A stretch of DNA of 64,000 nt, from the NCBI GenBank assembly GCA_963922205.1, contig CAWUHX010000213.1, positions 62,001 to 126,000 on the forward strand. Reading direction: 5' to 3'. Every line of letters starts with the position of its first letter. The first letter of the stretch is position 1. The translations under genes were made by a program, and so were the position numbers. The notes beneath the pieces are model-generated. The model ran no database searches, was not told the origin of the DNA, and worked only from the letters and a program-made list of their open reading frames with translations. This DNA is from Romanomermis culicivorax. Lineage: Eukaryota > Nematoda > Enoplea > Mermithida > Mermithidae. Below, piece after piece: positions 1-64,000 of this stretch.

Positions 1-181
1 ATTAATAATTATCACAAAATTGTTTGTTCAGAGATTTCAAATCAATATCTCCTGAATAAAAAACTAGTTGTACTTGCCAGTATATATTGCAACCTTGAAA
101 CATATACAAGGATTAAAGTATTCGAGTGGAGTGGAGTCACCATCATATAACCAAGATTGGGTGACAAGTAGAAGTGAATGT

Positions 182-490
182 TTACCCCCAACTGGTCTTT
201 AATGCCACTAGAGACTTCATGACTACAAGGGTCTTTAGGGCCACTGACATCCATACAGCCTCCAAGGTCCTTATTGCCACTGCTTTCTTTACTGTTACTG
301 GGGTCTATGTTAGCCAAAGTCAACATCCCTGCTGAAGATACACTTGATGATTCATACACCTACCAACCTGTCTTTAGTGCCACTAGAGACTTCACGATCA
401 TTAGGGTCTTTGTGCCCACTTAGGCCCCAACAGCTACCAAAGTAATCACTGCCACCAGTACCTTTACATTTACTGGGGCCATTCACTAGA
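182..490 (-). repeat. tandemly duplicated Lys-Asp/Gly/Ser segment, possible exons
   Basis: Two copies of a ~130-bp segment lie at about 182-310 and 365-490. On the minus strand both read as related peptides ending in SSGIKDQL and SSGTKDRL, with internal SGPKDP and SGHKDP. Each copy is bounded by splice-like signals: TTTCTAG near 490, GTAGGT near 367, CTTCAG near 334 and GTAAAC near 187. The first acceptor has the phase needed after the last CTLD exon at 1235, so these could be 3' exons of that gene, but the phase between the two copies does not match. They may equally be a degenerate coding minisatellite. Confidence 0.35.
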
Positions 491-1234
491 AACATTGCAC
501 ATCCCTGCAGATAATGCTTTAAAGTGCAATTGAGGTAATGTTGTGACCAAATTCTTGATAAGCACGCAAAGTATTCAATTGGAATGGATAGTTTATAGAT
601 AAAGATTTAAATTTAAATACACAATTAAGAAGTGTCATATAGAAAAATTGAGGGTATAATCAGATGTTGCATAATGATAAAATTTTTACAGTATGAACAT
701 CCCAGATTCTACAGAGGACGAATTTTTTCTGAAATTAAAGACCCTGGTGGTGATAAAGACATTGGTTGGGGTGATGTGTTTGCACATGCACATCATGTTG
801 GTCCATGTGCATATAGTTTTTAGACATTTTGTCAACTATTCATTCATCCCCATTTGTCTCCTTTCGTCCAATTTGTCTTCCTTTTCATCCTTATTTACCA
901 TTGTTGTGTGTATGAAGAAATTATGCTAATCAACCAGCATAGATACCTCTTCTACTACATTGTCTGTGAGGGCTGCCAGTAGAGGATAAACCTACTGACT
1001 CACACAACAGGTGGCAAAGACTCCAGTGGAGGTAAAGGCTGTGCTGGTAGTAAGAAACCAAGTGGCAGGCAAGGACTGGGTGGTGACAAAGACTCCGGGA
1101 TTCTTGATCACATGACATTGGTTGGCTCAGCCCCATTCCTATACTGTATACCCTAATATTGAACCAAATAGGGGCCAGGAGTACTAGTTCTGGACATATT
1201 GTTTGAAAGTAGCAGAAGAAGAACAAGGATTTAC
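491..1234. other. no gene seen; KD/GG peptide-like repeats
   Basis: No supported gene. Plus-strand frames near 735-780 and 1012-1110 again read KD/GG-rich peptides (KDPGGDKD, GKDSSGGKG, GGDKDSG). The minus-strand reading frame of the CTLD exon stays open to 930, but the conserved donor at 1234 suggests this is intron. Confidence 0.4.
1012..1041 (+). repeat. 30-bp dispersed repeat, copy 1
   Basis: A 30-bp sequence beginning TGGCAAAGACTCC is repeated identically at 2245-2274. It encodes GKDSSGGKG in one plus-strand frame and flanks the CTLD 3 exons on both sides. Confidence 0.8.
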
Positions 1235-1820
1235 TTCCACTAGTTGGTTTAGTTTGTGAATCATAAAGCGGCTTTTGCTCAACAGGTGGCAGACTGCTGA
1301 CATTATAAATGTGACAATATATATAGGCCGTGTTGTAACAAGATTCGTCATTGGCTGCAGATGTTGATGAAAATTGAACGCATGAAGAAACTTTGTTAAG
1401 ACTTTTTCCTTTCCCATTTGGTTCACCATTGCTCCACAAGTTGGCACTGAATGGAGCAGTTTGACGCCCCGAACTTGTTGGCATAAACCAATAGTACGAT
1501 GATGCCTGGATACTACTTTGGTTCCTGTAGGCTCCCAGCCAATAAGGCCCAGAATGACCTCTGGAAGATTGATTGAGAAATTGGCTAAAACAGATATGAT
1601 GAATGCAAGATTGAATATTCGACTATTGTAGTCTATTACCCAAGTTCAATCAAATCTGTTCCATTCTCCAAGTCTGGAAGATAAATCAAATGTGCTCTTT
1701 TGTCATTTGACTGGCATTTGGTCAGGGCATTGGAGAATCCAAGTCGTAAAACTGTTATCACTCTGAAACATCCCGGAAACTTCTTCGAAGGTCCTGCGAG
1801 CCATTTAGATGGGCACATGG
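1235..1820 (-). CDS. C-type lectin domain 3 (two exons) of a multi-CTLD gene
   Basis: Two minus-strand exons, 1820-1640 and 1584-1235, make one complete C-type lectin-like domain. The first follows acceptor TTTTTGCTTTCAG and ends at donor GTAATA. It carries the N-terminal half: CPSKW, FPGCF, the second Cys in NALTKC, and HLIYLPDLE. The second follows TGTTTTAG and ends before GTAAAT. It carries PYWLGAY (the WIGL position), the EPN sugar-binding motif in WSNGEPNGKGKS, and Cys residues in SSCVQF, DESCY and YIYCH. Lengths (181 and 350 bp) keep phases 1-2-1. EPN usually means calcium-dependent mannose-type binding, but the WND site is not clear, so ligand binding is inference. It is a close paralog of CTLD 1 at 22439-23033, whose second exon has exactly the same length. 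Confidence 0.8.
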
Positions 1821-1899
1821 CTGAAAGCAAAAATGTATTGAATGTACCATTCAAATTTCCCTGTACATTAGTAGTTATCGAAGCTGCATGCCAAGCCCA

Positions 1900-1962
1900 A
1901 TTTGCTCTTGATTTTTCAACATTAATCAAAATTGTAGTCATCAGACAATGTAGTTGTGTCAT
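1900..1962 (-). pseudogene. relic signal-peptide exon upstream of CTLD 3
   Basis: A minus-strand stretch starting ATG at 1962 reads MTQLHCLMTTILINVEKSR, clearly related to the true signal exon at 23188-23128 (MIRLNYLLITILINVQKSR). Here the GTGAGT donor is replaced by AAATTGGG, so it cannot splice. It indicates that the CTLD 3 block arose by copying the 5' end of the gene, signal exon included. Confidence 0.65.
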
Positions 1963-2244
1963 GATGATTTGTTCACTAGTTAGTTTGCAAGCAAAAAAAT
2001 CCAACTTTTCATTTTCAAATCAACTCTCAGAAAAATTGATATTGGTGTACAGTAGAGATATCCTGGTGCCATCTTTTTTCCTGATGCCACTGCTGGTGCC
2101 AATTGTACATGTTTTTAAACCCATTTTTCACTAATTTTGTGTTCTTGGATATTTGCTATTAATGTTATATATTTATAAATGAGTTCTAGATTTTATGTAC
2201 AATTTTTTTTTTTTGTTTTTTTTGCAGATATCATTCTTTAATTG

Positions 2245-2274
2245 TGGCAAAGACTCCAGTGGAGGTAAAGGCTG
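2245..2274 (+). repeat. 30-bp dispersed repeat, copy 2
   Basis: Identical to 1012-1041. It lies in the intron upstream of CTLD 3, just after a T-rich run. Confidence 0.8.
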
Positions 2275-2360
2275 ATGTAAACTTTTTCCCAGGGTTCCAT
2301 GGGGATGGAATAGGGTACTAATTATTCTATTTGTCATAGCCTGAAGAAGGTAGTTCAATA

Positions 2361-2776
2361 CCAGGGGAAACTAACTGACTATGTGGGATGTGTCCAGGAC
2401 ATGTCTGGAATGCTTCCGGGATGTGCCCAGGCAGGGTCAGCACACTATACTGACAATAAAATTGACAGGCCCTGTGTTTGTGTCACACAAACCCAAAGAA
2501 TTTTACCAATGATTCCTTCTTACCTCACTATATAAAACACACATTATTTGTTACATACAAACGAAAGATCAACTGTTGTCATACCGTAGGTGAAGACAAA
2601 CTGCATATCCACTAGACATTATGAAAAAAACTTGATTGACAGTTATTGCACAAATGTCAATTATTAATTAAGATATAAGTTTTCTTTGTGTTGCCAAAAA
2701 AAAACATTCTGGTCCCAACCTGGATGCGCCCAGGATGCATCTTGGATGCAAATTTTTGAGGGTTAGTTTCACCTGG
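2361..2776. mobile_element. Tc1/mariner-like MITE
   Basis: A 416-bp element has terminal inverted repeats CCAGGGGAAACTAAC (left) and CCAGGTGAAACTAAC (right, reverse complement), flanked by TA on both sides (2359-2360 and 2777-2778). It has no ORF. Subterminal repeats of the type GGATGTGCCCAGG occur near both ends. The TA target duplication points to Tc1/mariner transposition. It lies in an intron of the CTLD gene. Confidence 0.75.
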
Positions 2777-3887
2777 TAGCCTAGGTATATACCCTACGGA
2801 AACGTTGCTCACCACTGCATTACTGTGTGCTATATCATGTTATTCTTACAAAGGGGTTTCACCTTTTTATGCAATTGCAAGGCCAATAATAGCGGACAAT
2901 GAATTCTAATTACAACCAATCACAATTAACACTTCAAAAGCATATTGATTTCATGGAGGTGACAAACATCACACACTAAAATTATGTTTTTTTTATCCAG
3001 GATTTTCTTGTGCATACAAATTTACTGAATGTTGTTTTAGGTCCTCACAGTATTAGCTTCTAGAGCGGATTAGCAGGGTAATGATTTCTTGTTTTTATTT
3101 CCTTTATGAAGTTCATCAATTCTCAGAAAATTTGATATTATTCTCATGAAGAAATGTCAGCAAAATAGATGTGGAACTTGAATAACAAAGATATTTGGGT
3201 AATGAATGAGCAAAAATTTGTGATTTAATTTCTGAATTTACATTTGTTTTTCAGATGACAAAACTGCTGAAGTTGAAGATCTATTGGATTATCAGAAAAT
3301 CAGGCAGAGTGAATTTGCTTGCAAACTTTGCTTGATGATTCTAATGTGTCCCACTGAAATGTGTATATAATGAAGGTTAATTGAGCAAAAGTGGCATTTT
3401 TTTGGAAGCTAGCAAAAGGTTATTGCCTGAAAAACTTGAAATGTTAGTGTATTTGACCAAAAATTTGAGGATTGTAAAAATATTATGAAACAATTTCAAC
3501 ACCATTTTTTAAATTTATGTAAGTGTTATGTTCATCAATGTGCAGATAAAATTCAAAGAAATTACTGGGGCCAAATCCAGTTGCACCTGCCAGTGCCTGA
3601 TACTATCACCAGTGCTTGTGCTGGTGCCTGGGACATCCATAATTTACAAGTCCTTCGTTTCAACTTTGAATATAATTTTTCAAAGTTTTTTGTCTCAAGT
3701 TGCATGGTATAAATTTTTTTTGGTCATTGAAAAAATTTATACTGTAAAACTTCCCAGTAAAAAATTGGAAAAAATCTAAACAAGAAATTTTTGAGTTTTT
3801 AAATTTTTTCTAAAACATTGGATCAAATGGGAAAATTTCATGTCATTGATTTGTCATTATGAATAATATCACTTATATATCACTCAC
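2777..3887. other. intronic/intergenic AT-rich DNA
   Basis: I see no supported gene. A short GGTGCCTG/CCAGTG-rich patch at about 3565-3640 resembles 2065-2110. A possible plus-strand exon at 3255-3371 follows a TTTTTCAG acceptor but has no supporting partner. Confidence 0.4.
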
Positions 3888-3965
3888 TTGTTGTTGTAGG
3901 ATCAGAAGAAATTGGGCTTATTTCTTCAATGGCTTCAGTGGAAGTTTCTTCAGTTGGCAATGTTG
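3888..3965 (-). CDS. Ser/Thr/Glu-rich linker exon of the multi-CTLD gene
   Basis: A 78-bp minus-strand exon lies between acceptor AAAATTTCAG and donor GTGAGT. It reads TLPTEETSTEAI, then a second acidic Ser/Pro/Thr stretch ending SSDPTTT. The composition suggests an extracellular, possibly O-glycosylated spacer. Its phase is 1-1: it accepts the single A left by the CTLD 2 exon (end 5589) and donates a single A to the CTLD 3 exon (start 1820), giving an uninterrupted frame. Assignment to this gene rests on phase, position and composition. Confidence 0.65.
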
Positions 3966-4052
3966 CTGAAATTTTAAATGTTTTAACAATCCAAAATTAA
4001 TCAACACAGAAGGTCAAATTACTGCAAGATTGATGTGATGAATAATTCTCCC

Positions 4053-4394
4053 TATTGTATTGTATTGTATTGTATTGTATTGTATTGTATTGTATTGTAT
4101 TGTATTGTATTGTATTGTATTGTATTGTATTGTATTGTATTGTATTGTATTGTATTGTATTGTATTGTATTGTATTGTATTGTATTGTATTGTATTGTAT
4201 TGTATTGTATTGTATTGTATTGTATTCTATTGTATTGTATTGTATTGTATTGTAATGTATTGTATTGTATTGTATTGTATTGTATTGCATTGTATTGTAT
4301 TGTATTGTATTGTATTGTATAGTATCGTACTGTATTGTATTGTATTGTGTTGTATTGTATTGTATTGTATTGTATTGTATTGTATTGTATTGTA
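4053..4394. repeat. (TATTG)n pentanucleotide microsatellite
   Basis: About 68 tandem copies of a 5-bp unit run over ~342 bp, with only about ten point interruptions, mostly in the right half. All three plus-strand frames stay open (Tyr/Cys/Ile/Val/Leu repeats), but these are artefacts of the repeat. Confidence 0.98.
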
Positions 4395-4399
4395 TGTCC

Positions 4400-5440
4400 T
4401 GCATTTTCCTCTTTCCTAACATGTCAGGATCACATCAAATCAATGGGGTTTGTCAAAGGATATGGGATGACGGATGCACAAGCCCAGTCATATGGCATTC
4501 TTATATCTGGAGAAAGCATTCAATGATCTTCTGCGTGAGCTTATATGACATGCTACTGATTAACATATAATCCCCCAAGCCTACATTCAGTGCTACTCGA
4601 CAAAAATAGCAGTGCTGTCTAATGCCCATTGCATCTATCACCACCCTTTGCCATCATTGTTGGCATACATCAAGGATCAACCTTATCAGCCCTGCTCTTT
4701 ATCCCTCAAATAGATGCAGCAACAATCGACTTCCAAGCTACATGCTCCTGGTCATCCCTCCATGCCAATGGTGTCTTCCTGGCAGAGGTAGACCCTCAGG
4801 AACTTTAACACCAAACTAACTACTGGAAGACCAGATTGGAAGACGAGGGAATGTGTCTCAACATCAAAAAGACCAAGTATATGGAGTGTGGCCCCCAAAT
4901 GGATGGAACCATCAACATCAGTGGATATGACCTCAAGCAAGTCCAGCTTTTCTTGTACTCTCGCTTCATCACACATAATGATGCAGATACTGTTCCAGAT
5001 GCTAGAGCCCCTGTGAATACGCCATGGTTTGCATGGTGCTTTGGTACTATGCAATGGTGGAGTGCACCTTTGCCTCAAGGCAATGATTGAAAAAATTCTA
5101 GTGTGCCCCAGCACCCACTATGGAGCAGAGTATTAGAAAGCGACAACTAAACATAAGTCCTCAGCATCATGGAAATGCTGATGCTTCAATAGTGTCTTTG
5201 CCTTACAATATCTAATGGCCTCAATGACCATCCACTGCCTAATGAGAGTGGCTCCAATAGTTGAGAAGATGCATGATGGTATGGCCACGTGACGTCAAAT
5301 GATGGAGACATTAGGACACTGACAGAAATGTGATGAGAGAGGTGCAATGCTGCTGCAGTACATTTTGCATAAGTAAGCTGTTCAATGTGACAACTGATGA
5401 AGGTAGAGCTTGGGTGGTAGCTCAAATGTAAAGTGTGAAA
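4400..5440 (+). mobile_element. LINE reverse-transcriptase fragment, degenerate
   Basis: Plus-strand frames carry the palm and thumb part of a non-LTR reverse transcriptase, broken by frameshifts. In order: LEKAFND (motif A region, ~4508), IHQGSTLSALLF (motif B region, ~4665), NYWKTRLEDEGMCLN (~4820), IKKTKYMECG (~4865) and, near 5280, a C-terminal YGHVTSNDGD. This matches the layout of the LINE RTs common in invertebrates. It has lost its 5' half and adjoins the pentanucleotide microsatellite. It sits in an intron of the CTLD gene and shares its type with the copies at 7430 and 56040. Confidence 0.7.
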
Positions 5441-5588
5441 TCTGCAGACAGCCATATATTATACATCAAATACTTTCTCAAGCCACATTATAGACAATTT
5501 CTTCACATAAGCATAGAGTTGACTGATGAAAACCTAATTCAGCAAAGAAAAGAGCTGAATAAAATTATGGAATAATGATAAAACTAAC

Positions 5589-5845
5589 TTCCTTTAGGGC
5601 ATATAAGTTGGCAAACAACAAACAAAGTTGTATTTTCACATGGTGCACTGCGCCACAATAAGTCATCGAGATAATTTATGGTGGTGCATTGCTTGGAGAA
5701 ATCGTTGAAATCGGGTTCACCCGGAAACCACTTCGAATAGGTTATGGATGCATTCTTGAACATATAATCTTTAGTGAGTCCATTCCGATACACATTGAGC
5801 GGTATATCCCAATTTAAATAACGTGGTGCTTCAAGGCGTGTAGCA
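5589..5845 (-). CDS. C-terminal half of C-type lectin domain 2
   Basis: This 257-bp minus-strand exon starts after a TTCAG acceptor and ends before GTTAGT. It encodes the second half of a CTLD: NWDIPLNVYRNGL, then WFPGEPDFNDFSKQC (an EPD-type ligand loop), then LLWRSAPC and a terminal FVVCQ. Its first base completes the codon left open by the exon ending at 22115 (phase 2, the same intron position as in CTLD 1 and CTLD 3). It therefore fits as the second half of CTLD 2, separated by a 16 kb intron full of mobile elements. It leaves one base, which fits the linker exon at 3965. If the GTTAGT donor were not used, the frame would stop at TAG (5584-5586). Confidence 0.75.
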
Positions 5846-5869
5846 CTGAAGTAAAAAAAAACATGATGA

Positions 5870-6480
5870 CAACTATGTGATGCCTAAGTCATTGCTTAAG
5901 TCTCAAGATGTCAGCAAAATAACTAATAAGGTCAGGTCATTCAAAGACATTTTCTATAGGTAACCGGCTAAACACAGTGCAACAGTTCTCTAGGAGAAGT
6001 AAACACAACTTCAGTCACAAGTTAGTAACTTGAAAGACAACCACTTGCTATTGAAAAGCAATCAGGGTTGCCCCAGATGCTTCCTGCAGGCTAACCTACG
6101 CTTCCTGCAGGCTAACCCAGCCTATGTGGATATTACTATAGTGAGCTTAGTCTGCAGATGCTTCCTGCAGGCTAAGCTCACTATAGTAATATCCATGTAG
6201 GCTGGAGTCCTGCCTGGGATCTGGTTCCAATAATTTGGCACCATCCTCCGCTCAATGCGTGAGTTGGAATAATATATGATAATAGTTAATAGATATAAAA
6301 ATATATTTATGTAAGTAAGCCTAGTGCGGTCAGCAATCCATTCACTGGGCATAAGTGGACCAGATGCGAGCCCCAGTAGACCAATAAAAGTATAACAAAT
6401 GATAAAATCATTCTTTTCTAGTTCAAATCATGGCTTTGCCCAATTCACCAATTTTGCATAGGTGTGATATGACTGCTACC
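5870..6480 (+). mobile_element. LTR-like interspersed repeat, diverged copy
   Basis: About 600 bp aligns by eye with 54592-55187 and partly with 56931-57300. Shared blocks include GTGCAACAGTTCT, CCCCAGATGC, and CACCAATTTTGCATAG near the right end. No ORF. The right terminus seen in the other copies (CCCCAACA) is mutated here. It lies in an intron of the CTLD gene. Confidence 0.55.
6120..6204. repeat. inverted repeat, arms ~31 bp
   Basis: The arm at 6120-6151 (starting GCCTATGTGGATATTACTA) and its reverse complement at 6173-6204 differ at only one or two positions. The ~21-bp loop repeats the CTTCCTGCAGG motif seen just upstream. It could form a strong hairpin. Confidence 0.8.
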
Positions 6481-6494
6481 ATGAGTGCATCAGT

Positions 6495-6815
6495 TGTATT
6501 ACAACATACAACATTCTATTCATAGGATTGGTGATTCAGCCAATCCACAGGTCTGGAACCAGGCCATTTTTGTTGAGCCCTGGTCTAGATGGTTACACCT
6601 AGCTCAACGTTGGCCAGCTGTGGGACAGCTCCAGTGCCACCCAAGAAGCCTTTCAACACTGGTGACCATACCAGAAGCCCCCTGTTGTCCAAGGCGGGAG
6701 GGATGTTGTATGGCAACATACAACATTCCATTCATAGGATTGATGATTCAGCCAATCCATGGGTCCTGAACCTGACCATTTTTGTTGGGCCCAGGTCGGG
6801 ATGGTTACACCCATA
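6495..6815 (+). repeat. direct duplication, spacing ~215 bp
   Basis: The block from ACATACAACATTC through GGTTACACC at about 6502-6600 recurs at about 6717-6815 with roughly 85-90% identity by eye. A third, partial GGTTACACCTACCCCAAC copy lies near 7218. Confidence 0.7.
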
Positions 6816-6840
6816 CATGCATATGGGGGGCTTTGGGGGG

Positions 6841-6903
6841 CTATTGACCCCCAGCAGATTTTTATTGACCCCCAGCAGATTCTTGCTGACCCCCAGCAGA
6901 TTT
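6841..6903 (+). repeat. 21-bp minisatellite, three copies
   Basis: Three tandem copies of a 21-bp unit containing TGACCCCCAGCAGATT, with an isolated fourth copy at ~7180. On the minus strand each unit encodes ICWGS. Confidence 0.85.
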
Positions 6904-7429
6904 GACTTTCCCAGCAATGATTGAGAAGATGACAAAGAAAAATGAGCAAGAGAGAAGAGAAAGTCATCATAAAAATGGAAATGATGAATTTTTCTGAACA
7001 AATCATACTTAATTTCAAAAAAGTAACATGAAAACTTTAAAAAGTGCTGTCTAAGCAAATAGTTTCACATATGTGGGTAATATAGGTTGAATAATATGCT
7101 GTTTGGATGTTAGATGACTTTCTGAGACCTTTCTTTTCGTTATCAAGAATGAAAAAAATTGTATTCCACCCCTTGTCCTGGCTGACCCCCAGCAGAATTT
7201 CTATGCTGTGCATGTATGGTTACACCTACCCCAACATTGGCCAGTATTGGGACAGCTGTGGCGCCACCACCTTCAACACATCCCCAACAATATCCCAAAG
7301 CTCAACTAAGTCAAAATATAAACCCCACGGGTATGTGTACTCTGAAATTTGAGTGGAAAGGAGAACACAAAAAGAACATGCTAGCAAAATGATCTTAATG
7401 ACTAAAAATATCTTAGTGGTTAGACTAGG

Positions 7430-8458
7430 CTAGTTAGACTGGGAATACCAACAACCACTTCTCATTAACTCCATCGACTTCACTAAGTCATTTCATAGTG
7501 TTCACCGGGAATTACTTTGGAGTATTGTGAGGTCATATGGCATCCTGACCAGTTTGTTGAGGTATTCTGGAACCTATACCTTGACTCAAGTTCTCGAATT
7601 TACAGAAGAGGGCAACCCAGGCTGTCTCACCATGGACACAGGCGATGGGGACGCATTCTTTCCTGCTTCCTCTTCCTTTTGAGTGCTATTAATAAAGGCA
7701 GATTCAGAATCCTGTGGGGAGAACCAAATTGTCCGACAGACCTTGATTTTTCCAATGACATTGCACTCCTTGGGACAGTGAAGAAAAGCATGCAAGACTT
7801 GACAACAAGTCTGGAACAAGAAGTGATCAAGATTGGACTCCTGATAGGTAGAAACAAAACAAAGATCATGAGAATGCGATATGCTATGGCAAGGGATTCT
7901 GTGACATTGACCGACAGCCAATTGTGGAGGTTGATAGATTAAGCTACTTGGGCAGTGTCTTGGGGAATGATAACGAACTCGACCATAATGTAGCATGTCG
8001 CATTGGAGAGGCAGGAGCAGTCCTTGGTTAATCCAAAAAAAATCAAGATAGTGACCGAAATTCGTCTACTCAACACCATTGTCCTCCCAGCTGCGAATTA
8101 TGGAAAACATTCAGAAGGATTGCATAGAGGTTTAATGTTGCCCAATGACAAAGACCGCAGCGAATCCAGGGAGTTTCATACTGTGACTGCATCACCAATA
8201 AAGAAATCCACCAAAGAACTGCTGCTGGCCGCTCAATGACAGTGTAACTGAACACCAGCTACAATTTGCCAGGAATATCTTACAATAACAGGATTCTTGA
8301 CTACAGAAAAATGCCATCATGTAGATGCCAACAAGGCTGCCCTGAACCACAAGATGATGGAGCTTCTAAGAAGATTCATATGTGCTTGGTATATTCTGCG
8401 AAGAGGCTGAGATCATTGCATCAAACTATATCAGGTGGTGGAAACTTGCTACCCAATG
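7430..8458 (+). mobile_element. LINE reverse-transcriptase fragment, interrupted by the gypsy element
   Basis: The plus strand carries a non-LTR RT in shifted frames: INSIDFTKSFHSVHRE (motif A, ~7468), LDFSNDIALLGTVKKSM (motif C region; normally an xADD-type core, here SND), IGLLIGRNKTKIMRM, then near 7945 SYLGSVLGND, and IRLLNTIVLP (~8060). The element does not end at 8458: the sequence after the gypsy element (20984-21025) looks like its 3' end with an (AAGT)n tail. The 5' part is missing. Confidence 0.75.
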
Positions 8459-9008
8459 TGTTGTAGTGTATTTCCACAGATTTTCCCATATTCAGTCAAT
8501 TCGCATATGAGACCCACAAGTGCCAAGTGGAGTGAGGGATGTGGACCATCAACAGTCGTCTTACTGTAGGGCATGTTGGTATGCGTGCCCTGGCTCTCTC
8601 ATTGTGCATTATTATTCTTATGTGTTTTTATAATGTGTGCCCCATTAGTTGAATCCCGTACTCGCTGCTTCCCTGCACACACACACTTGTGTTTGTTGTT
8701 CTTTCCAGTGCATAGGTGTGAAATTGTTTTTCTTTCTCGCCCGTGGCGTTTGTTAGTATGTGTTTTTCATTGCATAAGGAAATTTGAAGAAAGGGATTTT
8801 CTTTCTTGTATTCATTAAATTCCGGAGACAATTAAGGAAACATCTTTTCCTTAATTGGCGGGATTATTAGTGTTGGGTTTAAGTACTTTTAGCAAAGAAA
8901 ATCGGGTAAGCGTGGGCGCCAGAAATACGTACATAAAGGACGAATCCTGTCATCCCAATCCTGCCTGAACTCAAAGCCCAAAGCCCTGACTACTTTTCAA
9001 ATGCAACA
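8459..9008 (+). repeat. 5' LTR of the gypsy element
   Basis: 550 bp, TGTTG...CAACA. It aligns along its whole length with the 3' LTR (555 bp), with scattered substitutions, roughly 90% identical by eye, which suggests an old insertion. The promoter and polyadenylation signals were not resolved. Confidence 0.93.
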
Positions 9009-9009
9009 C

Positions 9010-9027
9010 TGGTGACCATTTGGATTG
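9010..9027 (+). promoter_or_regulatory. putative tRNA primer-binding site
   Basis: Immediately after the 5' LTR (one or two bases) lies TGGTGACCATTTGGATTG. It starts with TGG, as expected for pairing with a tRNA 3' CCA. The TGGTGACC start is typical of gypsy-type elements. The primer tRNA was not identified. Confidence 0.65.
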
Positions 9028-9145
9028 TACGCTTCCTTTCCTCACTGTTGCGCTGCATCCGAATACAACCCCGAGTTTCAAAATTCGACCATGCCGTAGT
9101 TGCCCTCAAGATTACAAAAAAGGTTATTATACCCTGAGGAATAAG

Positions 9146-9616
9146 ATGCCAAAAGTAAGCCACACACAGCTGGATCTCACACGCCTCCCATCACGATCAA
9201 GCTCACCTAATGCTGCCATGGCCAAGCACTGCACCTTGAGTTTTGACCAGATGTTACTGCCCCAGCCAACAAATATTACACAATCATCAGCGGTACCCAG
9301 GGTAAGTCTCCCGCCCCATAACCCACACTTGTCTACTTTCAGTAACTCCGCCTTGGACGGGACCGCACATACTCAAATACCACTCATTCCCGCAACTCCT
9401 GCGATAGTCAATTCACACTGGCTGCCGCCTCTGAGTCAAAACTCACTCATCACTGCTGTTATATGTCCTAGCATGCCGGCCATATCACAAATACCACCAC
9501 CCAGCACTGCTGCCCAAGGCAACAACAACGACCAAACCATCACCAGGACGGATTCTTCAGACTCCTTTATCAACATTGACCCACTGCAGGCCCCAGCGCC
9601 ACCGGCGCTCCAGTAA
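9146..9616 (+). pseudogene. gag N-terminal region, Pro/Ser/Thr-rich
   Basis: The frame opens at ATG 9146 ([14 protein letters not shown]), although it is open from upstream of the primer site. It runs to TAA at 9617 and is rich in Pro, Ser, Thr and Asn, with an acidic patch ([13 protein letters not shown]) near its end. The next gag-like frame (about 9660-9882, [20 protein letters not shown], predicted helical) is in another phase, so this is a broken gag rather than a complete protein. No known domain was recognised here. Confidence 0.5.
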
Positions 9617-10391
9617 CCAACCACCCCAGCAGTTTAGCAATCACAAACGCTAACCAAGTCCATAATTTCCAGATTGAAGCACGCAACGTGTTGGACCAGC
9701 TCAGAACTGCCGCTGGGCGAATAACCAATAACGTCCCTACAGTCCAAACGATTGATCAAATTATCGGCGCCATTTCCAATCAATTCCAAGCCCAACAACT
9801 ACATGTTCAACGCGAAATCCAAGAGCAAGTGAAATCCACAAATGCACGCTTTGCCCCCTACCAGAACAAATGCAATAATTGATTTCAACAACCGCTGCCG
9901 CAGCAGCGGTGCATAAACCGCCCACACCAAGACCACCACTGGTGACCTCACAGTTTCACGGTGAGGAAACACGTAATATTTATATTCCGAACAAAACTCT
10001 CCCTGAAACTGAACCGGCTCAGGTTTTTGGTTGACAGCCAATTCACATCAAACCTAAAGTGCCATCTACTGACACCCTGTACAATAACAAATTTTCTCGT
10101 ACCACACCCGGAGAAGAGGAAACATCCCCTTCAGCACCTCAAAGACATCCCCAGCCAGCGGCCAATCCCTTTTGTTTCTCCGACTACCTGCCTGACGACT
10201 ATTACAACCACCGGCAACCTCAGTACAAATTTCCAAGCACGTCTCACTGCAAAGAAGATAGTCGTATCAAAACCATTGTCGACAATATGCACCCACTAAC
10301 TATCGACAGAGCTGCGACAAGCAAACACCTCCTATGCTTTTTTATTCGCTTAGAGAACGAGTTTGGATAGGATGCCTCCAACCACATCAAG

Positions 10392-10895
10392 ATGAGCACA
10401 CTCCCCCGGCTTACCCGCCATACGCTGAGCAATATGATTCAAGATATGACAAGCTATGAAGACGCCAAAAATTTCCTCATGTTCCAATTAGCCCTGGATT
10501 GCAACCAGATGACTCTCAAATGTGAGCTCGCGTCAATCACCCCCAAAGTCGGAGAGGAACCCGCCATGTTTTTGAGTAAGGTAAAGACGTATGTGCAATT
10601 GTTATATCAAGATGAGGATCAAACTTTTCGGCACAAACAAGTAATTGACACCTTTTTGACAAAAATGCATGTTTTCTACCAATTAACAATCGGAGAGCAA
10701 GCGAAAAGTTTTACAAACGTCCAACAATTCGCCAATCTCGTCGCCAAAGCCCGTAGCGTCCTCAACGCAACTAAAGCTGAAATCAGAACCGCAGAACGGC
10801 CTATACTGGTCAACCAAGCCGACCTGGAAACGCAGCTGCCGAGGTCCCCACCCCCTTTCAATCACCATTTTGACTGTCCCTGTAGCACTGACTGA
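10392..10895 (+). CDS. gag capsid-like ORF
   Basis: 167 codons in a mostly helical region preceding the zinc knuckle. It includes [20 protein letters not shown], then [15 protein letters not shown] and [18 protein letters not shown]. The pattern (order, helices, the [10 protein letters not shown] segment) fits a Ty3/gypsy capsid but sequence conservation is weak. It ends in TGA after CPCSTD, and the knuckle that should follow in frame is displaced downstream in another frame. Upstream, 9883-10391 is non-coding in this frame because of stops. Confidence 0.55.
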
Positions 10896-11159
10896 TCACA
10901 GGACTGCTATCCTGACTGCACACTTTCAACTGATCACTGCCCACAAAATTCCGTGCAGCTGCCCAACAAATTTGTCTCCTTTCAACGGCAACCACTAGAA
11001 CAACCCCTGCTGTTGCAACTGCACACAGAGATGCTTCTGGAGCAATTGATTCAACAATACGACGGCGACCATGAACAATGTAAATCACGGCAACGCCCTG
11101 AGGAAATTTTATCCAATACCCGGCAACAAAGCCCTCCCCTCCAATCTCAACACCGAGAG

Positions 11160-11864
11160 ACTTAGGCCAACTGTTCCAACGGATCTGCAAGCCGAGACCA
11201 CCCCCGCATTGCACAACCGAATGGCCTTTGGTGCGACGCTCATAAGTCCCACACCCACAATACCGAAGATTGCGTCTGGCTCAAGCCACAAAACGCTCAA
11301 TAGACCAATTGGCAAGATTTCAACCATCCAACCTATGCCGCTCAACGGCTGCAAACCGATTTTCGGATCAATTCTAAGGATATCCATGGCCAACGCGATT
11401 GGAGACCATGCTGCGGAGCACCGCCACAAAGAGGTTCAAATTACTCCCACGGCACAAGGAATTATTTTTATGAAGGTAATCCAGTAAACCACCCAAATGA
11501 TTTTGTTCAGAACACCTACGCCGTCTACTGTAACCAACATTTCTGGGCGCCATGGGAACAACACATTCACTATAATGCCGTGTCAGCCCCATACCTTACA
11601 ACGCCCACAGATTCCTCACCCACCAGTTCTCAATCCTCCGAACTCCAGCTGGTGCTACCAGCTCTACCATCATCCGTTATGATGACCACGAATACTCAGG
11701 ATACACATGCGCTCAATCAATCAACTTCCGCCACCAACATGGTCAGCCCTTCTGAAGAAATAGCATCCGCCACTCAACGTGAGCCCCTGGATCGTTTGTT
11801 GGAATGCAAGTGGCCATGCTTTCCGAGATCCATGCCACATCCATTCGTCCATTTGCCAGATTGA
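11160..11864 (+). pseudogene. gag nucleocapsid region with zinc knuckle
   Basis: The frame holds a zinc-knuckle motif [14 protein letters not shown] at 11232-11273, spaced C-x2-H-x4-H-x4-C, so the usual second Cys is His. The frame has one TAG (11301) after NAQ and then stays open to 11864, through a Ser/Thr/Pro-rich segment that overlaps the protease frame. The knuckle marks the nucleocapsid end of gag. The same unusual spacing occurs in the element at 44157-44483. Confidence 0.6.
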
Positions 11865-12333
11865 CAATCTCAGGCCCTCATCAAAGACGTTCGTCCGCAA
11901 ATACACTTCGACAAGAGCTTTCCAAATTCCAATTAAACTTGCGGCTGTCAAGGTACATGTGCTCATCGACAGTGGTGCCCAATGCTCCATATTGTCTTCA
12001 GGATTAGTCAAACGCGCTTTCAACAGGCAATGGCTCCAACTCCCGATCTGTGGTAAAATCAAAGTGGCTGATGGCGCCGTTGTCAAGGCCCATGGTCCAG
12101 TAGTCATTACAATGGAATTCACCTTTGGTGAACGTATGATCAAGTGTGTAATTCTCGATGATGACAGAAATGATCAATGTATCATTGGCTCCGATTTTCT
12201 CACCCACCCGGATATCCACGCCATCTTAAACTTCAAGGAAAATTATATCAAAATCCAAGAAGTGAAGCTGTCGCTCGTCCATCCCTTCCGTCCGCCCCCA
12301 AACAGAATCATTTTTAAAGGCCGCGAACGATAA
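11779..12333 (+). CDS. retroviral-type aspartic protease
   Basis: The frame carries a retropepsin: active-site VLIDSGAQCSIL (Asp codon at 11968), flap-region KIKVADGAVV, and the C-terminal CIIGSDFL motif. The active-site form D-S-G-A is compatible with function. It would process Gag-Pol. The first ~25 codons overlap the end of the gag frame, so the true start is unknown. It ends in TAA just before the RT frame, about 40 bp upstream. Confidence 0.8.
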   Translation: MSPWIVCWNASGHAFRDPCHIHSSICQIDNLRPSSKTFVRKYTSTRAFQIPIKLAAVKVHVLIDSGAQCSILSSGLVKRAFNRQWLQLPICGKIKVADGAVVKAHGPVVITMEFTFGERMIKCVILDDDRNDQCIIGSDFLTHPDIHAILNFKENYIKIQEVKLSLVHPFRPPPNRIIFKGRER

Positions 12334-12374
12334 CATTCTTAAAGAAATCCCCCAAGAGGAGTGAGTAAGTTTCT

Positions 12375-14351
12375 ATGACAATATCCGATATTTTCAGCCA
12401 ACCTGGAGAAATCAAGGCCAAACAACCAGTACGGCAGGCTCAACCTAGTACACACCAACCGCCATCTCGGCAGCTGGAGGTTACAGAGCTGGCTGAGCCT
12501 ATCTTCCTCGTCGCCCAAGTATCGGTTTCGATTTCGCCACATTGCCATCAATGGGTAAACAGCACCGTCTTCCCTGCAACAACCGCAACCATTCTAGATG
12601 TGATTGTTCAACTACTATCAACCAATAGCGTAGCTGCAGAGCTCCCAATCGAAACTGCAATCATCAACATTACCAACTGCCACTGCCCACTACTCTTTAT
12701 CAATAATACTCCGAATAGCATCAAACTCCACCCGAACCAACTTATCGCAGTGGCAAAACATATGCTAGGTAAGGCCGAATTCCCTGTCGATTGTCAGGTA
12801 GCAACCACTGCCGCGGACCCTGATTTAACTGACCACAAACTGGCCGCCCTCGATAAATTGCTCCCTTGCCACACTGACCAGCAAAAAATGGATTTCCCTT
12901 TGAACAAGATCACCACAAAAACTTATGTTACCACCCTCTGCATGCTACGACAAAACCATGATGTCTTCAGCCTGCCCGGCGACAAACCAACTATCACTAG
13001 CGAATTGACCATCAGCATTGACTCGGGCACCGCAAAGCCTATATCAAGCCATTACTACCGCGCCGCAATGGAGCAAAGACCAATTGTCTGTCGCCATATT
13101 CAAGAAATGCAAGACAATGACTTTATCGAACAATCCCGCTCGCCCTCGGCTGCGCTGCTATTCCTGGTAAAGAAAAAAGATGGCTCTTGGCGACACATTG
13201 TAGACTACCATGGAATATACAACATTACGCCCAGCAACAAGTTCCTGATCCCAGGCATCAACGACTATTTGGATGCCATGGGACAAGCGAAATTCTTCAC
13301 CACACTCAATCTCAAAGCCGGGTACTGGCAGGTACCCCTCGACACCTATTCCTGCGATAAAACAACCTTCATCTGCCAAGAAGGTTTGTTTCGTTTCAAA
13401 GTTTTGCTGTTTGGTTTGAAGAATGCACCCGCCCAATCCCAACGCTCAATGGAAAGAATCATCTGTGCGTATATTAGGAAAATTTTCCTCATCTACATTG
13501 AGGATATTATCGTTTTCTCAAATTCGTTTGAAGAACATCTGGAACCTTTACAAATCGTTTTCGACGCCCTTCACGCAGCCAACCTCACGCTCCGGCCCGA
13601 TAAATGCGAATTCCTGCTGCCGCAAGTTAAATTCTTGGGACATCTTCTTAGCGCCCATGGAATTGCTGCCGATCGGGAGAAAGTCAAGGCTATCGTCGAG
13701 TATGAATTCCCAACGACCAAAAAAGGTATGCAAAGTTTTCTAGGTTTGGTCCAATGGTGCAAGCAATTTATCCCCAAATTGGCAACCTTATCCAGTCTGT
13801 TGTACAGACTCCTACCAAAAGATGCTCAATATATGGCCATGGATGAACACCATGCCGCGTTCGAAGGTACCAAGAAAGCTCTCATGTCATCGCCTTTTCT
13901 CTGTTACCCAGTCTATGACGGTAAAGCTCAATTCATTATCCAAACCAAGGCCAGTACAACCGCCATCCAAGCAATTTTGTACCAGGAAAAGGGAAAAGAT
14001 CAATGGGTCATCACGTACAATAGCGGCATACTCACTGATGCCGAAACCTTCTACAGTACAACAGAGCAGGAGTGCCTCGCTATTGTCTATGGCTTCAGGA
14101 CGTACCGCCACTATGTTTATGGCCAAAAAGTTATTGTTCCCACTGACCAGGAGCCCCTCGAATGGCTCAAAGATCAAAAGCACCCAAATTCAGGCCTCCA
14201 ACGTTTGGCGATAAACCTCCAAGATTACGACTACAAAGTTGAATTCGTCAAAGGCAAAGACAATGCTTGTGCCGATTTTTTGTCCAGAAAGAATGATCGC
14301 AACAAACCACTGATTCTGAATACCAAAAACTTAACTGCCAAGATTTTGTGA
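12375..14351 (+). CDS. reverse transcriptase-RNase H, catalytic residues lost
   Basis: A 658-codon open frame. RT motifs in order: [16 protein letters not shown] (~residue 265), [16 protein letters not shown] (motif A, ~308), [16 protein letters not shown] (~343), [10 protein letters not shown] (motif C, ~374), then [18 protein letters not shown]. RNase H follows with [23 protein letters not shown] and [12 protein letters not shown]. Motif A has Asn for the catalytic Asp (codon 13308), motif C has YIED instead of YxDD (Glu codon 13500), and RNase H has TKAS instead of TDAS (Lys codon 13947). In the family these acidic residues bind the metal ions. The frame is intact but the enzyme should be inactive. 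Confidence 0.9.
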
Positions 14352-14378
14352 AAGAATTTTCGCTCTGCTGGTGCATTA

Positions 14379-14771
14379 TTGGACACCGACTTAATGGTTC
14401 CCGATATACTCTTAGCAGCAGCCTCGCCGCCCATGGACATCAATGCGGATGTCAACACTGTCACTCGGGCAATGACCAAAAAGACCATCAGTCAACCCAC
14501 ACTCTCCGATTCCATACCGTTGGCCGCTGACTACATGCCACCTCCGGTTGAAGCTATAACAATCACCTCCTATGATGAAGTATCGCAAGCACAGGCGGCG
14601 GATCCCGCTATCACCGGGATTGTCACCTCTCTCCAAATTTACAACGCTGCAAAGCGCCCTTCACAGAAGAAGGACTTTTGTATCACCAAATCAAGGATAT
14701 CGAACAATTGGTCGTCCCCACATCCATGGTTGATCAGACATTACACCAATTCCATGGCGCGAAAATTTTGA
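14379..14771 (+). pseudogene. pol linker between RNase H and integrase, frameshifted
   Basis: The frame continues pol sequence after the RNase H stop, including [19 protein letters not shown], a segment that normally precedes the integrase zinc-binding region. It then leaves register and the integrase continues in the frame starting near 14678. This marks a frameshift in an originally continuous pol. Confidence 0.6.
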
Positions 14772-15700
14772 ATCACCAAGGTTCAAGCCATACCCTCGCA
14801 GCCTACAAAGCTCATTTTTGGTGGCCCCGCATGGAAGAAAACGTTCACAATTGGATCAAGTCCAGCAAGATTTGCCAATTGACAATGCTGCGTACATCAC
14901 CGCCTCCGCCGCTGTTGCTGATTCAGCCCAAGCACCCTTTTGAGGTCATTGCCACGGATATTGTCAGTATATCCCCGGTAGGTGAGAAACGCCCATACTG
15001 TATCGTTTTTCAGGATTACTTTATGAAATGGGTCTCCACCCACTCTATACCCGATCAGAAGGCCTCCACCATTGTCGAATGCTTCATGAACAATGTCGTC
15101 CTCACACACGGTAGCCCGCTTCTCCTTCCTTCCCATCAAGGTGGATGCTTCACTTCAAAGCTCATGCAAGATATTTGCGACCTACTCAAAACAAGAAAAC
15201 TCAAAACCACGGCGTACCACCCCCAGTTCAACGGAATTGTCAAGCATTTCAATCAAACATAGATTGCCCAACTAAAGAAAAACACCGCCGACGATCCGGA
15301 CAATTGCGAGCGCTACTTGCCGTAGGCTGTATTCACCTATAATGCCAGGCCGCATACAGCTACGTGCCACTTGCCCTTCAGTTTATTACGAGGTTATGAA
15401 CGGCACATAACCTTTGACTACGACTGCGCCCACCCACTCACATTACTGCTCAATTAGGACGTGTATCAACACATTCTCAACTAAAGATGCACGAGAAGAT
15501 CAAAGCTAACCTTCACGTAGCCGCCGCAGTCAGTAAAGAATACTTCGATCGCAAAGCATGAGCACATGATTTCGCCGTCAAGGATCTTGTCCTCTTGACC
15601 AATACGCCAAAGGCAAACAAAATCCAACCCGATTTCATTGGACCTTTTATTAACACGGACGCGTCCGATGCTGCCAAAAACGTCGTCACCATCAATTCAC
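14678..15700 (+). pseudogene. integrase, DDE triad destroyed
   Basis: Open from 14678 to a TAG at 15260-15262, then in the same frame with further stops to about 15700. The N-terminal zinc-binding region is degenerate: His residues are seen, but the first Cys is Ser in [21 protein letters not shown] is typical of gypsy integrases. The first catalytic Asp is present (IATDIVS, 14957). The second is His (SHQGG, codon 15134) and the catalytic Glu is Lys (IVKHFN, codon 15242). After the TAG, YNARPHTATCHLPFSLLRG still matches the C-terminal part of the family. It would not catalyse strand transfer. Confidence 0.85.
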
Positions 15701-15900
15701 TCTAAGCACCTGGCGGGCCACAAACTGTTTCCACAACACGACTAAAACCATCCATAAGGCGCCCCGCCAAACCCGTTTTTGACCGCAAAACCGGCGGAAT
15801 TCGCTTGCCTCACACTTCACACCCTCAATAGTTTGATTTGGAATTTTTTCATTTGTGATGCCGGGCTCATCAAGCCAAGTTGTACATAATTCCCGCACTT

Positions 15901-16945
15901 TGTTTAATTTAGATCCTGGCGACGACGTTGATGAGACAATGACTGCAGACTAAGGGTAACCCGTTCGGTTACATTCTGTCTGCCCAATTAATCACCAGCA
16001 AAAACTCTACTGACTTTACAACATCGCCCTACTTATTTCCCCGGTTTCCACACTTTTGCCCTAGGAGGGGGTTTCTTCTTTCAATGTTAGGTTCTGTTCC
16101 ATGGGCGGCCATTCGGTTTACTTCCTCCTGACCCTGGCCGCATTCCCTCACATAAGATTAACTCGGAAAGGTTGATTTTAGCTCCCATTAACATAGTGGT
16201 GTTTGTACTGCTTTTCGTAAACGTAGTTTTCCATTTTCTTACTTTACACTTTCTTCACCTTTCAGCCCCTTATTCTTTTACTATTTCATTTCTATTTCTC
16301 GCTTCCCCCGGCAATAGTCGCATTTTCCTGCCGCTCTCAAAAATATTTTTTCAAAATGACAACACCGTCAACTTTTTCCGCTTCCGCAGCCAATGAACCC
16401 CCACCGTACTGCGAATTGATAAATCTCAATGAACGTTATGTATGATAGGCAGAACAGCAGCCACACCGAAACAATTTGAGCTTCTGCTGCGACAGTACAT
16501 TTTATTTTTACTGCTTTCTTTGCTTCATTTTTGTGCGCTCTTTTGCTTGGGACCCCATGGGAAACCCCCCTCACTCTGAAGCCCTGCGCTAGAGCCCATG
16601 GTCAGCCACCCCGATCCGGTCATCGTCAAGTTGTGACAACCGCTACAACTGGCTGCTGCTTTGATCCCCGCATACAACAACTCTCGTCATCTCACTATCG
16701 TAGCCAGATCCAGTTGACAAAATGCCCTCCTCAAAGTGACATCACTGCCCAAGCCACCATCTCCCCAGGGCGTGTCTCCCTTTTTGAACAACAATCAACA
16801 CCATATCTTTCTTAGCTCTATTCTAAAGTCAACCTTGTGATCCCATTTCGATTCCTTGATCTGGAACCCACTGTGTCATATGCCAAATATCGCGCTCACT
16901 CTTGTTTAGGAAAATAAGGTCAAACGATTAATCCGCGCTGCTGAC
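15901..16945 (+). other. post-integrase spacer of the gypsy element
   Basis: Only short frames are seen here. It is probably decayed coding sequence joining pol to the 3' ORFs; no family was recognised. Confidence 0.4.
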
Positions 16946-18130
16946 TTGGAATCTTGGTGGGTCTCCATGTACGCCAGACCTCCGAATGTGTTGCCGCCGC
17001 CCATCTTCCTTTCACCCGGAAGTTTGGGGCAGGCCTTGGCCGCCCAACCCACACCAAACTTCTGTGGCAACACTTTGGTTGGCTTTGACACCGAGTTAAT
17101 TATGGCTGCAGATATGAAGAATTTCCAGTTTGCCCTGCCCATACCAGCCGATTCCACAGCATCCAGCTATCCCTGCTACATCCAACTCGCGTTCCCCAAG
17201 GGCACGATATTCGTTTTTGAAACCTTCGCCGCTACCCGGAGGACTGGACCGCATTATTCTCCCTAGTCGACGGGGAACACACCATCGTTGTTTCCTTCCT
17301 TCCTACAATCAGACGTTCTCGCCTAGGCCGCCCTCGACGCTTACTATCTGCTTTTTTTGTTTTTGGCTTTTGGCCAGTACGGCTTCATCCCCGAGGTATA
17401 TGATGCTCCCAGATTGTTTCCCCACGATTCATTGGACATTGCTGAAATCAACCACCTCTCCGAGACAATAATCGCGGCTTTCCACAACGTTGCCCTGTCG
17501 GACGTCCTACCCACTATCTTGCAACCTATCCCACTATCTTGCAAATCGCCCTCCCTGCGATTATGCGAGACGAGGTTCTTTCCCCTTACAAAATTTTTCA
17601 TGTTTGATTGCACATTGTCCAACAACGGTTGGTCTTTTTATTTAGGAACAGTACCCAACAGTTTTCGCAGTGTCAAAGTGTTGATGCGTACAAGGCACCC
17701 GAAGCTTCTCACCACCCTGAAAGTGCTCAAAAAGAAAAAGAAGAAAAAAAAAAAAAAAGAAAAGAAAAAAGAAAAAAAAGGAAGAGAAAAAAAAAAAACT
17801 GACCCCACGCTGCCACCAATTCCGCACGAGGTTGAGGACATGTGGATTGAAAGCGTCCCCACCGACCAACTGCTCAGCGATCGAACCTACCAGGGTACCC
17901 ATTACCCTTATCACCCCTCCACCATTTTTAGTTTTTTACAGGCGGATGGCGACTGGTTAGGATGCTTAACAACTTTCATGCTGTTGGCTGCACTTTTGGC
18001 TTCACCTTGTTCTGCCGCGGAATACGCTCACATTAACAATTTCTTGCTTCGCCACGCTCAAAACTTTGATCCGGCAACGTGTACCACCTCCTACAACTGT
18101 ATGTGGTACCGTGCAGACGGCAACCCCTGA
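16946..18130 (+). pseudogene. extra 3' ORF of the gypsy element, part 1 (unknown protein)
   Basis: Coding sequence lies in three overlapping frames (16946-17266, 17130-17471, 17357-18130), as expected of a frameshifted ORF. Readable segments include SYPCYIQLAFPKGTIFVFET, YPEDWTALFSLVDGEHTIVV and FGQYGFIPEVYDAPRLFPHD. An A/G run at 17730-17800 encodes a Lys-rich insert. Near the end, WLGCLTTFMLLAALLASPCS looks like a signal peptide or membrane segment, followed by a Cys-containing stretch. The position between integrase and the 3' LTR is where env lies in some gypsy elements, but no envelope motif was recognised, so function is unknown. Confidence 0.45.
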
Positions 18131-18148
18131 ACGCGCCTCACCGAATGG

Positions 18149-19039
18149 ATGAACCGAATACCGGAGCAAGAGCAATCTTTCCCAAGCGACCCGGGAACTT
18201 ATGCCTACAACCAGTTTGCTCTACACCCACTAATCTTCGACGAGGAATTCCACATGGAAACATCCGTCGAACAAATGGATATTGACGAATCAGACTACAC
18301 GGCGAATCCTCATAGTCGTTTCTACTTCTACTCGACTTTGCTCAACATCATCGACTTTCAAAATCGATTTTTGTTCCCCGCACTGGTGTATGCGTACCCC
18401 TTGCCGACTACGGCCTCGATGCACACGCTCACCACCGAGGAGCTGTTGGACCGCCCAACTTCAGCGATAGACGTAGAACCTGCTAAGGAAGAGCTTTTGG
18501 ATACGCTGATTTTTGATTTAAATATAGCAAAGCTGCTGCTGTCTACTGAAGCGTCGGCTCTTCCTCCCCCCACTGCCACAGCTGATCTTACGGCAACCCC
18601 AACGCAAATAACCAATTTCTTGAAATTGAGGCTTGAGGAAATATCAACCCTCGCCCCGGTGCTGATGGACGAATCTACTCCGATCCAACCCACCGCGATG
18701 GATGCTGAAACAAACACCACCATGGATCAAACCCTAATGGATATACCCGAAGAAAGCACCGCCAATCAGTCCATGTCAATGGACGTCATGCCTGCAGAAC
18801 CGGCAACGGTATTGCCTCCGATGATGCCGGTTGTGGACCCTTGCATTTATTTGGCCACTCCGGCAACCCTGTCCGGTCCTCTGATTATCGCCACTGTTGC
18901 CGCTGCTAGGTATAGTGCTCCTGTTCGTTTTTCGCAACATATTATTTCAGATCAGCAATGGCAAGCATTAGCCGCAGCTCTCACCGCATACCATTTTCCC
19001 TCGCTGCTGCCCCGTATGTTATTCCTGGAACACCATTGA
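18149..19039 (+). CDS. extra 3' ORF of the gypsy element, part 2 (acidic, Pro/Thr-rich)
   Basis: A 296-codon open frame separated from the previous one by a single TGA and probably once continuous with it. It begins MNRIPEQEQSFPSDPG and contains HSRFYFYSTLLNIIDFQNRF, then a long low-complexity acidic Thr/Met/Pro-rich region (repeated MDxxTP and TMDQTLMDIPEE types), and ends near RFSQHIISDQQWQALAAAL. After the stop, continuation peptides are visible in other frames to about 19370 (MKRKQHLQEEANYRKSHK). I recall similar proteins among Romanomermis ORFs, unverified. No catalytic motif was seen; a structural or disordered protein is inferred. Confidence 0.5.
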   Translation: MNRIPEQEQSFPSDPGTYAYNQFALHPLIFDEEFHMETSVEQMDIDESDYTANPHSRFYFYSTLLNIIDFQNRFLFPALVYAYPLPTTASMHTLTTEELLDRPTSAIDVEPAKEELLDTLIFDLNIAKLLLSTEASALPPPTATADLTATPTQITNFLKLRLEEISTLAPVLMDESTPIQPTAMDAETNTTMDQTLMDIPEESTANQSMSMDVMPAEPATVLPPMMPVVDPCIYLATPATLSGPLIIATVAAARYSAPVRFSQHIISDQQWQALAAALTAYHFPSLLPRMLFLEHH

Positions 19040-20357
19040 ATGGATTATCCGGACACGCTCAAGGAAGAGATACAACACATTCTGCTGCCGCAAATGACGC
19101 TAGCTGCATGGGTTCCTCAAATTGCTCAACCCGCTCTGGTCATCACTCAAGCGGCCATACAGCCGCCCACCTTCAAACCCCACAGGGTTTGAGGATGTTC
19201 AAACCCCACAGGCTCCCAACACATCTGCACCAGCTTTAGATGGCCATGGCCAGCCCATTCGAAAACCCGGACGTTATGAACATTCCATGAAACGCAAACA
19301 ACATCTTCAGGAAGAAGCCAATTACCGTAAGTCTCACAAGACCCGTAGGACGGATGAACCCCTGTCGGCTTGATCAACAGCTGGATGGCCTACCCGCAAT
19401 ATTCATCGTTCGAACAACCACCCCAAATCGTTGATATCCAACGAATCTACCTTCAATACCATAGCGAAACGGACTGTCCTGTACCCCTGCTGCGCGGGCA
19501 CGATTTCTCTGCCCTGTGGAACTTGTTGCCACCGCGACTGTTGCCGCCAACAGGGCTACCTTCGGACGGCCCCTCATTGATAGCTACACAGCTGCCCCCT
19601 CCAGGTGTCAACCCTCTCTCACCACTACAGTCCCAAACGTTCACTTCGTCTTCCCGATGCGGCGATGCCGCCAACTACGGCCGCTTTCCCTGCCATTCTC
19701 GTTCCGTTCGATTTCGATGGCCATGACAATCCTGGTGACCCCCATGGTTATCACAATGGCGGCTATTGCCAAGAAAATTGCAACTGCCGCGACAATCAGC
19801 AACAATCTTGATCCGCATCCGACACTCACCATCATTGCTGCCATTGATTCCAAGCTTTTGTACAGTAACATTAGTTTTTTCCTTTTTTTTGTTTTTCCTC
19901 AACCTCGTTAGTGCCGGTCGTTTTGTTTTTCTAATCTCTTTTGTGTGCTTTATTTTGTACTCGTATTCCCAGCGCACGTGCAGCCAATGTTGAGACCACA
20001 CAGTAAGTGGACTCGACTTGTTCTACCGCCAGACGCCCCCACTTGCGCTGTTTTGTCCTTTTGGCCTTCGCCGCCTCATGCCATATCATTACCGCTGCCG
20101 CCATAGTGGCCGGCCTCACCCTCCCATCCGCATGGCATCATATGCTGGTGCCCTCCAGTATATCGGTGCGGACAGAGTGACAATGCGAGCTGCAGGGATG
20201 CAAACTTTACGACCTAACTAATTGCAACCCCTGTTGGGAGGTCTCACCCTATGCGCCGTCCAAAATCGGCACAAACAACTGCAATAACTCCATCAGCCCC
20301 ACTGCGTGATGCCAAAGATCCCTTCAGCCACCCCGGTGACGGCCTGTAGTGGCGGTG
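19040..20357 (+). other. decayed end of the extra ORF and 3' untranslated part
   Basis: Short shifted frames continue the Pro/Arg/His-rich character to about 20000. After that no coherent frame is seen before the polypurine tract. Confidence 0.4.
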
Positions 20358-20415
20358 CCCTTTCCCCTTGCACGTTTTGGTTATTTCTTAATGATCGCTT
20401 AGGGCGATCTACCGC

Positions 20416-20428
20416 AAGGGGGAAGGGG
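20416..20428 (+). promoter_or_regulatory. polypurine tract for plus-strand priming
   Basis: AAGGGGGAAGGGG immediately precedes the 3' LTR. It can pair with CCCTTTCCCCTTGC at 20358-20371, so the tract sits in one arm of an inverted repeat. Confidence 0.88.
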
Positions 20429-20983
20429 TGTTGTTGTGTGTTTCTGCCGATTTTCCCATATTTTGTCAATTCACGCATGAGACCCGCAAGTGTCAAGTGG
20501 AGTGAGGGATGCGGACCATCAACTGTCGTCTTACTGTAGCGCAGGTCAGTACGCCTGCGCTGGCTCTCTCATTGTGCATTATTATTCTTATGTGTTTTTA
20601 TAACGTGTGCCCCATTAGTTAAATCCCGTACTCACTGCCCCCCCACCCCCTGCATGCACGCCTGTGTTTGTTGTTCTTTCCAGTGCGTGGGAGTGAAATT
20701 GTTTTTCTTTCTCGCCCATAGCCTTTGTAAGTATGTGTTTTTCATTGTGTAAGTAAATTTGAAGAAAGGGATTTCATTTCTTGTATTCATTTAATTCAGA
20801 AGACAATTAAGGAAACATCTTTTCCTTAATTGGTGGGATTATTAGTGTCGGGTTTAAGTACTGTTAGCTAAGTAAATGGGGTAAGCATGGGCGCGGGAAA
20901 TACGTACATTAAGGACGAATCCTGGGATCCCAATCTTGCCTGAACTCAGAGCCCAAAGCCCCGACTACTCTTCAAATACAACA
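20429..20983 (+). repeat. 3' LTR of the gypsy element
   Basis: 555 bp, TGTTG...CAACA, directly repeated with 8459-9008 and followed by the AATG target duplication. Confidence 0.93.
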
Positions 20984-21030
20984 AATGCGCTGAACAGCGC
21001 AGGATGAATCAAGTAAGTAAGTATGTAAAA
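20984..21030 (+). mobile_element. 3' end of the LINE split by the gypsy element
   Basis: Directly after the gypsy element comes AATGCGCTGAACAGCGCAGG, a short stem-loop, then GATGAATC and an (AAGT)n tail. Microsatellite-like tails are typical 3' ends of RTE/CR1-like LINEs. Joined to 8458 it completes the LINE starting at 7430. Confidence 0.65.
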
Positions 21031-21448
21031 CAATTATTGTAATAAGTCGGCCCATACACCCTGACTACCTGGCTTCGGTTGTTGTGAGAGCCTAACCTAG
21101 TTCTAATCCTAACGCTAACCAGAAGAGAAGTGACAAAGAGAGAAAGAGAGAGAGTACCTAGTCAAAGAAGGTGAGGGAACGAAGTTATTATTATTGAAAA
21201 CAAACAAACACAATGCAGGTTAGAAAAATATCAAAGGTGCCACAATTGGCTAACTATCAAGGTCCATGCTAAGAGCCACAGACATGTGGAAAACTACAGG
21301 ATTCTGACAAGAACAAAGATACACAAACAGACAGGACACACTGTCCAAGAAACTACACACTAGTACCTAGAAAATGAACATTAAAAATAAATGCAGTGCC
21401 AAACGACAACTAAAAACAGTTATGCAAAACATTCTTGTCCATTTCTAG
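21031..21448. other. intronic DNA, no feature seen
   Basis: AT-rich, with a short GA-rich run near 21130-21155. No gene, exon or element boundary could be supported. Confidence 0.4.
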
Positions 21449-21585
21449 TTTTTTGTACCAAAAATAATATGACACAAACTATTTTGAAACATTTGTTTAC
21501 CTAATGAAAAGTGAACCTCCTCTAGCAACAAAGAACTTTAGAAATAAAATGGTAATAAATAGGGGAGCAAAGGTCAGAGGAATTG
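21449..21585 (+). mobile_element. partial LTR (3' end), copy 1
   Basis: It shares the 3' end of the solo LTR family (ATATGACACAAAC, GTTTACCTAATGA, AAAGGTCAGAGGAATTGA) with 27470-27598, 30260-30399 and 61700-61826, but the rest of the LTR is absent and the end has diverged. Confidence 0.6.
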
Positions 21586-21889
21586 ATCCTCTGAAATTCC
21601 TCCCCCCAGAGGCAAGACTTTCCCGCCAGTGAACAGAAAGTCAGGAGGTCCCCCAAGGGCCCGCCCTCCACTCCATTGTTCAATGATGCAGTACTGCACC
21701 ATACCGTCCTATCAACACTACACATGGACCAATAAAACAAAATGTTTAAAATAGTTTGTAGAACTTGGGCTGAAGACACTCAGTGCTGCAGGATGCTCCA
21801 ATAATAAAATATGATAAAAACTGTCCCAGAGACCAGATCGATATGAAAAACATTCAAAACGAACTAAAATCATCACCTCAGGCACATTT

Positions 21890-22028
21890 TCAGTTTTTTG
21901 TACCAAAATAATATGACACAAACCGTTTTGAAACATTTGTTTACCTAATGAAAAGTGAACCTCCTTTAGCAACAAAGAACTTTAGAAATGAAATGGTAAT
22001 AAATAGGGGACCAAAGGTCAGAGGAACT
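21890..22028 (+). mobile_element. partial LTR (3' end), copy 2
   Basis: A second, closely similar copy of the segment at 21449-21585, about 440 bp downstream. The pair may be a local duplication. Confidence 0.6.
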
Positions 22029-22114
22029 GACTCTCTATCACAATACAGGTAGGCATTTTCCAGAGATCTTTGAATATTCTATGTATATTACTCTATGATT
22101 ACTACATTTCTTAC

Positions 22115-22283
22115 TGAAACAGATATTCCATTTGTCCGTAAGCTCCCAATGGGTCCAATGGTAAAGTAGCATCGGGATGAATGCTACGACAGGCAGCTAG
22201 TGCTTCTGGAACGCTGTTATACAAAGTGGAGAAGTTGTAGTAATAGTAGAAATTCAATATTTTGATCCACGGAGCAGGGCAAC
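22115..22283 (-). CDS. N-terminal half of C-type lectin domain 2
   Basis: This 169-bp minus-strand exon lies between acceptor TTTTTACCAG and donor GTAAGA. It reads CPAPWIKILNFYYYYNF, SVPEALAACRSIHPDAT and GAYGQMEYLF: the opening Cys-Pro-x-x-Trp, the aromatic strand, the second Cys in the first helix, and the EYL position of a CTLD. Its first two bases complete a Ser codon with the A left by the CTLD 1 exon (22439). It ends in phase 2, at the same place as in CTLD 1 and 3. The only downstream exon that completes it is 5845-5589, across the intron holding the gypsy element. Confidence 0.75.
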
Positions 22284-22438
22284 CTGGTAAAAATTATCAA
22301 GTTTGAGATGATTAAATGAAGATTACTCTGGATTTATGTATCAAGTAGTGAGACAAAGGCTATTAAACAAAAGTTCTAGTTTGATACATGTGGCTTAAAA
22401 GTAAACTTGTCATTAGCAGAAAAGAAAAAATGCTTTAC

Positions 22439-23033
22439 TTCCACTGGTTGGTGAATCTTTTGAATCAACAAGATTCCTTTGCACAACAGGTTTTGGAGCG
22501 CTGACATTATAAATGTGGCAATATACGTGGGCAACATTCGAACAAAATTCGTCATCAGCTGCATATGTTGATGAAAATTGGATGCATGAAGAAATTTGGT
22601 TACCACTTTTTCCTTTCCCATTTGGTTCACCATTGCTCCACAAGTTGGCACTGAATGGAGCAGTTTGACGCCCCGAACTTTTTGGCATAAACCAATAGTA
22701 CGATGATGCCTGGATACTGCTTTGGTTCCTGTAGGCTCCCAGCCAATAGGGCCCAGAACGACCTCCAGAAGATTGATTAAGAAATTGCCTGGAACAGGTA
22801 TAGATGCAAGATTGCCTATGCTACCATAGTTTTCTATTACCCGAGTTCAATTAAATCTGTTCCACTCTCCAAATTTGGCAGATAAATCAAATGTGCTCTT
22901 GTGTCATATATTTGGCAAAGGGTCAGCCCAGTGGCCATTCTAAACCGTGAAGTGGTTACCCGAGGAATATATCGTCGAAAACACCCAGGAAACTTGTTCG
23001 AAGGTCCAGCTATCCATTTGGATGGGCATGTGA
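22439..23033 (-). CDS. C-type lectin domain 1 (two exons)
   Basis: Exons 23033-22841 (193 bp) and 22788-22439 (350 bp) make a complete CTLD. The first follows TTTTACTTTCAG and reads TCPSKWIAGPSNKFPGCF, then a second Cys in TLCQ and HLIYLPNLES. The second follows CTGTTCCAG and reads PYWLGAYRNQ, the EPN motif in WSNGEPNGKGKS, and Cys residues in SSCIQF, DEFCS and HVYCHIYN. EPN is the mannose-type sugar specificity triplet in calcium-dependent lectins. The domain is nearly identical to CTLD 3. A secreted lectin for recognition of glycans is the likely role; binding itself is not shown. Confidence 0.82.
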
Positions 23034-23127
23034 CTGAAAGTAAAAATGTAATGAGTACACTATTTATATTAGCCTGTAGAACAGTAGCTATCAAAGCTTG
23101 ATACCTATGCAGGCCAACTTCACTCAC

Positions 23128-23188
23128 CACATCTTGATTTTTGAACATTGATCAAAATCGTAATCAATAGATAATTCAGTCGTATCAT
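23128..23188 (-). CDS. signal-peptide exon of the multi-CTLD gene
   Basis: A 61-bp first coding exon reads MIRLNYLLITILINVQKSRC: a short basic start, a hydrophobic core and then a polar end, as in a secretory signal. It ends at GTGAGT with one base left over, which joins the next exon (23033) to give Val-Thr-Cys in frame. The ATG is at 23188-23186. An upstream reading frame continues, so an earlier start is possible, but the conserved relic copy at 1962 starts at the same Met. Confidence 0.65.
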
Positions 23189-23554
23189 GATAAATTTAAT
23201 AAATTCAGAACTTTTTAGAAATATGACAATAATAAAACTAAGCAAAATCACTAGCTGGTCTCCAAGCAAAGAAGTCCAATCTTCTAGTTTTAAGTACCTT
23301 TTGGAAAAGCATTTGTTCAAAAGTTGCCAACGGTTTCCAAGCATTACGTTTTCACATTGAATAACCACTTTTTTGTTAAGTGTAGTATATGTCATCGAAA
23401 ATATTCAAGACAAAGAAAAAAATGTAACCAAAAATTAAAAAAGCCAGAAAAGTGTTTAATGTGGGCTTGGAAACCTAAAAAATGGTTCACATGGTGACAT
23501 TTTGGGCAACATATACCCAACATACATGCAGTGACATTTACATGACATACGTAT

Positions 23555-24212
23555 CAGGGATGAAACGAATCCTGTTTTATGTAGTTTCTGAATCCGAATC
23601 CAGAAAATTAGTAAGTACTAAATCGAAATCCAAATCTGAGACAATTAGGATTCAGGCGATCCAAAACCGATTCCGAATCCTAGATTAATTTTTGCCAAAT
23701 CAAACGTGCATCATTTATCAATGACATTTTGTGTAGGTTAATGTAATTATTTTACTTTAACATTTTTTTTATAGAAGCAGGGTTTCTCCGCTCCAAGCAG
23801 ACTATTAAGGGCTGGAGCAGAAATTTTTTTGATGCTTTTCTGCTCAGAGTAGAAAAAATAGATGATAAAATTTTCAAAAAGCAAAGCTCAACATTGAGCT
23901 GCAAGTTGAAGAGCATTTAATTCAACAAATATTGCTAGTAGAAAATTTAGTATCAATTCCGAGTTGAAACATAAAAATGATGGTTTGAGAGGTGAAATAC
24001 GCAGAATTTGATTTTAGAAATCATTACTTTCGTATTAGATAATTTATATGAATGAGATTGAAAGTCATTTTTACCAACATAGCTCAAATTAAGAATGGAT
24101 TCGGATTGGGTCTGAAATTTTGGGCAAGACTACTGAATCCAAATCCGAATCCAGAAAGAAAGACTGAATCCAGCCGAATTGGTATCCGAATCCGGGATTT
24201 GTCCCATCCCTA
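23555..24212. mobile_element. non-autonomous hAT element 1
   Basis: A 658-bp element with inverted ends CAGGGATGAAACGAATCC and TAGGGATGGGACAAATCC (right end, reverse complement), flanked by a perfect 8-bp duplication ATACGTAT (23547-23554 and 24213-24220). YAGGG ends plus 8-bp duplications are the hAT signature. Both ends carry many ATCCGAATCC-type repeats. No transposase frame. Confidence 0.9.
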
Positions 24213-24318
24213 ATACGTATGTTAATTAAAATCATAATGTGTGAATGAGTGTGACATAAGCCTGACATATAAGTGACATACAGTTTGCTTTTTCACTCAG
24301 CAGGCTATTTAGCGGACA

Positions 24319-24505
24319 TGTTGAGGCAACCTCTTCCCGCTACTCGGGGCTTCAGTAAAAGTTGAGCTCGGTCTGGGACTTGAACCCAGGACCTTGCGGC
24401 TACCGTCTGCATGCTCTAACCAACTGAGCCAACCAAGCAGCAGGAAAGGCGCTCTCTTTTTGCAGCAGTTCGTAGTTGAGGTGGCTGCTTTGGCCACTCT
24501 CAACA
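24319..24505 (-). mobile_element. solo copy of the tRNA-like SINE
   Basis: A 187-bp unit with TGTTGAG...CTCAACA ends flanked by GACA (24315-24318 and 24506-24509), or GACAT if the element starts one base later. On the minus strand it contains a tRNA-like block at 24438-24366 with box A (TGGCTCAGTTGG) and box B (GGTTCAAGTCC) of a pol III promoter. The same unit forms the array at 31753-33313. Confidence 0.85.
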
Positions 24506-24796
24506 GACATACAGCACGACATGTGGTATTATTTGTGTGCTCGATGCATGTAATCATGACAGGTGCAAAAAAATTCATCATCCAAAAGTATAGAAGGGCC
24601 AACGATAGCAACAGACTTTCTTTTCGACATAGAAAAATAAAACTGGAGTGGGAAATGTCGTAGTGTATGCCATAGCTTATGTCACACATTATGTTATCTT
24701 ATATGTCACACATGTGAACATCTTAATGTTGAGACATTTTTTGAAAAAGCACATATGTCGCAATATGTATGTCAGGGGAAGTGTCGCCATGTGAAC

Positions 24797-26727
24797 TAGA
24801 GATGTATCGGGTCCAAAATTTTACGAAAATCAGGTCCGGGTCCGGGTCCGGGTCCAAAATTTTAAGAATATCGGGTCCGGGTCCGGGTCTAAAATTTTGA
24901 GAATATCGGGTCCAGGTCCGGGTCCAAAATTTTGAGAATATCAGGTCCGGGTCGGGGTCCGGGTCCAGCAAAATGGTGGGGTAATTTCGGGTCCTATTTC
25001 GGGTCCGGGTCCGTTATATTTTTACACATGCATTTTGTGGTTGCTATACATTTTAAATTTAAGTCAGTCTCATAGTGATCTAAACATTAAATTTCTATTT
25101 GTTACTTTTCATATTATAGTAAATATTTGATGTGTCATTTACATTCTTCAATGTGAGTATTTGATTCATTGTTTTTTTAGCATTTTACAAGCCATGGCTT
25201 GTTGGACTGACAAAATGGCTTGTAGAATTTTAGTCCAACAAGCCAAAATGGCTTGTCAGAATTTTTTGAGTCATGTGTTTGATCATATCGGATACAGAAA
25301 AGATGCATTTTGGTGCATTTTAGAAGGTGATAATCACAAAATTTTCCAGCGCTTCGCGTCGGCTATAACTTAAATAAGCATTATAATTTATTTCCTAGCT
25401 CAGGCGCTGCTTCTAACATGTCTACCTTCAATTATCATTTAATCTTCAATAGTTTTAATCATCTTAAATGTATTATCTCATGTTTTAATTGGTAATCTTC
25501 CATATTTCATCTTGATATTTAATGAAGATTCACATTTTTCCCTTAACACATTTTTTGAGAAAGATCAATACGTCAAGTCTGTAAACTTTTTGAAGTGATT
25601 ATTCCTTTCTTAACGTAAAATCAATCCAAAAGCTTCATGGAAGTAGTTTGCGGAAATTTCTACTCTTCTTACTCATATCTTTTTAGCCAAGTTCATTAGA
25701 GTGTGTGAATAAATTAATGGTTTTAAAATTTTTCAAACATAAAATTCCAGAAATTACGACCCTTGAACAGAAAATTCGAAACTAATTCTTCAAATAAGCG
25801 GTTGGAAAATTGATTTTCCAGCATCGCAGAATGTCAATACCCAAAAAAATTTTGCGGCATTTCAGGCAGGAAAGATTAATAGCTTTTTTGGGCTCTCACC
25901 TGTCATCATAGAGGACTTGACCATCGATTTCTCATGCAATTCAACGTCATTATGTTCTTGGATAGTTTGCTGGAAAATTTTTTCTGCAATGCTTTTAGAT
26001 TAGACTTCAATCAAACTCAAAAATTTCAAATGTTTCCTGAATTTTAACGAATTAAGGGCTCTAAAATGTTATTGAATAAATGTTGAATGACATATCTTTT
26101 TTGATCGATCGCCGTGATGCTCAATCATTTCTTTAAAAAATAACCTAGCATTGGAATTTGTTCACCTATACTGATATTATAAAATTGGCTTGCAAAAATT
26201 TGGAATGGCTTGTAAAATTTAAGGTCAACAAGCCATTTGGCTTGTGAATTGTTGGTCAAAAAAAACCCTGATTTGATTTCAGCTGAATTAATATAGTTTA
26301 TTTTTAATAAACTACTCCTAAATTCAAAAATGACAAAAAACCAATACTGTTAAATTGCTCACAGGAAGGTTTTACTGTTTGATTTTTCATTCAGAAAATT
26401 GTTGAAGGCTAGTTGTATAAATCCACAAATTTTTAGCTCTATGTGAGTTATGGTTTGGCAAATGCCAAAAAGTTCCATTTTTCTAATTCAGAAGCATTTC
26501 TGCAAAAATAGACTATATATATTATACATCAGACCCGAATCAAAATTGTGATAATTTTTTCGGGTCCGGGTCCAAGTCCGGGTCCAAAATTTTGGAAATA
26601 TCGGGTCTGGGTCCGGGTCCGGGTCCAAAATTTTGAGAATATCGGGTCCGGGTCCGGGTCCAGGTCCAGCAAAATGGTCGGGTAATTTCGGGTCCTATTT
26701 CGGGTCCGGGTACCCGATACATTTCTA
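24797..26727. mobile_element. non-autonomous hAT element 2 (outer)
   Basis: Ends TAGAGATGTATCGGGT and TAGAAATGTATCGGGT (reverse complement) are flanked by an 8-bp duplication ATGTGAAC (24789-24796 and 26728-26735). Both subterminal regions are packed with CGGGTCC repeats, about 200 bp each, in the same orientation. Without the nested element it would be ~820 bp. No transposase ORF. Confidence 0.9.
25167..26270. mobile_element. non-autonomous hAT element 3, nested in element 2
   Basis: 1104 bp, flanked by an 8-bp duplication ATTTGATT (25159-25166 and 26271-26278). The right end (reverse complement) is CAGGGTTTTTTTTGACC and the left end is the diverged CATTGTTTTTTTAGC. Both ends then have AAGCC/GGCTTGT repeats on both strands. 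The interior is AT-rich without an ORF. Confidence 0.85.
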
Positions 26728-26768
26728 ATGTGAACTAGGCTTAAGGTTAAAAATAAGGCAAAACATTG

Positions 26769-27598
26769 TGTTGTGAATGCTGGATGTACGCCCTCGGCTA
26801 CCTAGCTGCAGTTCTCGGGAGATCCAATCTGGTACGGCCCCTGATGCTAACTCAGTACTGCTTATGCTCCTACGGTACCTAGCTGAGACTGAATGTACGA
26901 AGATATTTATTACGAATAAAATGAGAGGTGCAATGAAATACAAATGTGAGAATTAATAGAATACAAGTGTAAGAATTCCAAACTCGAAAACACCACAGCC
27001 TAACTGTTCCCTGACTCACGGATTCCTCTCTTCACCCCTGCGCACAGAGCCACAGGGGTTTTAGGATATCTGGACACAGGGCCTAAGCGGCTTAGCCTTC
27101 TAAAGGACTGAAAACTGACACTCAAACTCCTCAGAGAAAGTTGAGACTGGACTACCAGTCTCCAATAACAACTCACTAAACTTCTTGATCAAAAGGGTCG
27201 TCCTATATCCTTAGGCTGCGTTCAGCTCTCAGCTGAAACGACACCGCGACATCAAAACGAAAATACAAATAACTGTAATTGGCGATAATGCCCATGCTAC
27301 TTTCCTGGCCACCGCGTATGTAAAAAACGTCCAACCAGAAGACAGACGATAAACTCGCAATAATATTTCAGTAATGAAAAACTGCCTGGTGGCGTGCCTA
27401 ACATCAACTTGCATGTTATATGCAAAACTTTCGCACTATCCATTTATTTGTTTTAGGGCCAAAAAATGTGTGACACAAACCGTTTTATCAGTTTGTTTAC
27501 TTAATAATAAATGGAAACACTTTAACAACAAAGAAACTTTAAGGAATAAAAATATAGTAACTAGAGGGCCAAAGGTCAGAGGAATTGACCCTCTGACA
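26769..27598 (+). mobile_element. solo LTR, copy 1
   Basis: 830 bp, TGTTGT...CTGACA, flanked by the 4-bp duplication ATTG (26765-26768 and 27599-27602). Shared family blocks: CCTCGGCTACCTAGCTGC, GGGAGATCCAATCTGGTACG and AAAGGTCAGAGGAATTGACC. TG...CA ends, no internal ORF and a 4-bp duplication indicate a solo LTR left by recombination. Confidence 0.88.
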
Positions 27599-27602
27599 AT
27601 TG

Positions 27603-28278
27603 GAACCAAAAATCATTGCAACAAAATACAAGCAATGGTGGTCAGGGCAAATCAAATAGTTACCACAGTAAACTCTTTCACTCATATCAGCATGGTGATA
27701 TCTCGTCTATCAGATTATTTGCGGAAAAACATTTTTTTCCATTACAACAATTGAGTATATTATTCAACTAAAAAGTGAATTTACATTAAAATTGGGAAGC
27801 ATTGAAATGCTTCCAAACCATGAGGAAAAAAATTGGAAAAACACAGACCTGAAAAATGCTGAAAAAACCATCAGATCACAACCCCATATTCATATATTTG
27901 AGACAGGAATTACAACTAGTAGTGCAGCTGTTCCATCTATACATTAATGACTAACTTGTTTCAATTTTCTTCAAAGCTACATCTATGCTCCCAGCCTAGG
28001 CCCAGCCTTATTTGCACCCATGAACATATGCAAATTGAACTTTGTCAGGCAATATTATTCACGATTGTAAAGCCAATTATGTAGGAAGAGACGGCCCAAC
28101 AAGTATTCCAAAAAGCACTCCTATATCAGGTTAAAGGTGCTGCATTGCAGGCTTTCAGAAAAAGCAACATGTATTACAGGCCCTTTTTCTCCTATGCAAC
28201 TGCACTTTTAGGACAAATTATGCTTCGGTTGATGATTATGTTTGAAAATTATATGGAATTTTTTGGAGTGAAAATAAG
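27603..28278. other. AT-rich DNA, no feature seen
   Basis: Nothing supported. Only short frames, no splice-bounded exon. Confidence 0.4.
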
Positions 28279-28698
28279 TTTGAAAAATAGGGTGCAGCCA
28301 GGAGTCGAACCTGGGTTACCAGCATTCGGGGCTGATGTCCTCACCACTAGACCACCACACCACGAGGTGAACCCAGATTAAGGTGTTCCCCTAGGCTATG
28401 ATTTTTTAGGACACAACTCCAATGCTTGGTGGTCGTGAACCTACAACCTTTTTGGCAAGTAGCAGCGTACCTGCTGCTTTTTGAACTGCCCACCAATGAA
28501 GTTGGTAACTTTTTAGAAATGAAAATTATATGGAATTTTTTGGAGTGAAAATAAATCATAGCTGTGCTAAAAAATCATAGCCTAGGGGAACACCTTTAAT
28601 CTGGGTTCACCTCGTGGTGTGGTGGTCTAGTGGTGAGGACATCAGCCCGGAATGCTGGTAACCCAGGTTCGACTCCTGGCTGCACCCTATTTTTCAAA
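28279..28698. repeat. inverted pair of tRNA-derived SINE copies
   Basis: Arms 28279-28409 and 28567-28698 are reverse complements with very few differences. Each contains a 71-nt tRNA-like block (28361-28291 minus; 28616-28686 plus): acceptor GGTGTGG/CTGCACC, box A GGTCTAGTGG, a perfect T arm CCAGG-TTCGACT-CCTGG, and an anticodon stem TCAGC/GCTGG. The loops read CCCGAAT and CCGGAAT, without U33, so these are tRNA-derived rather than working tRNA genes. The arms extend beyond the tRNA part, as a SINE would. A short direct repeat (ATATGGAATTTTTTGGAGTG) flanks the left arm and recurs in the spacer. Confidence 0.75.
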
Positions 28699-28790
28699 GA
28701 TTATGTTTGATACATATCTTATGATGAACAAGTGCAAGTGATGCATAACTTACAGTAGTGCAGGTAGATTTCATGTACTGCATTGTACCG

Positions 28791-28808
28791 GAAAGTTCTA
28801 GAACCTTC
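28791..28808. promoter_or_regulatory. perfect four-unit heat-shock-element-like motif
   Basis: GAAAGTTCTAGAACCTTC has alternating GAA and TTC blocks at exact 5-bp spacing (28791, 28796, 28801, 28806), the HSF-binding consensus. A partial repeat (GTTCTAGAGCATTC) lies at ~28844. No gene is recognised directly downstream. Confidence 0.5.
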
Positions 28809-29566
28809 CACAATATTCTATAATATTCTTTTATATTGTACAAGGTTCTAGAGCATTCCCAGATTTTCCGTTACACTATATTAGCTGTGTTGTTTTGTAC
28901 ATTCATCCATTTATTTATTGTACTATTTAGTACGTAGGTATTATATGTTGTGTTAGTTAGCCTTATCAAACTTAGCTATTTACCAGCAACTATTCCAGTT
29001 GGATATTTACCAATTATCCTTAGGCTTATCCATTTCCAAATTTGTCCAGTCATTATGCAAGACATGACGATGTCAAAAGCTTATTTTTGAGATAACCCTG
29101 AGCATGGATTCTTGTTTCATCCATAGATCAAAGCAAAAATTTATTTTGAGAAATTAGCCATGATCATCCAAAGCGTGACAGGGAATATTTCAGAGATTTT
29201 GATAGGATTATCAGATAATTTATCTACACTAGATTCCATAACATTTGTCAATGTTGATACTTTGATTAATCTGTTGTTGTTGAATCTATAAAGTAATGTT
29301 TTAATCAAAGAAAATATCCAAATGTTCTAATGTTATCATTATCATTTGTCATCAAGCAGAAGTGGGCGCCGGACATTGCACTGCCTTCTGTAGTAAGGCA
29401 GCCTCTACTCTACCTGGATATTATTATACTCAATTCTTACTTTTTCAAGTATTAGCATGTAGGAAGTATCTAGGAAAACCCCGATTGCTTTCCCATTGCA
29501 AGGTAGTCCCAGTTTAGTGTATCTTGCAACTGATAGCTGTGCTTGGCAGTATTAGTGCACCTGGTG
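28809..29566. other. AT-rich DNA, no gene seen
   Basis: Nothing supported besides the motif at its left edge. Confidence 0.4.
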
Positions 29567-29570
29567 ACCA

Positions 29571-30399
29571 TGTTGTATTGGGTTCTCCTATGCCCTCAGC
29601 TACCTAGCTGCGGTTCTCGGGAGATCCAATCTGGTACGGCCCCTGATGCTAACCTGGTACTAATTATGCTCCTATGGTACCTAGCTGAGACTGAATGTAC
29701 GAAGATATTTGTTATGAATAAAATGAGAGGTGCAATGAAATACAAATGTGAGAATTAATAGAATACAAGTGTAAGAATTCCAAACACGAAAATACCATCG
29801 CCTAACTGTTCCCTAACTCATGGATTCCTCTCTTCACCCCTGTGGACAGAGCCACAGGGGTTTTAGGATATCTGGACACACGGCCTAAGCAGCTTCGCCC
29901 TCTAAAGGACTGAAACTGAAACTCAAACTCCTCAGAGAAAGTTGAGACTGATCTACCAGCCTCCACTAACAACTCACTAAACTTCTTGATCAAAAGGGTC
30001 GTCGTAAATCCTTAGGCCGCATTCGGCTCTCAGCTGTAACGGCAACGCGACGTCAAAACAAAAATACAAATAACCGTAATTGAGGATAACCCCCATGCTA
30101 CTTTTCTGGCCACCGCGTATGTAAAAAATGTCCAACCAGAAGACAAAACGATAAACTCGCGATCATATTTCAATAATGAATAACTGCACGGCGGCGTGCC
30201 TAATATCAACTTGCATGTTGTATGCAAAACTTTCGGGCTAACCATTTATTTGTTCTAGGGCCAAAAATGTGTGACACAAACCATTTTATCGCTTTGTTTA
30301 CTCAATAAAAAATGGAAACACTTTAACAACAAAGAAACTCTAGAGAATAAAGATGTAATAATTAGAGGACCAAAGGTCAGAGGAATTGACCCTCTGGCA
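29571..30399 (+). mobile_element. solo LTR, copy 2
   Basis: 829 bp, TGTTGT...CTGGCA, flanked by ACCA (29567-29570 and 30400-30403). It aligns throughout with 26769-27598 and is in the same orientation. Confidence 0.88.
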
Positions 30400-30495
30400 A
30401 CCATTTACCCCATAAGGTGAAAATTACAAGAGGTAGCTACAGTAACTGGTTCTGACATGAACTTTAGGCAACAGTATGAACGAGGGTAGGCTTTG

Positions 30496-31019
30496 GCTTA
30501 GGCAAAGGCTTAGGCTTAGGGTTAGGGTTAGGCTCAGGCTCAGGCTTAGGCTTAGGCTTAAGCTTAGGCTTAGGCTTAGGCTTAGGCTTAGGCTTAGGCT
30601 TAGGCCTAGGCATAGGCTTAGGCTTAGGCTTAGGCTTACGCTTAGGCTTAGGCTTAGGCTTAGGCTTAGGCTTAGGCTTAGGCTTAGGCTTAGGCTTAGG
30701 CTTAGGCTTAGGCTTAGGCTTAGGCTTAGGCTTAGGCTTAGGCTTAGGCTTAGGCTTAGGCTTAGGCTTAGGCTTAGGCTTAGGCTTAGGCTTAGGCTTA
30801 GGCTTAGGCATAGGCTTAGGCTTAGGCTTAGGCTTAGGCGTAGGCTTAGGCTTAGGCTTAGGCTTAGGCTTAGGCTTAGGCTTAGGCTTAGGCTTAGGCT
30901 TAGGCTTAGGCTTAGGCTTAGGCTTAGGCTTAGGCTTAGGCTTAGGCTTAGGCTTAGGCTTAGGCGTAGGGTTAGGCTTAGGCTTAGACTTAGACTCAGG
31001 CTCAGGCTCAGGCATAGGC
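30496..31019 (+). repeat. interstitial nematode-type telomeric repeat (TTAGGC)n
   Basis: About 85 tandem TTAGGC units. The core (30620-30960) is almost pure; the edges contain variants such as TTAGGG, CTCAGG, TTAGAC and GTAGGG. Long open frames on both strands (Pro-Lys, Leu-Ser, Leu-Arg repeats) are artefacts of the 6-bp unit. TTAGGC is the nematode telomere repeat. Unrelated sequence on both sides makes this interstitial. Read 5'-3', the G-rich strand points to the right. Confidence 0.97.
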
Positions 31020-31752
31020 TATCATTTAGCATACACGTTATATCATTCATGCCTCGTCGCACATTTTGCCCTTTAACTGTGGGTAACTTTTGCATTACAC
31101 TCATTGTATGACCGGTGGCTACTAGACACACGAATGCCGTGTTTAGCCTGCTATAGAGCAGTGTAACCCTATTGAGTGACCTACAGTAATGATCTGCATA
31201 CAAGCCAAAAGCCTCTCTGGTTATGTTGCTGAAGTCTTTTCACCTTAGCAGAGGTCTACGCATAACTGTTGGCGTACTCTACATCATGCCTGATCAATTT
31301 CTGAATTTTCAGTGCATGATTGCTTAAAGTACTTTATTCAGGTAGATATATAAAATCCTGAGCCAGATTAACACTATCCATGTTATCCAGTATAAAGTAG
31401 AGTCAAGATCTACTTCCCTCAACATATGGAATGGCTTCCTGGGTGGCACAGCTCTAAAAATTTTAACCATCGACCAATGTTGAACAGAGCTTTACATCAT
31501 ACGTTGACATGGTTCACGTGTTTTTGTATTTTAATAAGCTGAACACAATTCTTTACATCATATGTTGACATGCTTCATTACAGTTTCACATCCTAAGTCT
31601 TTACAATGGTCAATAGAACCCAAATCACTACAGCTTGTCATCTTCACACTATTTTATAGACAACTGTTTTCACATCATTTGCCTCACACTTTTTTGTTGG
31701 TCAATGTGATTTTCATCATTCATAACATTCTATGTCAACATGCTTTACACCA
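31020..31752. other. AT-rich DNA, short dispersed repeats
   Basis: No gene supported. A segment with TTTACATCATACGTTGACATG near 31493 partly recurs near 31552. Confidence 0.4.
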
Positions 31753-33313
31753 TGTTGAGAGTGGCCAAAGCAGCCACCTCAACTACGAATTGCTGCAAAA
31801 AGAGAGCGCCTTTTCCGCTGCTCGGTTGGCTCAGTTGGTTAGAGCGTGTGGACAGTAGCCGCAAGGTTCCTGGTTCAAGTCCCGGACCGAGCCTAACTAT
31901 TACTGAGGCCCCGAGTAGCGGGAAGAGGTTGCCTCAACACTGGTGGCCCTTGACGGTCCGTCAAACTCGACGGCGGAGGGATGTTGAGAGTGGCCAAAGC
32001 AGCCACCTCAACTACGAATTGTTGCAAAAAGAGAGCGCCTTTTCTGCTGCTCGGTTGGCTCAGTTGGTTAGAGCGTGCGGACGGTAGCCGCAAGGTCCTG
32101 GGTTCAAGTCCCAGACCGAGCCTAACTTTTACTGAAGCCCCGAGTAGCGGGAAGAGGTTGCCTCAACACTGGTGGCCCTTGACGGTCAGTCAAACTCGAC
32201 GGCGGAGGGATGTTGAGAGTGGCCAAAGCAGCCACCTCAACTACGAATTTTTGCAAAAAGAGTGCGCCTTTTCCGCTGCTCGGTTGGCTCAGTTGGTTAG
32301 AGCGTGCAGACGGTAGCCGCAAGGTTCCGGGTTCAAGTCCCGGACCGAGCCTAACTTTTACTGAGGCCCCGAGTAGCGGGAAGAGGTTGCCTCAACACTG
32401 GTGGCCCTTGACGGTCCGTCAAACTCGACGGCGGAGGGATGTTGAGAGTGGCCAAAGCAGCCACCTCAACTACGAATTGTTGCAAAAAGAGAGCGCCTTT
32501 TCTGCTGCTCGGTTGGCTCAGTTGGTTAGAGCGTGCGGACGGTAGCCGCAAGGTCCTGGGTTCAAGTCCCAGACCGAGCCTAACTTTTACTGAAGCCCCG
32601 AGTAGCGGGAAGAGGTTGCCTCAACACTGGTGGCCCTTGACGGTCAGTCAAACTCGACGGCGGAGGGATGTTGAGAGTGGCCAAAGCAGCCACCTCAACT
32701 ACGAATTTTTGCAAAAAGAGAGCGCCTTTTCCGCTGCTCGGTTGGCTCAGTTGGTTAGAGCGTGTGGACAGTAGCCGCAAGGTTCCTGGTTCAAGTCCCG
32801 GACCGAGCCTAACTATTACTGAGGCCCCGAGTAGCGGGAAGAGGTTGCCTCAACACTGGTGGCCCTTGACGGTCCGTCAAACTCGACGGCGGAGGGATGT
32901 TGAGAGTGGCCAAAGCAGCCACCTCAACTACGAATTGTTGCAAAAAGAGAGCGCCTTTTCTGCTGCTCGGTTGGCTCAGTTGGTTAGAGCGTGCGGACGG
33001 TAGCCGCAAGGTCCTGGGTTCAAGTCCCAGACCGAGCCTAACTTTTACTGAAGCCCCGAGTAGCGGGAAGAGGTTGCCTCAACACTGGTGGCCCTTGACG
33101 GTCAGTCAAACTCGACGGCGGAGGGATGTTGAGAGTGGCCAAAGCAGCCACCTCAACTACGAATTTTTGCAAAAAGAGTGCGCCTTTTCCGCTGCTCGGT
33201 TGGCTCAGTTGGTTAGAGCGTGCAGACGGTAGCCGCAAGGTTCCGGGTTCAAGTCCCAGACCGAGCCTAACTTTTACTGAAGCCCCGAGTAGCGGGAAGA
33301 GGTTGCCTCAACA
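31753..33313 (+). repeat. seven-unit tandem array of a tRNA-like SINE, 229-bp period
   Basis: Units start at 31753, 31982, 32211, 32440, 32669, 32898 and 33127. Each is a 187-bp element (TGTTGAG...CTCAACA) followed, except the last, by a 42-bp linker. Diagnostic differences give the order A-B-C-B-A-B-C, so a 916-bp (four-unit) higher-order repeat is visible, and the linker alternates CCGTC/CAGTC. The array as a whole is flanked by ACCA (31749-31752 and 33314-33317). Minus- and plus-strand frames of 66 and 111 codons recurring in each unit are repeat artefacts. Confidence 0.95.
31820..31892 (+). tRNA. tRNA-like block (first of seven; probably not a functional tRNA)
   Basis: 73 nt that fold as a cloverleaf: acceptor GCTCGGT/ACCGAGC, D arm with GGCTCAGTTGG, anticodon stem TGTGG/CCGCA with loop ACAGTAG (formal anticodon AGT, Thr), and box B GGTTCAAGTCC. 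The other six are at 32049, 32278, 32507, 32736, 32965 and 33194 (each 73 nt). B units have a perfect T stem and loop ACGGTAG (formal GGT). C units have a mispaired anticodon stem. Position 33 is C rather than U in all, and all lie inside SINE units, so a tRNA-derived retroposon is more likely than real tRNA genes. Confidence 0.45.
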
Positions 33314-33424
33314 ACCATTCATTAGACCCTTAACTAGACCTCCGAATAAAGCACCATTCGGCAGTGTTTCAAAACCACTGCATCGTTCCATCGAGATGTG
33401 CTTTACACATTTTTATACCATTTG

Positions 33425-33713
33425 ATATTTTTCTTTCATTTTGCGGATTTTTTTGGCTAGATTTTCGTTCAAATTTAAAAATTGACGACGTAATTTTTTA
33501 TTTTCCGTTTTTAAATCTTGATTTTCTTGCGATAATTGAACACCAAAAGCGATGGGAAAACCGATAAATAAGGATCGATCGATTATCGATTGATTTTCTC
33601 CTAAATATTGTTGCAATTTTTCTTCTAAATTCCAAATTAGTGTATTGGAATCGATTTGAAGAATCGGTATTTCGACGACGGAATTTTCCAAATTGACGCT
33701 ATCGTCCCGAGTC
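33425..33713 (-). pseudogene. coiled-coil protein, exon 3, copy 1 (3' truncated)
   Basis: Starts after acceptor TTTTTAG. It reads TRDDSVNLENSVVEIPIL, then LIWNLEEKLQQYLGENQ, FIGFPIAFGVQLSQENQDLK and a coiled-coil-like ENKKLRRQFLNLNENLAKK. It joins exon 2 in phase (GC + G). Copy 2 shows that the exon should continue to a donor after NRSK. Here the duplication breakpoint replaces that end and the frame runs into KYQMV and a stop. No family recognised. Confidence 0.55.
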
Positions 33714-33729
33714 CTAAAAATTCAAAATT

Positions 33730-35545
33730 TTGAAAAAATTATAAAATCTGAAATTTTGAGAGAATTATAAAATCTGAAATTTTTAAAAAATTGAAATATT
33801 CAAAATCTTAAAAAATCTTAAATTTAAAATTGAAATCGTCAAAATGAGTGGAAACACCGAGTGATTTTTGGGTTTTGATGATTTTTTTAAAATCAAAATC
33901 CTAAATATTTAGACTTTACACAATTTCTAATTTAAAAAATTCAAATTTTCGGAAATTTCATACGAGAAATATTTGAAAAACGAGAAAAATTGTGAATTTT
34001 CCAAGATCAAAAATATTAAAATTAACATTTTACATAATTTTCGAAAATTAAAAAATTCAAATTATTGTGATTTTCAAATCAAAATTAGATGAAAAATTCA
34101 ATTTTTTTTCTTAATTTGAAAAAATTTTCCCACAGAAAAAAAACTCAAAATTTAGCGTTTACACAATTTTTTAATTTAAAAAATGAAATTTTTTGAAAAT
34201 TTCGTATGAAAATGAGTTGAAAAATTTAAGAAATTGTACATTCTTTCAATTAAAAAGCTCAAAATTTGGAATTTACACAAGTCATGAATTTCAAAAATGC
34301 AAATTTATGAAAACTTCGTACCAAAATTGGTTCAAGACTAAAAAAAAATTTGAAATTTTTTCCATCAAAAAACTCAAAATTTAGAGTTGATACAAGTTTA
34401 AAATTTTAAAAATGCATATTTTTCATAATTTCGTTTCCAAATTAGTTGAAAAACGGTGAAAATTGTGCATTTTTTGAGATCCGATATCCCAAAATTCAAA
34501 GCTTGCACAATTTTCAAATTTCAAAAATGCATAGTTTTGAAAATTCCACATCAAAATCGTTCGAAAAAATAGGAAAATTGTCAATTTTTTGAAATCAAAA
34601 AGCTCAAAATTTGGAATTTACACAATTTTCAAAATCTATAAATTTTCAAAATTTCATGTCCAAATTACTTCAAATATTCAGAAAATTGGGGAATATTTTA
34701 AATCAAAATTTTAAAAATTTGGAGTCCACACAATTTTTGAATTTAAAAAAAGAATTTTTTCGAAAATTTCGTTTAAAAGCGGTTGAAAAATTGAAAAAAT
34801 TGTAGATTTTGTCAATTAAAAAGCTCAAATATTGGAATTTACACAACTCACGAATTTAAAAAATGTAAATTTTCGAAAATTTAATATCAGAATTAAATGA
34901 AAAATGACAAAAATTTTGATTTTTTTGGAGTCAAAAAGCTCGGAATTTCGACTTTACCCAATTTTTGAATAGAAAAAATCAAAGTTTTTTTCAAAATTTC
35001 ATATGAAAATTAGTCGAAAAATTCAGAAAATTGTGAATTTTCTGAAATCAAAAAGGTCAATATTTGGTGTTTACACCATTTTTAAATTTAAAAAATGCTA
35101 TTTTTTGAAAAAATGCTAATTTTTGAAAGATTGTGAATTTTTTGATATTAAAAATCTGAAAATATGAAGTTTACACAATTTTCAAATTCAAAAAATGAAT
35201 TTTTTTCATTTGAAGTTTTTTCATTTAAAAATGTCAAAATTTGCAGTTTACACAATGTTTGAATTCGAAAAATTCAAATTTATGAAAATTTCACATCAAA
35301 ATGAGTTGAATAACGCCAGAAAATGGTAATTTTTTGATTTTGATTTTTTTTTTAAATTAAAAAGCTCAAAATCTGGAGTTAAAAAACGATTTTTGAATCT
35401 TAAAAATGAAAATTTTTTGAATTTTTTCAGTTGAAAAACGTTAAAAAGTTGGTGATTCAAGAATTAAAATTTAAAATTTAAAAAAAAATGTAAAAATTAA
35501 AAATTTCAAAAAAAGTTAAAAATTTTTAAAATTAAAATTATGAAA
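33730..35545. repeat. degenerate ~115-bp tandem repeats filling an intron, copy 1
   Basis: About 14 diverged units, each built like AAAAAGCTCAAAATTTGGAA, TTTACACAATTTT, AAAAATG and GAAAATTTCGTA. The TTTACACAATTTT-type block recurs at about 34030, 34158, 34272, 34386, 34502, 34616, 34725, 34838, 34950, 35060 and 35168. It lies in the intron between exons 2 and 3. Confidence 0.75.
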
Positions 35546-35559
35546 AAAAGTTTTCTCAC

Positions 35560-35919
35560 GCTTGCACATTTTCCAAAAATTTCAACGTCAACGTCGATTC
35601 TTGGCGTAATTTTTCGAGCTTGAACGTCAAGTTTTTCAACACCGACGCTGCTTCACTAGCTTCGTCGACGGAAAAAACCTCTCCGCCGGCGGCGACTTTT
35701 TCCACAGCGATTTTTCCGACGTCTAGATTTTTTCCGTCGGCGTTTACCGCGACGTTTTTTTTAAACGTTTCTTGTCGTCGTCGTATTTTTCGCTTGTAAT
35801 AATTTGGACATTAGATTTTTTAACGCCGACGCCGCTTTATTAGCTTCGTCGGTCGACAACGGTTTGGCGGCCGTCGGATTTCCGCCGTCGGTTTTTTGAC
35901 GTTTGGCGGCCGGTTCGAT
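35560..35919 (-). pseudogene. coiled-coil protein, exon 2, copy 1 (frameshifted)
   Basis: 360 bp between acceptor CTAACCGCAG and donor GTGAGA, GC-richer than its surroundings. It reads IEPAAKRQKTDGGNPTAAK (NLS-like KRQK), then STDEANKAASALKNLMSKL. After a TAA in an A run the reading resumes as NVAVNADGKNLDVGKIAVEK, then SVDEASEAASVLKNLTFKL and LKFLENVQA. The two xxDEAxxAAxxLKNL segments are internal repeats. Copy 1 has one more A than copy 2, so the downstream part is out of frame. Confidence 0.6.
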
Positions 35920-35924
35920 CTGCG

Positions 35925-37426
35925 GTTAGAAAGTGACGTCAGCAAGATGAGAAAAGTAGAAAAAAGAAAAAAAAACATAAAAAAGATAAAAGATGAAAAA
36001 AGAAAAAAAAGAAAGAAAACTATGCAAGAAAATGAAAAAAGAACGTAAGACAATGAAGACTATAATGAAAACAAAAGAGAGGGAAAAGAAACATGTAAAA
36101 AGAGAAAAAAAGAAAAGAAAAAAGACAAAAATTAAAAAAAAAATGCAAAAAAATATGAAAAACAGAAAAAAACGCAAAAAAGGTAAAAGAGAAGGACAAA
36201 GAAAAACCTAAAAAAAGAATAAAAGAAGGGAAAAAAGAAAAAAATGAACAGAAAAAAAGGACAAAAGAAAAAGAAAAGCATAATAAAGAAGAGAAAAGAG
36301 AAAAAAGAAAATTATTAAAAACATAAAAAAAAGAAAAAAGCACAAAATAAAGAAAAATACGAAAAAAGAAAAACAAAGAAAAAGTATTATGAAATAAAAA
36401 ACGGAAGACAAAGAAAAAAGGAGAAAACATAATAAGAGGACAAAGAAATGTAAATAATGAAAAAAAGAATAAAAAAGGAAAAAGGGAAAGAAAAATATCA
36501 AAAAGAGAAAAAGAAAACGCTAAAGAAAAGGACAAGAAAAAAATTGTGAGGAAAAAGAAAAATGATAATAATAAAACAGAGAGAAAGAGGAAACGAAAAA
36601 ATGAAGAAAAAACGAAGAAAAAAGGAAAAATATAACAAAAACGTATAATAAAAAAAATAAAAATTAAAGGAAGAAAAAGAAAAATATAGCAAAAGCAGAG
36701 ACAAAAGGGCAAAAGAAAAAAAAACAAAATATAAAAAAAACAAAAAAATATAAGAAACAAAAAACAAAAATGTAAGACGACAAAAACGAAAAGGAGAAAG
36801 AAAAAGGGAGAAAAAGAAAAAAATATAAAAGAAAAGAAAAAAGAAAGAAACATAAAAAACAAAAAAGGAGATAAGAAAGAAAAAAAAATTAAAAATGTGA
36901 AAAGAGACAGCAGAATATAGAAAAGGAAAGAATAAAGAAAAAACGACGAGGAAAAATAAAAAAAACAAGAAAAAAACATAAAAACCACAGAGAAACATCA
37001 CAAAAGGATGGAAAGCAAAATGAAAAAGAGAAAGTAGAATATAAACAGAGAAAAAAAGTAAAAAAGGAAAAATAAAAACCCAAAGGTAAGCAAAGAACAA
37101 ATAAAAAAAATACGATAACAGACAAGGAAAAAACAGCAGAAGAAAAAGAAAAATACAGAAAAACCAAAAATTAAAGAAAAACTAATATCCAAAAGAAGAA
37201 CAAGAACAACATAAGAAAAGAAATAGAAAGTAAAATATATATAAAAAAGAAAAAAGAAAGAAAATATAAAAGAAGAAAAGAAAAGGAATAGAAATGCGTA
37301 GAAAAGAGGAAAGGAAAGAAAAAAGAAAAAAGGAAAAAGAAGAACAAAAAAAGACAAAAAAAAACGAAGAAAAATAAGAAAAAAGGAAAATAATGAAAAT
37401 AAAAAAAGCAAAAATAAATTTTTTAT
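35925..37426. repeat. ~1.5-kb nearly pure purine tract in intron 1, copy 1
   Basis: The plus strand is almost only A and G (AAAAG/AAAGAAAA-type, few C/T), so the sense strand of the gene is a 1.5-kb polypyrimidine intron. Its Phe/Leu-rich minus-strand frames of up to 322 codons and Lys-rich plus frames are composition artefacts. Confidence 0.9.
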
Positions 37427-37471
37427 TTTTTCCTCTTCACTATCAATTATTCGACTTTGTTCAGGATTCAT
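37427..37471 (-). pseudogene. coiled-coil protein, exon 1, copy 1 (donor lost)
   Basis: 45 bp, MNPEQSRIIDSEEEK, starting ATG at 37471. Copy 2 has GTAAAA directly after it; here the donor reads ATAAAA, so correct splicing to exon 2 is not expected. Confidence 0.5.
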
Positions 37472-39690
37472 AATTGGATGAAAAATTAAAAATATATACC
37501 TAAAAACACAAAAAAAATGCGAGATGAAAAATTATGAATTTTGATATAAAATATGCAAATGAACAACACACTATTTCCGTACAAAAAAATACACCACAAT
37601 TTTATTAAATTTAACATAATCAAGCAAAAATTCAAATAAATTTGACGTCAGCAAGGAAATCTTCCTTTACACCACTTGAAATTTAAAATGTAAAACGAAA
37701 ATTGAATGCGAAGGAGAAAAAAAGGCAGTTTTTTCCGGAAAAAATGACAAAAAATCAGTTCGAAAGTTTAATTTTTAGGCAGAATTTGAATTTTGGAATC
37801 GAATTTTGCTGCAAAATTTCTAAATTTGGCTGCAAAAAAAAACAAAAATTTCGACCAAAAAATTGCAAATTCTATTGAAAAAAAAAATTTCCTAATTTTG
37901 TTGCATAAAAAACAAAATTCCGATCAAAAAACTCACAAATTTTATTGCAAAATTGGATAAATTTTCAAATTTAGCCGTGAAAACAAAAAAATTTCAGTCA
38001 GAAAATTTCAAATTCTGCAACGAAATTCAAAAATTTACCAATTTTTCCTGGGAAATTTACAAACTCAGCTTCAAAAAAAGAAAATTCCGAAGAAAAAATT
38101 CAAAAATTCTGCCAAGAAATTCGGAAATTTTAAAATTTTGCTCGAAAATTTCCAAATTTGGTTGCAAAAAAACAAACAAAAATTTCGACGAAAAAATCAA
38201 AAATTCTACTGCAAAATTGGATAATTTTGAAATTTAGCTGCAAAAAAAAAATAGAAAAAATCGCAAATTCTGCAATGAAATTGAGAAATTTTCAAAGTTT
38301 GCCCTGAAATTTTCAAATTCTGCGGGAAAAATTCTCAAAATCATCTACAAAAACCTAAATTTTCTTCGTTCACAAATCACAATCAAACCATCCAAATACG
38401 AAAATTTTCAAATTTACGTGGAAAGAATGACAAATTCTGATTGGAAATTCGGAAAATTTTTTAATTTGGTCCAAAATTTTCAAATTTACCTCGCAAGAAA
38501 AAACCAAATTTCGACCTAAAAATGGCGAATTCTGCTACGAAATCCGGAAATTTTCGAATTTCGTTGCATAAAATACAAAATTTGGATAAAAAAAAAAAAA
38601 TTCTGTTACGGAAATTTTGGAACTTTGATCATAAATTTTCAAATTTATCGGAAACTTTGAATTCTAGGCGCAAAAAAAAAGCAAGATTCTACAAAAAATG
38701 AGAAATTCTGCTACAAAATTCGGAAACTTTTTTTGGAATTTTGCTTCAAATTCCTCATAGAAATTTTCAAATTTAGCCGAAAAAAACCAAATTCAGACCT
38801 AAAAAATGGCAAATTGTGCTGCGAAATTCAAAAATTTTCAAATTTTGCTGCGAAGAAGCAAAATTTCGATGGAAAAAATGGCAGATTCTGCTACAAATAC
38901 GAAAATTTTCAAATTTTGTTGAGAAATTTAGGAATTTCGTTCGTAGATTCGCAAAAATTCTGCGACAAAGTTGGGAAATTTTGAAATTTTGTTGGAAAAT
39001 TTTGGAAATTTCTCAGGGAAATTTTCAAGTTTTGTTCGAAAATTTGCAAATTTTGCAGCGAAAATATGGCAAAGTGTGCGACGAGGTTGAGAAATTTTCA
39101 AATTTGGCTCGAAAAAAAAACCAGAATTTAGACCTAAAAATGGAAAATTCTGCTAGAAAATTGTGAAATTAAGCACAATAAGGGCGGCTAAATGAGAGGA
39201 AGAGCTGGTGAACCCCAAATTTTTAATTTTTTCTTGTTGAAAATCACTTGATTTTTTATTTTCCATCAATTTTTGTTTAAAAAATGATTTTTTTTCTGGA
39301 ATTTTTGATCGAAAAAATTGGAGTTTTCAATTTTTTTTTATTTAATTTTGTGAATTTCCAAAATTTAGAAATTTTTCTCAATTTTAGAAATTTCAGAACG
39401 TTTTCGATAACAGTTTTACAAATTGAACGAATTTTCCAAACTTTACAAATTTTTTCAATTTTTAAAAACCTTGCTATATTTCACAAATTTTGGAAAATTT
39501 TCCTTAATTTTAAAATTTTGCAATTTTCTCTCGAGCTTGCAAATTTTACAAATTTTTTTTTTTTATTTCTAGAAATTTCACCACATTTAAAAATTTTTCT
39601 GAATTTTACAAATTCCACAAAATTACTAAATTTCACAAAGTCGGCAAAGTTCTATAAATTTTTCAACAGTATGTCACATTATTTGTAGCA
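37472..39690. repeat. degenerate ~70-bp AT-rich repeats upstream of the gene, copy 1
   Basis: Blocks of the type GAAATTTTCAAATTTTGCTG, then AAAAACCAAATTTCGACC and AAAAATGGCAAATTCTGCTA recur from ~37790 to 39175, followed by TTTTGAATTTTACAAATT-like DNA to 39690. No gene; the Phe/Asn/Lys-rich frames are artefacts. Confidence 0.65.
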
Positions 39691-42330
39691 TGCAGGGGGA
39701 GACCTGTCCTGTAAAATGGGACCACAGGCCTGACACTGAGGTATTGGTTCCTCCTTGTGTCTACATTTAACCTAACCCGCTTAGTACTTACTATAGAAGG
39801 CATACATGCACATTGGGGAGTAGGGGGGGGGGGGTAAACCCACATGCCCGAGACCCTGGCCACCTCCCCTGACCAGAAAAATCGTCAAACACCACACCTG
39901 AACCTTTTCCAAGACAGCTTTTTTGATGGTTCTTGTGTATATTTTGTATGAAAAACAGGCCTCAGAACTTTTTTCTGTTTTTTTGCTCACCCACACCCCT
40001 AACCCTCAGGGAAAAAAGTCCCCCTGGAAAATTTTTGCCGTGCATGTCTGCAAGGTACGTTTGCATAAATTGGTGGTACAGGTACAGTAAACCGTGTAAG
40101 TGAGCGTGGTTCAAGGACAACAAGGTCCTCCAGGGACAAAGTGTCGCAGGCTGAAGGGCCGTTGTGAATGAGACCCTTGCATGGGATTTTGGCATCCCTG
40201 AACTAAAGAAAGAATTTCTCCCAGTTCAGATGAACACACTTGAATCATCCTAAGAAGATTGTCCCCAGGACGAGTTTGGCCGAGCGTTTCTCTCGGATCT
40301 GGACTTCAATCTGTTCAGAGACATCAGCTACTGATACCGTGACATAGGCAGTGCCTAGCAGTGGGATCCTAGACCTGTTGGCTGCTATGGGGCGAGCCCT
40401 AGTATGTGTCGTACTAAGTCGGGCAGTTTGGCCACCAACTTGCGGTCCAGGAGTGAGAAAACAGCTCCTCTGTCGACCAGTGCCTTACCTTTCACCAGCT
40501 TATTCAGGAGAAGTTCGATATGGGGTGTCTGCATATCGTTGGGGTAGAAAGCTGTAACCACGTGACCTGGATCAGATGTGTGAGCACTAACACCATGGTC
40601 TATCGGACAACATTGCCGTGGAACTGGCAACGCTATGCAACAGAGCAGTGGTACTAAGGCATAACTGATGGGAGTGTTTAGGTGAACCTGTAGGGTTAGA
40701 TCATCCCGGACTCTGAGGACATGGTCAGAGTGATCTATTTGGCTCTGTGTTGCTCCCAGTTATGCAATCTCTGTGTCTGACAATGGTGGCACTGTCATAA
40801 GAAATGATGCCGGAGCATCTGAATCACTTTCCTCATGGAAGCTGCTTTTATCCAGCATGACTGGTGAATTTTACTGGTGGGGGTCAATAGCAATTCGACC
40901 CCTGCACAGTCAGTGATAGATGGCGTGCTCATCAGGAAGACTTCTAGTATCTTCTAGTGTATCCACATGATGAGACAACCAAGGATGCATGGGAGGGTAG
41001 TATTCAAATGGAAGAAGCCCTTGACTGGAATCATGACCCGGACCTATGGGAGGAGTTGGATAGGGAACATGTATTCTCCCAGTAAGGGTAGCTCTGGTCA
41101 ATCTCTGGCGTTTTCAGGAGAAGGGGCAGTTCTGTCACATTCAACATACATACTTTACATTGATAACCATATATGATGGTGTTTAACTGCTTTAGGAAAT
41201 CAAGACTGAGTATTAAATCAACCAGTGCCTAGAAGGGAGAGGTTGTCAAACATACACCAACCTGCATAGGTAAGAACTTGTAGCAGACGCTACCCACTCG
41301 GTACAAATGGTAAACATACCCAGCATCGACTTTTTGACATGGTTAAGTGCATCGCCTGTGGAATCGGCCATCAGGTCATTTTGTTGAAGGATTGCCCAGG
41401 CCCCCAAGGTAGGGTCAAAGGGAAGCAACTGTCAGGTCAAATCAAAGCAGCATTGAGCATGAGTGCAAAGCTCAAGCCACATGAATCGAAAATTACCCAT
41501 TTCCAATTCCTTAATTTTCTAGCTCAGTTTGGTGTTGATAGGGTCTGGAGGAGAGTCTTTCGCCAATCCAAACATATTGTAGGTCAGATTATAACTCCCC
41601 TGGATGCATAGGAGAAGACTTAGCTCTAGGCACAATCATAATGCACACGAGTTTCATGGGATCTTAAGGGCAACCTGAAGGTGATCCATGATGATGTGGT
41701 TCCCTGACACAGATGCAGTGTAGTTTCCCTTGCGGAGATAGTGACACTGTGCTGTGGAATTGTGGGCAGGCCAGACAATGACCGCGTCAAGGGTAGTGCA
41801 CTGCCCTAGCCCTAGTGTCATCCCACTTAGCCATTTGTCCCTCTTGGATGAAAAAGTTAGTCACTGTCTTGCAGACGTCACTGCAGCACCAGTTGTACAC
41901 TACTTCCAATGTTTGGTTTGTGCTATAAAAGCCTCGGCGGATACAAACAAGCTTTCTTGACCCATATCTCTTAGTTTGATGTGCTAGCATAGCGGCTGCA
42001 AGTGCTAGGTGCTGTGTAGTACAACATCTGCAGTGATGTCCTTTGATTCGAATAACCCAGTGTTGGTGCAGACTTTGCATTTATGCAATGTGCTTATCCA
42101 ATCAGAACTAGGAACATATACCATAATATTCATGCATCGTGGTGTCTATGAAGATTGTGGCGGTTTACACTGAAAATGGGTTCTAAACTTTTCAAAAATT
42201 AGATGCTGAAATTCCATATGATATATTATATGATGTTCCAAAAAACGTCAATTGAGTACCCCTTTTTTGTATCTTCTATCAGGACAGTCTACTAGCTGTT
42301 ATGTTCGACAACATCTACTGGGTTCAATTT
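39691..42330 (-). mobile_element. decayed LTR-retrotransposon fragments, copy 1
   Basis: Minus-strand frames, broken by stops, read in order KGHHCRCCTTQHLALAAAM (~42040), then near 41420 FDPTLGAWAILQQNDL and DALNHVKKSMLGMF, then RIHVPYPTPPIGPGHD (~41075), then a protease-like segment at 40630-40385. A diverged further copy lies at 43380-43980. No RT or integrase was seen, so it is a truncated gag-protease part. Confidence 0.55.
40385..40630 (-). pseudogene. retropepsin-like fragment, copy 1 (DTG changed to DRG)
   Basis: Contains IELLLNKLVKGKALVDRGAV then FSLLDRKLVAKLP, the layout of an aspartic protease active site (hydrophobic-Val-Asp-Thr-Gly-Ala) with Arg for Thr. Thr/Ser is required at this place in the family, so it is inactive. 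The copy at 51725-51994 has the same change. Confidence 0.6.
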
Positions 42331-42769
42331 TTCTTTTTTTCCCCTTCAGAATTCCGCAAGTGTTACATGTCACTGGGGATGACAATTGCAGGTGCAGCGC
42401 AAGTAGTTTCGCCCATTTGCTGATCACCATCGGGGGCTGCATCGATGACAATTCGTGCAGCAAACAGCAATAACCAGCTGGGGCCAATGGCTGCGTTTCC
42501 AGGACGTCCACTGCAGCCACTGCCGCAAAGGATAACGTTCTTGCTTGCCCGCTTTGCGTGTACAAAACGCACGGATGCAAAGGGATGCATCAACATTTCT
42601 ATTATCATTTGCTGGGGCAAACACAGCAGGAGAATCGACGCAACATCTTGTTATTGGACGATTTTAATTGGGTAAATAAGTGGGCGTGGTTTTGGAAAAT
42701 TGCCATATTTGACCAATAGGATTATTAATGACTGTTTGACAAGCTGTCATATGTTAACAATCAGGTGAT
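42331..42769. other. spacer DNA, no gene seen
   Basis: Unique within the window. Overlapping frames on both strands around 42300-42680 have no recognisable product. Confidence 0.4.
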
Positions 42770-43115
42770 CAATTGACATTTGGCAGCTTGCCATATTTGA
42801 GCCATGATTTCATTGGTTCAAACTTGGCAATTTGCAGGATTCGGGTTATGACTTCATTGCTCCAAATTTCGCACATTGCCAAACTTGACCAAAAGCCTTA
42901 TCACTTCAGAGTTGGCACCTTGCCAGATTTGAGCAACGGTTTTATTGGTTCAAAGCTGGCACCTTGCCAGATTAGAGCAATGATTTTATTGGTTCAAGGT
43001 TGGCAGATTGCCAGGTTTGAGCAATAATTCTATTGGTTCAGAGTTGGCACATTGTCAGACTGAAGCAGTGATATTATTGCTTCAAAGTTGGCACTTTGCC
43101 AGATTCGAGCAATCC
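42770..43115 (+). repeat. 44-bp minisatellite, about 7-8 units
   Basis: Unit of the type TGGCACCTTGCCAGATTTGA plus GCAATGATTTTATTGGTTCA; exact 44-bp spacing is seen for the units at about 42918, 42962 and 43006. Substitutions occur in all units. Confidence 0.85.
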
Positions 43116-44156
43116 AAAAAAATTCAAGTTAAATTTGTTTCCCAGCATCGCTACCCATTTTTTCCACAGCCTGCATCTTCGTCGCTACAGCAGCAACAAC
43201 AACTGCAACCACAACATGGACCACAATCACGCATGCCATGCCAAATTTGCTTCCCTTTTTTTCTTGAAAATTTGAACTGGTAATGATTCTATAATGGGTT
43301 TTCTTATCTAATTTTTAGTCATGAGGTTATAAAAGTTTTGGAAGATGGGCTTCTAGAGGTTGTACTCTCTGAGGCAACTCAATGAAGTGACCACTCCTTG
43401 ATATCCTGCAAAACTGACATCAATTCCAGAAAGTGATTCCAGAAAATCCCTGTGAAGTGGTGGTCACACGGCACAATTGGGCTAGTTTTGATGAGATCTG
43501 GGGTTGTGAAATAAATGGTACCACCAACCAGCACAGGTAGGAACTTGTAGCAGATGTTTTTCACTTTGTACAAATGGTAGACATATGTGGCGTTGAGTTT
43601 TGGACATGGCTATATGGTTAAGTGCATCACCTGCGAAATCCGCCATCAGGTCATTTCATCGAATGAATGCCCCGGCACCCTAGGTAAATTCAAAGCCAGG
43701 TGACGGCCAGGTCAAATGGGGGTAGCATTGGGTGTGAGAGCAAAGCTCAAGCCACGTTAATTGAAAACTGTTAATTGACATGATCAGAATGTGAGTCATT
43801 CACAAACCCCGACATATTGTAGGCATACATGCACATAGAGGAGATGCCATTTAATCTAAAAAACCCAGTGTTGGTGCAGACTTTGTGGTTATTCAATGTG
43901 CTAGTCGGATCAGAACTAGGAACATATACTGTAACATTCATGCGTCATTGACCCCATCAAGATTGGGGTGGTTTACACTCGACTTTCTGAGGCAACTCAA
44001 GGGGGTGACGACCCCTTGATATCCCACAGAACTGATATTGAGTAGCAGGTGCTGCGATACTTGCACCTAATAACAGTGTTGTCATAAAGGCGTATTTTAC
44101 TGAGTGAAAAATATGTGGTTGGAAAATATGAAACAGAAATCGAAAATTTTGGCCCT
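43116..44156 (-). mobile_element. third, diverged copy of the retroelement fragment
   Basis: 43540-43770 resembles 41270-41490 and 43810-43980 resembles 42050-42170 (GTTGGTGCAGACTTTG, GAACTAGGAACATATAC). On the minus strand ICYKFLPVLVGGTIYFTTPD is readable at ~43540. Decayed. Confidence 0.5.
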
Positions 44157-44483
44157 TCAGTCTTCCTTGTTGTCAGGGGACGTGGGTTTGTCATTCTCAC
44201 CCAATTTTGCCAGCTGAATGTGTTGCAGGCAAGCCTTGGCACGATGCACCCGAATTTGACGACAATGTGGGCAGGGCAGGTCACATTGGATGGTTGTGTG
44301 CGCTCGAGTTCGACAAAAATAGCAATGGCTGGTGTTGGCAGTGGAAGCATTGAGAATCAGGATGGGGCTCTTGGGACGTTGAGCCCGGCAATCAGCATCA
44401 CTGTGTGTGCATCGGCCATGGAATGAACACATTAGCAAGTGGGCACCCGTCTGACGTGGGCTGGCATTAGGTTGTTGGTGCAA
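44157..44483 (-). pseudogene. gag nucleocapsid fragment with three zinc knuckles
   Basis: The minus-strand frame carries CSFHGRCTHSDADC (C-x2-H-x4-H-x4-C), CYFCRTRAHTTIQC (canonical C-x2-C-x4-H-x4-C) and CPHCRQIRVHRAKAC (C-x2-C-x5-H-x4-C). These identify a gag nucleocapsid of an LTR retrotransposon. It lies upstream, in sense, of the protease-like fragments and is probably part of the same decayed element. It is present once, in the spacer between the duplication copies. Confidence 0.7.
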
Positions 44484-44742
44484 CTCTATATTTTGTAATT
44501 TTTCATTAAAAAAATTTACAATTTTCTTAATTTTTCAACTAATTTTAAAAATAAATTCTTTAAAATTTACATTTTTCCAAATGGGAGAATTGTGTAAATT
44601 CCAAATTTTTAGATTTTCAAATTCAAAAAAATTAAAATTGAAAAATTTGAATTTTAAAAAATTCAATAGTTTGGTAAATTCTATAATTTTGACATTTTTG
44701 ATTTTTGAAAAAAATTAATACTGAAATTCAAAACAGAGTCAC

Positions 44743-45050
44743 CTTTTGATCGATTTTTCTCCAAAATTTCTTTCATTCTGCGGATTTTTTTGGATAAATT
44801 TTCGTTCAAATTTAAAAATTGACGACGTAATTTTTTATTTTCCGTTTTTAAATCTAGATTTTCTTGCGATAATTGAACGCCAAAAGCGATGGGAAAACCG
44901 ATAAATAGAAATCGATCGATTATCGATTGATTTTCTCCTAAATAGTGTTGCAATTTTTCTTCTAAATTCCAAATTAGTGTATTGGAATCGATTTGAAAAA
45001 TTGGTATTTCGACGACGGAATTTTCCAAATTGACGCTATCGTCCCGAGTC
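44743..45050 (-). CDS. coiled-coil protein, exon 3, copy 2
   Basis: 308 bp between acceptor TTTTTAG and donor GTGACT (after NRSK). Same product as 33713-33425 with a complete 3' end: ENSVVEIPIFQIDSNTLIW, then LGENQSIIDRFLFIGFPIAF, then the heptad-like ENKKLRRQFLNLNENLSKK and IRRMKEILEKNRSK. A coiled coil is predicted from the Leu/Asn spacing. The acceptor phase matches exon 2. Further 3' exons were not found. No family recognised. Confidence 0.6.
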
Positions 45051-45064
45051 CTAAAAATTCAAAA

Positions 45065-46875
45065 TTTTGAAAAAATTTGTAAAATCTGAAATTTTGAGAG
45101 AATTATAAAATCTGAAATTTTTAAAAAATTGAAATATTCAAAATCTTAAAAAATCTTAAATTTAAAATTGAAATCGTCAAAATGAGTGGAAACACCGAGT
45201 GATTTTTGGGTTTTGATGATTTTTTCAAAATCAAAATCCCAAATATTTAGACTTTACACAATTTCTAATTTAAAAAATTCAAATTTTCGTAAATTTCATA
45301 CGAGAAATATTTGAAAAACGAAAAAAATTGTGAATTTTCCAAGATCAAAAATATTAAAATTAACATTTTACACAATTTTCGGAAATTAAAAAATTCAAAT
45401 TTTTGTGATTTCCAAATCAAAATTAGATGAAAAATTCAAATTTTTTTTAATGTGAAAAAATTTTCTCACTGAAAAAAACTCAAAATTTAGAGTTTACACA
45501 ATTTTTTAATTTAAAAAATGAAATTTTTTGAAAATTTCGTATGAAAATGAGTTGAAAAATTTAAGAAATTGTACATTTTTTCAATTAAAAAGCTCAAAAT
45601 TTGGAATTTACACAAGTCATGAATTTCAAAAATGCAAATTTATGAAAACTTCGTACCAAAATTAGTTCAAGACTAAAAAAATTTGAAATTTTTTCCATCA
45701 AAAAACTCAAAATTTAGAGTTGATACAAATTTAAAATTTCAAAAATGCATATTTTTCATAATTTCGTTTCCAAATTAGTTGAAAAACGGTGAAAATTGTA
45801 CATTTTTTGAGATCCGATATCTCAAAATTTAAAGCTTGCACAATTTTCAAATTTCAAAAATGCATAGTTTTGAAAATTCCACATCAAAATCGTTCGAAAA
45901 AATAGGAAAATTGTCAATTTTTTAAAATCAAAAAGCTCAAAATTTGGAATTTACACAATTTTCAAAATCTATAAATTTTCAAAATTTCATGTCCAAATTA
46001 CTTCAAATATTCAGAAAATTGGGGAATATTTTAAATCAAAATTTTAAAAATTTGGAGTTCACACAATTTTTGAATTTAAAAAATGAAATTTTTCGAAAAT
46101 TTCGTATAAAAGTTGGTTGAAAAATTGAAAAAATTGCAGATTTTCTCAATTAAAAAGCTCAAATATTGGAATTTACACGACTCACGAATTTAAAAGTTTT
46201 CGTAAATTTAATATCAGAATTAAATGAAAAATGACAAAAATTGTAATTTTTTTACAATCAAAAAGCTCGGAATTTCGACTTTACCCAATTTTTGAATAGA
46301 AAAAATCAAAGTTTTTTTCAAGATTTCATATGAAAATTAGTCGAAAAATTCAGAAAATTGTGAATTTTCTGAAATCAAAAAGGTCAATATTTGGTGTTTA
46401 CACCATTTTTAAATTTAAAAAATGCTAATTTTTGAAAAAATGCTAATTTTTGAAAGATTGTGAATTTTGTGATATTAAAAATCTGAAAATATGAAGTTTA
46501 CACAATTTTAAAATTCAAAAAATGAATTTTTTTTCATTTGAAATTTTTTCATTTAAAAATGTCAAAATTTGCAGTTTACCCAATGTTTGAATTTGAAAAA
46601 TTCAAATTTATGAAAATTTCACATCTAAATGAGTTGAATAACGCCAAAAAATGGTAATTTTTTGATTTTGATTTTTTTTTAAATTAAAAAGCTCAAAATC
46701 TGGAGTTAAAAAACGATTTTTGAATCTTAAAAATGAAAATTTTTTGAATGTTTTTAGTTGAAAAAACGTTAAAAAGTTGGTGATTCAAGAATTAAAATTT
46801 AAAATTTTTAAAAAAAATGTAAAAATTAAAAATTTCAAAAAAAGTTAAAAATTTTTAAAATTAAAATTATGAAAA
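45065..46875. repeat. degenerate ~115-bp tandem repeats filling an intron, copy 2
   Basis: Counterpart of 33730-35545, same unit structure. Confidence 0.75.
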
Positions 46876-46888
46876 AAAGTTTTCTCAC

Positions 46889-47247
46889 GCTTGCACATTT
46901 TCCAAAAATTTCAACGTCAACGTCGATTCTTGGCGTAATTTTTCGAGCTTGAACGTCAAGTTTTTCAACACCGACGCTGCTTTACTAGCTTCGTCGACGA
47001 AGAAAACCTCTCCGCCGGCGGCGACTTTTTCCGCAGCGATTTTTCCGACGTCTAGATTTTTTCCGTCGGCGTTTACTGCGACGTTTTTTTAAACGTTTCT
47101 TGTCGTCGTCGTATTTTTCGCTTGTAATAATTTGGACATTAGATTTTTTAACGCCAACGCCGCTTTTTTAGCTTGGTCGGTCGACAACGGTTTGGCGGCC
47201 GTCGGATTTCCGCCGTCGGTTTTTTGACGTTTGGCGGCCGGTTCGAT
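46889..47247 (-). CDS. coiled-coil protein, exon 2, copy 2 (in-frame TAA)
   Basis: 359 bp between acceptor GACCGCAG and donor GTGAGA. The length fits phase 0 to phase 2, joining exon 1 and exon 3 in frame, but one TAA (after TTTTRNV) remains in the frame. The same TAA is in copy 1, so it predates the duplication, or the frame is handled in a way I do not see. Two internal repeats, (S)xDEAxxAAxxLKNL, and an NLS-like KRQK are visible. Function unknown. Confidence 0.55.
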
Positions 47248-47249
47248 CT

Positions 47250-48765
47250 GCGGTCAAAAAGTGACGTCAGCAAGACGAGAAAAGTCGAAAAAAAAAGAAA
47301 AAACATAAAAAAGAGAGAAGATGTAAAAAGAAAAAAAAAGAAAGAAAAATATACAAGAAAATGAAAAAAGAACGTAAGACAACGAAGACTATAATGAAAA
47401 CAAAAAAGAGAGAAAAGAAACATGTAAAAAGAGAAAAAAGAAAAGAAAAAAGACTAAAATTTGAAAAAATACAAAAAAAGATAAAAAACAGAAAAAAACG
47501 CAAAAAAGGTAAAAGAGAAGGACAAAGAAAAACCTAAAAAAAAGAATAAAAGAAGGGAAAAAAGAAAAAAATTCACAGAAAAAAAGGACAAAAGAAAAAG
47601 AAAAGCATAATAAAGAAGAGAAAAGAGAAAAAAGAAAATTATTAAAAACATAAAAAAAAGAAAAAAGCACAAAATAAAGAAAAATACGAAAAAAGAAAAA
47701 CAGAGAAAAAGTATTATGAAATAAAAAACGGAAGACAGAGAAAAAAGAAGAAAACATAAGAGGACAAAGAAATGTTAATAATGAAAAAAGAAATAAAAAA
47801 AAGAAAAAGGGAAAGAAAAATATCAAAAAGAGAAAAAAAAACGCTAAAGAAAAGAACAAGAAAAAAATTGTGAGAAAAAAAGAAAGATGAAAAAAAGAAA
47901 AATTATAATATAAAACAGAGAGAAAGAGAAAACGGAAAAGAAAAAATGAAGAAAAAACGAAGAAAAACGAAAAAAACATAACCAAAAAGTATGATAAAAA
48001 AAGAAAAATGAAAGGAAGAAGAAGAAAAATATAGCAAAAACAGAGACAAAAGAGCAAAAGAAAAAAATTCAAAAAATAAAAACACAAAAAATATAAGAAA
48101 CAAAAAACAAAAAAGTAAGACGAGAAAAACGAAAAGGAGAAAGAAAAAGGGAGAAAAAGAAAAAAATATAAAAGAAAAGAAAAAAGAAAGAAACATAAAA
48201 ACGGAAAAGGAGAAAAGAAAGAAAAAACTAAAAACGTGAAAAGAGACACAAGAATATAGAAAAGGAAAGAATAAAGAAAAAACCACGAGGAAAAATAAAA
48301 AACAAGAAAAAAACATAAAAACCACAAAGAAACATCACAAAAGGATGGAAAGCAAAAGGAAAAAGAGAAAGTAGAATATAAACAGAGAAAAAAAGTAAAA
48401 AAGGAAAAATAAAAACCCAAAGGTAAGCAAAGAACAAATAAAAAAAATACGATAACAGACAAGGAAAAAACAGCAGAAGAAAAAGAAAAATACAGAAAAA
48501 CCAAAAATTAAAGAAAAATTAATATCCAAAAGAAGAACAAGAACAACATAAGAAAAGAAATAGAAAGTAAAATATATATAAAAAAGAAAAAAGAAAGAAA
48601 ATATAAAAGAAGAAAAGGAAAGGAATAGAAATGCATAGAAAAGAGGAAAGGAAAGAAAAAAGGAAAAAGAAGAACAAAAAAATAGAAAAAAACGAAGAAA
48701 AGTAAGAAAAAAGAAAAATAATGAAAATTAAAAAAAAACAAAAAAAGCAAAAATAAATTTTTTAC
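47250..48765. repeat. ~1.5-kb nearly pure purine tract in intron 1, copy 2
   Basis: Counterpart of 35925-37426. Its 371-codon Phe-rich minus-strand frame is an artefact of composition. Confidence 0.9.
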
Positions 48766-48810
48766 TTTTTCCTCTTCACTATCAATTATTCGACTTTGTT
48801 CAGGATTCAT
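48766..48810 (-). CDS. coiled-coil protein, exon 1, copy 2
   Basis: ATG at 48810, MNPEQSRIIDSEEEK, then donor GTAAAA. It joins exon 2 (47247) in phase 0. Short first exons before a long intron are common. Whether the upstream repeats hold a promoter is unknown. Confidence 0.55.
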
Positions 48811-51020
48811 AATTGGATGAAAAATTAAAAATATATACCTAAAAACACAGAAAAATGCGAGATAAAAAATTATGAATTTTGATATAAAATATGCAAATGA
48901 ACAACACACTATTTCCGTATAAAAAAATACACCACAATTTTATTAAACTTAACATAATCAAGCAAAAATTCAAATCAATTTGACGTCAGCAAGGAGATCT
49001 TCCTTTACACCACTTGAAATTTAAAATGTAAAACGAAAATTCAATGCGAAGGAGAAAAAAAAGACAGTTTTTTCCGGAAAAAATGACAAAAATTCAGTTC
49101 GAAACTTTAATTTTTAGGCTAAATTTGAATTCTGGAATCGAATTTTGCTGCAAAATTTCCAAATTAGGCGGCAAAAAAAACAAAAATTTCGACCAAAAAA
49201 TTGCAAATTCTATTGAAAAAAAAATTTCCTAATTTCGCTGCATAAAAAAAACAAAATTCCTATTAAGAAAATCACAAATTTTACTGCAAAATTGGATAAA
49301 TTTTTAAATTTAGCCGTGAAAACAAAAAAATTTCAGTCAGAAAATTTCAAATTCTGCAACGAAATTCAAAAATTTACCAATTTTTCCTGGGAAATTTACA
49401 AACTCAGCTCCAAAAAAAGAAAATTCCGAAGAAAAAATTCAAAAATTCTGCCAAGAAATTCGGAAATTTTAAAATTTTGCTCGAAAATTTCCAAATTTGG
49501 TTGCAAAAAAAACAAACAAAAATTTCGACGAAAAAATCAAAAATTCTACTGCAAAATTGGATAATTTTGAAATTTAGCTGCAAAAAAAAAATAGAAAAAA
49601 TCGCAAATTCTGCAATGAAATTGAGAAATTTTCAAAGTTTGCCCTGAAATTTTCAAATTCTGCGGGAAAAATTCTCAAAATTATCTACAAAAACCTAAAT
49701 TTTCTTCGTTCACAAATCACAATCAAACCATCCAAATACGAAAATTTTCAAATTTACGTGGAAAGAATGACAAATTCTGATTGGAAATCCGGAAAATTTT
49801 TTAATTTGGTCCAAAATTTTCAAATTTACCTCGCAAGAAAAAACCAAATTTCGACCTAAAAATGGCGAATTCTGCTACGAAATCCGGAAATTTTCGAATT
49901 TCGTTGCATAAAATACAAAATTTGGATAAAAAAAAAAATTCTGTTACGGAAATTTTGGAACTTTGATCATAAATTTTCAAATTTATCGGAAACTTTGAAT
50001 TCTAGGCGCAAAAAAAAGCAAAATTCAACAAAAAATGAGAAATTCTGCTACAAAATTCGGAAACTTTTTTTGGAATTTTGCTTCAAATTCCTCATAGAAA
50101 TTTTCAAATTTAGCCGAAAAAAACCAAATTCAGACCTAAAAAATGGCAAATTGTGCTGCGAAATTCAAAAATTTTCAAATTTTGCTGCGAAGAAGCAAAA
50201 TTTCGATGGAAAAAATGGCAGATTCTGCTACAAATACGAAAATTTTCAAATTTTGTTGAGAAATTTAGGAATTTCGTTCGTAGATTCGCAAAAATTCTGC
50301 GACAAAGTTGGGAAATTTTGTTAGAAAATTTTGGAAATTTCTCAGGGAAATTTTCAAGTTTTGTTCGAAAATTTGCAAATTTTGCAGCGAAAATATGGCA
50401 AAATGTGCGCCGAGGTTGAGAAATTTTCAAATTCGGCTCGAAAGAAAAACCAGAATTTCGACCTAAAAATGGAAAATTCTGCTACAAAATTGTGAAATTA
50501 AGCACTATAAGGGGCGGCTAAATGAGAGGAAGAGCTGGTGAACCCCAAATTTTAATTTTTTTTTGTTGAAAATCACTTGATTTTTTAATTTTCCATCAAT
50601 TTTTGATTAAAAATATGATTTTTTTTTCTGAAATTTTTGATCGAAAAAATTAGAGTTTTCAATTTATTTTTTTTTATTTAATTTTGTGAATTTTAAAAAT
50701 TTAGAAATTTTTCTCAATTTTAGAAATTTCAGAACGTTTTCTATAACAGTTTTACAAATTGAACGAAATTTGCAAACTTTACAAACTTTTTCAATTTTTA
50801 AAAACCTTGCTATATTTTACAAATTTTGGAAAATTTTCCTTAATTTTAAAATTTTGCAATTTTCTCTCGAGCTTGCAAATTTTACAATTTTTTTTTTAAT
50901 TTCTAGAAATTTCGCCACATTTAAAAACTTTTCTGAATTTTACAAATTCCACAAAATTACTAAATTTCACAAAGTCGGCAAAGTTCTGTAAATTTTTCAA
51001 CAGTATGTCACATTATTTGT
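48811..51020. repeat. degenerate ~70-bp AT-rich repeats upstream of the gene, copy 2
   Basis: Counterpart of 37472-39690. No gene. Confidence 0.65.
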
Positions 51021-53668
51021 AGCATGCAGGGGGAGACCTGTCCTGTAAAGTGGGACCACGGGCCTGACACTGAGGTATTGGTTCCTCCTTGTGTCTACAT
51101 TTAACCTAACCCGCTTAGTACTTACTATAGAAGGCATACATGCACATAGGGGAGTAGGGGGGGTAAACCCACGTGCCCGAGACCCTGGCCACCTCCCCTG
51201 ACCAAAAAAATCGTCAAACACCACACCTGAACCTTTTCCAAGACAGCTTTTTTGATGGTTCTTGTGTATATTTTGTATGAAAAACAGGCCTCAAAACTTT
51301 TTTCTGTTTTTTTGCTCACCCACACCCCTAACCCTCAGGGAAAAAAGTCCATGGACCCTCCCCCTGGAAAATTTTTGCCGTGCATGTCTGCAAGGTATGT
51401 TTGCATAAATTGATGGTATAGGTACAGTAAACCGTGTAAGTGAGCGTGGTTCAAGGAAAACATGGTCCTCCAGGGACAAAGTGCCGCAGGCTGAAGGGCC
51501 GTTGTGAATGAGACCCTTGCATGGGATTTTGGCATCCCTGAAATAAAGAAAGAATTTCTCCCACTTCAGATGAATACACTTGAATCATCCTAAGAAGATT
51601 GTCCCCAGGACAAGTTTGGCCGAGCGTTTCTCTTGGATCTGGACTTCAATCTGTTCAGAGACATCAGCTGCTGATACCGTGACATAGGCAGTGCCTAGCA
51701 GCAGGATCCTAGACCTGTTGGCTGCTATGGGGCGAGCCCTAGTATGTGTCGTACTAAGTCGGGCAGTTGGGCCACCAACTTGCGGTCCAGGAGTGAGAAA
51801 ACAGCTCCTCTGTCGACCAGTGCCTTACCTTTCACCAGCTTATTCAGGAGAAGTTCGATATGGGGTGTCCGCATATCGTTGGGGTAGAAAGCTGTAACCA
51901 CGTGACCTGGATCAGATGTGTGAGCACTAACACTATGATCTATCGGACAAGATTGCCATGGAACTGGCAATGCTGTGCCACAGAGCAGTCGCACTATAGC
52001 ATAACTGATGGGAGTGTTTAGGTGAACCTGTAGGGTTAGATCAGCCCAGACTCTGAGGACATGGTCAGAGTGATCTATTTGGCTCTGTGTTGCTCCCAGT
52101 TATGCAATCTCTGTGTCTGACAATGGTGGCACTGTCATAAGAGATGATGCCGGAGCATCTGAATCACTTTCCTCATGGAAGCTGCTTTTATCCAGTATGA
52201 CTGGTGAATTTTACTGGTGGGGGTCAACAGCAATTCGACCCCTGCACAGTCAGTGATAGATGGCGTGCTCATCGGGAAGACGTCCAGTATCCTCTAGGGT
52301 ACCCACGTGATGAGGCAACCAAGGATGCATGGGAGGGTGGTCTTGAAATGGAAGAAGCCCTTGACTGGAATCATGACCCGGACCTATGGGAGGAGTTGGA
52401 TAGGGAACATGTATTCTCCCAGTAAGGGTAGCTCTGTTCAATCTCTGACCTTTTCAGGAGGAAGGGCAGTTCTGTCACATTCAACATACATGCTTTACAT
52501 TGATAACCAAGTATGATGGTGTTGAACTGCTTTAGGAAATCCAGACCGAGGATTAAATCAGCCGGTGCCTAGAAGGGAGAGGTTGTTGCACACACACCAA
52601 CCTGCATTGGTAAGAACTTGTAGCAGACGCTACCCACTCGGTACAAATGGTAAACATACCCAGCATCGACTTTTTGACATGGTTAAGTGCATCGCCTGTG
52701 GAATCGGCCATCAGGTCATTCTGTTGAAGGATTGCCCAGGCCCCCAAGGTAGGGTCAAAGGAAAGCAACTGTCAGGTCAAATCAAAGCAGCATTGAGCAT
52801 GAGTGCAAAGCTCAAGCCACATGAATCGAAAATTACCCATTTCCAATTCTTTGATTTTCTAGCTCAGTTTGGCGTTGATAGGCTCTGGAGGAGAGTCTTT
52901 CCCCAATCCAAACATATTGTAGGTCAGATTATAACTCCCCTGGATGCATAGGAGAAGACTTAGCTCTAGGCACAATCATAATGCACACGAGTTTCATGGG
53001 ATCTTAAGGGCAACCTGAAGGTGATCCATGATGATGTGGTTCCCTGACACAGACGCAGTGTAGTCTACCTTGGGGAGATAGTGACACTGTGCTGTAGAAT
53101 TGTGGGCGGGCCAGACAATGACCGGGTCAAGGGTAGTGAACAGCCCTAGCCCTAGCATCATCCCACTTAGCGATTTGTTCCTCTTCAATGAAAAGATTAG
53201 TCACTGTCTTGCAGACGTCACTGCAGCACCAGTTGTACACTGCTTATAATGTTTGGTTTGTGCTATAAAAGCAGAGGCGGATACCAACAAGCTTTCTTGG
53301 CCCATACATGTTAGTGTGATTTGCTAGCATGCAGGCTGCAAGTGTTAGGTGCTGTGTAGTAATGATGTCTGCAGTAATGCCCTTTGATTTGAATAACCCA
53401 GCGTTGGTGCAGACTTTGCATTTACGCAATGTGCTTTTCCAATCAGAACTAGGAACATATACTGTAACATTCATGATTCGTGGTCTCTATGAAGATTGTA
53501 GCAGTTTACACTCAAATTGGGTTAAAAACTTTTCAAAAATTAGATGCTGAAATTCCAGATGATATGATATATGATGTTCCAAAAAACATCAATTGAGTAG
53601 CCTTTTTTGTTTTTTTCTATCAGGACAGTCTACTAACTGTTATGTTCTTGGTTATCTACTGGGGTCAC
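51021..53668 (-). mobile_element. decayed LTR-retrotransposon fragments, copy 2
   Basis: Counterpart of 39691-42330. Additional readable minus-strand pieces: VYVPSSDWKSTLRKCKVCTN (~53460) and DPVIVWPAHNSTAQCHYLP (~53120). Confidence 0.55.
51725..51994 (-). pseudogene. retropepsin-like fragment, copy 2 (DRG)
   Basis: Same as 40385-40630, with ALVDRGAVFSLLDRKLVAQL. The Arg substitution at the active site is shared, so it predates the segmental duplication. Confidence 0.6.
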
Positions 53669-53964
53669 TTTGCTACCATGAACAGGAAGCATTCGAATAT
53701 GATTGGCCAATTTTACCAGAAGTCTTACAGTGGGCTTTTTTAGATAGAAAGCTTCTAAAATGAAAAATGATGTGGAAAATGCAAGAACTTGAAAATCATC
53801 CATACAAACCTTTTACTGTAGAATTTCAACTCTAAAACTCGTGTAAGTCAATTGCTGTGTCAAGAATGATATATAATTGATAAAAAAATCCAAGGATGAA
53901 AAATTTGTATTGATACCCTAGATTCGTCAGTTAAGAATACCCAAAGAAAAACTAATGATCCTAC

Positions 53965-54244
53965 CTGATCTTCCTCAAATTCTATTACAGACTTTTCAGT
54001 TGCATCAGCCATATTGATATGGTGAATGTCTGAATCATCTAATACCATAATTTTAGCTATCTTTTGCTCCAGTAATCTTTTGTTCACTCCTGTCAAAAGT
54101 CCATATTTTCCAAATTTGACTAAGCATTTATACTGATGCTCTAATATAGCCACACCCAAACACACTTTGACTGTGGAATCATATGGTTCATCTAGTATTT
54201 TGGCTATATTGATCCTAAAATTGTGGTATCTATTCAAATGTTGC
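53965..54244 (-). CDS. internal exon of an unrecognised gene
   Basis: An open minus-strand segment lies between acceptor AAATACAG and donor GTAGGA (GATCAG before it). It reads NRYHNFRINIAKILDEPYDS, then KVCLGVAILEHQYKCLVKFG, VNKRLLEQKIAKIMVLDDSD and EKSVIEFEEDQ. The composition is protein-like and unlike its AT-rich flanks. The start phase (needs two bases) does not fit the neighbouring Ig exons, so it may be another gene. Family not recognised. Confidence 0.5.
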
Positions 54245-54560
54245 CTGTATTTGCCCAGCGTATCAATAAGGATGATCAAATTAATTAAGTTGGGCACCTT
54301 TTAATTACATTCTGAAAAATCTAGTAAATTGAAGATGCGATAAATGCTCTTTCCTTTAAACATGTCATGTATATATGTTATGTTTTTTAAACACGAAAGT
54401 ACAAGCTTGAATTTACATACATAAGTAAGACCCTTTTGTAGAATCATGATACAAATTCTACGCAAGGTAAGAATAGAGGAAAGAATTCTGGAAATAGCTA
54501 AATGCAACCATTTTGTGTGTCAAAGAGTGGATCTTGAGCAGAACCATTATTTGATAAACT

Positions 54561-55465
54561 CTCCTTGTACAGTGTGTTAGGGGCCACCACTTGTTATGTT
54601 TATATCTCTGCTTAGGTCAAAGAGACGTCAGCAATATAACTCAAATCCTATTGGCTTGCGTCCAACTGACTACTGTAGGTCACTCAAAGGAGCTTCCTAT
54701 TAGCAATCAACTAAGCACAGTGCAACAGTTCTTAAGCAGAAATAAACACAACCTTCAGTCACTAATAAGTAACTGGAAACTCTAACTCTTGCAATCGAAG
54801 GGCACTCAGGGTCTCCCCAGATGCCTCCTAAAGGTTTACACAAATACGCAAGACTCACTATGATAATATCCAAAGGAGCTGGGGCTTTACCTTGGCGTCA
54901 GATCCTGTTTAAGACAACTCCTGCTTCGGCTTATTGCGCAAGTAATAAAATAATAAACAATAAATAATAATACGAATATTATTATGTAAATTTGTGTGTC
55001 CGGCTGTCAACGCTCCCCTTTATTGGGCATAAAAGAACAATATGATAAAAAGGGACGCGACTCGCCCACGACACACCAAAAGTATGAGAATGATAAACAT
55101 TGCTCTTTTTGGTCAAATTGTAACTTTATCGATTCACCAATTTTGCATAGATGTGGGACTGCTACTACCCTAAGCACATCCCCAACAAGTGATTTGTAGC
55201 TCTGATGATTTGAATACACTATCATCTCACAACTATACTTGCCATTATCATCCATTGAAGCATCATATACATTGTATATTCTAGATTCTATCTGAAGAAT
55301 ACATGTGAATTAGGAATTACAATTTATTCAATTTTACTCACAAATAATACCATCCTTGTATCATTTGTAGGGCAAGACTGGGTCGTCCAAATATTCAACA
55401 TTACACAATAAATGAAAAGATTCGTGTATTGAGGGTGAAGCCGTCCCTTCTATGCACTATGATGT
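54561..55465 (-). pseudogene. immunoglobulin module C, disrupted
   Basis: Exon a (about 55465-55342) reads TASPSIHESFHLLCNVEYLD then PVLPYK-stop-YKDGII. The core Trp codon is TGA and a frameshift lies just upstream. Exon b (55291-55188, then 54591-54561) reads IESRIYNVYDASMDDNGKYS then CEMIVYSNHQSYKSL, an Ig D-x-G-x-Y-x-C motif. It is split by the 596-bp insertion, and its donor is GAGAGT instead of GTGAGT. A non-functional paralog of modules A and B. Confidence 0.75.
54592..55187 (+). mobile_element. LTR-like element inside an Ig exon
   Basis: 596 bp, TGTTATG...CCCAACA; with the flanking bases it has an 8-bp inverted end CACTTGTT/AACAAGTG. It lies inside the second exon of Ig module C, whose coding sequence continues on both sides. 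No clean target duplication. Related copies: 5870-6480 and 56931-57300. Confidence 0.65.
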
Positions 55466-56039
55466 GCAGTTGGAGTTTGGTTGAAAAAATAATATATCAT
55501 ATATTTTGATTACCACTCAAAACATGAGGTTCTATATTTCTTAAGTAATAAAGTAACTTCGAAAGTCAACAATATTGGAAACTCATGTCTTGAAATCAAA
55601 GTCTATGAGTGGTGATGAATATTCACCCAAGACAATGAGAATATCTATTCACCTTCAACAATCAATAAATAAATGATATTTTCAAAATTATGATGTAGAT
55701 CTAGAGACATGGTATATAGTTTTTGATTAACTCATGGAAAAGTGTCTCAAAGCCATAGTCTTCATATCCCTAGCATTATCATGTATTTGGCGGCCAATTG
55801 CAGCTTACTGATCTTTCTGTACCCAAAAACCATCTCTACAGTTGATTTTGAGTAATTATGGTAAAAAGTTTTAAAAATTTTCGTTGGAGGACATGTAACA
55901 GGTATAAATATGTAAGATCACATTCGAGGAAACAAAAAAAGCTGCTTGAGTGATTGTTAACTGATCTTGCATCATTTCTGACATATCAGCTTTTGAAATT
56001 CCTCAAACTTCATAATGGTATATATAGTGCTCACTTACA
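55466..56039. other. AT-rich DNA, no feature seen
   Basis: Nothing supported between Ig module C and the LINE fragment. Confidence 0.4.
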
Positions 56040-56930
56040 ATTATCAATTAAAGTGAGTACAATTATATGGAGGCCGTCTCTACGTGATGCAAGGGATTAT
56101 CGGAAAGCGGACGTTGGATCTGATCACTATCTAGTCAGGGGAGAAAGGAAGCTAAAGCTTCGAAACCAAAAACAACCCAAACTGAAGAGACTGTTGGCAA
56201 CCAAAGAACTCAAGGATCTGACCAATGCCAACGCCTTCACCTTGGAATTGCGAAATCGATTTGTCCTCCTCAAAGAGACAAAGGAGATTGAAGAAACATG
56301 GCAAGGATTGAGAGATGCCACTGTGGAATGCATGCAAAACAGCATCTGAAGACGCCGTGGAAAAAGGAGCGAACAGTGGATCCAGGGAAGATCCTGGAAT
56401 GAAAAGAAAATCGTCAAGCTCAAACGAGACCAGGCCAAAACACCAGAATCCGTCGAAGAAGAGAGCCAAAACCATGCCGAACTAGATCAGCTTGTAAAGA
56501 AAAGTTGTCAGAAAGACAAGAAAGAGTGGTTAGAGCAGAAAGACGCCGAAGCCCAGGAAGCAGCTGACCCGAACAATTCCAAGACCCTGTACGGTATCAT
56601 TAATTAGCTCACGGGATCGAGACCCAATTTCAATGTCCCAATAAAGGACAAGAATGGAAAGCTTTTGATCGCCCAAGAAGAGCAGAACAAAAGATGGGCT
56701 GAGCACTTCCAAGAAACTCTCAACCAGCCAGAGCCCACCACAATCTACAATTTCGAAGTGGAAAATGCTCAAGAAGAACTGTTGGTCAACATCAACAAGG
56801 TCACCATTCAGGAAGTGAAGATCGCAATCAAGAATCTCAAGAACAACAAAGCAGCCGGTCTGGACGAAATACCGGCAGAGCTACTGAAACAAACGATGGC
56901 TGACACTGTTCAACAAGTGCTGGTAAAGAT
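56040..56930 (+). mobile_element. LINE fragment: endonuclease end and RT start
   Basis: One plus-strand frame with two stops (TGA ~56347, TAG ~56606). It reads IIWRPSLRDARDYRKADVGS then DHYLV, the SDH motif of an APE-type endonuclease. Then a Lys/Glu-rich linker and VPIKDKNGKLLIAQEEQNKR, WAEHFQETLNQPEP, and IKNLKNNKAAGLDEIPAELL, the RT N-terminal motifs. It ends abruptly at ~56930, fused to LTR-like DNA. It is antisense to the Ig cluster. Confidence 0.85.
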
Positions 56931-57300
56931 GCCTCCTAAAGGTTTACACAAATACACAGAACTCACTATGATAATGTCCAAAGGAGCTGGGGCTTTACCT
57001 TGGCTTTGGCTCCCATGTAATGCCGCTCCCCCTTCTGCTTAATGCGCAAGTAACAAAATAATAAATAATAATAATAATACTATTATTATGTAAATTTGGG
57101 TGTCAGGCTGTCGACGCTTGCCTTTACTAGGCGAAAAAGAACAATACAATATAAACGGACGGGACTCGCCCATGACACACCAAAAGTACGAGAATGAAAG
57201 AATGACCAACATTTCTCTTTTTTGGTCGAATCCTAACTTTGTCGATTCACCAATTTTGCATAGATATGGGATTGCTACTGCCGTAAGCACATCCCCAACA
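56931..57300 (+). mobile_element. LTR-like element, partial, fused to the LINE
   Basis: Corresponds to the right ~370 bp of 54592-55187 (starts GATGCCTCCTAAAGGTTTAC, ends CCCCAACA at 57300). It is inserted in exon b of Ig module B. Confidence 0.7.
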
Positions 57301-57547
57301 CAGATACATCATAAATTCTTGATTCTATCTGAAAAAGAATGCCAACACCTGTCATCTAGAAAAGACAATTTATTCAATTACACTCACATGATCTATAATA
57401 ATACCATGCTTGTACCATTTGTAGGGCGAGGCTAGGTCATTTAGGTTCTCAACATCACACAATATATGAAAAGATCCACATCTCCATGGTGAAACCGTTC
57501 CTTCTTGCACACTGACACGTAGTTGCGGCTTTGCTGCCCTTTCCTTC
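57301..57547 (-). pseudogene. immunoglobulin module B, truncated
   Basis: Exon a (57547-57388) reads AAKPQLRVSVQEGTVSPW, then SFHILCDVENLNDLASPYKW and YKHGIIIDH, with the B-strand Cys and C-strand Trp of an Ig domain, and ends at GTGAGT. Exon b starts after TTTTTCAG at 57328 (IESRIYDVS) but is cut after nine codons by the LTR-like/LINE insertion at 57300, so the F-strand Cys is lost. Confidence 0.75.
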
Positions 57548-58865
57548 CTAGGGTTGTTCAGGAACAACTAATTTTGATTCGTCAATTTGAGTATAAGCGA
57601 CGCCCCCAGCCAATCATTGTGGTTGTTAGTGAGCAACTATGGAGTGAATGAAACATAATAGATGGTTTTTCACAATATTGACACATTATATTTGGCTCAA
57701 AAAACTTCCGTAGCTAAAAGTTGCATCATTTGACGAAAAGAAAGTTTATTGCGACTTCTGCAAATCCAAAAAAGTCAATACTATCTGGAGTTCATCGAAA
57801 ATATTGCCTAGTTGGTGAATTGATGCTTTCAATTATCACGATTATCAGTCTAGTCTATTCATATTCATTCATAAGTATATATTCTTTTTAATTTTAGCAC
57901 TTTTCTCTATTTCCACTGGCTGGCAAACCAAACTATGAAGAAGAATGGTGGAACGTCTGCTCGAAATGCGCCCACCGTACTGATACATATCTGAATTTGA
58001 GCAAATTGTGCTGTGTTTTGCTTTCCATGAATGCGTAAAATGTTGTTGTGGAACGTGGATTTAGGTAAGTTATGCATATTTAATGAATTTATTACTCGAA
58101 AGCTTATGATATCTTATGTACCTGCATTATTAATGTAATTCAATTCATTCTACATTTTCAGTTTGGCTCATCGTATCAAAACCAAAGCTCACGCCAGACT
58201 GCACGTCAAAGTACTTGATTTTTTAATGCACGTGAAGCTTACCTCGCCTCCCTAGAATAAAATGGACCTATCGGACTCTTACAAGATTTGAATAGAAATG
58301 AGTGAATGTGGTCGCTATAATAAAGGGTTGCCGGCAAAAAAAATCCGTTGGAAAGAAACGTTCCAGAATTGGCAAAATGATTCGGAAGAATCTGATTTGG
58401 ATGATGAGCGAGCTTCTGAATTTTTGAATTACCTGACTTGAAATACCATACATTTTCGCAATTTAAACATGTTGATGGTAATAAATTTTTAAAACTTATA
58501 AACTTCATTCTTATATACTTTTTACATGCACTTATGCGTGAATTTTTAAGCTCTTTATGCATGCTGCTATTATTACACTGTACAAACAAAAAATCTTGCG
58601 TACAAAAATTTTTTTCTCGATCTTTGTACACGTACAAAGAGGCTCGTACAAAAAAAACACTGTCCTTAAGTAGTCAAAATCCCAACACGAATCATTCTCG
58701 AGTTCATGCACTGGCATAAGTTTGGTAAAATAGCACATAACTTTTTAGAAAATTGTGTTAAATTTCTCAAAAATTTTTGAGTATAATAATGGTCAACATC
58801 ATAGGAGTGATTTTGAACCAAATAATTTCTCAATCTCTAAAGTTGACATTATTTGATAAACTCAC
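57548..58865. other. AT-rich DNA with small candidate frames
   Basis: No supported gene. A 47-codon plus-strand frame (58298-58441, MSECGRYNKGLPAKKIRW, then an acidic NDSEESDLDDERASEFLNYL) is more protein-like than its surroundings. A good donor (AGGTAAGT, 58066) and acceptor (TTTTCAG, ~58161) bound a short intron-like segment. Remains of a transposase or a small gene are possible. Confidence 0.3.
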
Positions 58866-59206
58866 CTTGCAGAAAAATTTCCAACTCAGGTGACTTGAAT
58901 ATCAAATCAAAATACTTTATCTCTTAACTATATTTGCCGGCATCATCCACTGAAGCATCATCTGCATTGTAAATTCTAGATTTTGTCTGAAAAGGAATGC
59001 CAAGTCCTATGAATTGTAAGTAACAATTGATCTAATTTAACTTACACCATCAATAATAATACCATCCTTGTACCATTTGTAGGACGTGACTGGACCCTCC
59101 AAGTTGAAAACATCACATGATAGACGGAGAGACTGGTCTTCCCATAGCAAAGTATTTCCTTGCACAAGGACACGTACTTTGGGTTTAGCGGCACAGAAAT
59201 TGATAT
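58866..59206 (-). pseudogene. immunoglobulin module A
   Basis: Exon a (59206-59046) reads CAAKPKVRVLVQGNTLLW, then SLRLSCDVFNLEG and SYKWYKDGIIIDG, ending at a perfect GTAAGT. Exon b (58986-58866) follows TTTTCAG and reads TKSRIYNADDASVDDAGKYS, then TAA where the conserved Ig Cys (TGT in module C) should be. It then runs EIKYFDLIFKSPELEIFLQ to a good GTGAGT donor. Splice sites and fold residues are intact except for this stop. An I-set-like extracellular Ig domain is inferred. It could be a recent pseudogene, or the base calls could be checked. Confidence 0.75.
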
Positions 59207-60968
59207 CTTTTTGGCACAAATATTTGCAAATTTTGTGCTGAAATTGGAATATTTATATCAATTTAGATAAATATCTGAAAAAATGAAAAATTTGGTTTTT
59301 GAAATTTGGATTTTATGTGTGAGAATGGTAATTTTTGACTTCTATTCGCCAGAAATGTTAGGATTTTCAGTTTTTTTGTGAGAATATTTACAGATTTTTT
59401 GCTAAAATTTGGTAAAGTTGCGAACGAATTTAGTTTGAAAATATGGATTTTTTTCTATAAAGTTGCAACTAAACTGAAAAATTTGCATATTCTGGGCCAA
59501 ATTCAGGAATTTTGAACGTTTTTCAGCAAAAACTTGACTTTTAAACACTTTTATTTTTGTTAAAATATTTGCACATTGGGGGTCGAAATCGGATAAATTT
59601 GCGGAAAAATCAAGAATTTAGAGTGAAATTTTTTTCTGGATAAAAATTGATCATTTTTAACGTGTTTTCACCAAAAAAACGAAGCCAGGCAATTGGTTCG
59701 AATTAAATTTGCATAAAGTTGAACATGTCGCGTTAATGAAACTAATTTTTTTTGTTGCAAAAATCACATTTTCGAAAAATTCCAACAATTTTCCTTTGAT
59801 ATGAATTTTCCGATCCATAAATTTCAAAAGAAAATTTTTTTTTATTCACACGACTTGAATATTGAGCATTTTATAAAAATATCACAGTATTTGATCTCTA
59901 CAGGTTGATCTGTCAACTATGAACTTGATGACAGGTTTCACAGAGAATTTGAAATCTGAAAATTTGACTTCGCAAAATAATTTTCGAATTTAACTGGATC
60001 AAAAGCGAATTTCGATAACTTGAACATATCATTTAAAATCAGAATATCACCAAGATGAACGTCGAATCTGAAATTAAATCAAAAGATGATTTTATTAATA
60101 ATAGATCAATTGATTCTTGAATAGATGATTCAGAATCGGAACATCTCATTTGGGAATTGATAAGTTGAAAAGCTCAAAAATCGGTCTGAATTTCATATTT
60201 TCAATACACAATTTGTGGCAAGATTGACAGACAAATCAAAACCTGGCAAATCTATAACATGAAATCGGATCAAAAATTGATTTTACGAGAATACTTGTCT
60301 CTTGAACTCATGGTTGAAAATCAGAATATCTGATATGTCGGCAAATAGATCATATCTGAACTTAGAAATGGATTAAATACTAGTACGACTTACGGAAATT
60401 TTGAATTCTCAGAAAGATTAGTTATTATAAGTGTGTCAAAAAAAATATGGGTGTCGAAAGAGTAAGTGTCAAAATACTAACGTAACACATGAAACATAAA
60501 AAATACGGGTGGAGACTGGAAAACGACGGCTGCGCTTTGAATTTGACTGAATAGTACGAAAAAATGAGTTGCACTTTTTTGAACTCAAAAATTTAAAGAA
60601 CGGTAGGGAGTTGAAAATATAAAAAAATACCATTAGATAGATAATTAAATAGGCTTCCATAATATGGCTTAAACTAGCAAAACTTAGGTCATTCGATAGC
60701 TCTTCGAAGGTACTTCATCTGGTTCTTTTTTGAACATTATAGCCCAATATTTGCATTTAACAGGCTGGCTCAAAATTTTGTGTGATTTCTAAAATAAACT
60801 ATTTACACCTGTAGCCATATCAATATTGGTCCAAAAAAGGTGAAATCTAGCTTAAAATGTAGATCTCGATCAAATACTCAATCTGGCCGGCACATTTTTT
60901 GAAATGGTGTTTGCAACTTATAACAGAATTCAATTCATTGATCATTAAGAATTCATTGTCGGCCATTA
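59207..60968. other. AT-rich intergenic DNA, no feature seen
   Basis: Nothing supported. Short frames only. Confidence 0.4.
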
Positions 60969-60972
60969 CTGG

Positions 60973-61826
60973 TGTTGTATTACGTGGTCGTATACCCTCG
61001 GCTACCTACCTGCGGTTCTTGGGAGATCCAAACTGGTACGGCCCCTGACGCTAACCCGGTACTAATTACACTCCTACTGCAGATAACTGAGACTTGGTGA
61101 GCCAAGATATTTATTTTGAATAAACGAAAGTGTAATTATAACAGTGAAGGTAAGTGATAAATGAAATGCAAAGTGCCAAAGTACGCGAACACAAACGCCG
61201 GTCTCCTCCCTGCTTCACTGACCCTTCTATTCCTCCCTGTGCAGAGAGCCACAGGGACTTCAGGATATCTTAGTCCACGGCCTAAGCTGAAACTTGTCCA
61301 AAGACGAAAACAATCTACCTGACTCCAGAACAACAACTCACTAAATTCCTTGATCAAAATTGAACGTCGAAAAACCTCCTCAGGCGGCGTGAATCCTCAC
61401 GATTGATCCCCGACACGAAATCCAGAACACACAATAAACAAATGTCGAATACGCCCTCGCTCCTCCCAGAGTCACCGCGGGTCTTCACAAAAAACGTCCA
61501 CTCCTTCGGATGGGACGCTCACAGTATGCAGAATGGAGACGCTTCTCCGAATACGCAATAAAAACGACCGGGCGATAATACCAAAACAAATTAATCATAA
61601 TAATGAAAAAACATACTGCAACGCGCCTAACATCAACTTGCCAGTTGCATGCAAAACATTCGCGCCACCATTTATTTATTTTGACCCAAAAATGTATGTG
61701 ACACAAACCGTTTTATCGGTTTGTTTACCTAAGAATAAATGGAAATACTTTAACAACAAAGGAACTTTAGAAAATGAAAGTGAGGTAATTAGAGGACCAA
61801 AGGTCAGAGGAATTGAACCTCTGACA
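60973..61826 (+). mobile_element. solo LTR, copy 3
   Basis: 854 bp, TGTTGT...CTGACA, flanked by CTGG (60969-60972 and 61827-61830). It is the same family as copies 1 and 2 but more diverged, closer to the copy at the window end. Confidence 0.87.
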
Positions 61827-61830
61827 CTGG

Positions 61831-63795
61831 CCTTAGAATTGCATTAAAATGTGAAACGCTGTTATTAGAATAACACAATTTTACACACAATAATACAGTG
61901 GTGAGCGACGTTTTGGTATAGTACCTACTACCTTGTTAAGGCTTTGAAAATTAGAATAATTTGCAATATATCCTTGCTTGCATCAAGGTTTCAGGGTTTA
62001 TATTGCTTGCATCAAGCTTTTTAGAACTTTGAGATTGTGATACCAGATTTGTAACCACGGGGCCATCCGTAAAACACCATGAAATACAAAAGTACCATGA
62101 ACTGCCAAAAACACCATGAAACACCATAAAAACCGTAAAATACCAGAGAGCATCATGAAAACTGAAAATACCAAAAAAGCCAGAAAATACCAGGCAAATT
62201 ATAGAAACAGATATGTATGATTGACGAGTATCCAAAAATTATTCTTCGAGTTACATAAGGCTACTGAGACACCCTGTTCCGTATGTTTTCTACACTGCTA
62301 TGCATAACTATACAAGTAGGAATTTCAAGTTGGGCCCATATTTGTGATCTTTATCATATTAATATAACCGTTTTCAATGTGAAGAATTGATTTCTGTAAC
62401 ATATGTTTGAATTCTGCGATATTTATCCAAGGGTTTATGTCGAAAATTCCTTTTTTATATTATAATGATCTTTATGAAATTTATCCAATTTTCGACAATA
62501 CGAAAAAAGTTGATCTTTTGTTGACTTTAATATGATGTTTTGTAAATCCATGAATACAGGTTACTGTAACTAGATATTTTGCCACTGGACTGACCAATTT
62601 TTTTCAAGCAAACAAACAAGAATCAAAAGAAGAGCATTCAAAAAGCTTAGAATAATGATGCGAAATGGTAAACACGTGGAAACTGCTGGTTTTTTGTATG
62701 GTAGGAAAAACCAAATGAGCTAACAAATGCATTAGCAATTCAGCGTTTGTGCACTAAAAATAAGCTAATTTCTCAACATGTTCCATAAGGATAGGAAAAA
62801 ACCTTAAGCTGAATATTTAAACACGTTAATTTGATGCTTGCATGAGCAGCTATAATGGCGTTTGTATTACCCATGACTTCAGCAAAATCTTCATGTTGAG
62901 TATACATGGGGCCTATTGGAATATTATTGATGAAATATTTATGAGATAGACGACAATATTAAAATATTCTTTTGGATTGTTGAGTACAAAACTCCAGAGC
63001 TAAATTTTTTTTTACATTCCCACAAAATGAACTCAATATTTTAACTTGCATGTCTGTATTTCATCCAGATATCGCTGTTTCGACACCTGCCACGTATATA
63101 TTTGACATTCATGTAGAATTTGAAACATGGTTTAAAGTTGAAATAACGATTTCAAAAAGTTTTAAAATAATTTAAAGTTTAAACTATAATTTGAACAAGT
63201 TTGAAGTTTAAAATATGAAGTAAAGTTTTTCATTTTCATAAAAGTGTTGACATATCAATTGCCGTATATGGATCAATATGCATGGAAACAGGCCAACAAA
63301 CATGGATATTTCGGCCATGGAATCTGTGTTCAACATTCTACAAAACTGACACTGACTGCAAATGAATTGCTTTTGTCAGCAAACATAAACCTATATCACA
63401 AAATTCAACTTCAGCAGCAAAAAATATAGTAAGGGCTGGCGAACTCCAATTTCTGGTTCCTTATTTGCACCATTCTTCAGCACGTTTGTTGGGGTTGCCT
63501 CAGGTGCACGTGCAGCTTCCGGCCTCGGTGCGCAGGCGGAAGGATGCGGCGAAAAGTGGCAAAGAAGAAAGATAAAATTTGCATAGAGAGATGCCGTCAC
63601 TGTTTCGCGTTTTTTGTGTTTATTTGTCAGTATAGAATTATTATGTTATTCTGTGGAGCAACACCGCCATCGTCTTTAGTTATTATATTTTTATTATTAT
63701 TAATTTTTTTTCATTTAAAATGGAACATATTGGGCATCAATCGATAGATACTGTCGGGATCTATTCGAAAACGTATTTTAAAATTGTCTTATTGA
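61831..63795. other. AT-rich DNA, no gene supported
   Basis: A cryptic repeat of ACACCATGAAA type lies at 62070-62190. A GC-richer patch at 63480-63560 reads a Pro/Ala/Glu-rich minus-strand peptide (RPEAARAPEATPTNVL) that could be an exon, but no splice pair was convincing. Confidence 0.35.
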
Positions 63796-64000
63796 TGTTC
63801 TCGTATGCCCTCGGCTGCCTACCTGCGGTTCTTGGGAGATCCAATCTGGCACGGCCCCTGACGCTAACCCGGTACTAATTACAATCCTACTGCAGATAAC
63901 TGAGACTTGATGTACGAAGATATTTATTTTGAACAAACGAAAGTGTAGTAAATACAACAGTGAAAGTAAGTGAGAAACAAATATGCAAAGTGCCAAAATA
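63796..64000 (+). mobile_element. LTR, copy 4, cut by the window end
   Basis: Starts TGTTCTCGTATGCCCTCGGC and continues with GGGAGATCCAATCTGG as in the other LTRs. Only the first 205 bp are in the window, so solo or full-length status is unknown. Confidence 0.8.

Follow-up and report, generated by a model that had tools for sequence, protein, structure and literature searches.

The seven-unit tandem array described here is likely the product of a tRNA-bearing LTR retrotransposon, a Helenus-type TRIM. In the explanation that we consider likely as a whole, some arrays of this family integrated as multimers, and the seven-unit array was inserted once and then expanded in place. Its host, Romanomermis culicivorax, is a mermithid nematode parasitising mosquito larvae. 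The array lies in a stretch of 64,000 nucleotides, referred to as the window (assembly GCA_963922205.1, contig CAWUHX010000213.1, positions 62,001 to 126,000 of the forward strand).

Positions 31753-33313 of the window consist of seven 187-bp units and six 42-bp linkers, the final unit having no linker. The start-to-start distance is exactly 229 bp (187-bp core and 42-bp linker). Over 229 bp there is no difference between units 2, 4, and 6; units 1 and 5 differ at two positions and units 3 and 7 at two (over 187 bp), and all other pairs differ at 6-11. These pairwise differences confirm the higher-order arrangement A-B-C-B-A-B-C, with a 916-bp super-repeat, given in a preliminary description of the sequence. 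The order is more exactly A-B-C-B-A-B-C', as unit 7 is C-like to about position 119 and carries a B-like base at 132 and at 155. The same description placed the whole array within one target duplication and noted tRNA-like content, and both observations hold. ACCA directly abuts the array on the left (31749-31752) and right (33314-33317), and every unit contains a tRNA-Thr-like sequence (ARAGORN; Rfam RF00005, 42-57 bits). The features are listed below, with the PBS and PPT of the linker assigned from position and from comparisons with tRNA-Ile and LTR elements.

31749..31752, no strand, left target site duplication ACCA
31753..31939, plus strand, LTR unit 1, type A, TG...CA, tRNA-like sequence at 31820-31893
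31940..31981, plus strand, internal domain 1, C followed by putative PBS TGGTGGCCC (31941-31949), ending in putative PPT GGCGGAGGGA (31972-31981)
31982..32168, plus strand, LTR unit 2, type B, tRNA-like sequence at 32049-32122
32169..32210, plus strand, internal domain 2
32211..32397, plus strand, LTR unit 3, type C, tRNA-like sequence at 32278-32351
32398..32439, plus strand, internal domain 3
32440..32626, plus strand, LTR unit 4, type B, tRNA-like sequence at 32507-32580
32627..32668, plus strand, internal domain 4
32669..32855, plus strand, LTR unit 5, type A, tRNA-like sequence at 32736-32809
32856..32897, plus strand, internal domain 5
32898..33084, plus strand, LTR unit 6, type B, tRNA-like sequence at 32965-33038
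33085..33126, plus strand, internal domain 6
33127..33313, plus strand, LTR unit 7, type C except for B-like bases at positions 132 and 155, tRNA-like sequence at 33194-33267
33314..33317, no strand, right target site duplication ACCA
24319..24505, minus strand, solo LTR of the same family as the array, with GACA at 24315-24318 and 24506-24509

The surroundings of the array contain further repeats. An interstitial telomere-like stretch of 89 TAGGCT copies (94% match) occupies 30487-31020, ~730 bp upstream; TAGGCT is a rotation of TTAGGC, the nematode telomere repeat. A 7.6-kb direct duplication (33430-40998 and 44767-52337, 95% identity, 11.3 kb apart) starts 117 bp to the right of the array. 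At 28243-28698, two inverted tRNA-Ser-like sequences lie inside ~136-bp arms (28279-28413 and 28563-28698, 98% identity), accompanied by a 35-bp direct repeat at 28243-28277 and 28520-28554. This is perhaps another mobile element.

An assembly artefact is unlikely to account for the array, because the published R. culicivorax v2 assembly (359.1 Mb, 595 scaffolds) was built from PacBio HiFi and Nanopore reads (PMC10879605) and arrays of 3-9 units occur at other places. The genome searched here comprises 359,112,060 bases in 595 contigs. Three DNA searches with family queries gave 48, 83, and 69 matches, with the best 40 of 1292, 1236, and 1253 candidates scored, respectively. The resulting locus sample is biased, as candidates were ranked by likeness to the query. 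Removal of repeated places left 72 loci for analysis. Places already counted (L001-L008, L051-L053, L056, L061-L063, L066) were left out, as were L026 and L027, which are segmental copies of L025. These three loci, ~32-36 kb apart on contig C205, present one four-unit array with the same target site duplication (TSD) three times. Eleven further three-unit places are among the matches listed, of which only L099 entered the sample.

Among the 72 loci, 17 have one unit and 15 have two, tallies that take in inverted or truncated fragments. The remaining 40 have three to nine units: three in 10 loci, four in 15, five in seven, six in five, seven in one (the window), and nine in two. Intact multi-unit copies follow the form core-(linker-core)n with a TGTTGAG start and a CTCAACA end, or a near variant, and some loci are truncated. 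A two-unit copy is 416 bp long (187+42+187). Linkers are 42 bp in 149/155 cases, start with N-TGGTGGCCC in 133/155, and end with GAGGGA in 132/155. The filters for complete or intact arrays differ slightly between comparisons, with 28 arrays used for first-last rank, 28 for TSDs, and 30 for identical unit pairs. Satellite DNA, expected as long arrays at few sites, was ruled out, the longest sampled array having nine units and the family being spread over many contigs.

An exact 4-bp TSD, expected by chance in 1 in 256 copies of any kind, flanks all 12 intact two-unit copies. Among intact arrays of at least three units, 21/28 have an exact 4-bp TSD, five more have one mismatch, and two have no match. 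For intact single-unit copies the count is 8/15. The four-unit array L031 has an empty-site counterpart in L007, which is identical at 116/120 positions without a gap and contains a single AGCC. As the array-less flanks with one AGCC match L007, the whole L031 array is one insertion. The surroundings of the solo copy at 24319-24505 likewise have an uninterrupted relative, at L040:1820-2009 (152/199, gapped). No empty site for the window's array was found among the retrieved sequences compared.

The anatomy of these copies is that of an LTR element, as judged from the TG...CA ends, the constant 4-bp TSD, the TGGTGGCCC/GAGGGA linker, and the occurrence of solo, two-unit, and many-unit forms. Each array unit is accordingly read as a 187-bp LTR carrying a tRNA-Thr-like sequence and each linker as a 42-bp internal domain with PBS and PPT. 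On the same reading the solo copy is a solo LTR, two units form an ordinary element, and the array is LTR-(internal-LTR)n. The copy at 24319 had been described as lacking the linker, and it is indeed a single unit flanked directly by GACA; nor is the linker a normal part of most solo copies.

The preliminary classification of the unit as a SINE did not survive this comparison. Internal A and B boxes and a tRNA-like fold are what a tRNA-derived SINE mobilised by a LINE would contain, but 67 bp of the unit lie before the tRNA-like part, in place of the 5' tRNA head of such elements. A LINE-like or simple-repeat 3' tail is absent, the TSD is fixed at 4 bp and not variable, and neither the TG...CA ends nor the PBS/PPT linker belong to a SINE, making this identity extremely improbable. 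A non-autonomous DNA transposon (MITE) with inverted ends TGTTGAG/CTCAACA, whose multimers are moved by a transposase, is compatible with the short inverted ends and constant TSD. It leaves unexplained the tRNA-complementary PBS at the linker start and the purine tract at its end (133/155 and 132/155 linkers), the solo form of exactly one unit, and a copy of mature tRNA behind one LTR, and is considered very improbable. Self-cleaving ribozymes or retrozymes were also considered and rejected, as the 19 Rfam matches that 31700-33400 gave at E values up to 10 include no ribozyme. A Helitron-like rolling circle was ruled out by the constant TSD.

Helenus, or TRIMp3, is a type of TRIM with a tRNA sequence in the LTR, a 4-bp TSD in animals, and a Gypsy-type PBS (Kojima 2024, PMC10886601). 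The R. culicivorax family matches this published description by its anatomy. ARAGORN and Rfam RF00005 identify the tRNA-like sequence in the LTR of all seven window units and the solo copy, and like that of Helenus it has conserved A and B boxes. The 416-bp two-unit copies are non-coding, have two LTRs, a PBS, and a PPT, and fall below the ~1.3 kb of the description. The TSD counts and the L031 empty site agree with the animal TSD length, and the PBS is complementary to a host tRNA, tRNA-Ile, and shared with Gypsy elements (L088-L091). Further likenesses described in PMC10886601 are tRNA-Thr-like sequences in some Helenus families, tRNA-Ile among bivalve primers, and a mention of tandem arrays for zebrafish LTR-11_DR. 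The family differs in its nematode host, Nematoda being absent from the six animal phyla listed in that paper, and in its 42-bp internal domain, the shortest noted from there being 85 bp in Selaginella. It also differs in that arrays of 3-9 units are analysed here for their unit-level history. Several origins of Helenus are held likely (PMC10886601). A search of the literature from 2023 on for Helenus TRIM retrotransposons gave no report beyond this one. In the sampled loci, a three-unit array at L043:1002-1646 (TSD CAAC) is inserted in an LTR end of another tRNA-bearing element, which is ~67% similar and apparently represents a second, older Helenus-like family.

Tandem LTR arrays are known from other elements. 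Cassandra TRIMs share a Pol III-type promoter within the LTR and LTR-internal-LTR arrays, for which tandem transcripts and template switching were proposed (PMC7215508). They differ in carrying 5S rRNA in place of tRNA and in their plant hosts, and the comparison of first with last LTR is made here. Plant tandem LTR retrotransposons likewise form arrays with shared internal LTRs inside one TSD, but are large coding elements (PMC11899658). In the maize TRIM Wukong, arrays contain three, four, six, or seven LTRs and are ascribed to unequal crossing over, and a term search of the main text gave no tRNA (PMC4528315). Hence the Helenus type and tandem arrays in Cassandra, Wukong, plant LTR elements, and zebrafish LTR-11_DR are already known. 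Within the reach of the literature searches, three things are new: the occurrence in a nematode, the internal domain of 42 bp together with arrays reaching nine units, and the LTR-by-LTR evidence for how arrays enter the genome.

The primer of the family can be traced through L074 (= L084). Here a C comes after a Helenus LTR, and the next 32 nt are antisense to mature tRNA-Ile at its 3' end, with the non-encoded CCA included. The genes matching this stretch are tRNA-Ile(AAU) genes (L078, L082, L083, L087); the tRNA-Ile pattern occurs at 32 places in the genome within two mismatches, ten of which were retrieved. The canonical linker PBS pairs with tRNA-Ile(AAU) over 9 nt only, followed by a mismatch. 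The L074 copy was also considered as a strong-stop product that had integrated with CTAC as its TSD; this TSD was dropped, as a similar ACTAC follows the tRNA stretch of L086. In L079, L081, L085, and L086 (and L080), at about position 1500, and in L088-L091, an LTR is followed by a ~43-nt PBS region that is antisense to mature tRNA-Ile over its 3' half. This region includes CCA and extends to the first anticodon base. At the position of A34 in the tRNA-Ile gene (CTAATAACGCC), 4/5 copies have G and L080 has A; G is expected if inosine-34 was reverse transcribed. These features suggest either that copying went beyond position 58 or that the primer was a half-tRNA.

The larger elements provide candidate partners for the family. 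L088-L091 are four larger LTR elements with a PBS complementary to ~43 nt of tRNA-Ile, with a few changes in L090 and L091. In three of them the LTRs start with TGTTGGGC and end with CACAACA (the 3' LTR end of L090 was not located); the L088 LTR ends with CTAACA and its start was not located. Three have TGTTG...CAACA ends, two of these with a GAGGGA PPT. L089 has a TCAA TSD, LTRs of 99.5% identity, the PPT GCGAGGGA before TGTTG, and an integrase domain, and L090 has a similar PPT. L091 contains RT, RNase H, and integrase pieces in Ty3/Gypsy order, and no Pfam domains were found in the scanned frames of L088 and L090. Their ends, PBS, PPT, and TSD length in common with the family make these elements candidate partners, in which nested insertions are possible. 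The Helenus-type family probably depends for its mobility on Ty3/Gypsy-type elements of its host genome. The window itself holds a broken Ty3/Gypsy element at 11764-15259 with protease, RT/RNase H, and integrase pieces. Among named proteins, its polymerase frame matches those of R. culicivorax best (68-78% identity, covering about one third of the query), and the top match overall is a metagenome protein (38% over 88%). A search of 7000-20500 showed no LTR pair for it under the settings applied, leaving no PBS by which to assess it as a partner.

The A and B boxes in the tRNA-like part of the LTR are the least variable of eight regions compared, with a mean minor frequency of 0.026 vs. 0.049 overall, and TTTT follows the tRNA-like part in 190/205 units. 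We infer from this conservation of boxes and terminator that the sequence is a putative polymerase III promoter. The anticodon loop is ACGGTAG in 141/205 units and ACAGTAG in 16/205 (C at 33), and ATGGTAG in 34/205 (T at 33); the commonest loop is thus without U33, which is present in ATGGTAG and belongs to the canonical anticodon loop expected of a functional tRNA-Thr gene.

How the arrays arise can be examined through their terminal LTRs. Both terminal LTRs are copied anew from one template during reverse transcription (PMC10886601; established LTR-element biology), so an array integrated as a multimer should start with identical first and last LTRs whatever lies in the middle. The first and last units are identical in the three-unit L042, L044, and L045 and in the four-unit L023, with middle units differing by 1, 7, 5, and 2-4, respectively. 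All variable sites fall on the middle unit in L044 (7/7) and L045 (5/5). Bases private to the locus, i.e. absent from the other 71 sampled loci, are common to the first and last unit only in L044 (site 81), L045 (site 106), and L046 (site 138). When intact arrays have exactly one identical unit pair, it is the first-last pair in 4/6, against ~1.4 expected at random. In addition, two linked family-wide haplotypes (sites 74/76) are mixed in 10/40 loci of at least three units. A single two-LTR insertion has identical LTRs at the outset, so growth from it is insufficient for this mixing without help from other loci. The ends of the mixed arrays, three of ten being truncated, match in 6/10 vs. ~4.3 expected at random. 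The nearest relative of a unit is at another locus for 94/187 units, in its own array for 80/187, and tied for 13/187, with three lone units counted as 'other' by default. These patterns suggest that a few young arrays fit multimeric cDNA integration; most arrays do not show the pattern.

A general rule of equal first and last units was rejected. For the first-last pair, the mean rank across 28 complete arrays is 0.49, with no overall trend; in seven arrays every terminal-middle pair is strictly less similar, two arrays are tied, and in 19 the first-last pair is not closer. Among eight three-unit arrays with an exact TSD, four fit equal ends, L043 is tied, and L047, L068, and L099 contradict them, the young L099 having unit differences of 1, 3, and 2. 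Of 17 sites at which a locus-private base occurs in exactly two units, three are first-last (L044, L045, L046) and 14, in longer arrays, are not. The LTRs of 14 two-unit copies differ at 1-10 positions, partly at family-wide polymorphic sites (L076). These differences count against the multimer model, as simple reverse transcription does not predict them.

One alternative is that all insertions were ordinary two-LTR Helenus elements and that arrays grew only afterwards, as their LTRs underwent unequal crossing over or gene conversion with one another, a mechanism suggested for Wukong (PMC4528315). The first-last mean rank, the unequal ends of L047, L068, and L099, and the 14/17 private sites outside the first-last pair all agree with it. 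So do periodic identical or near-identical units in the window (2=4=6) and the older arrays L010 (1=4, 2=5, 3=6), L012 (2=6, 1 close to 5), and L017 (2=4), which in these older arrays are read as the mark of later unequal exchange. Growth in place alone offers no route to the haplotype mixes or the private bases confined to first and last units, nor does it explain variable sites restricted to the middle unit of L044 and L045, although ectopic conversion from other loci could produce all three. As the sole process it is possible but doubtful. Alternatively, homologous recombination of extrachromosomal linear or circular cDNAs may have formed multimers that then integrated; transcription from one-LTR circles has been discussed for plants (PMC11899658). 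This would account for arrays with ends of different subfamilies (L030, L068) and for the two-unit L076, but equal terminal LTRs with private shared bases, as in L044, L045, and L046, are not predicted, and we regard it as unlikely.

We conclude that the arrays of the family are overall a mixture of multimer insertion and later local reshuffling and shortening, as read from their unit sequences. For multimer insertion, transcription would start at the tRNA-like promoter of an LTR and at times continue past the TTTT terminator in one or several LTRs; alternatively, reverse transcription would repeat the first strand transfer on a second RNA. The multimeric cDNA, with regenerated identical terminal LTRs, would then integrate once. 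More tentatively, with the balance tipping slightly against it, the array itself may be the replicating unit. Pol III read-through or repeated strand transfer would then yield ready-made arrays with regenerated terminal LTRs, and a TRIM would seed satellite-like arrays across the genome in single integrations.

The window's array may combine both processes. The preliminary description had offered insertion of a multimer and amplification of one insertion as alternatives; both were apt, and they are not mutually exclusive, as the few young arrays favour the former and the locus-private bases and identical B units of the window the latter. The first and last LTRs of the window's array differ at 10/187 positions, the top of the two-unit LTR range (1-10), and therefore the insertion is not recent if they started equal. 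Bases private to the locus occur in units 1 and 5 (site 147), 3 and 7 (site 53), and 1, 3, and 5 (site 155). Together with the three identical B units, these private bases in alternating units point to later amplification in place. The array would have been inserted once, as a short array or two-LTR element, and then diverged, expanded, and been partly homogenised by unequal exchange or gene conversion, giving A-B-C-B-A-B-C'. The simplest history is one insertion, divergence of the outer LTRs, and recent amplification in place to seven units, the last of them partly B-like. The array may have entered as two or three units, and amplification may instead have taken place in an unsampled parent locus before the insertion.

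For tandem LTR-element arrays in plants, the choice between multimer insertion and recombination or later growth was left undecided (PMC11899658). The R. culicivorax family lends itself to testing array insertion against later growth, being short, abundant, and sufficiently polymorphic; the signals are identical end LTRs flanking different middle ones, and private bases common to the ends only. With this family, Nematoda joins the phyla from which tRNA-bearing TRIMs are reported. These LTRs can also inflate tRNA gene counts and SINE annotations in the genome of R. culicivorax, and perhaps in those of other mermithids.
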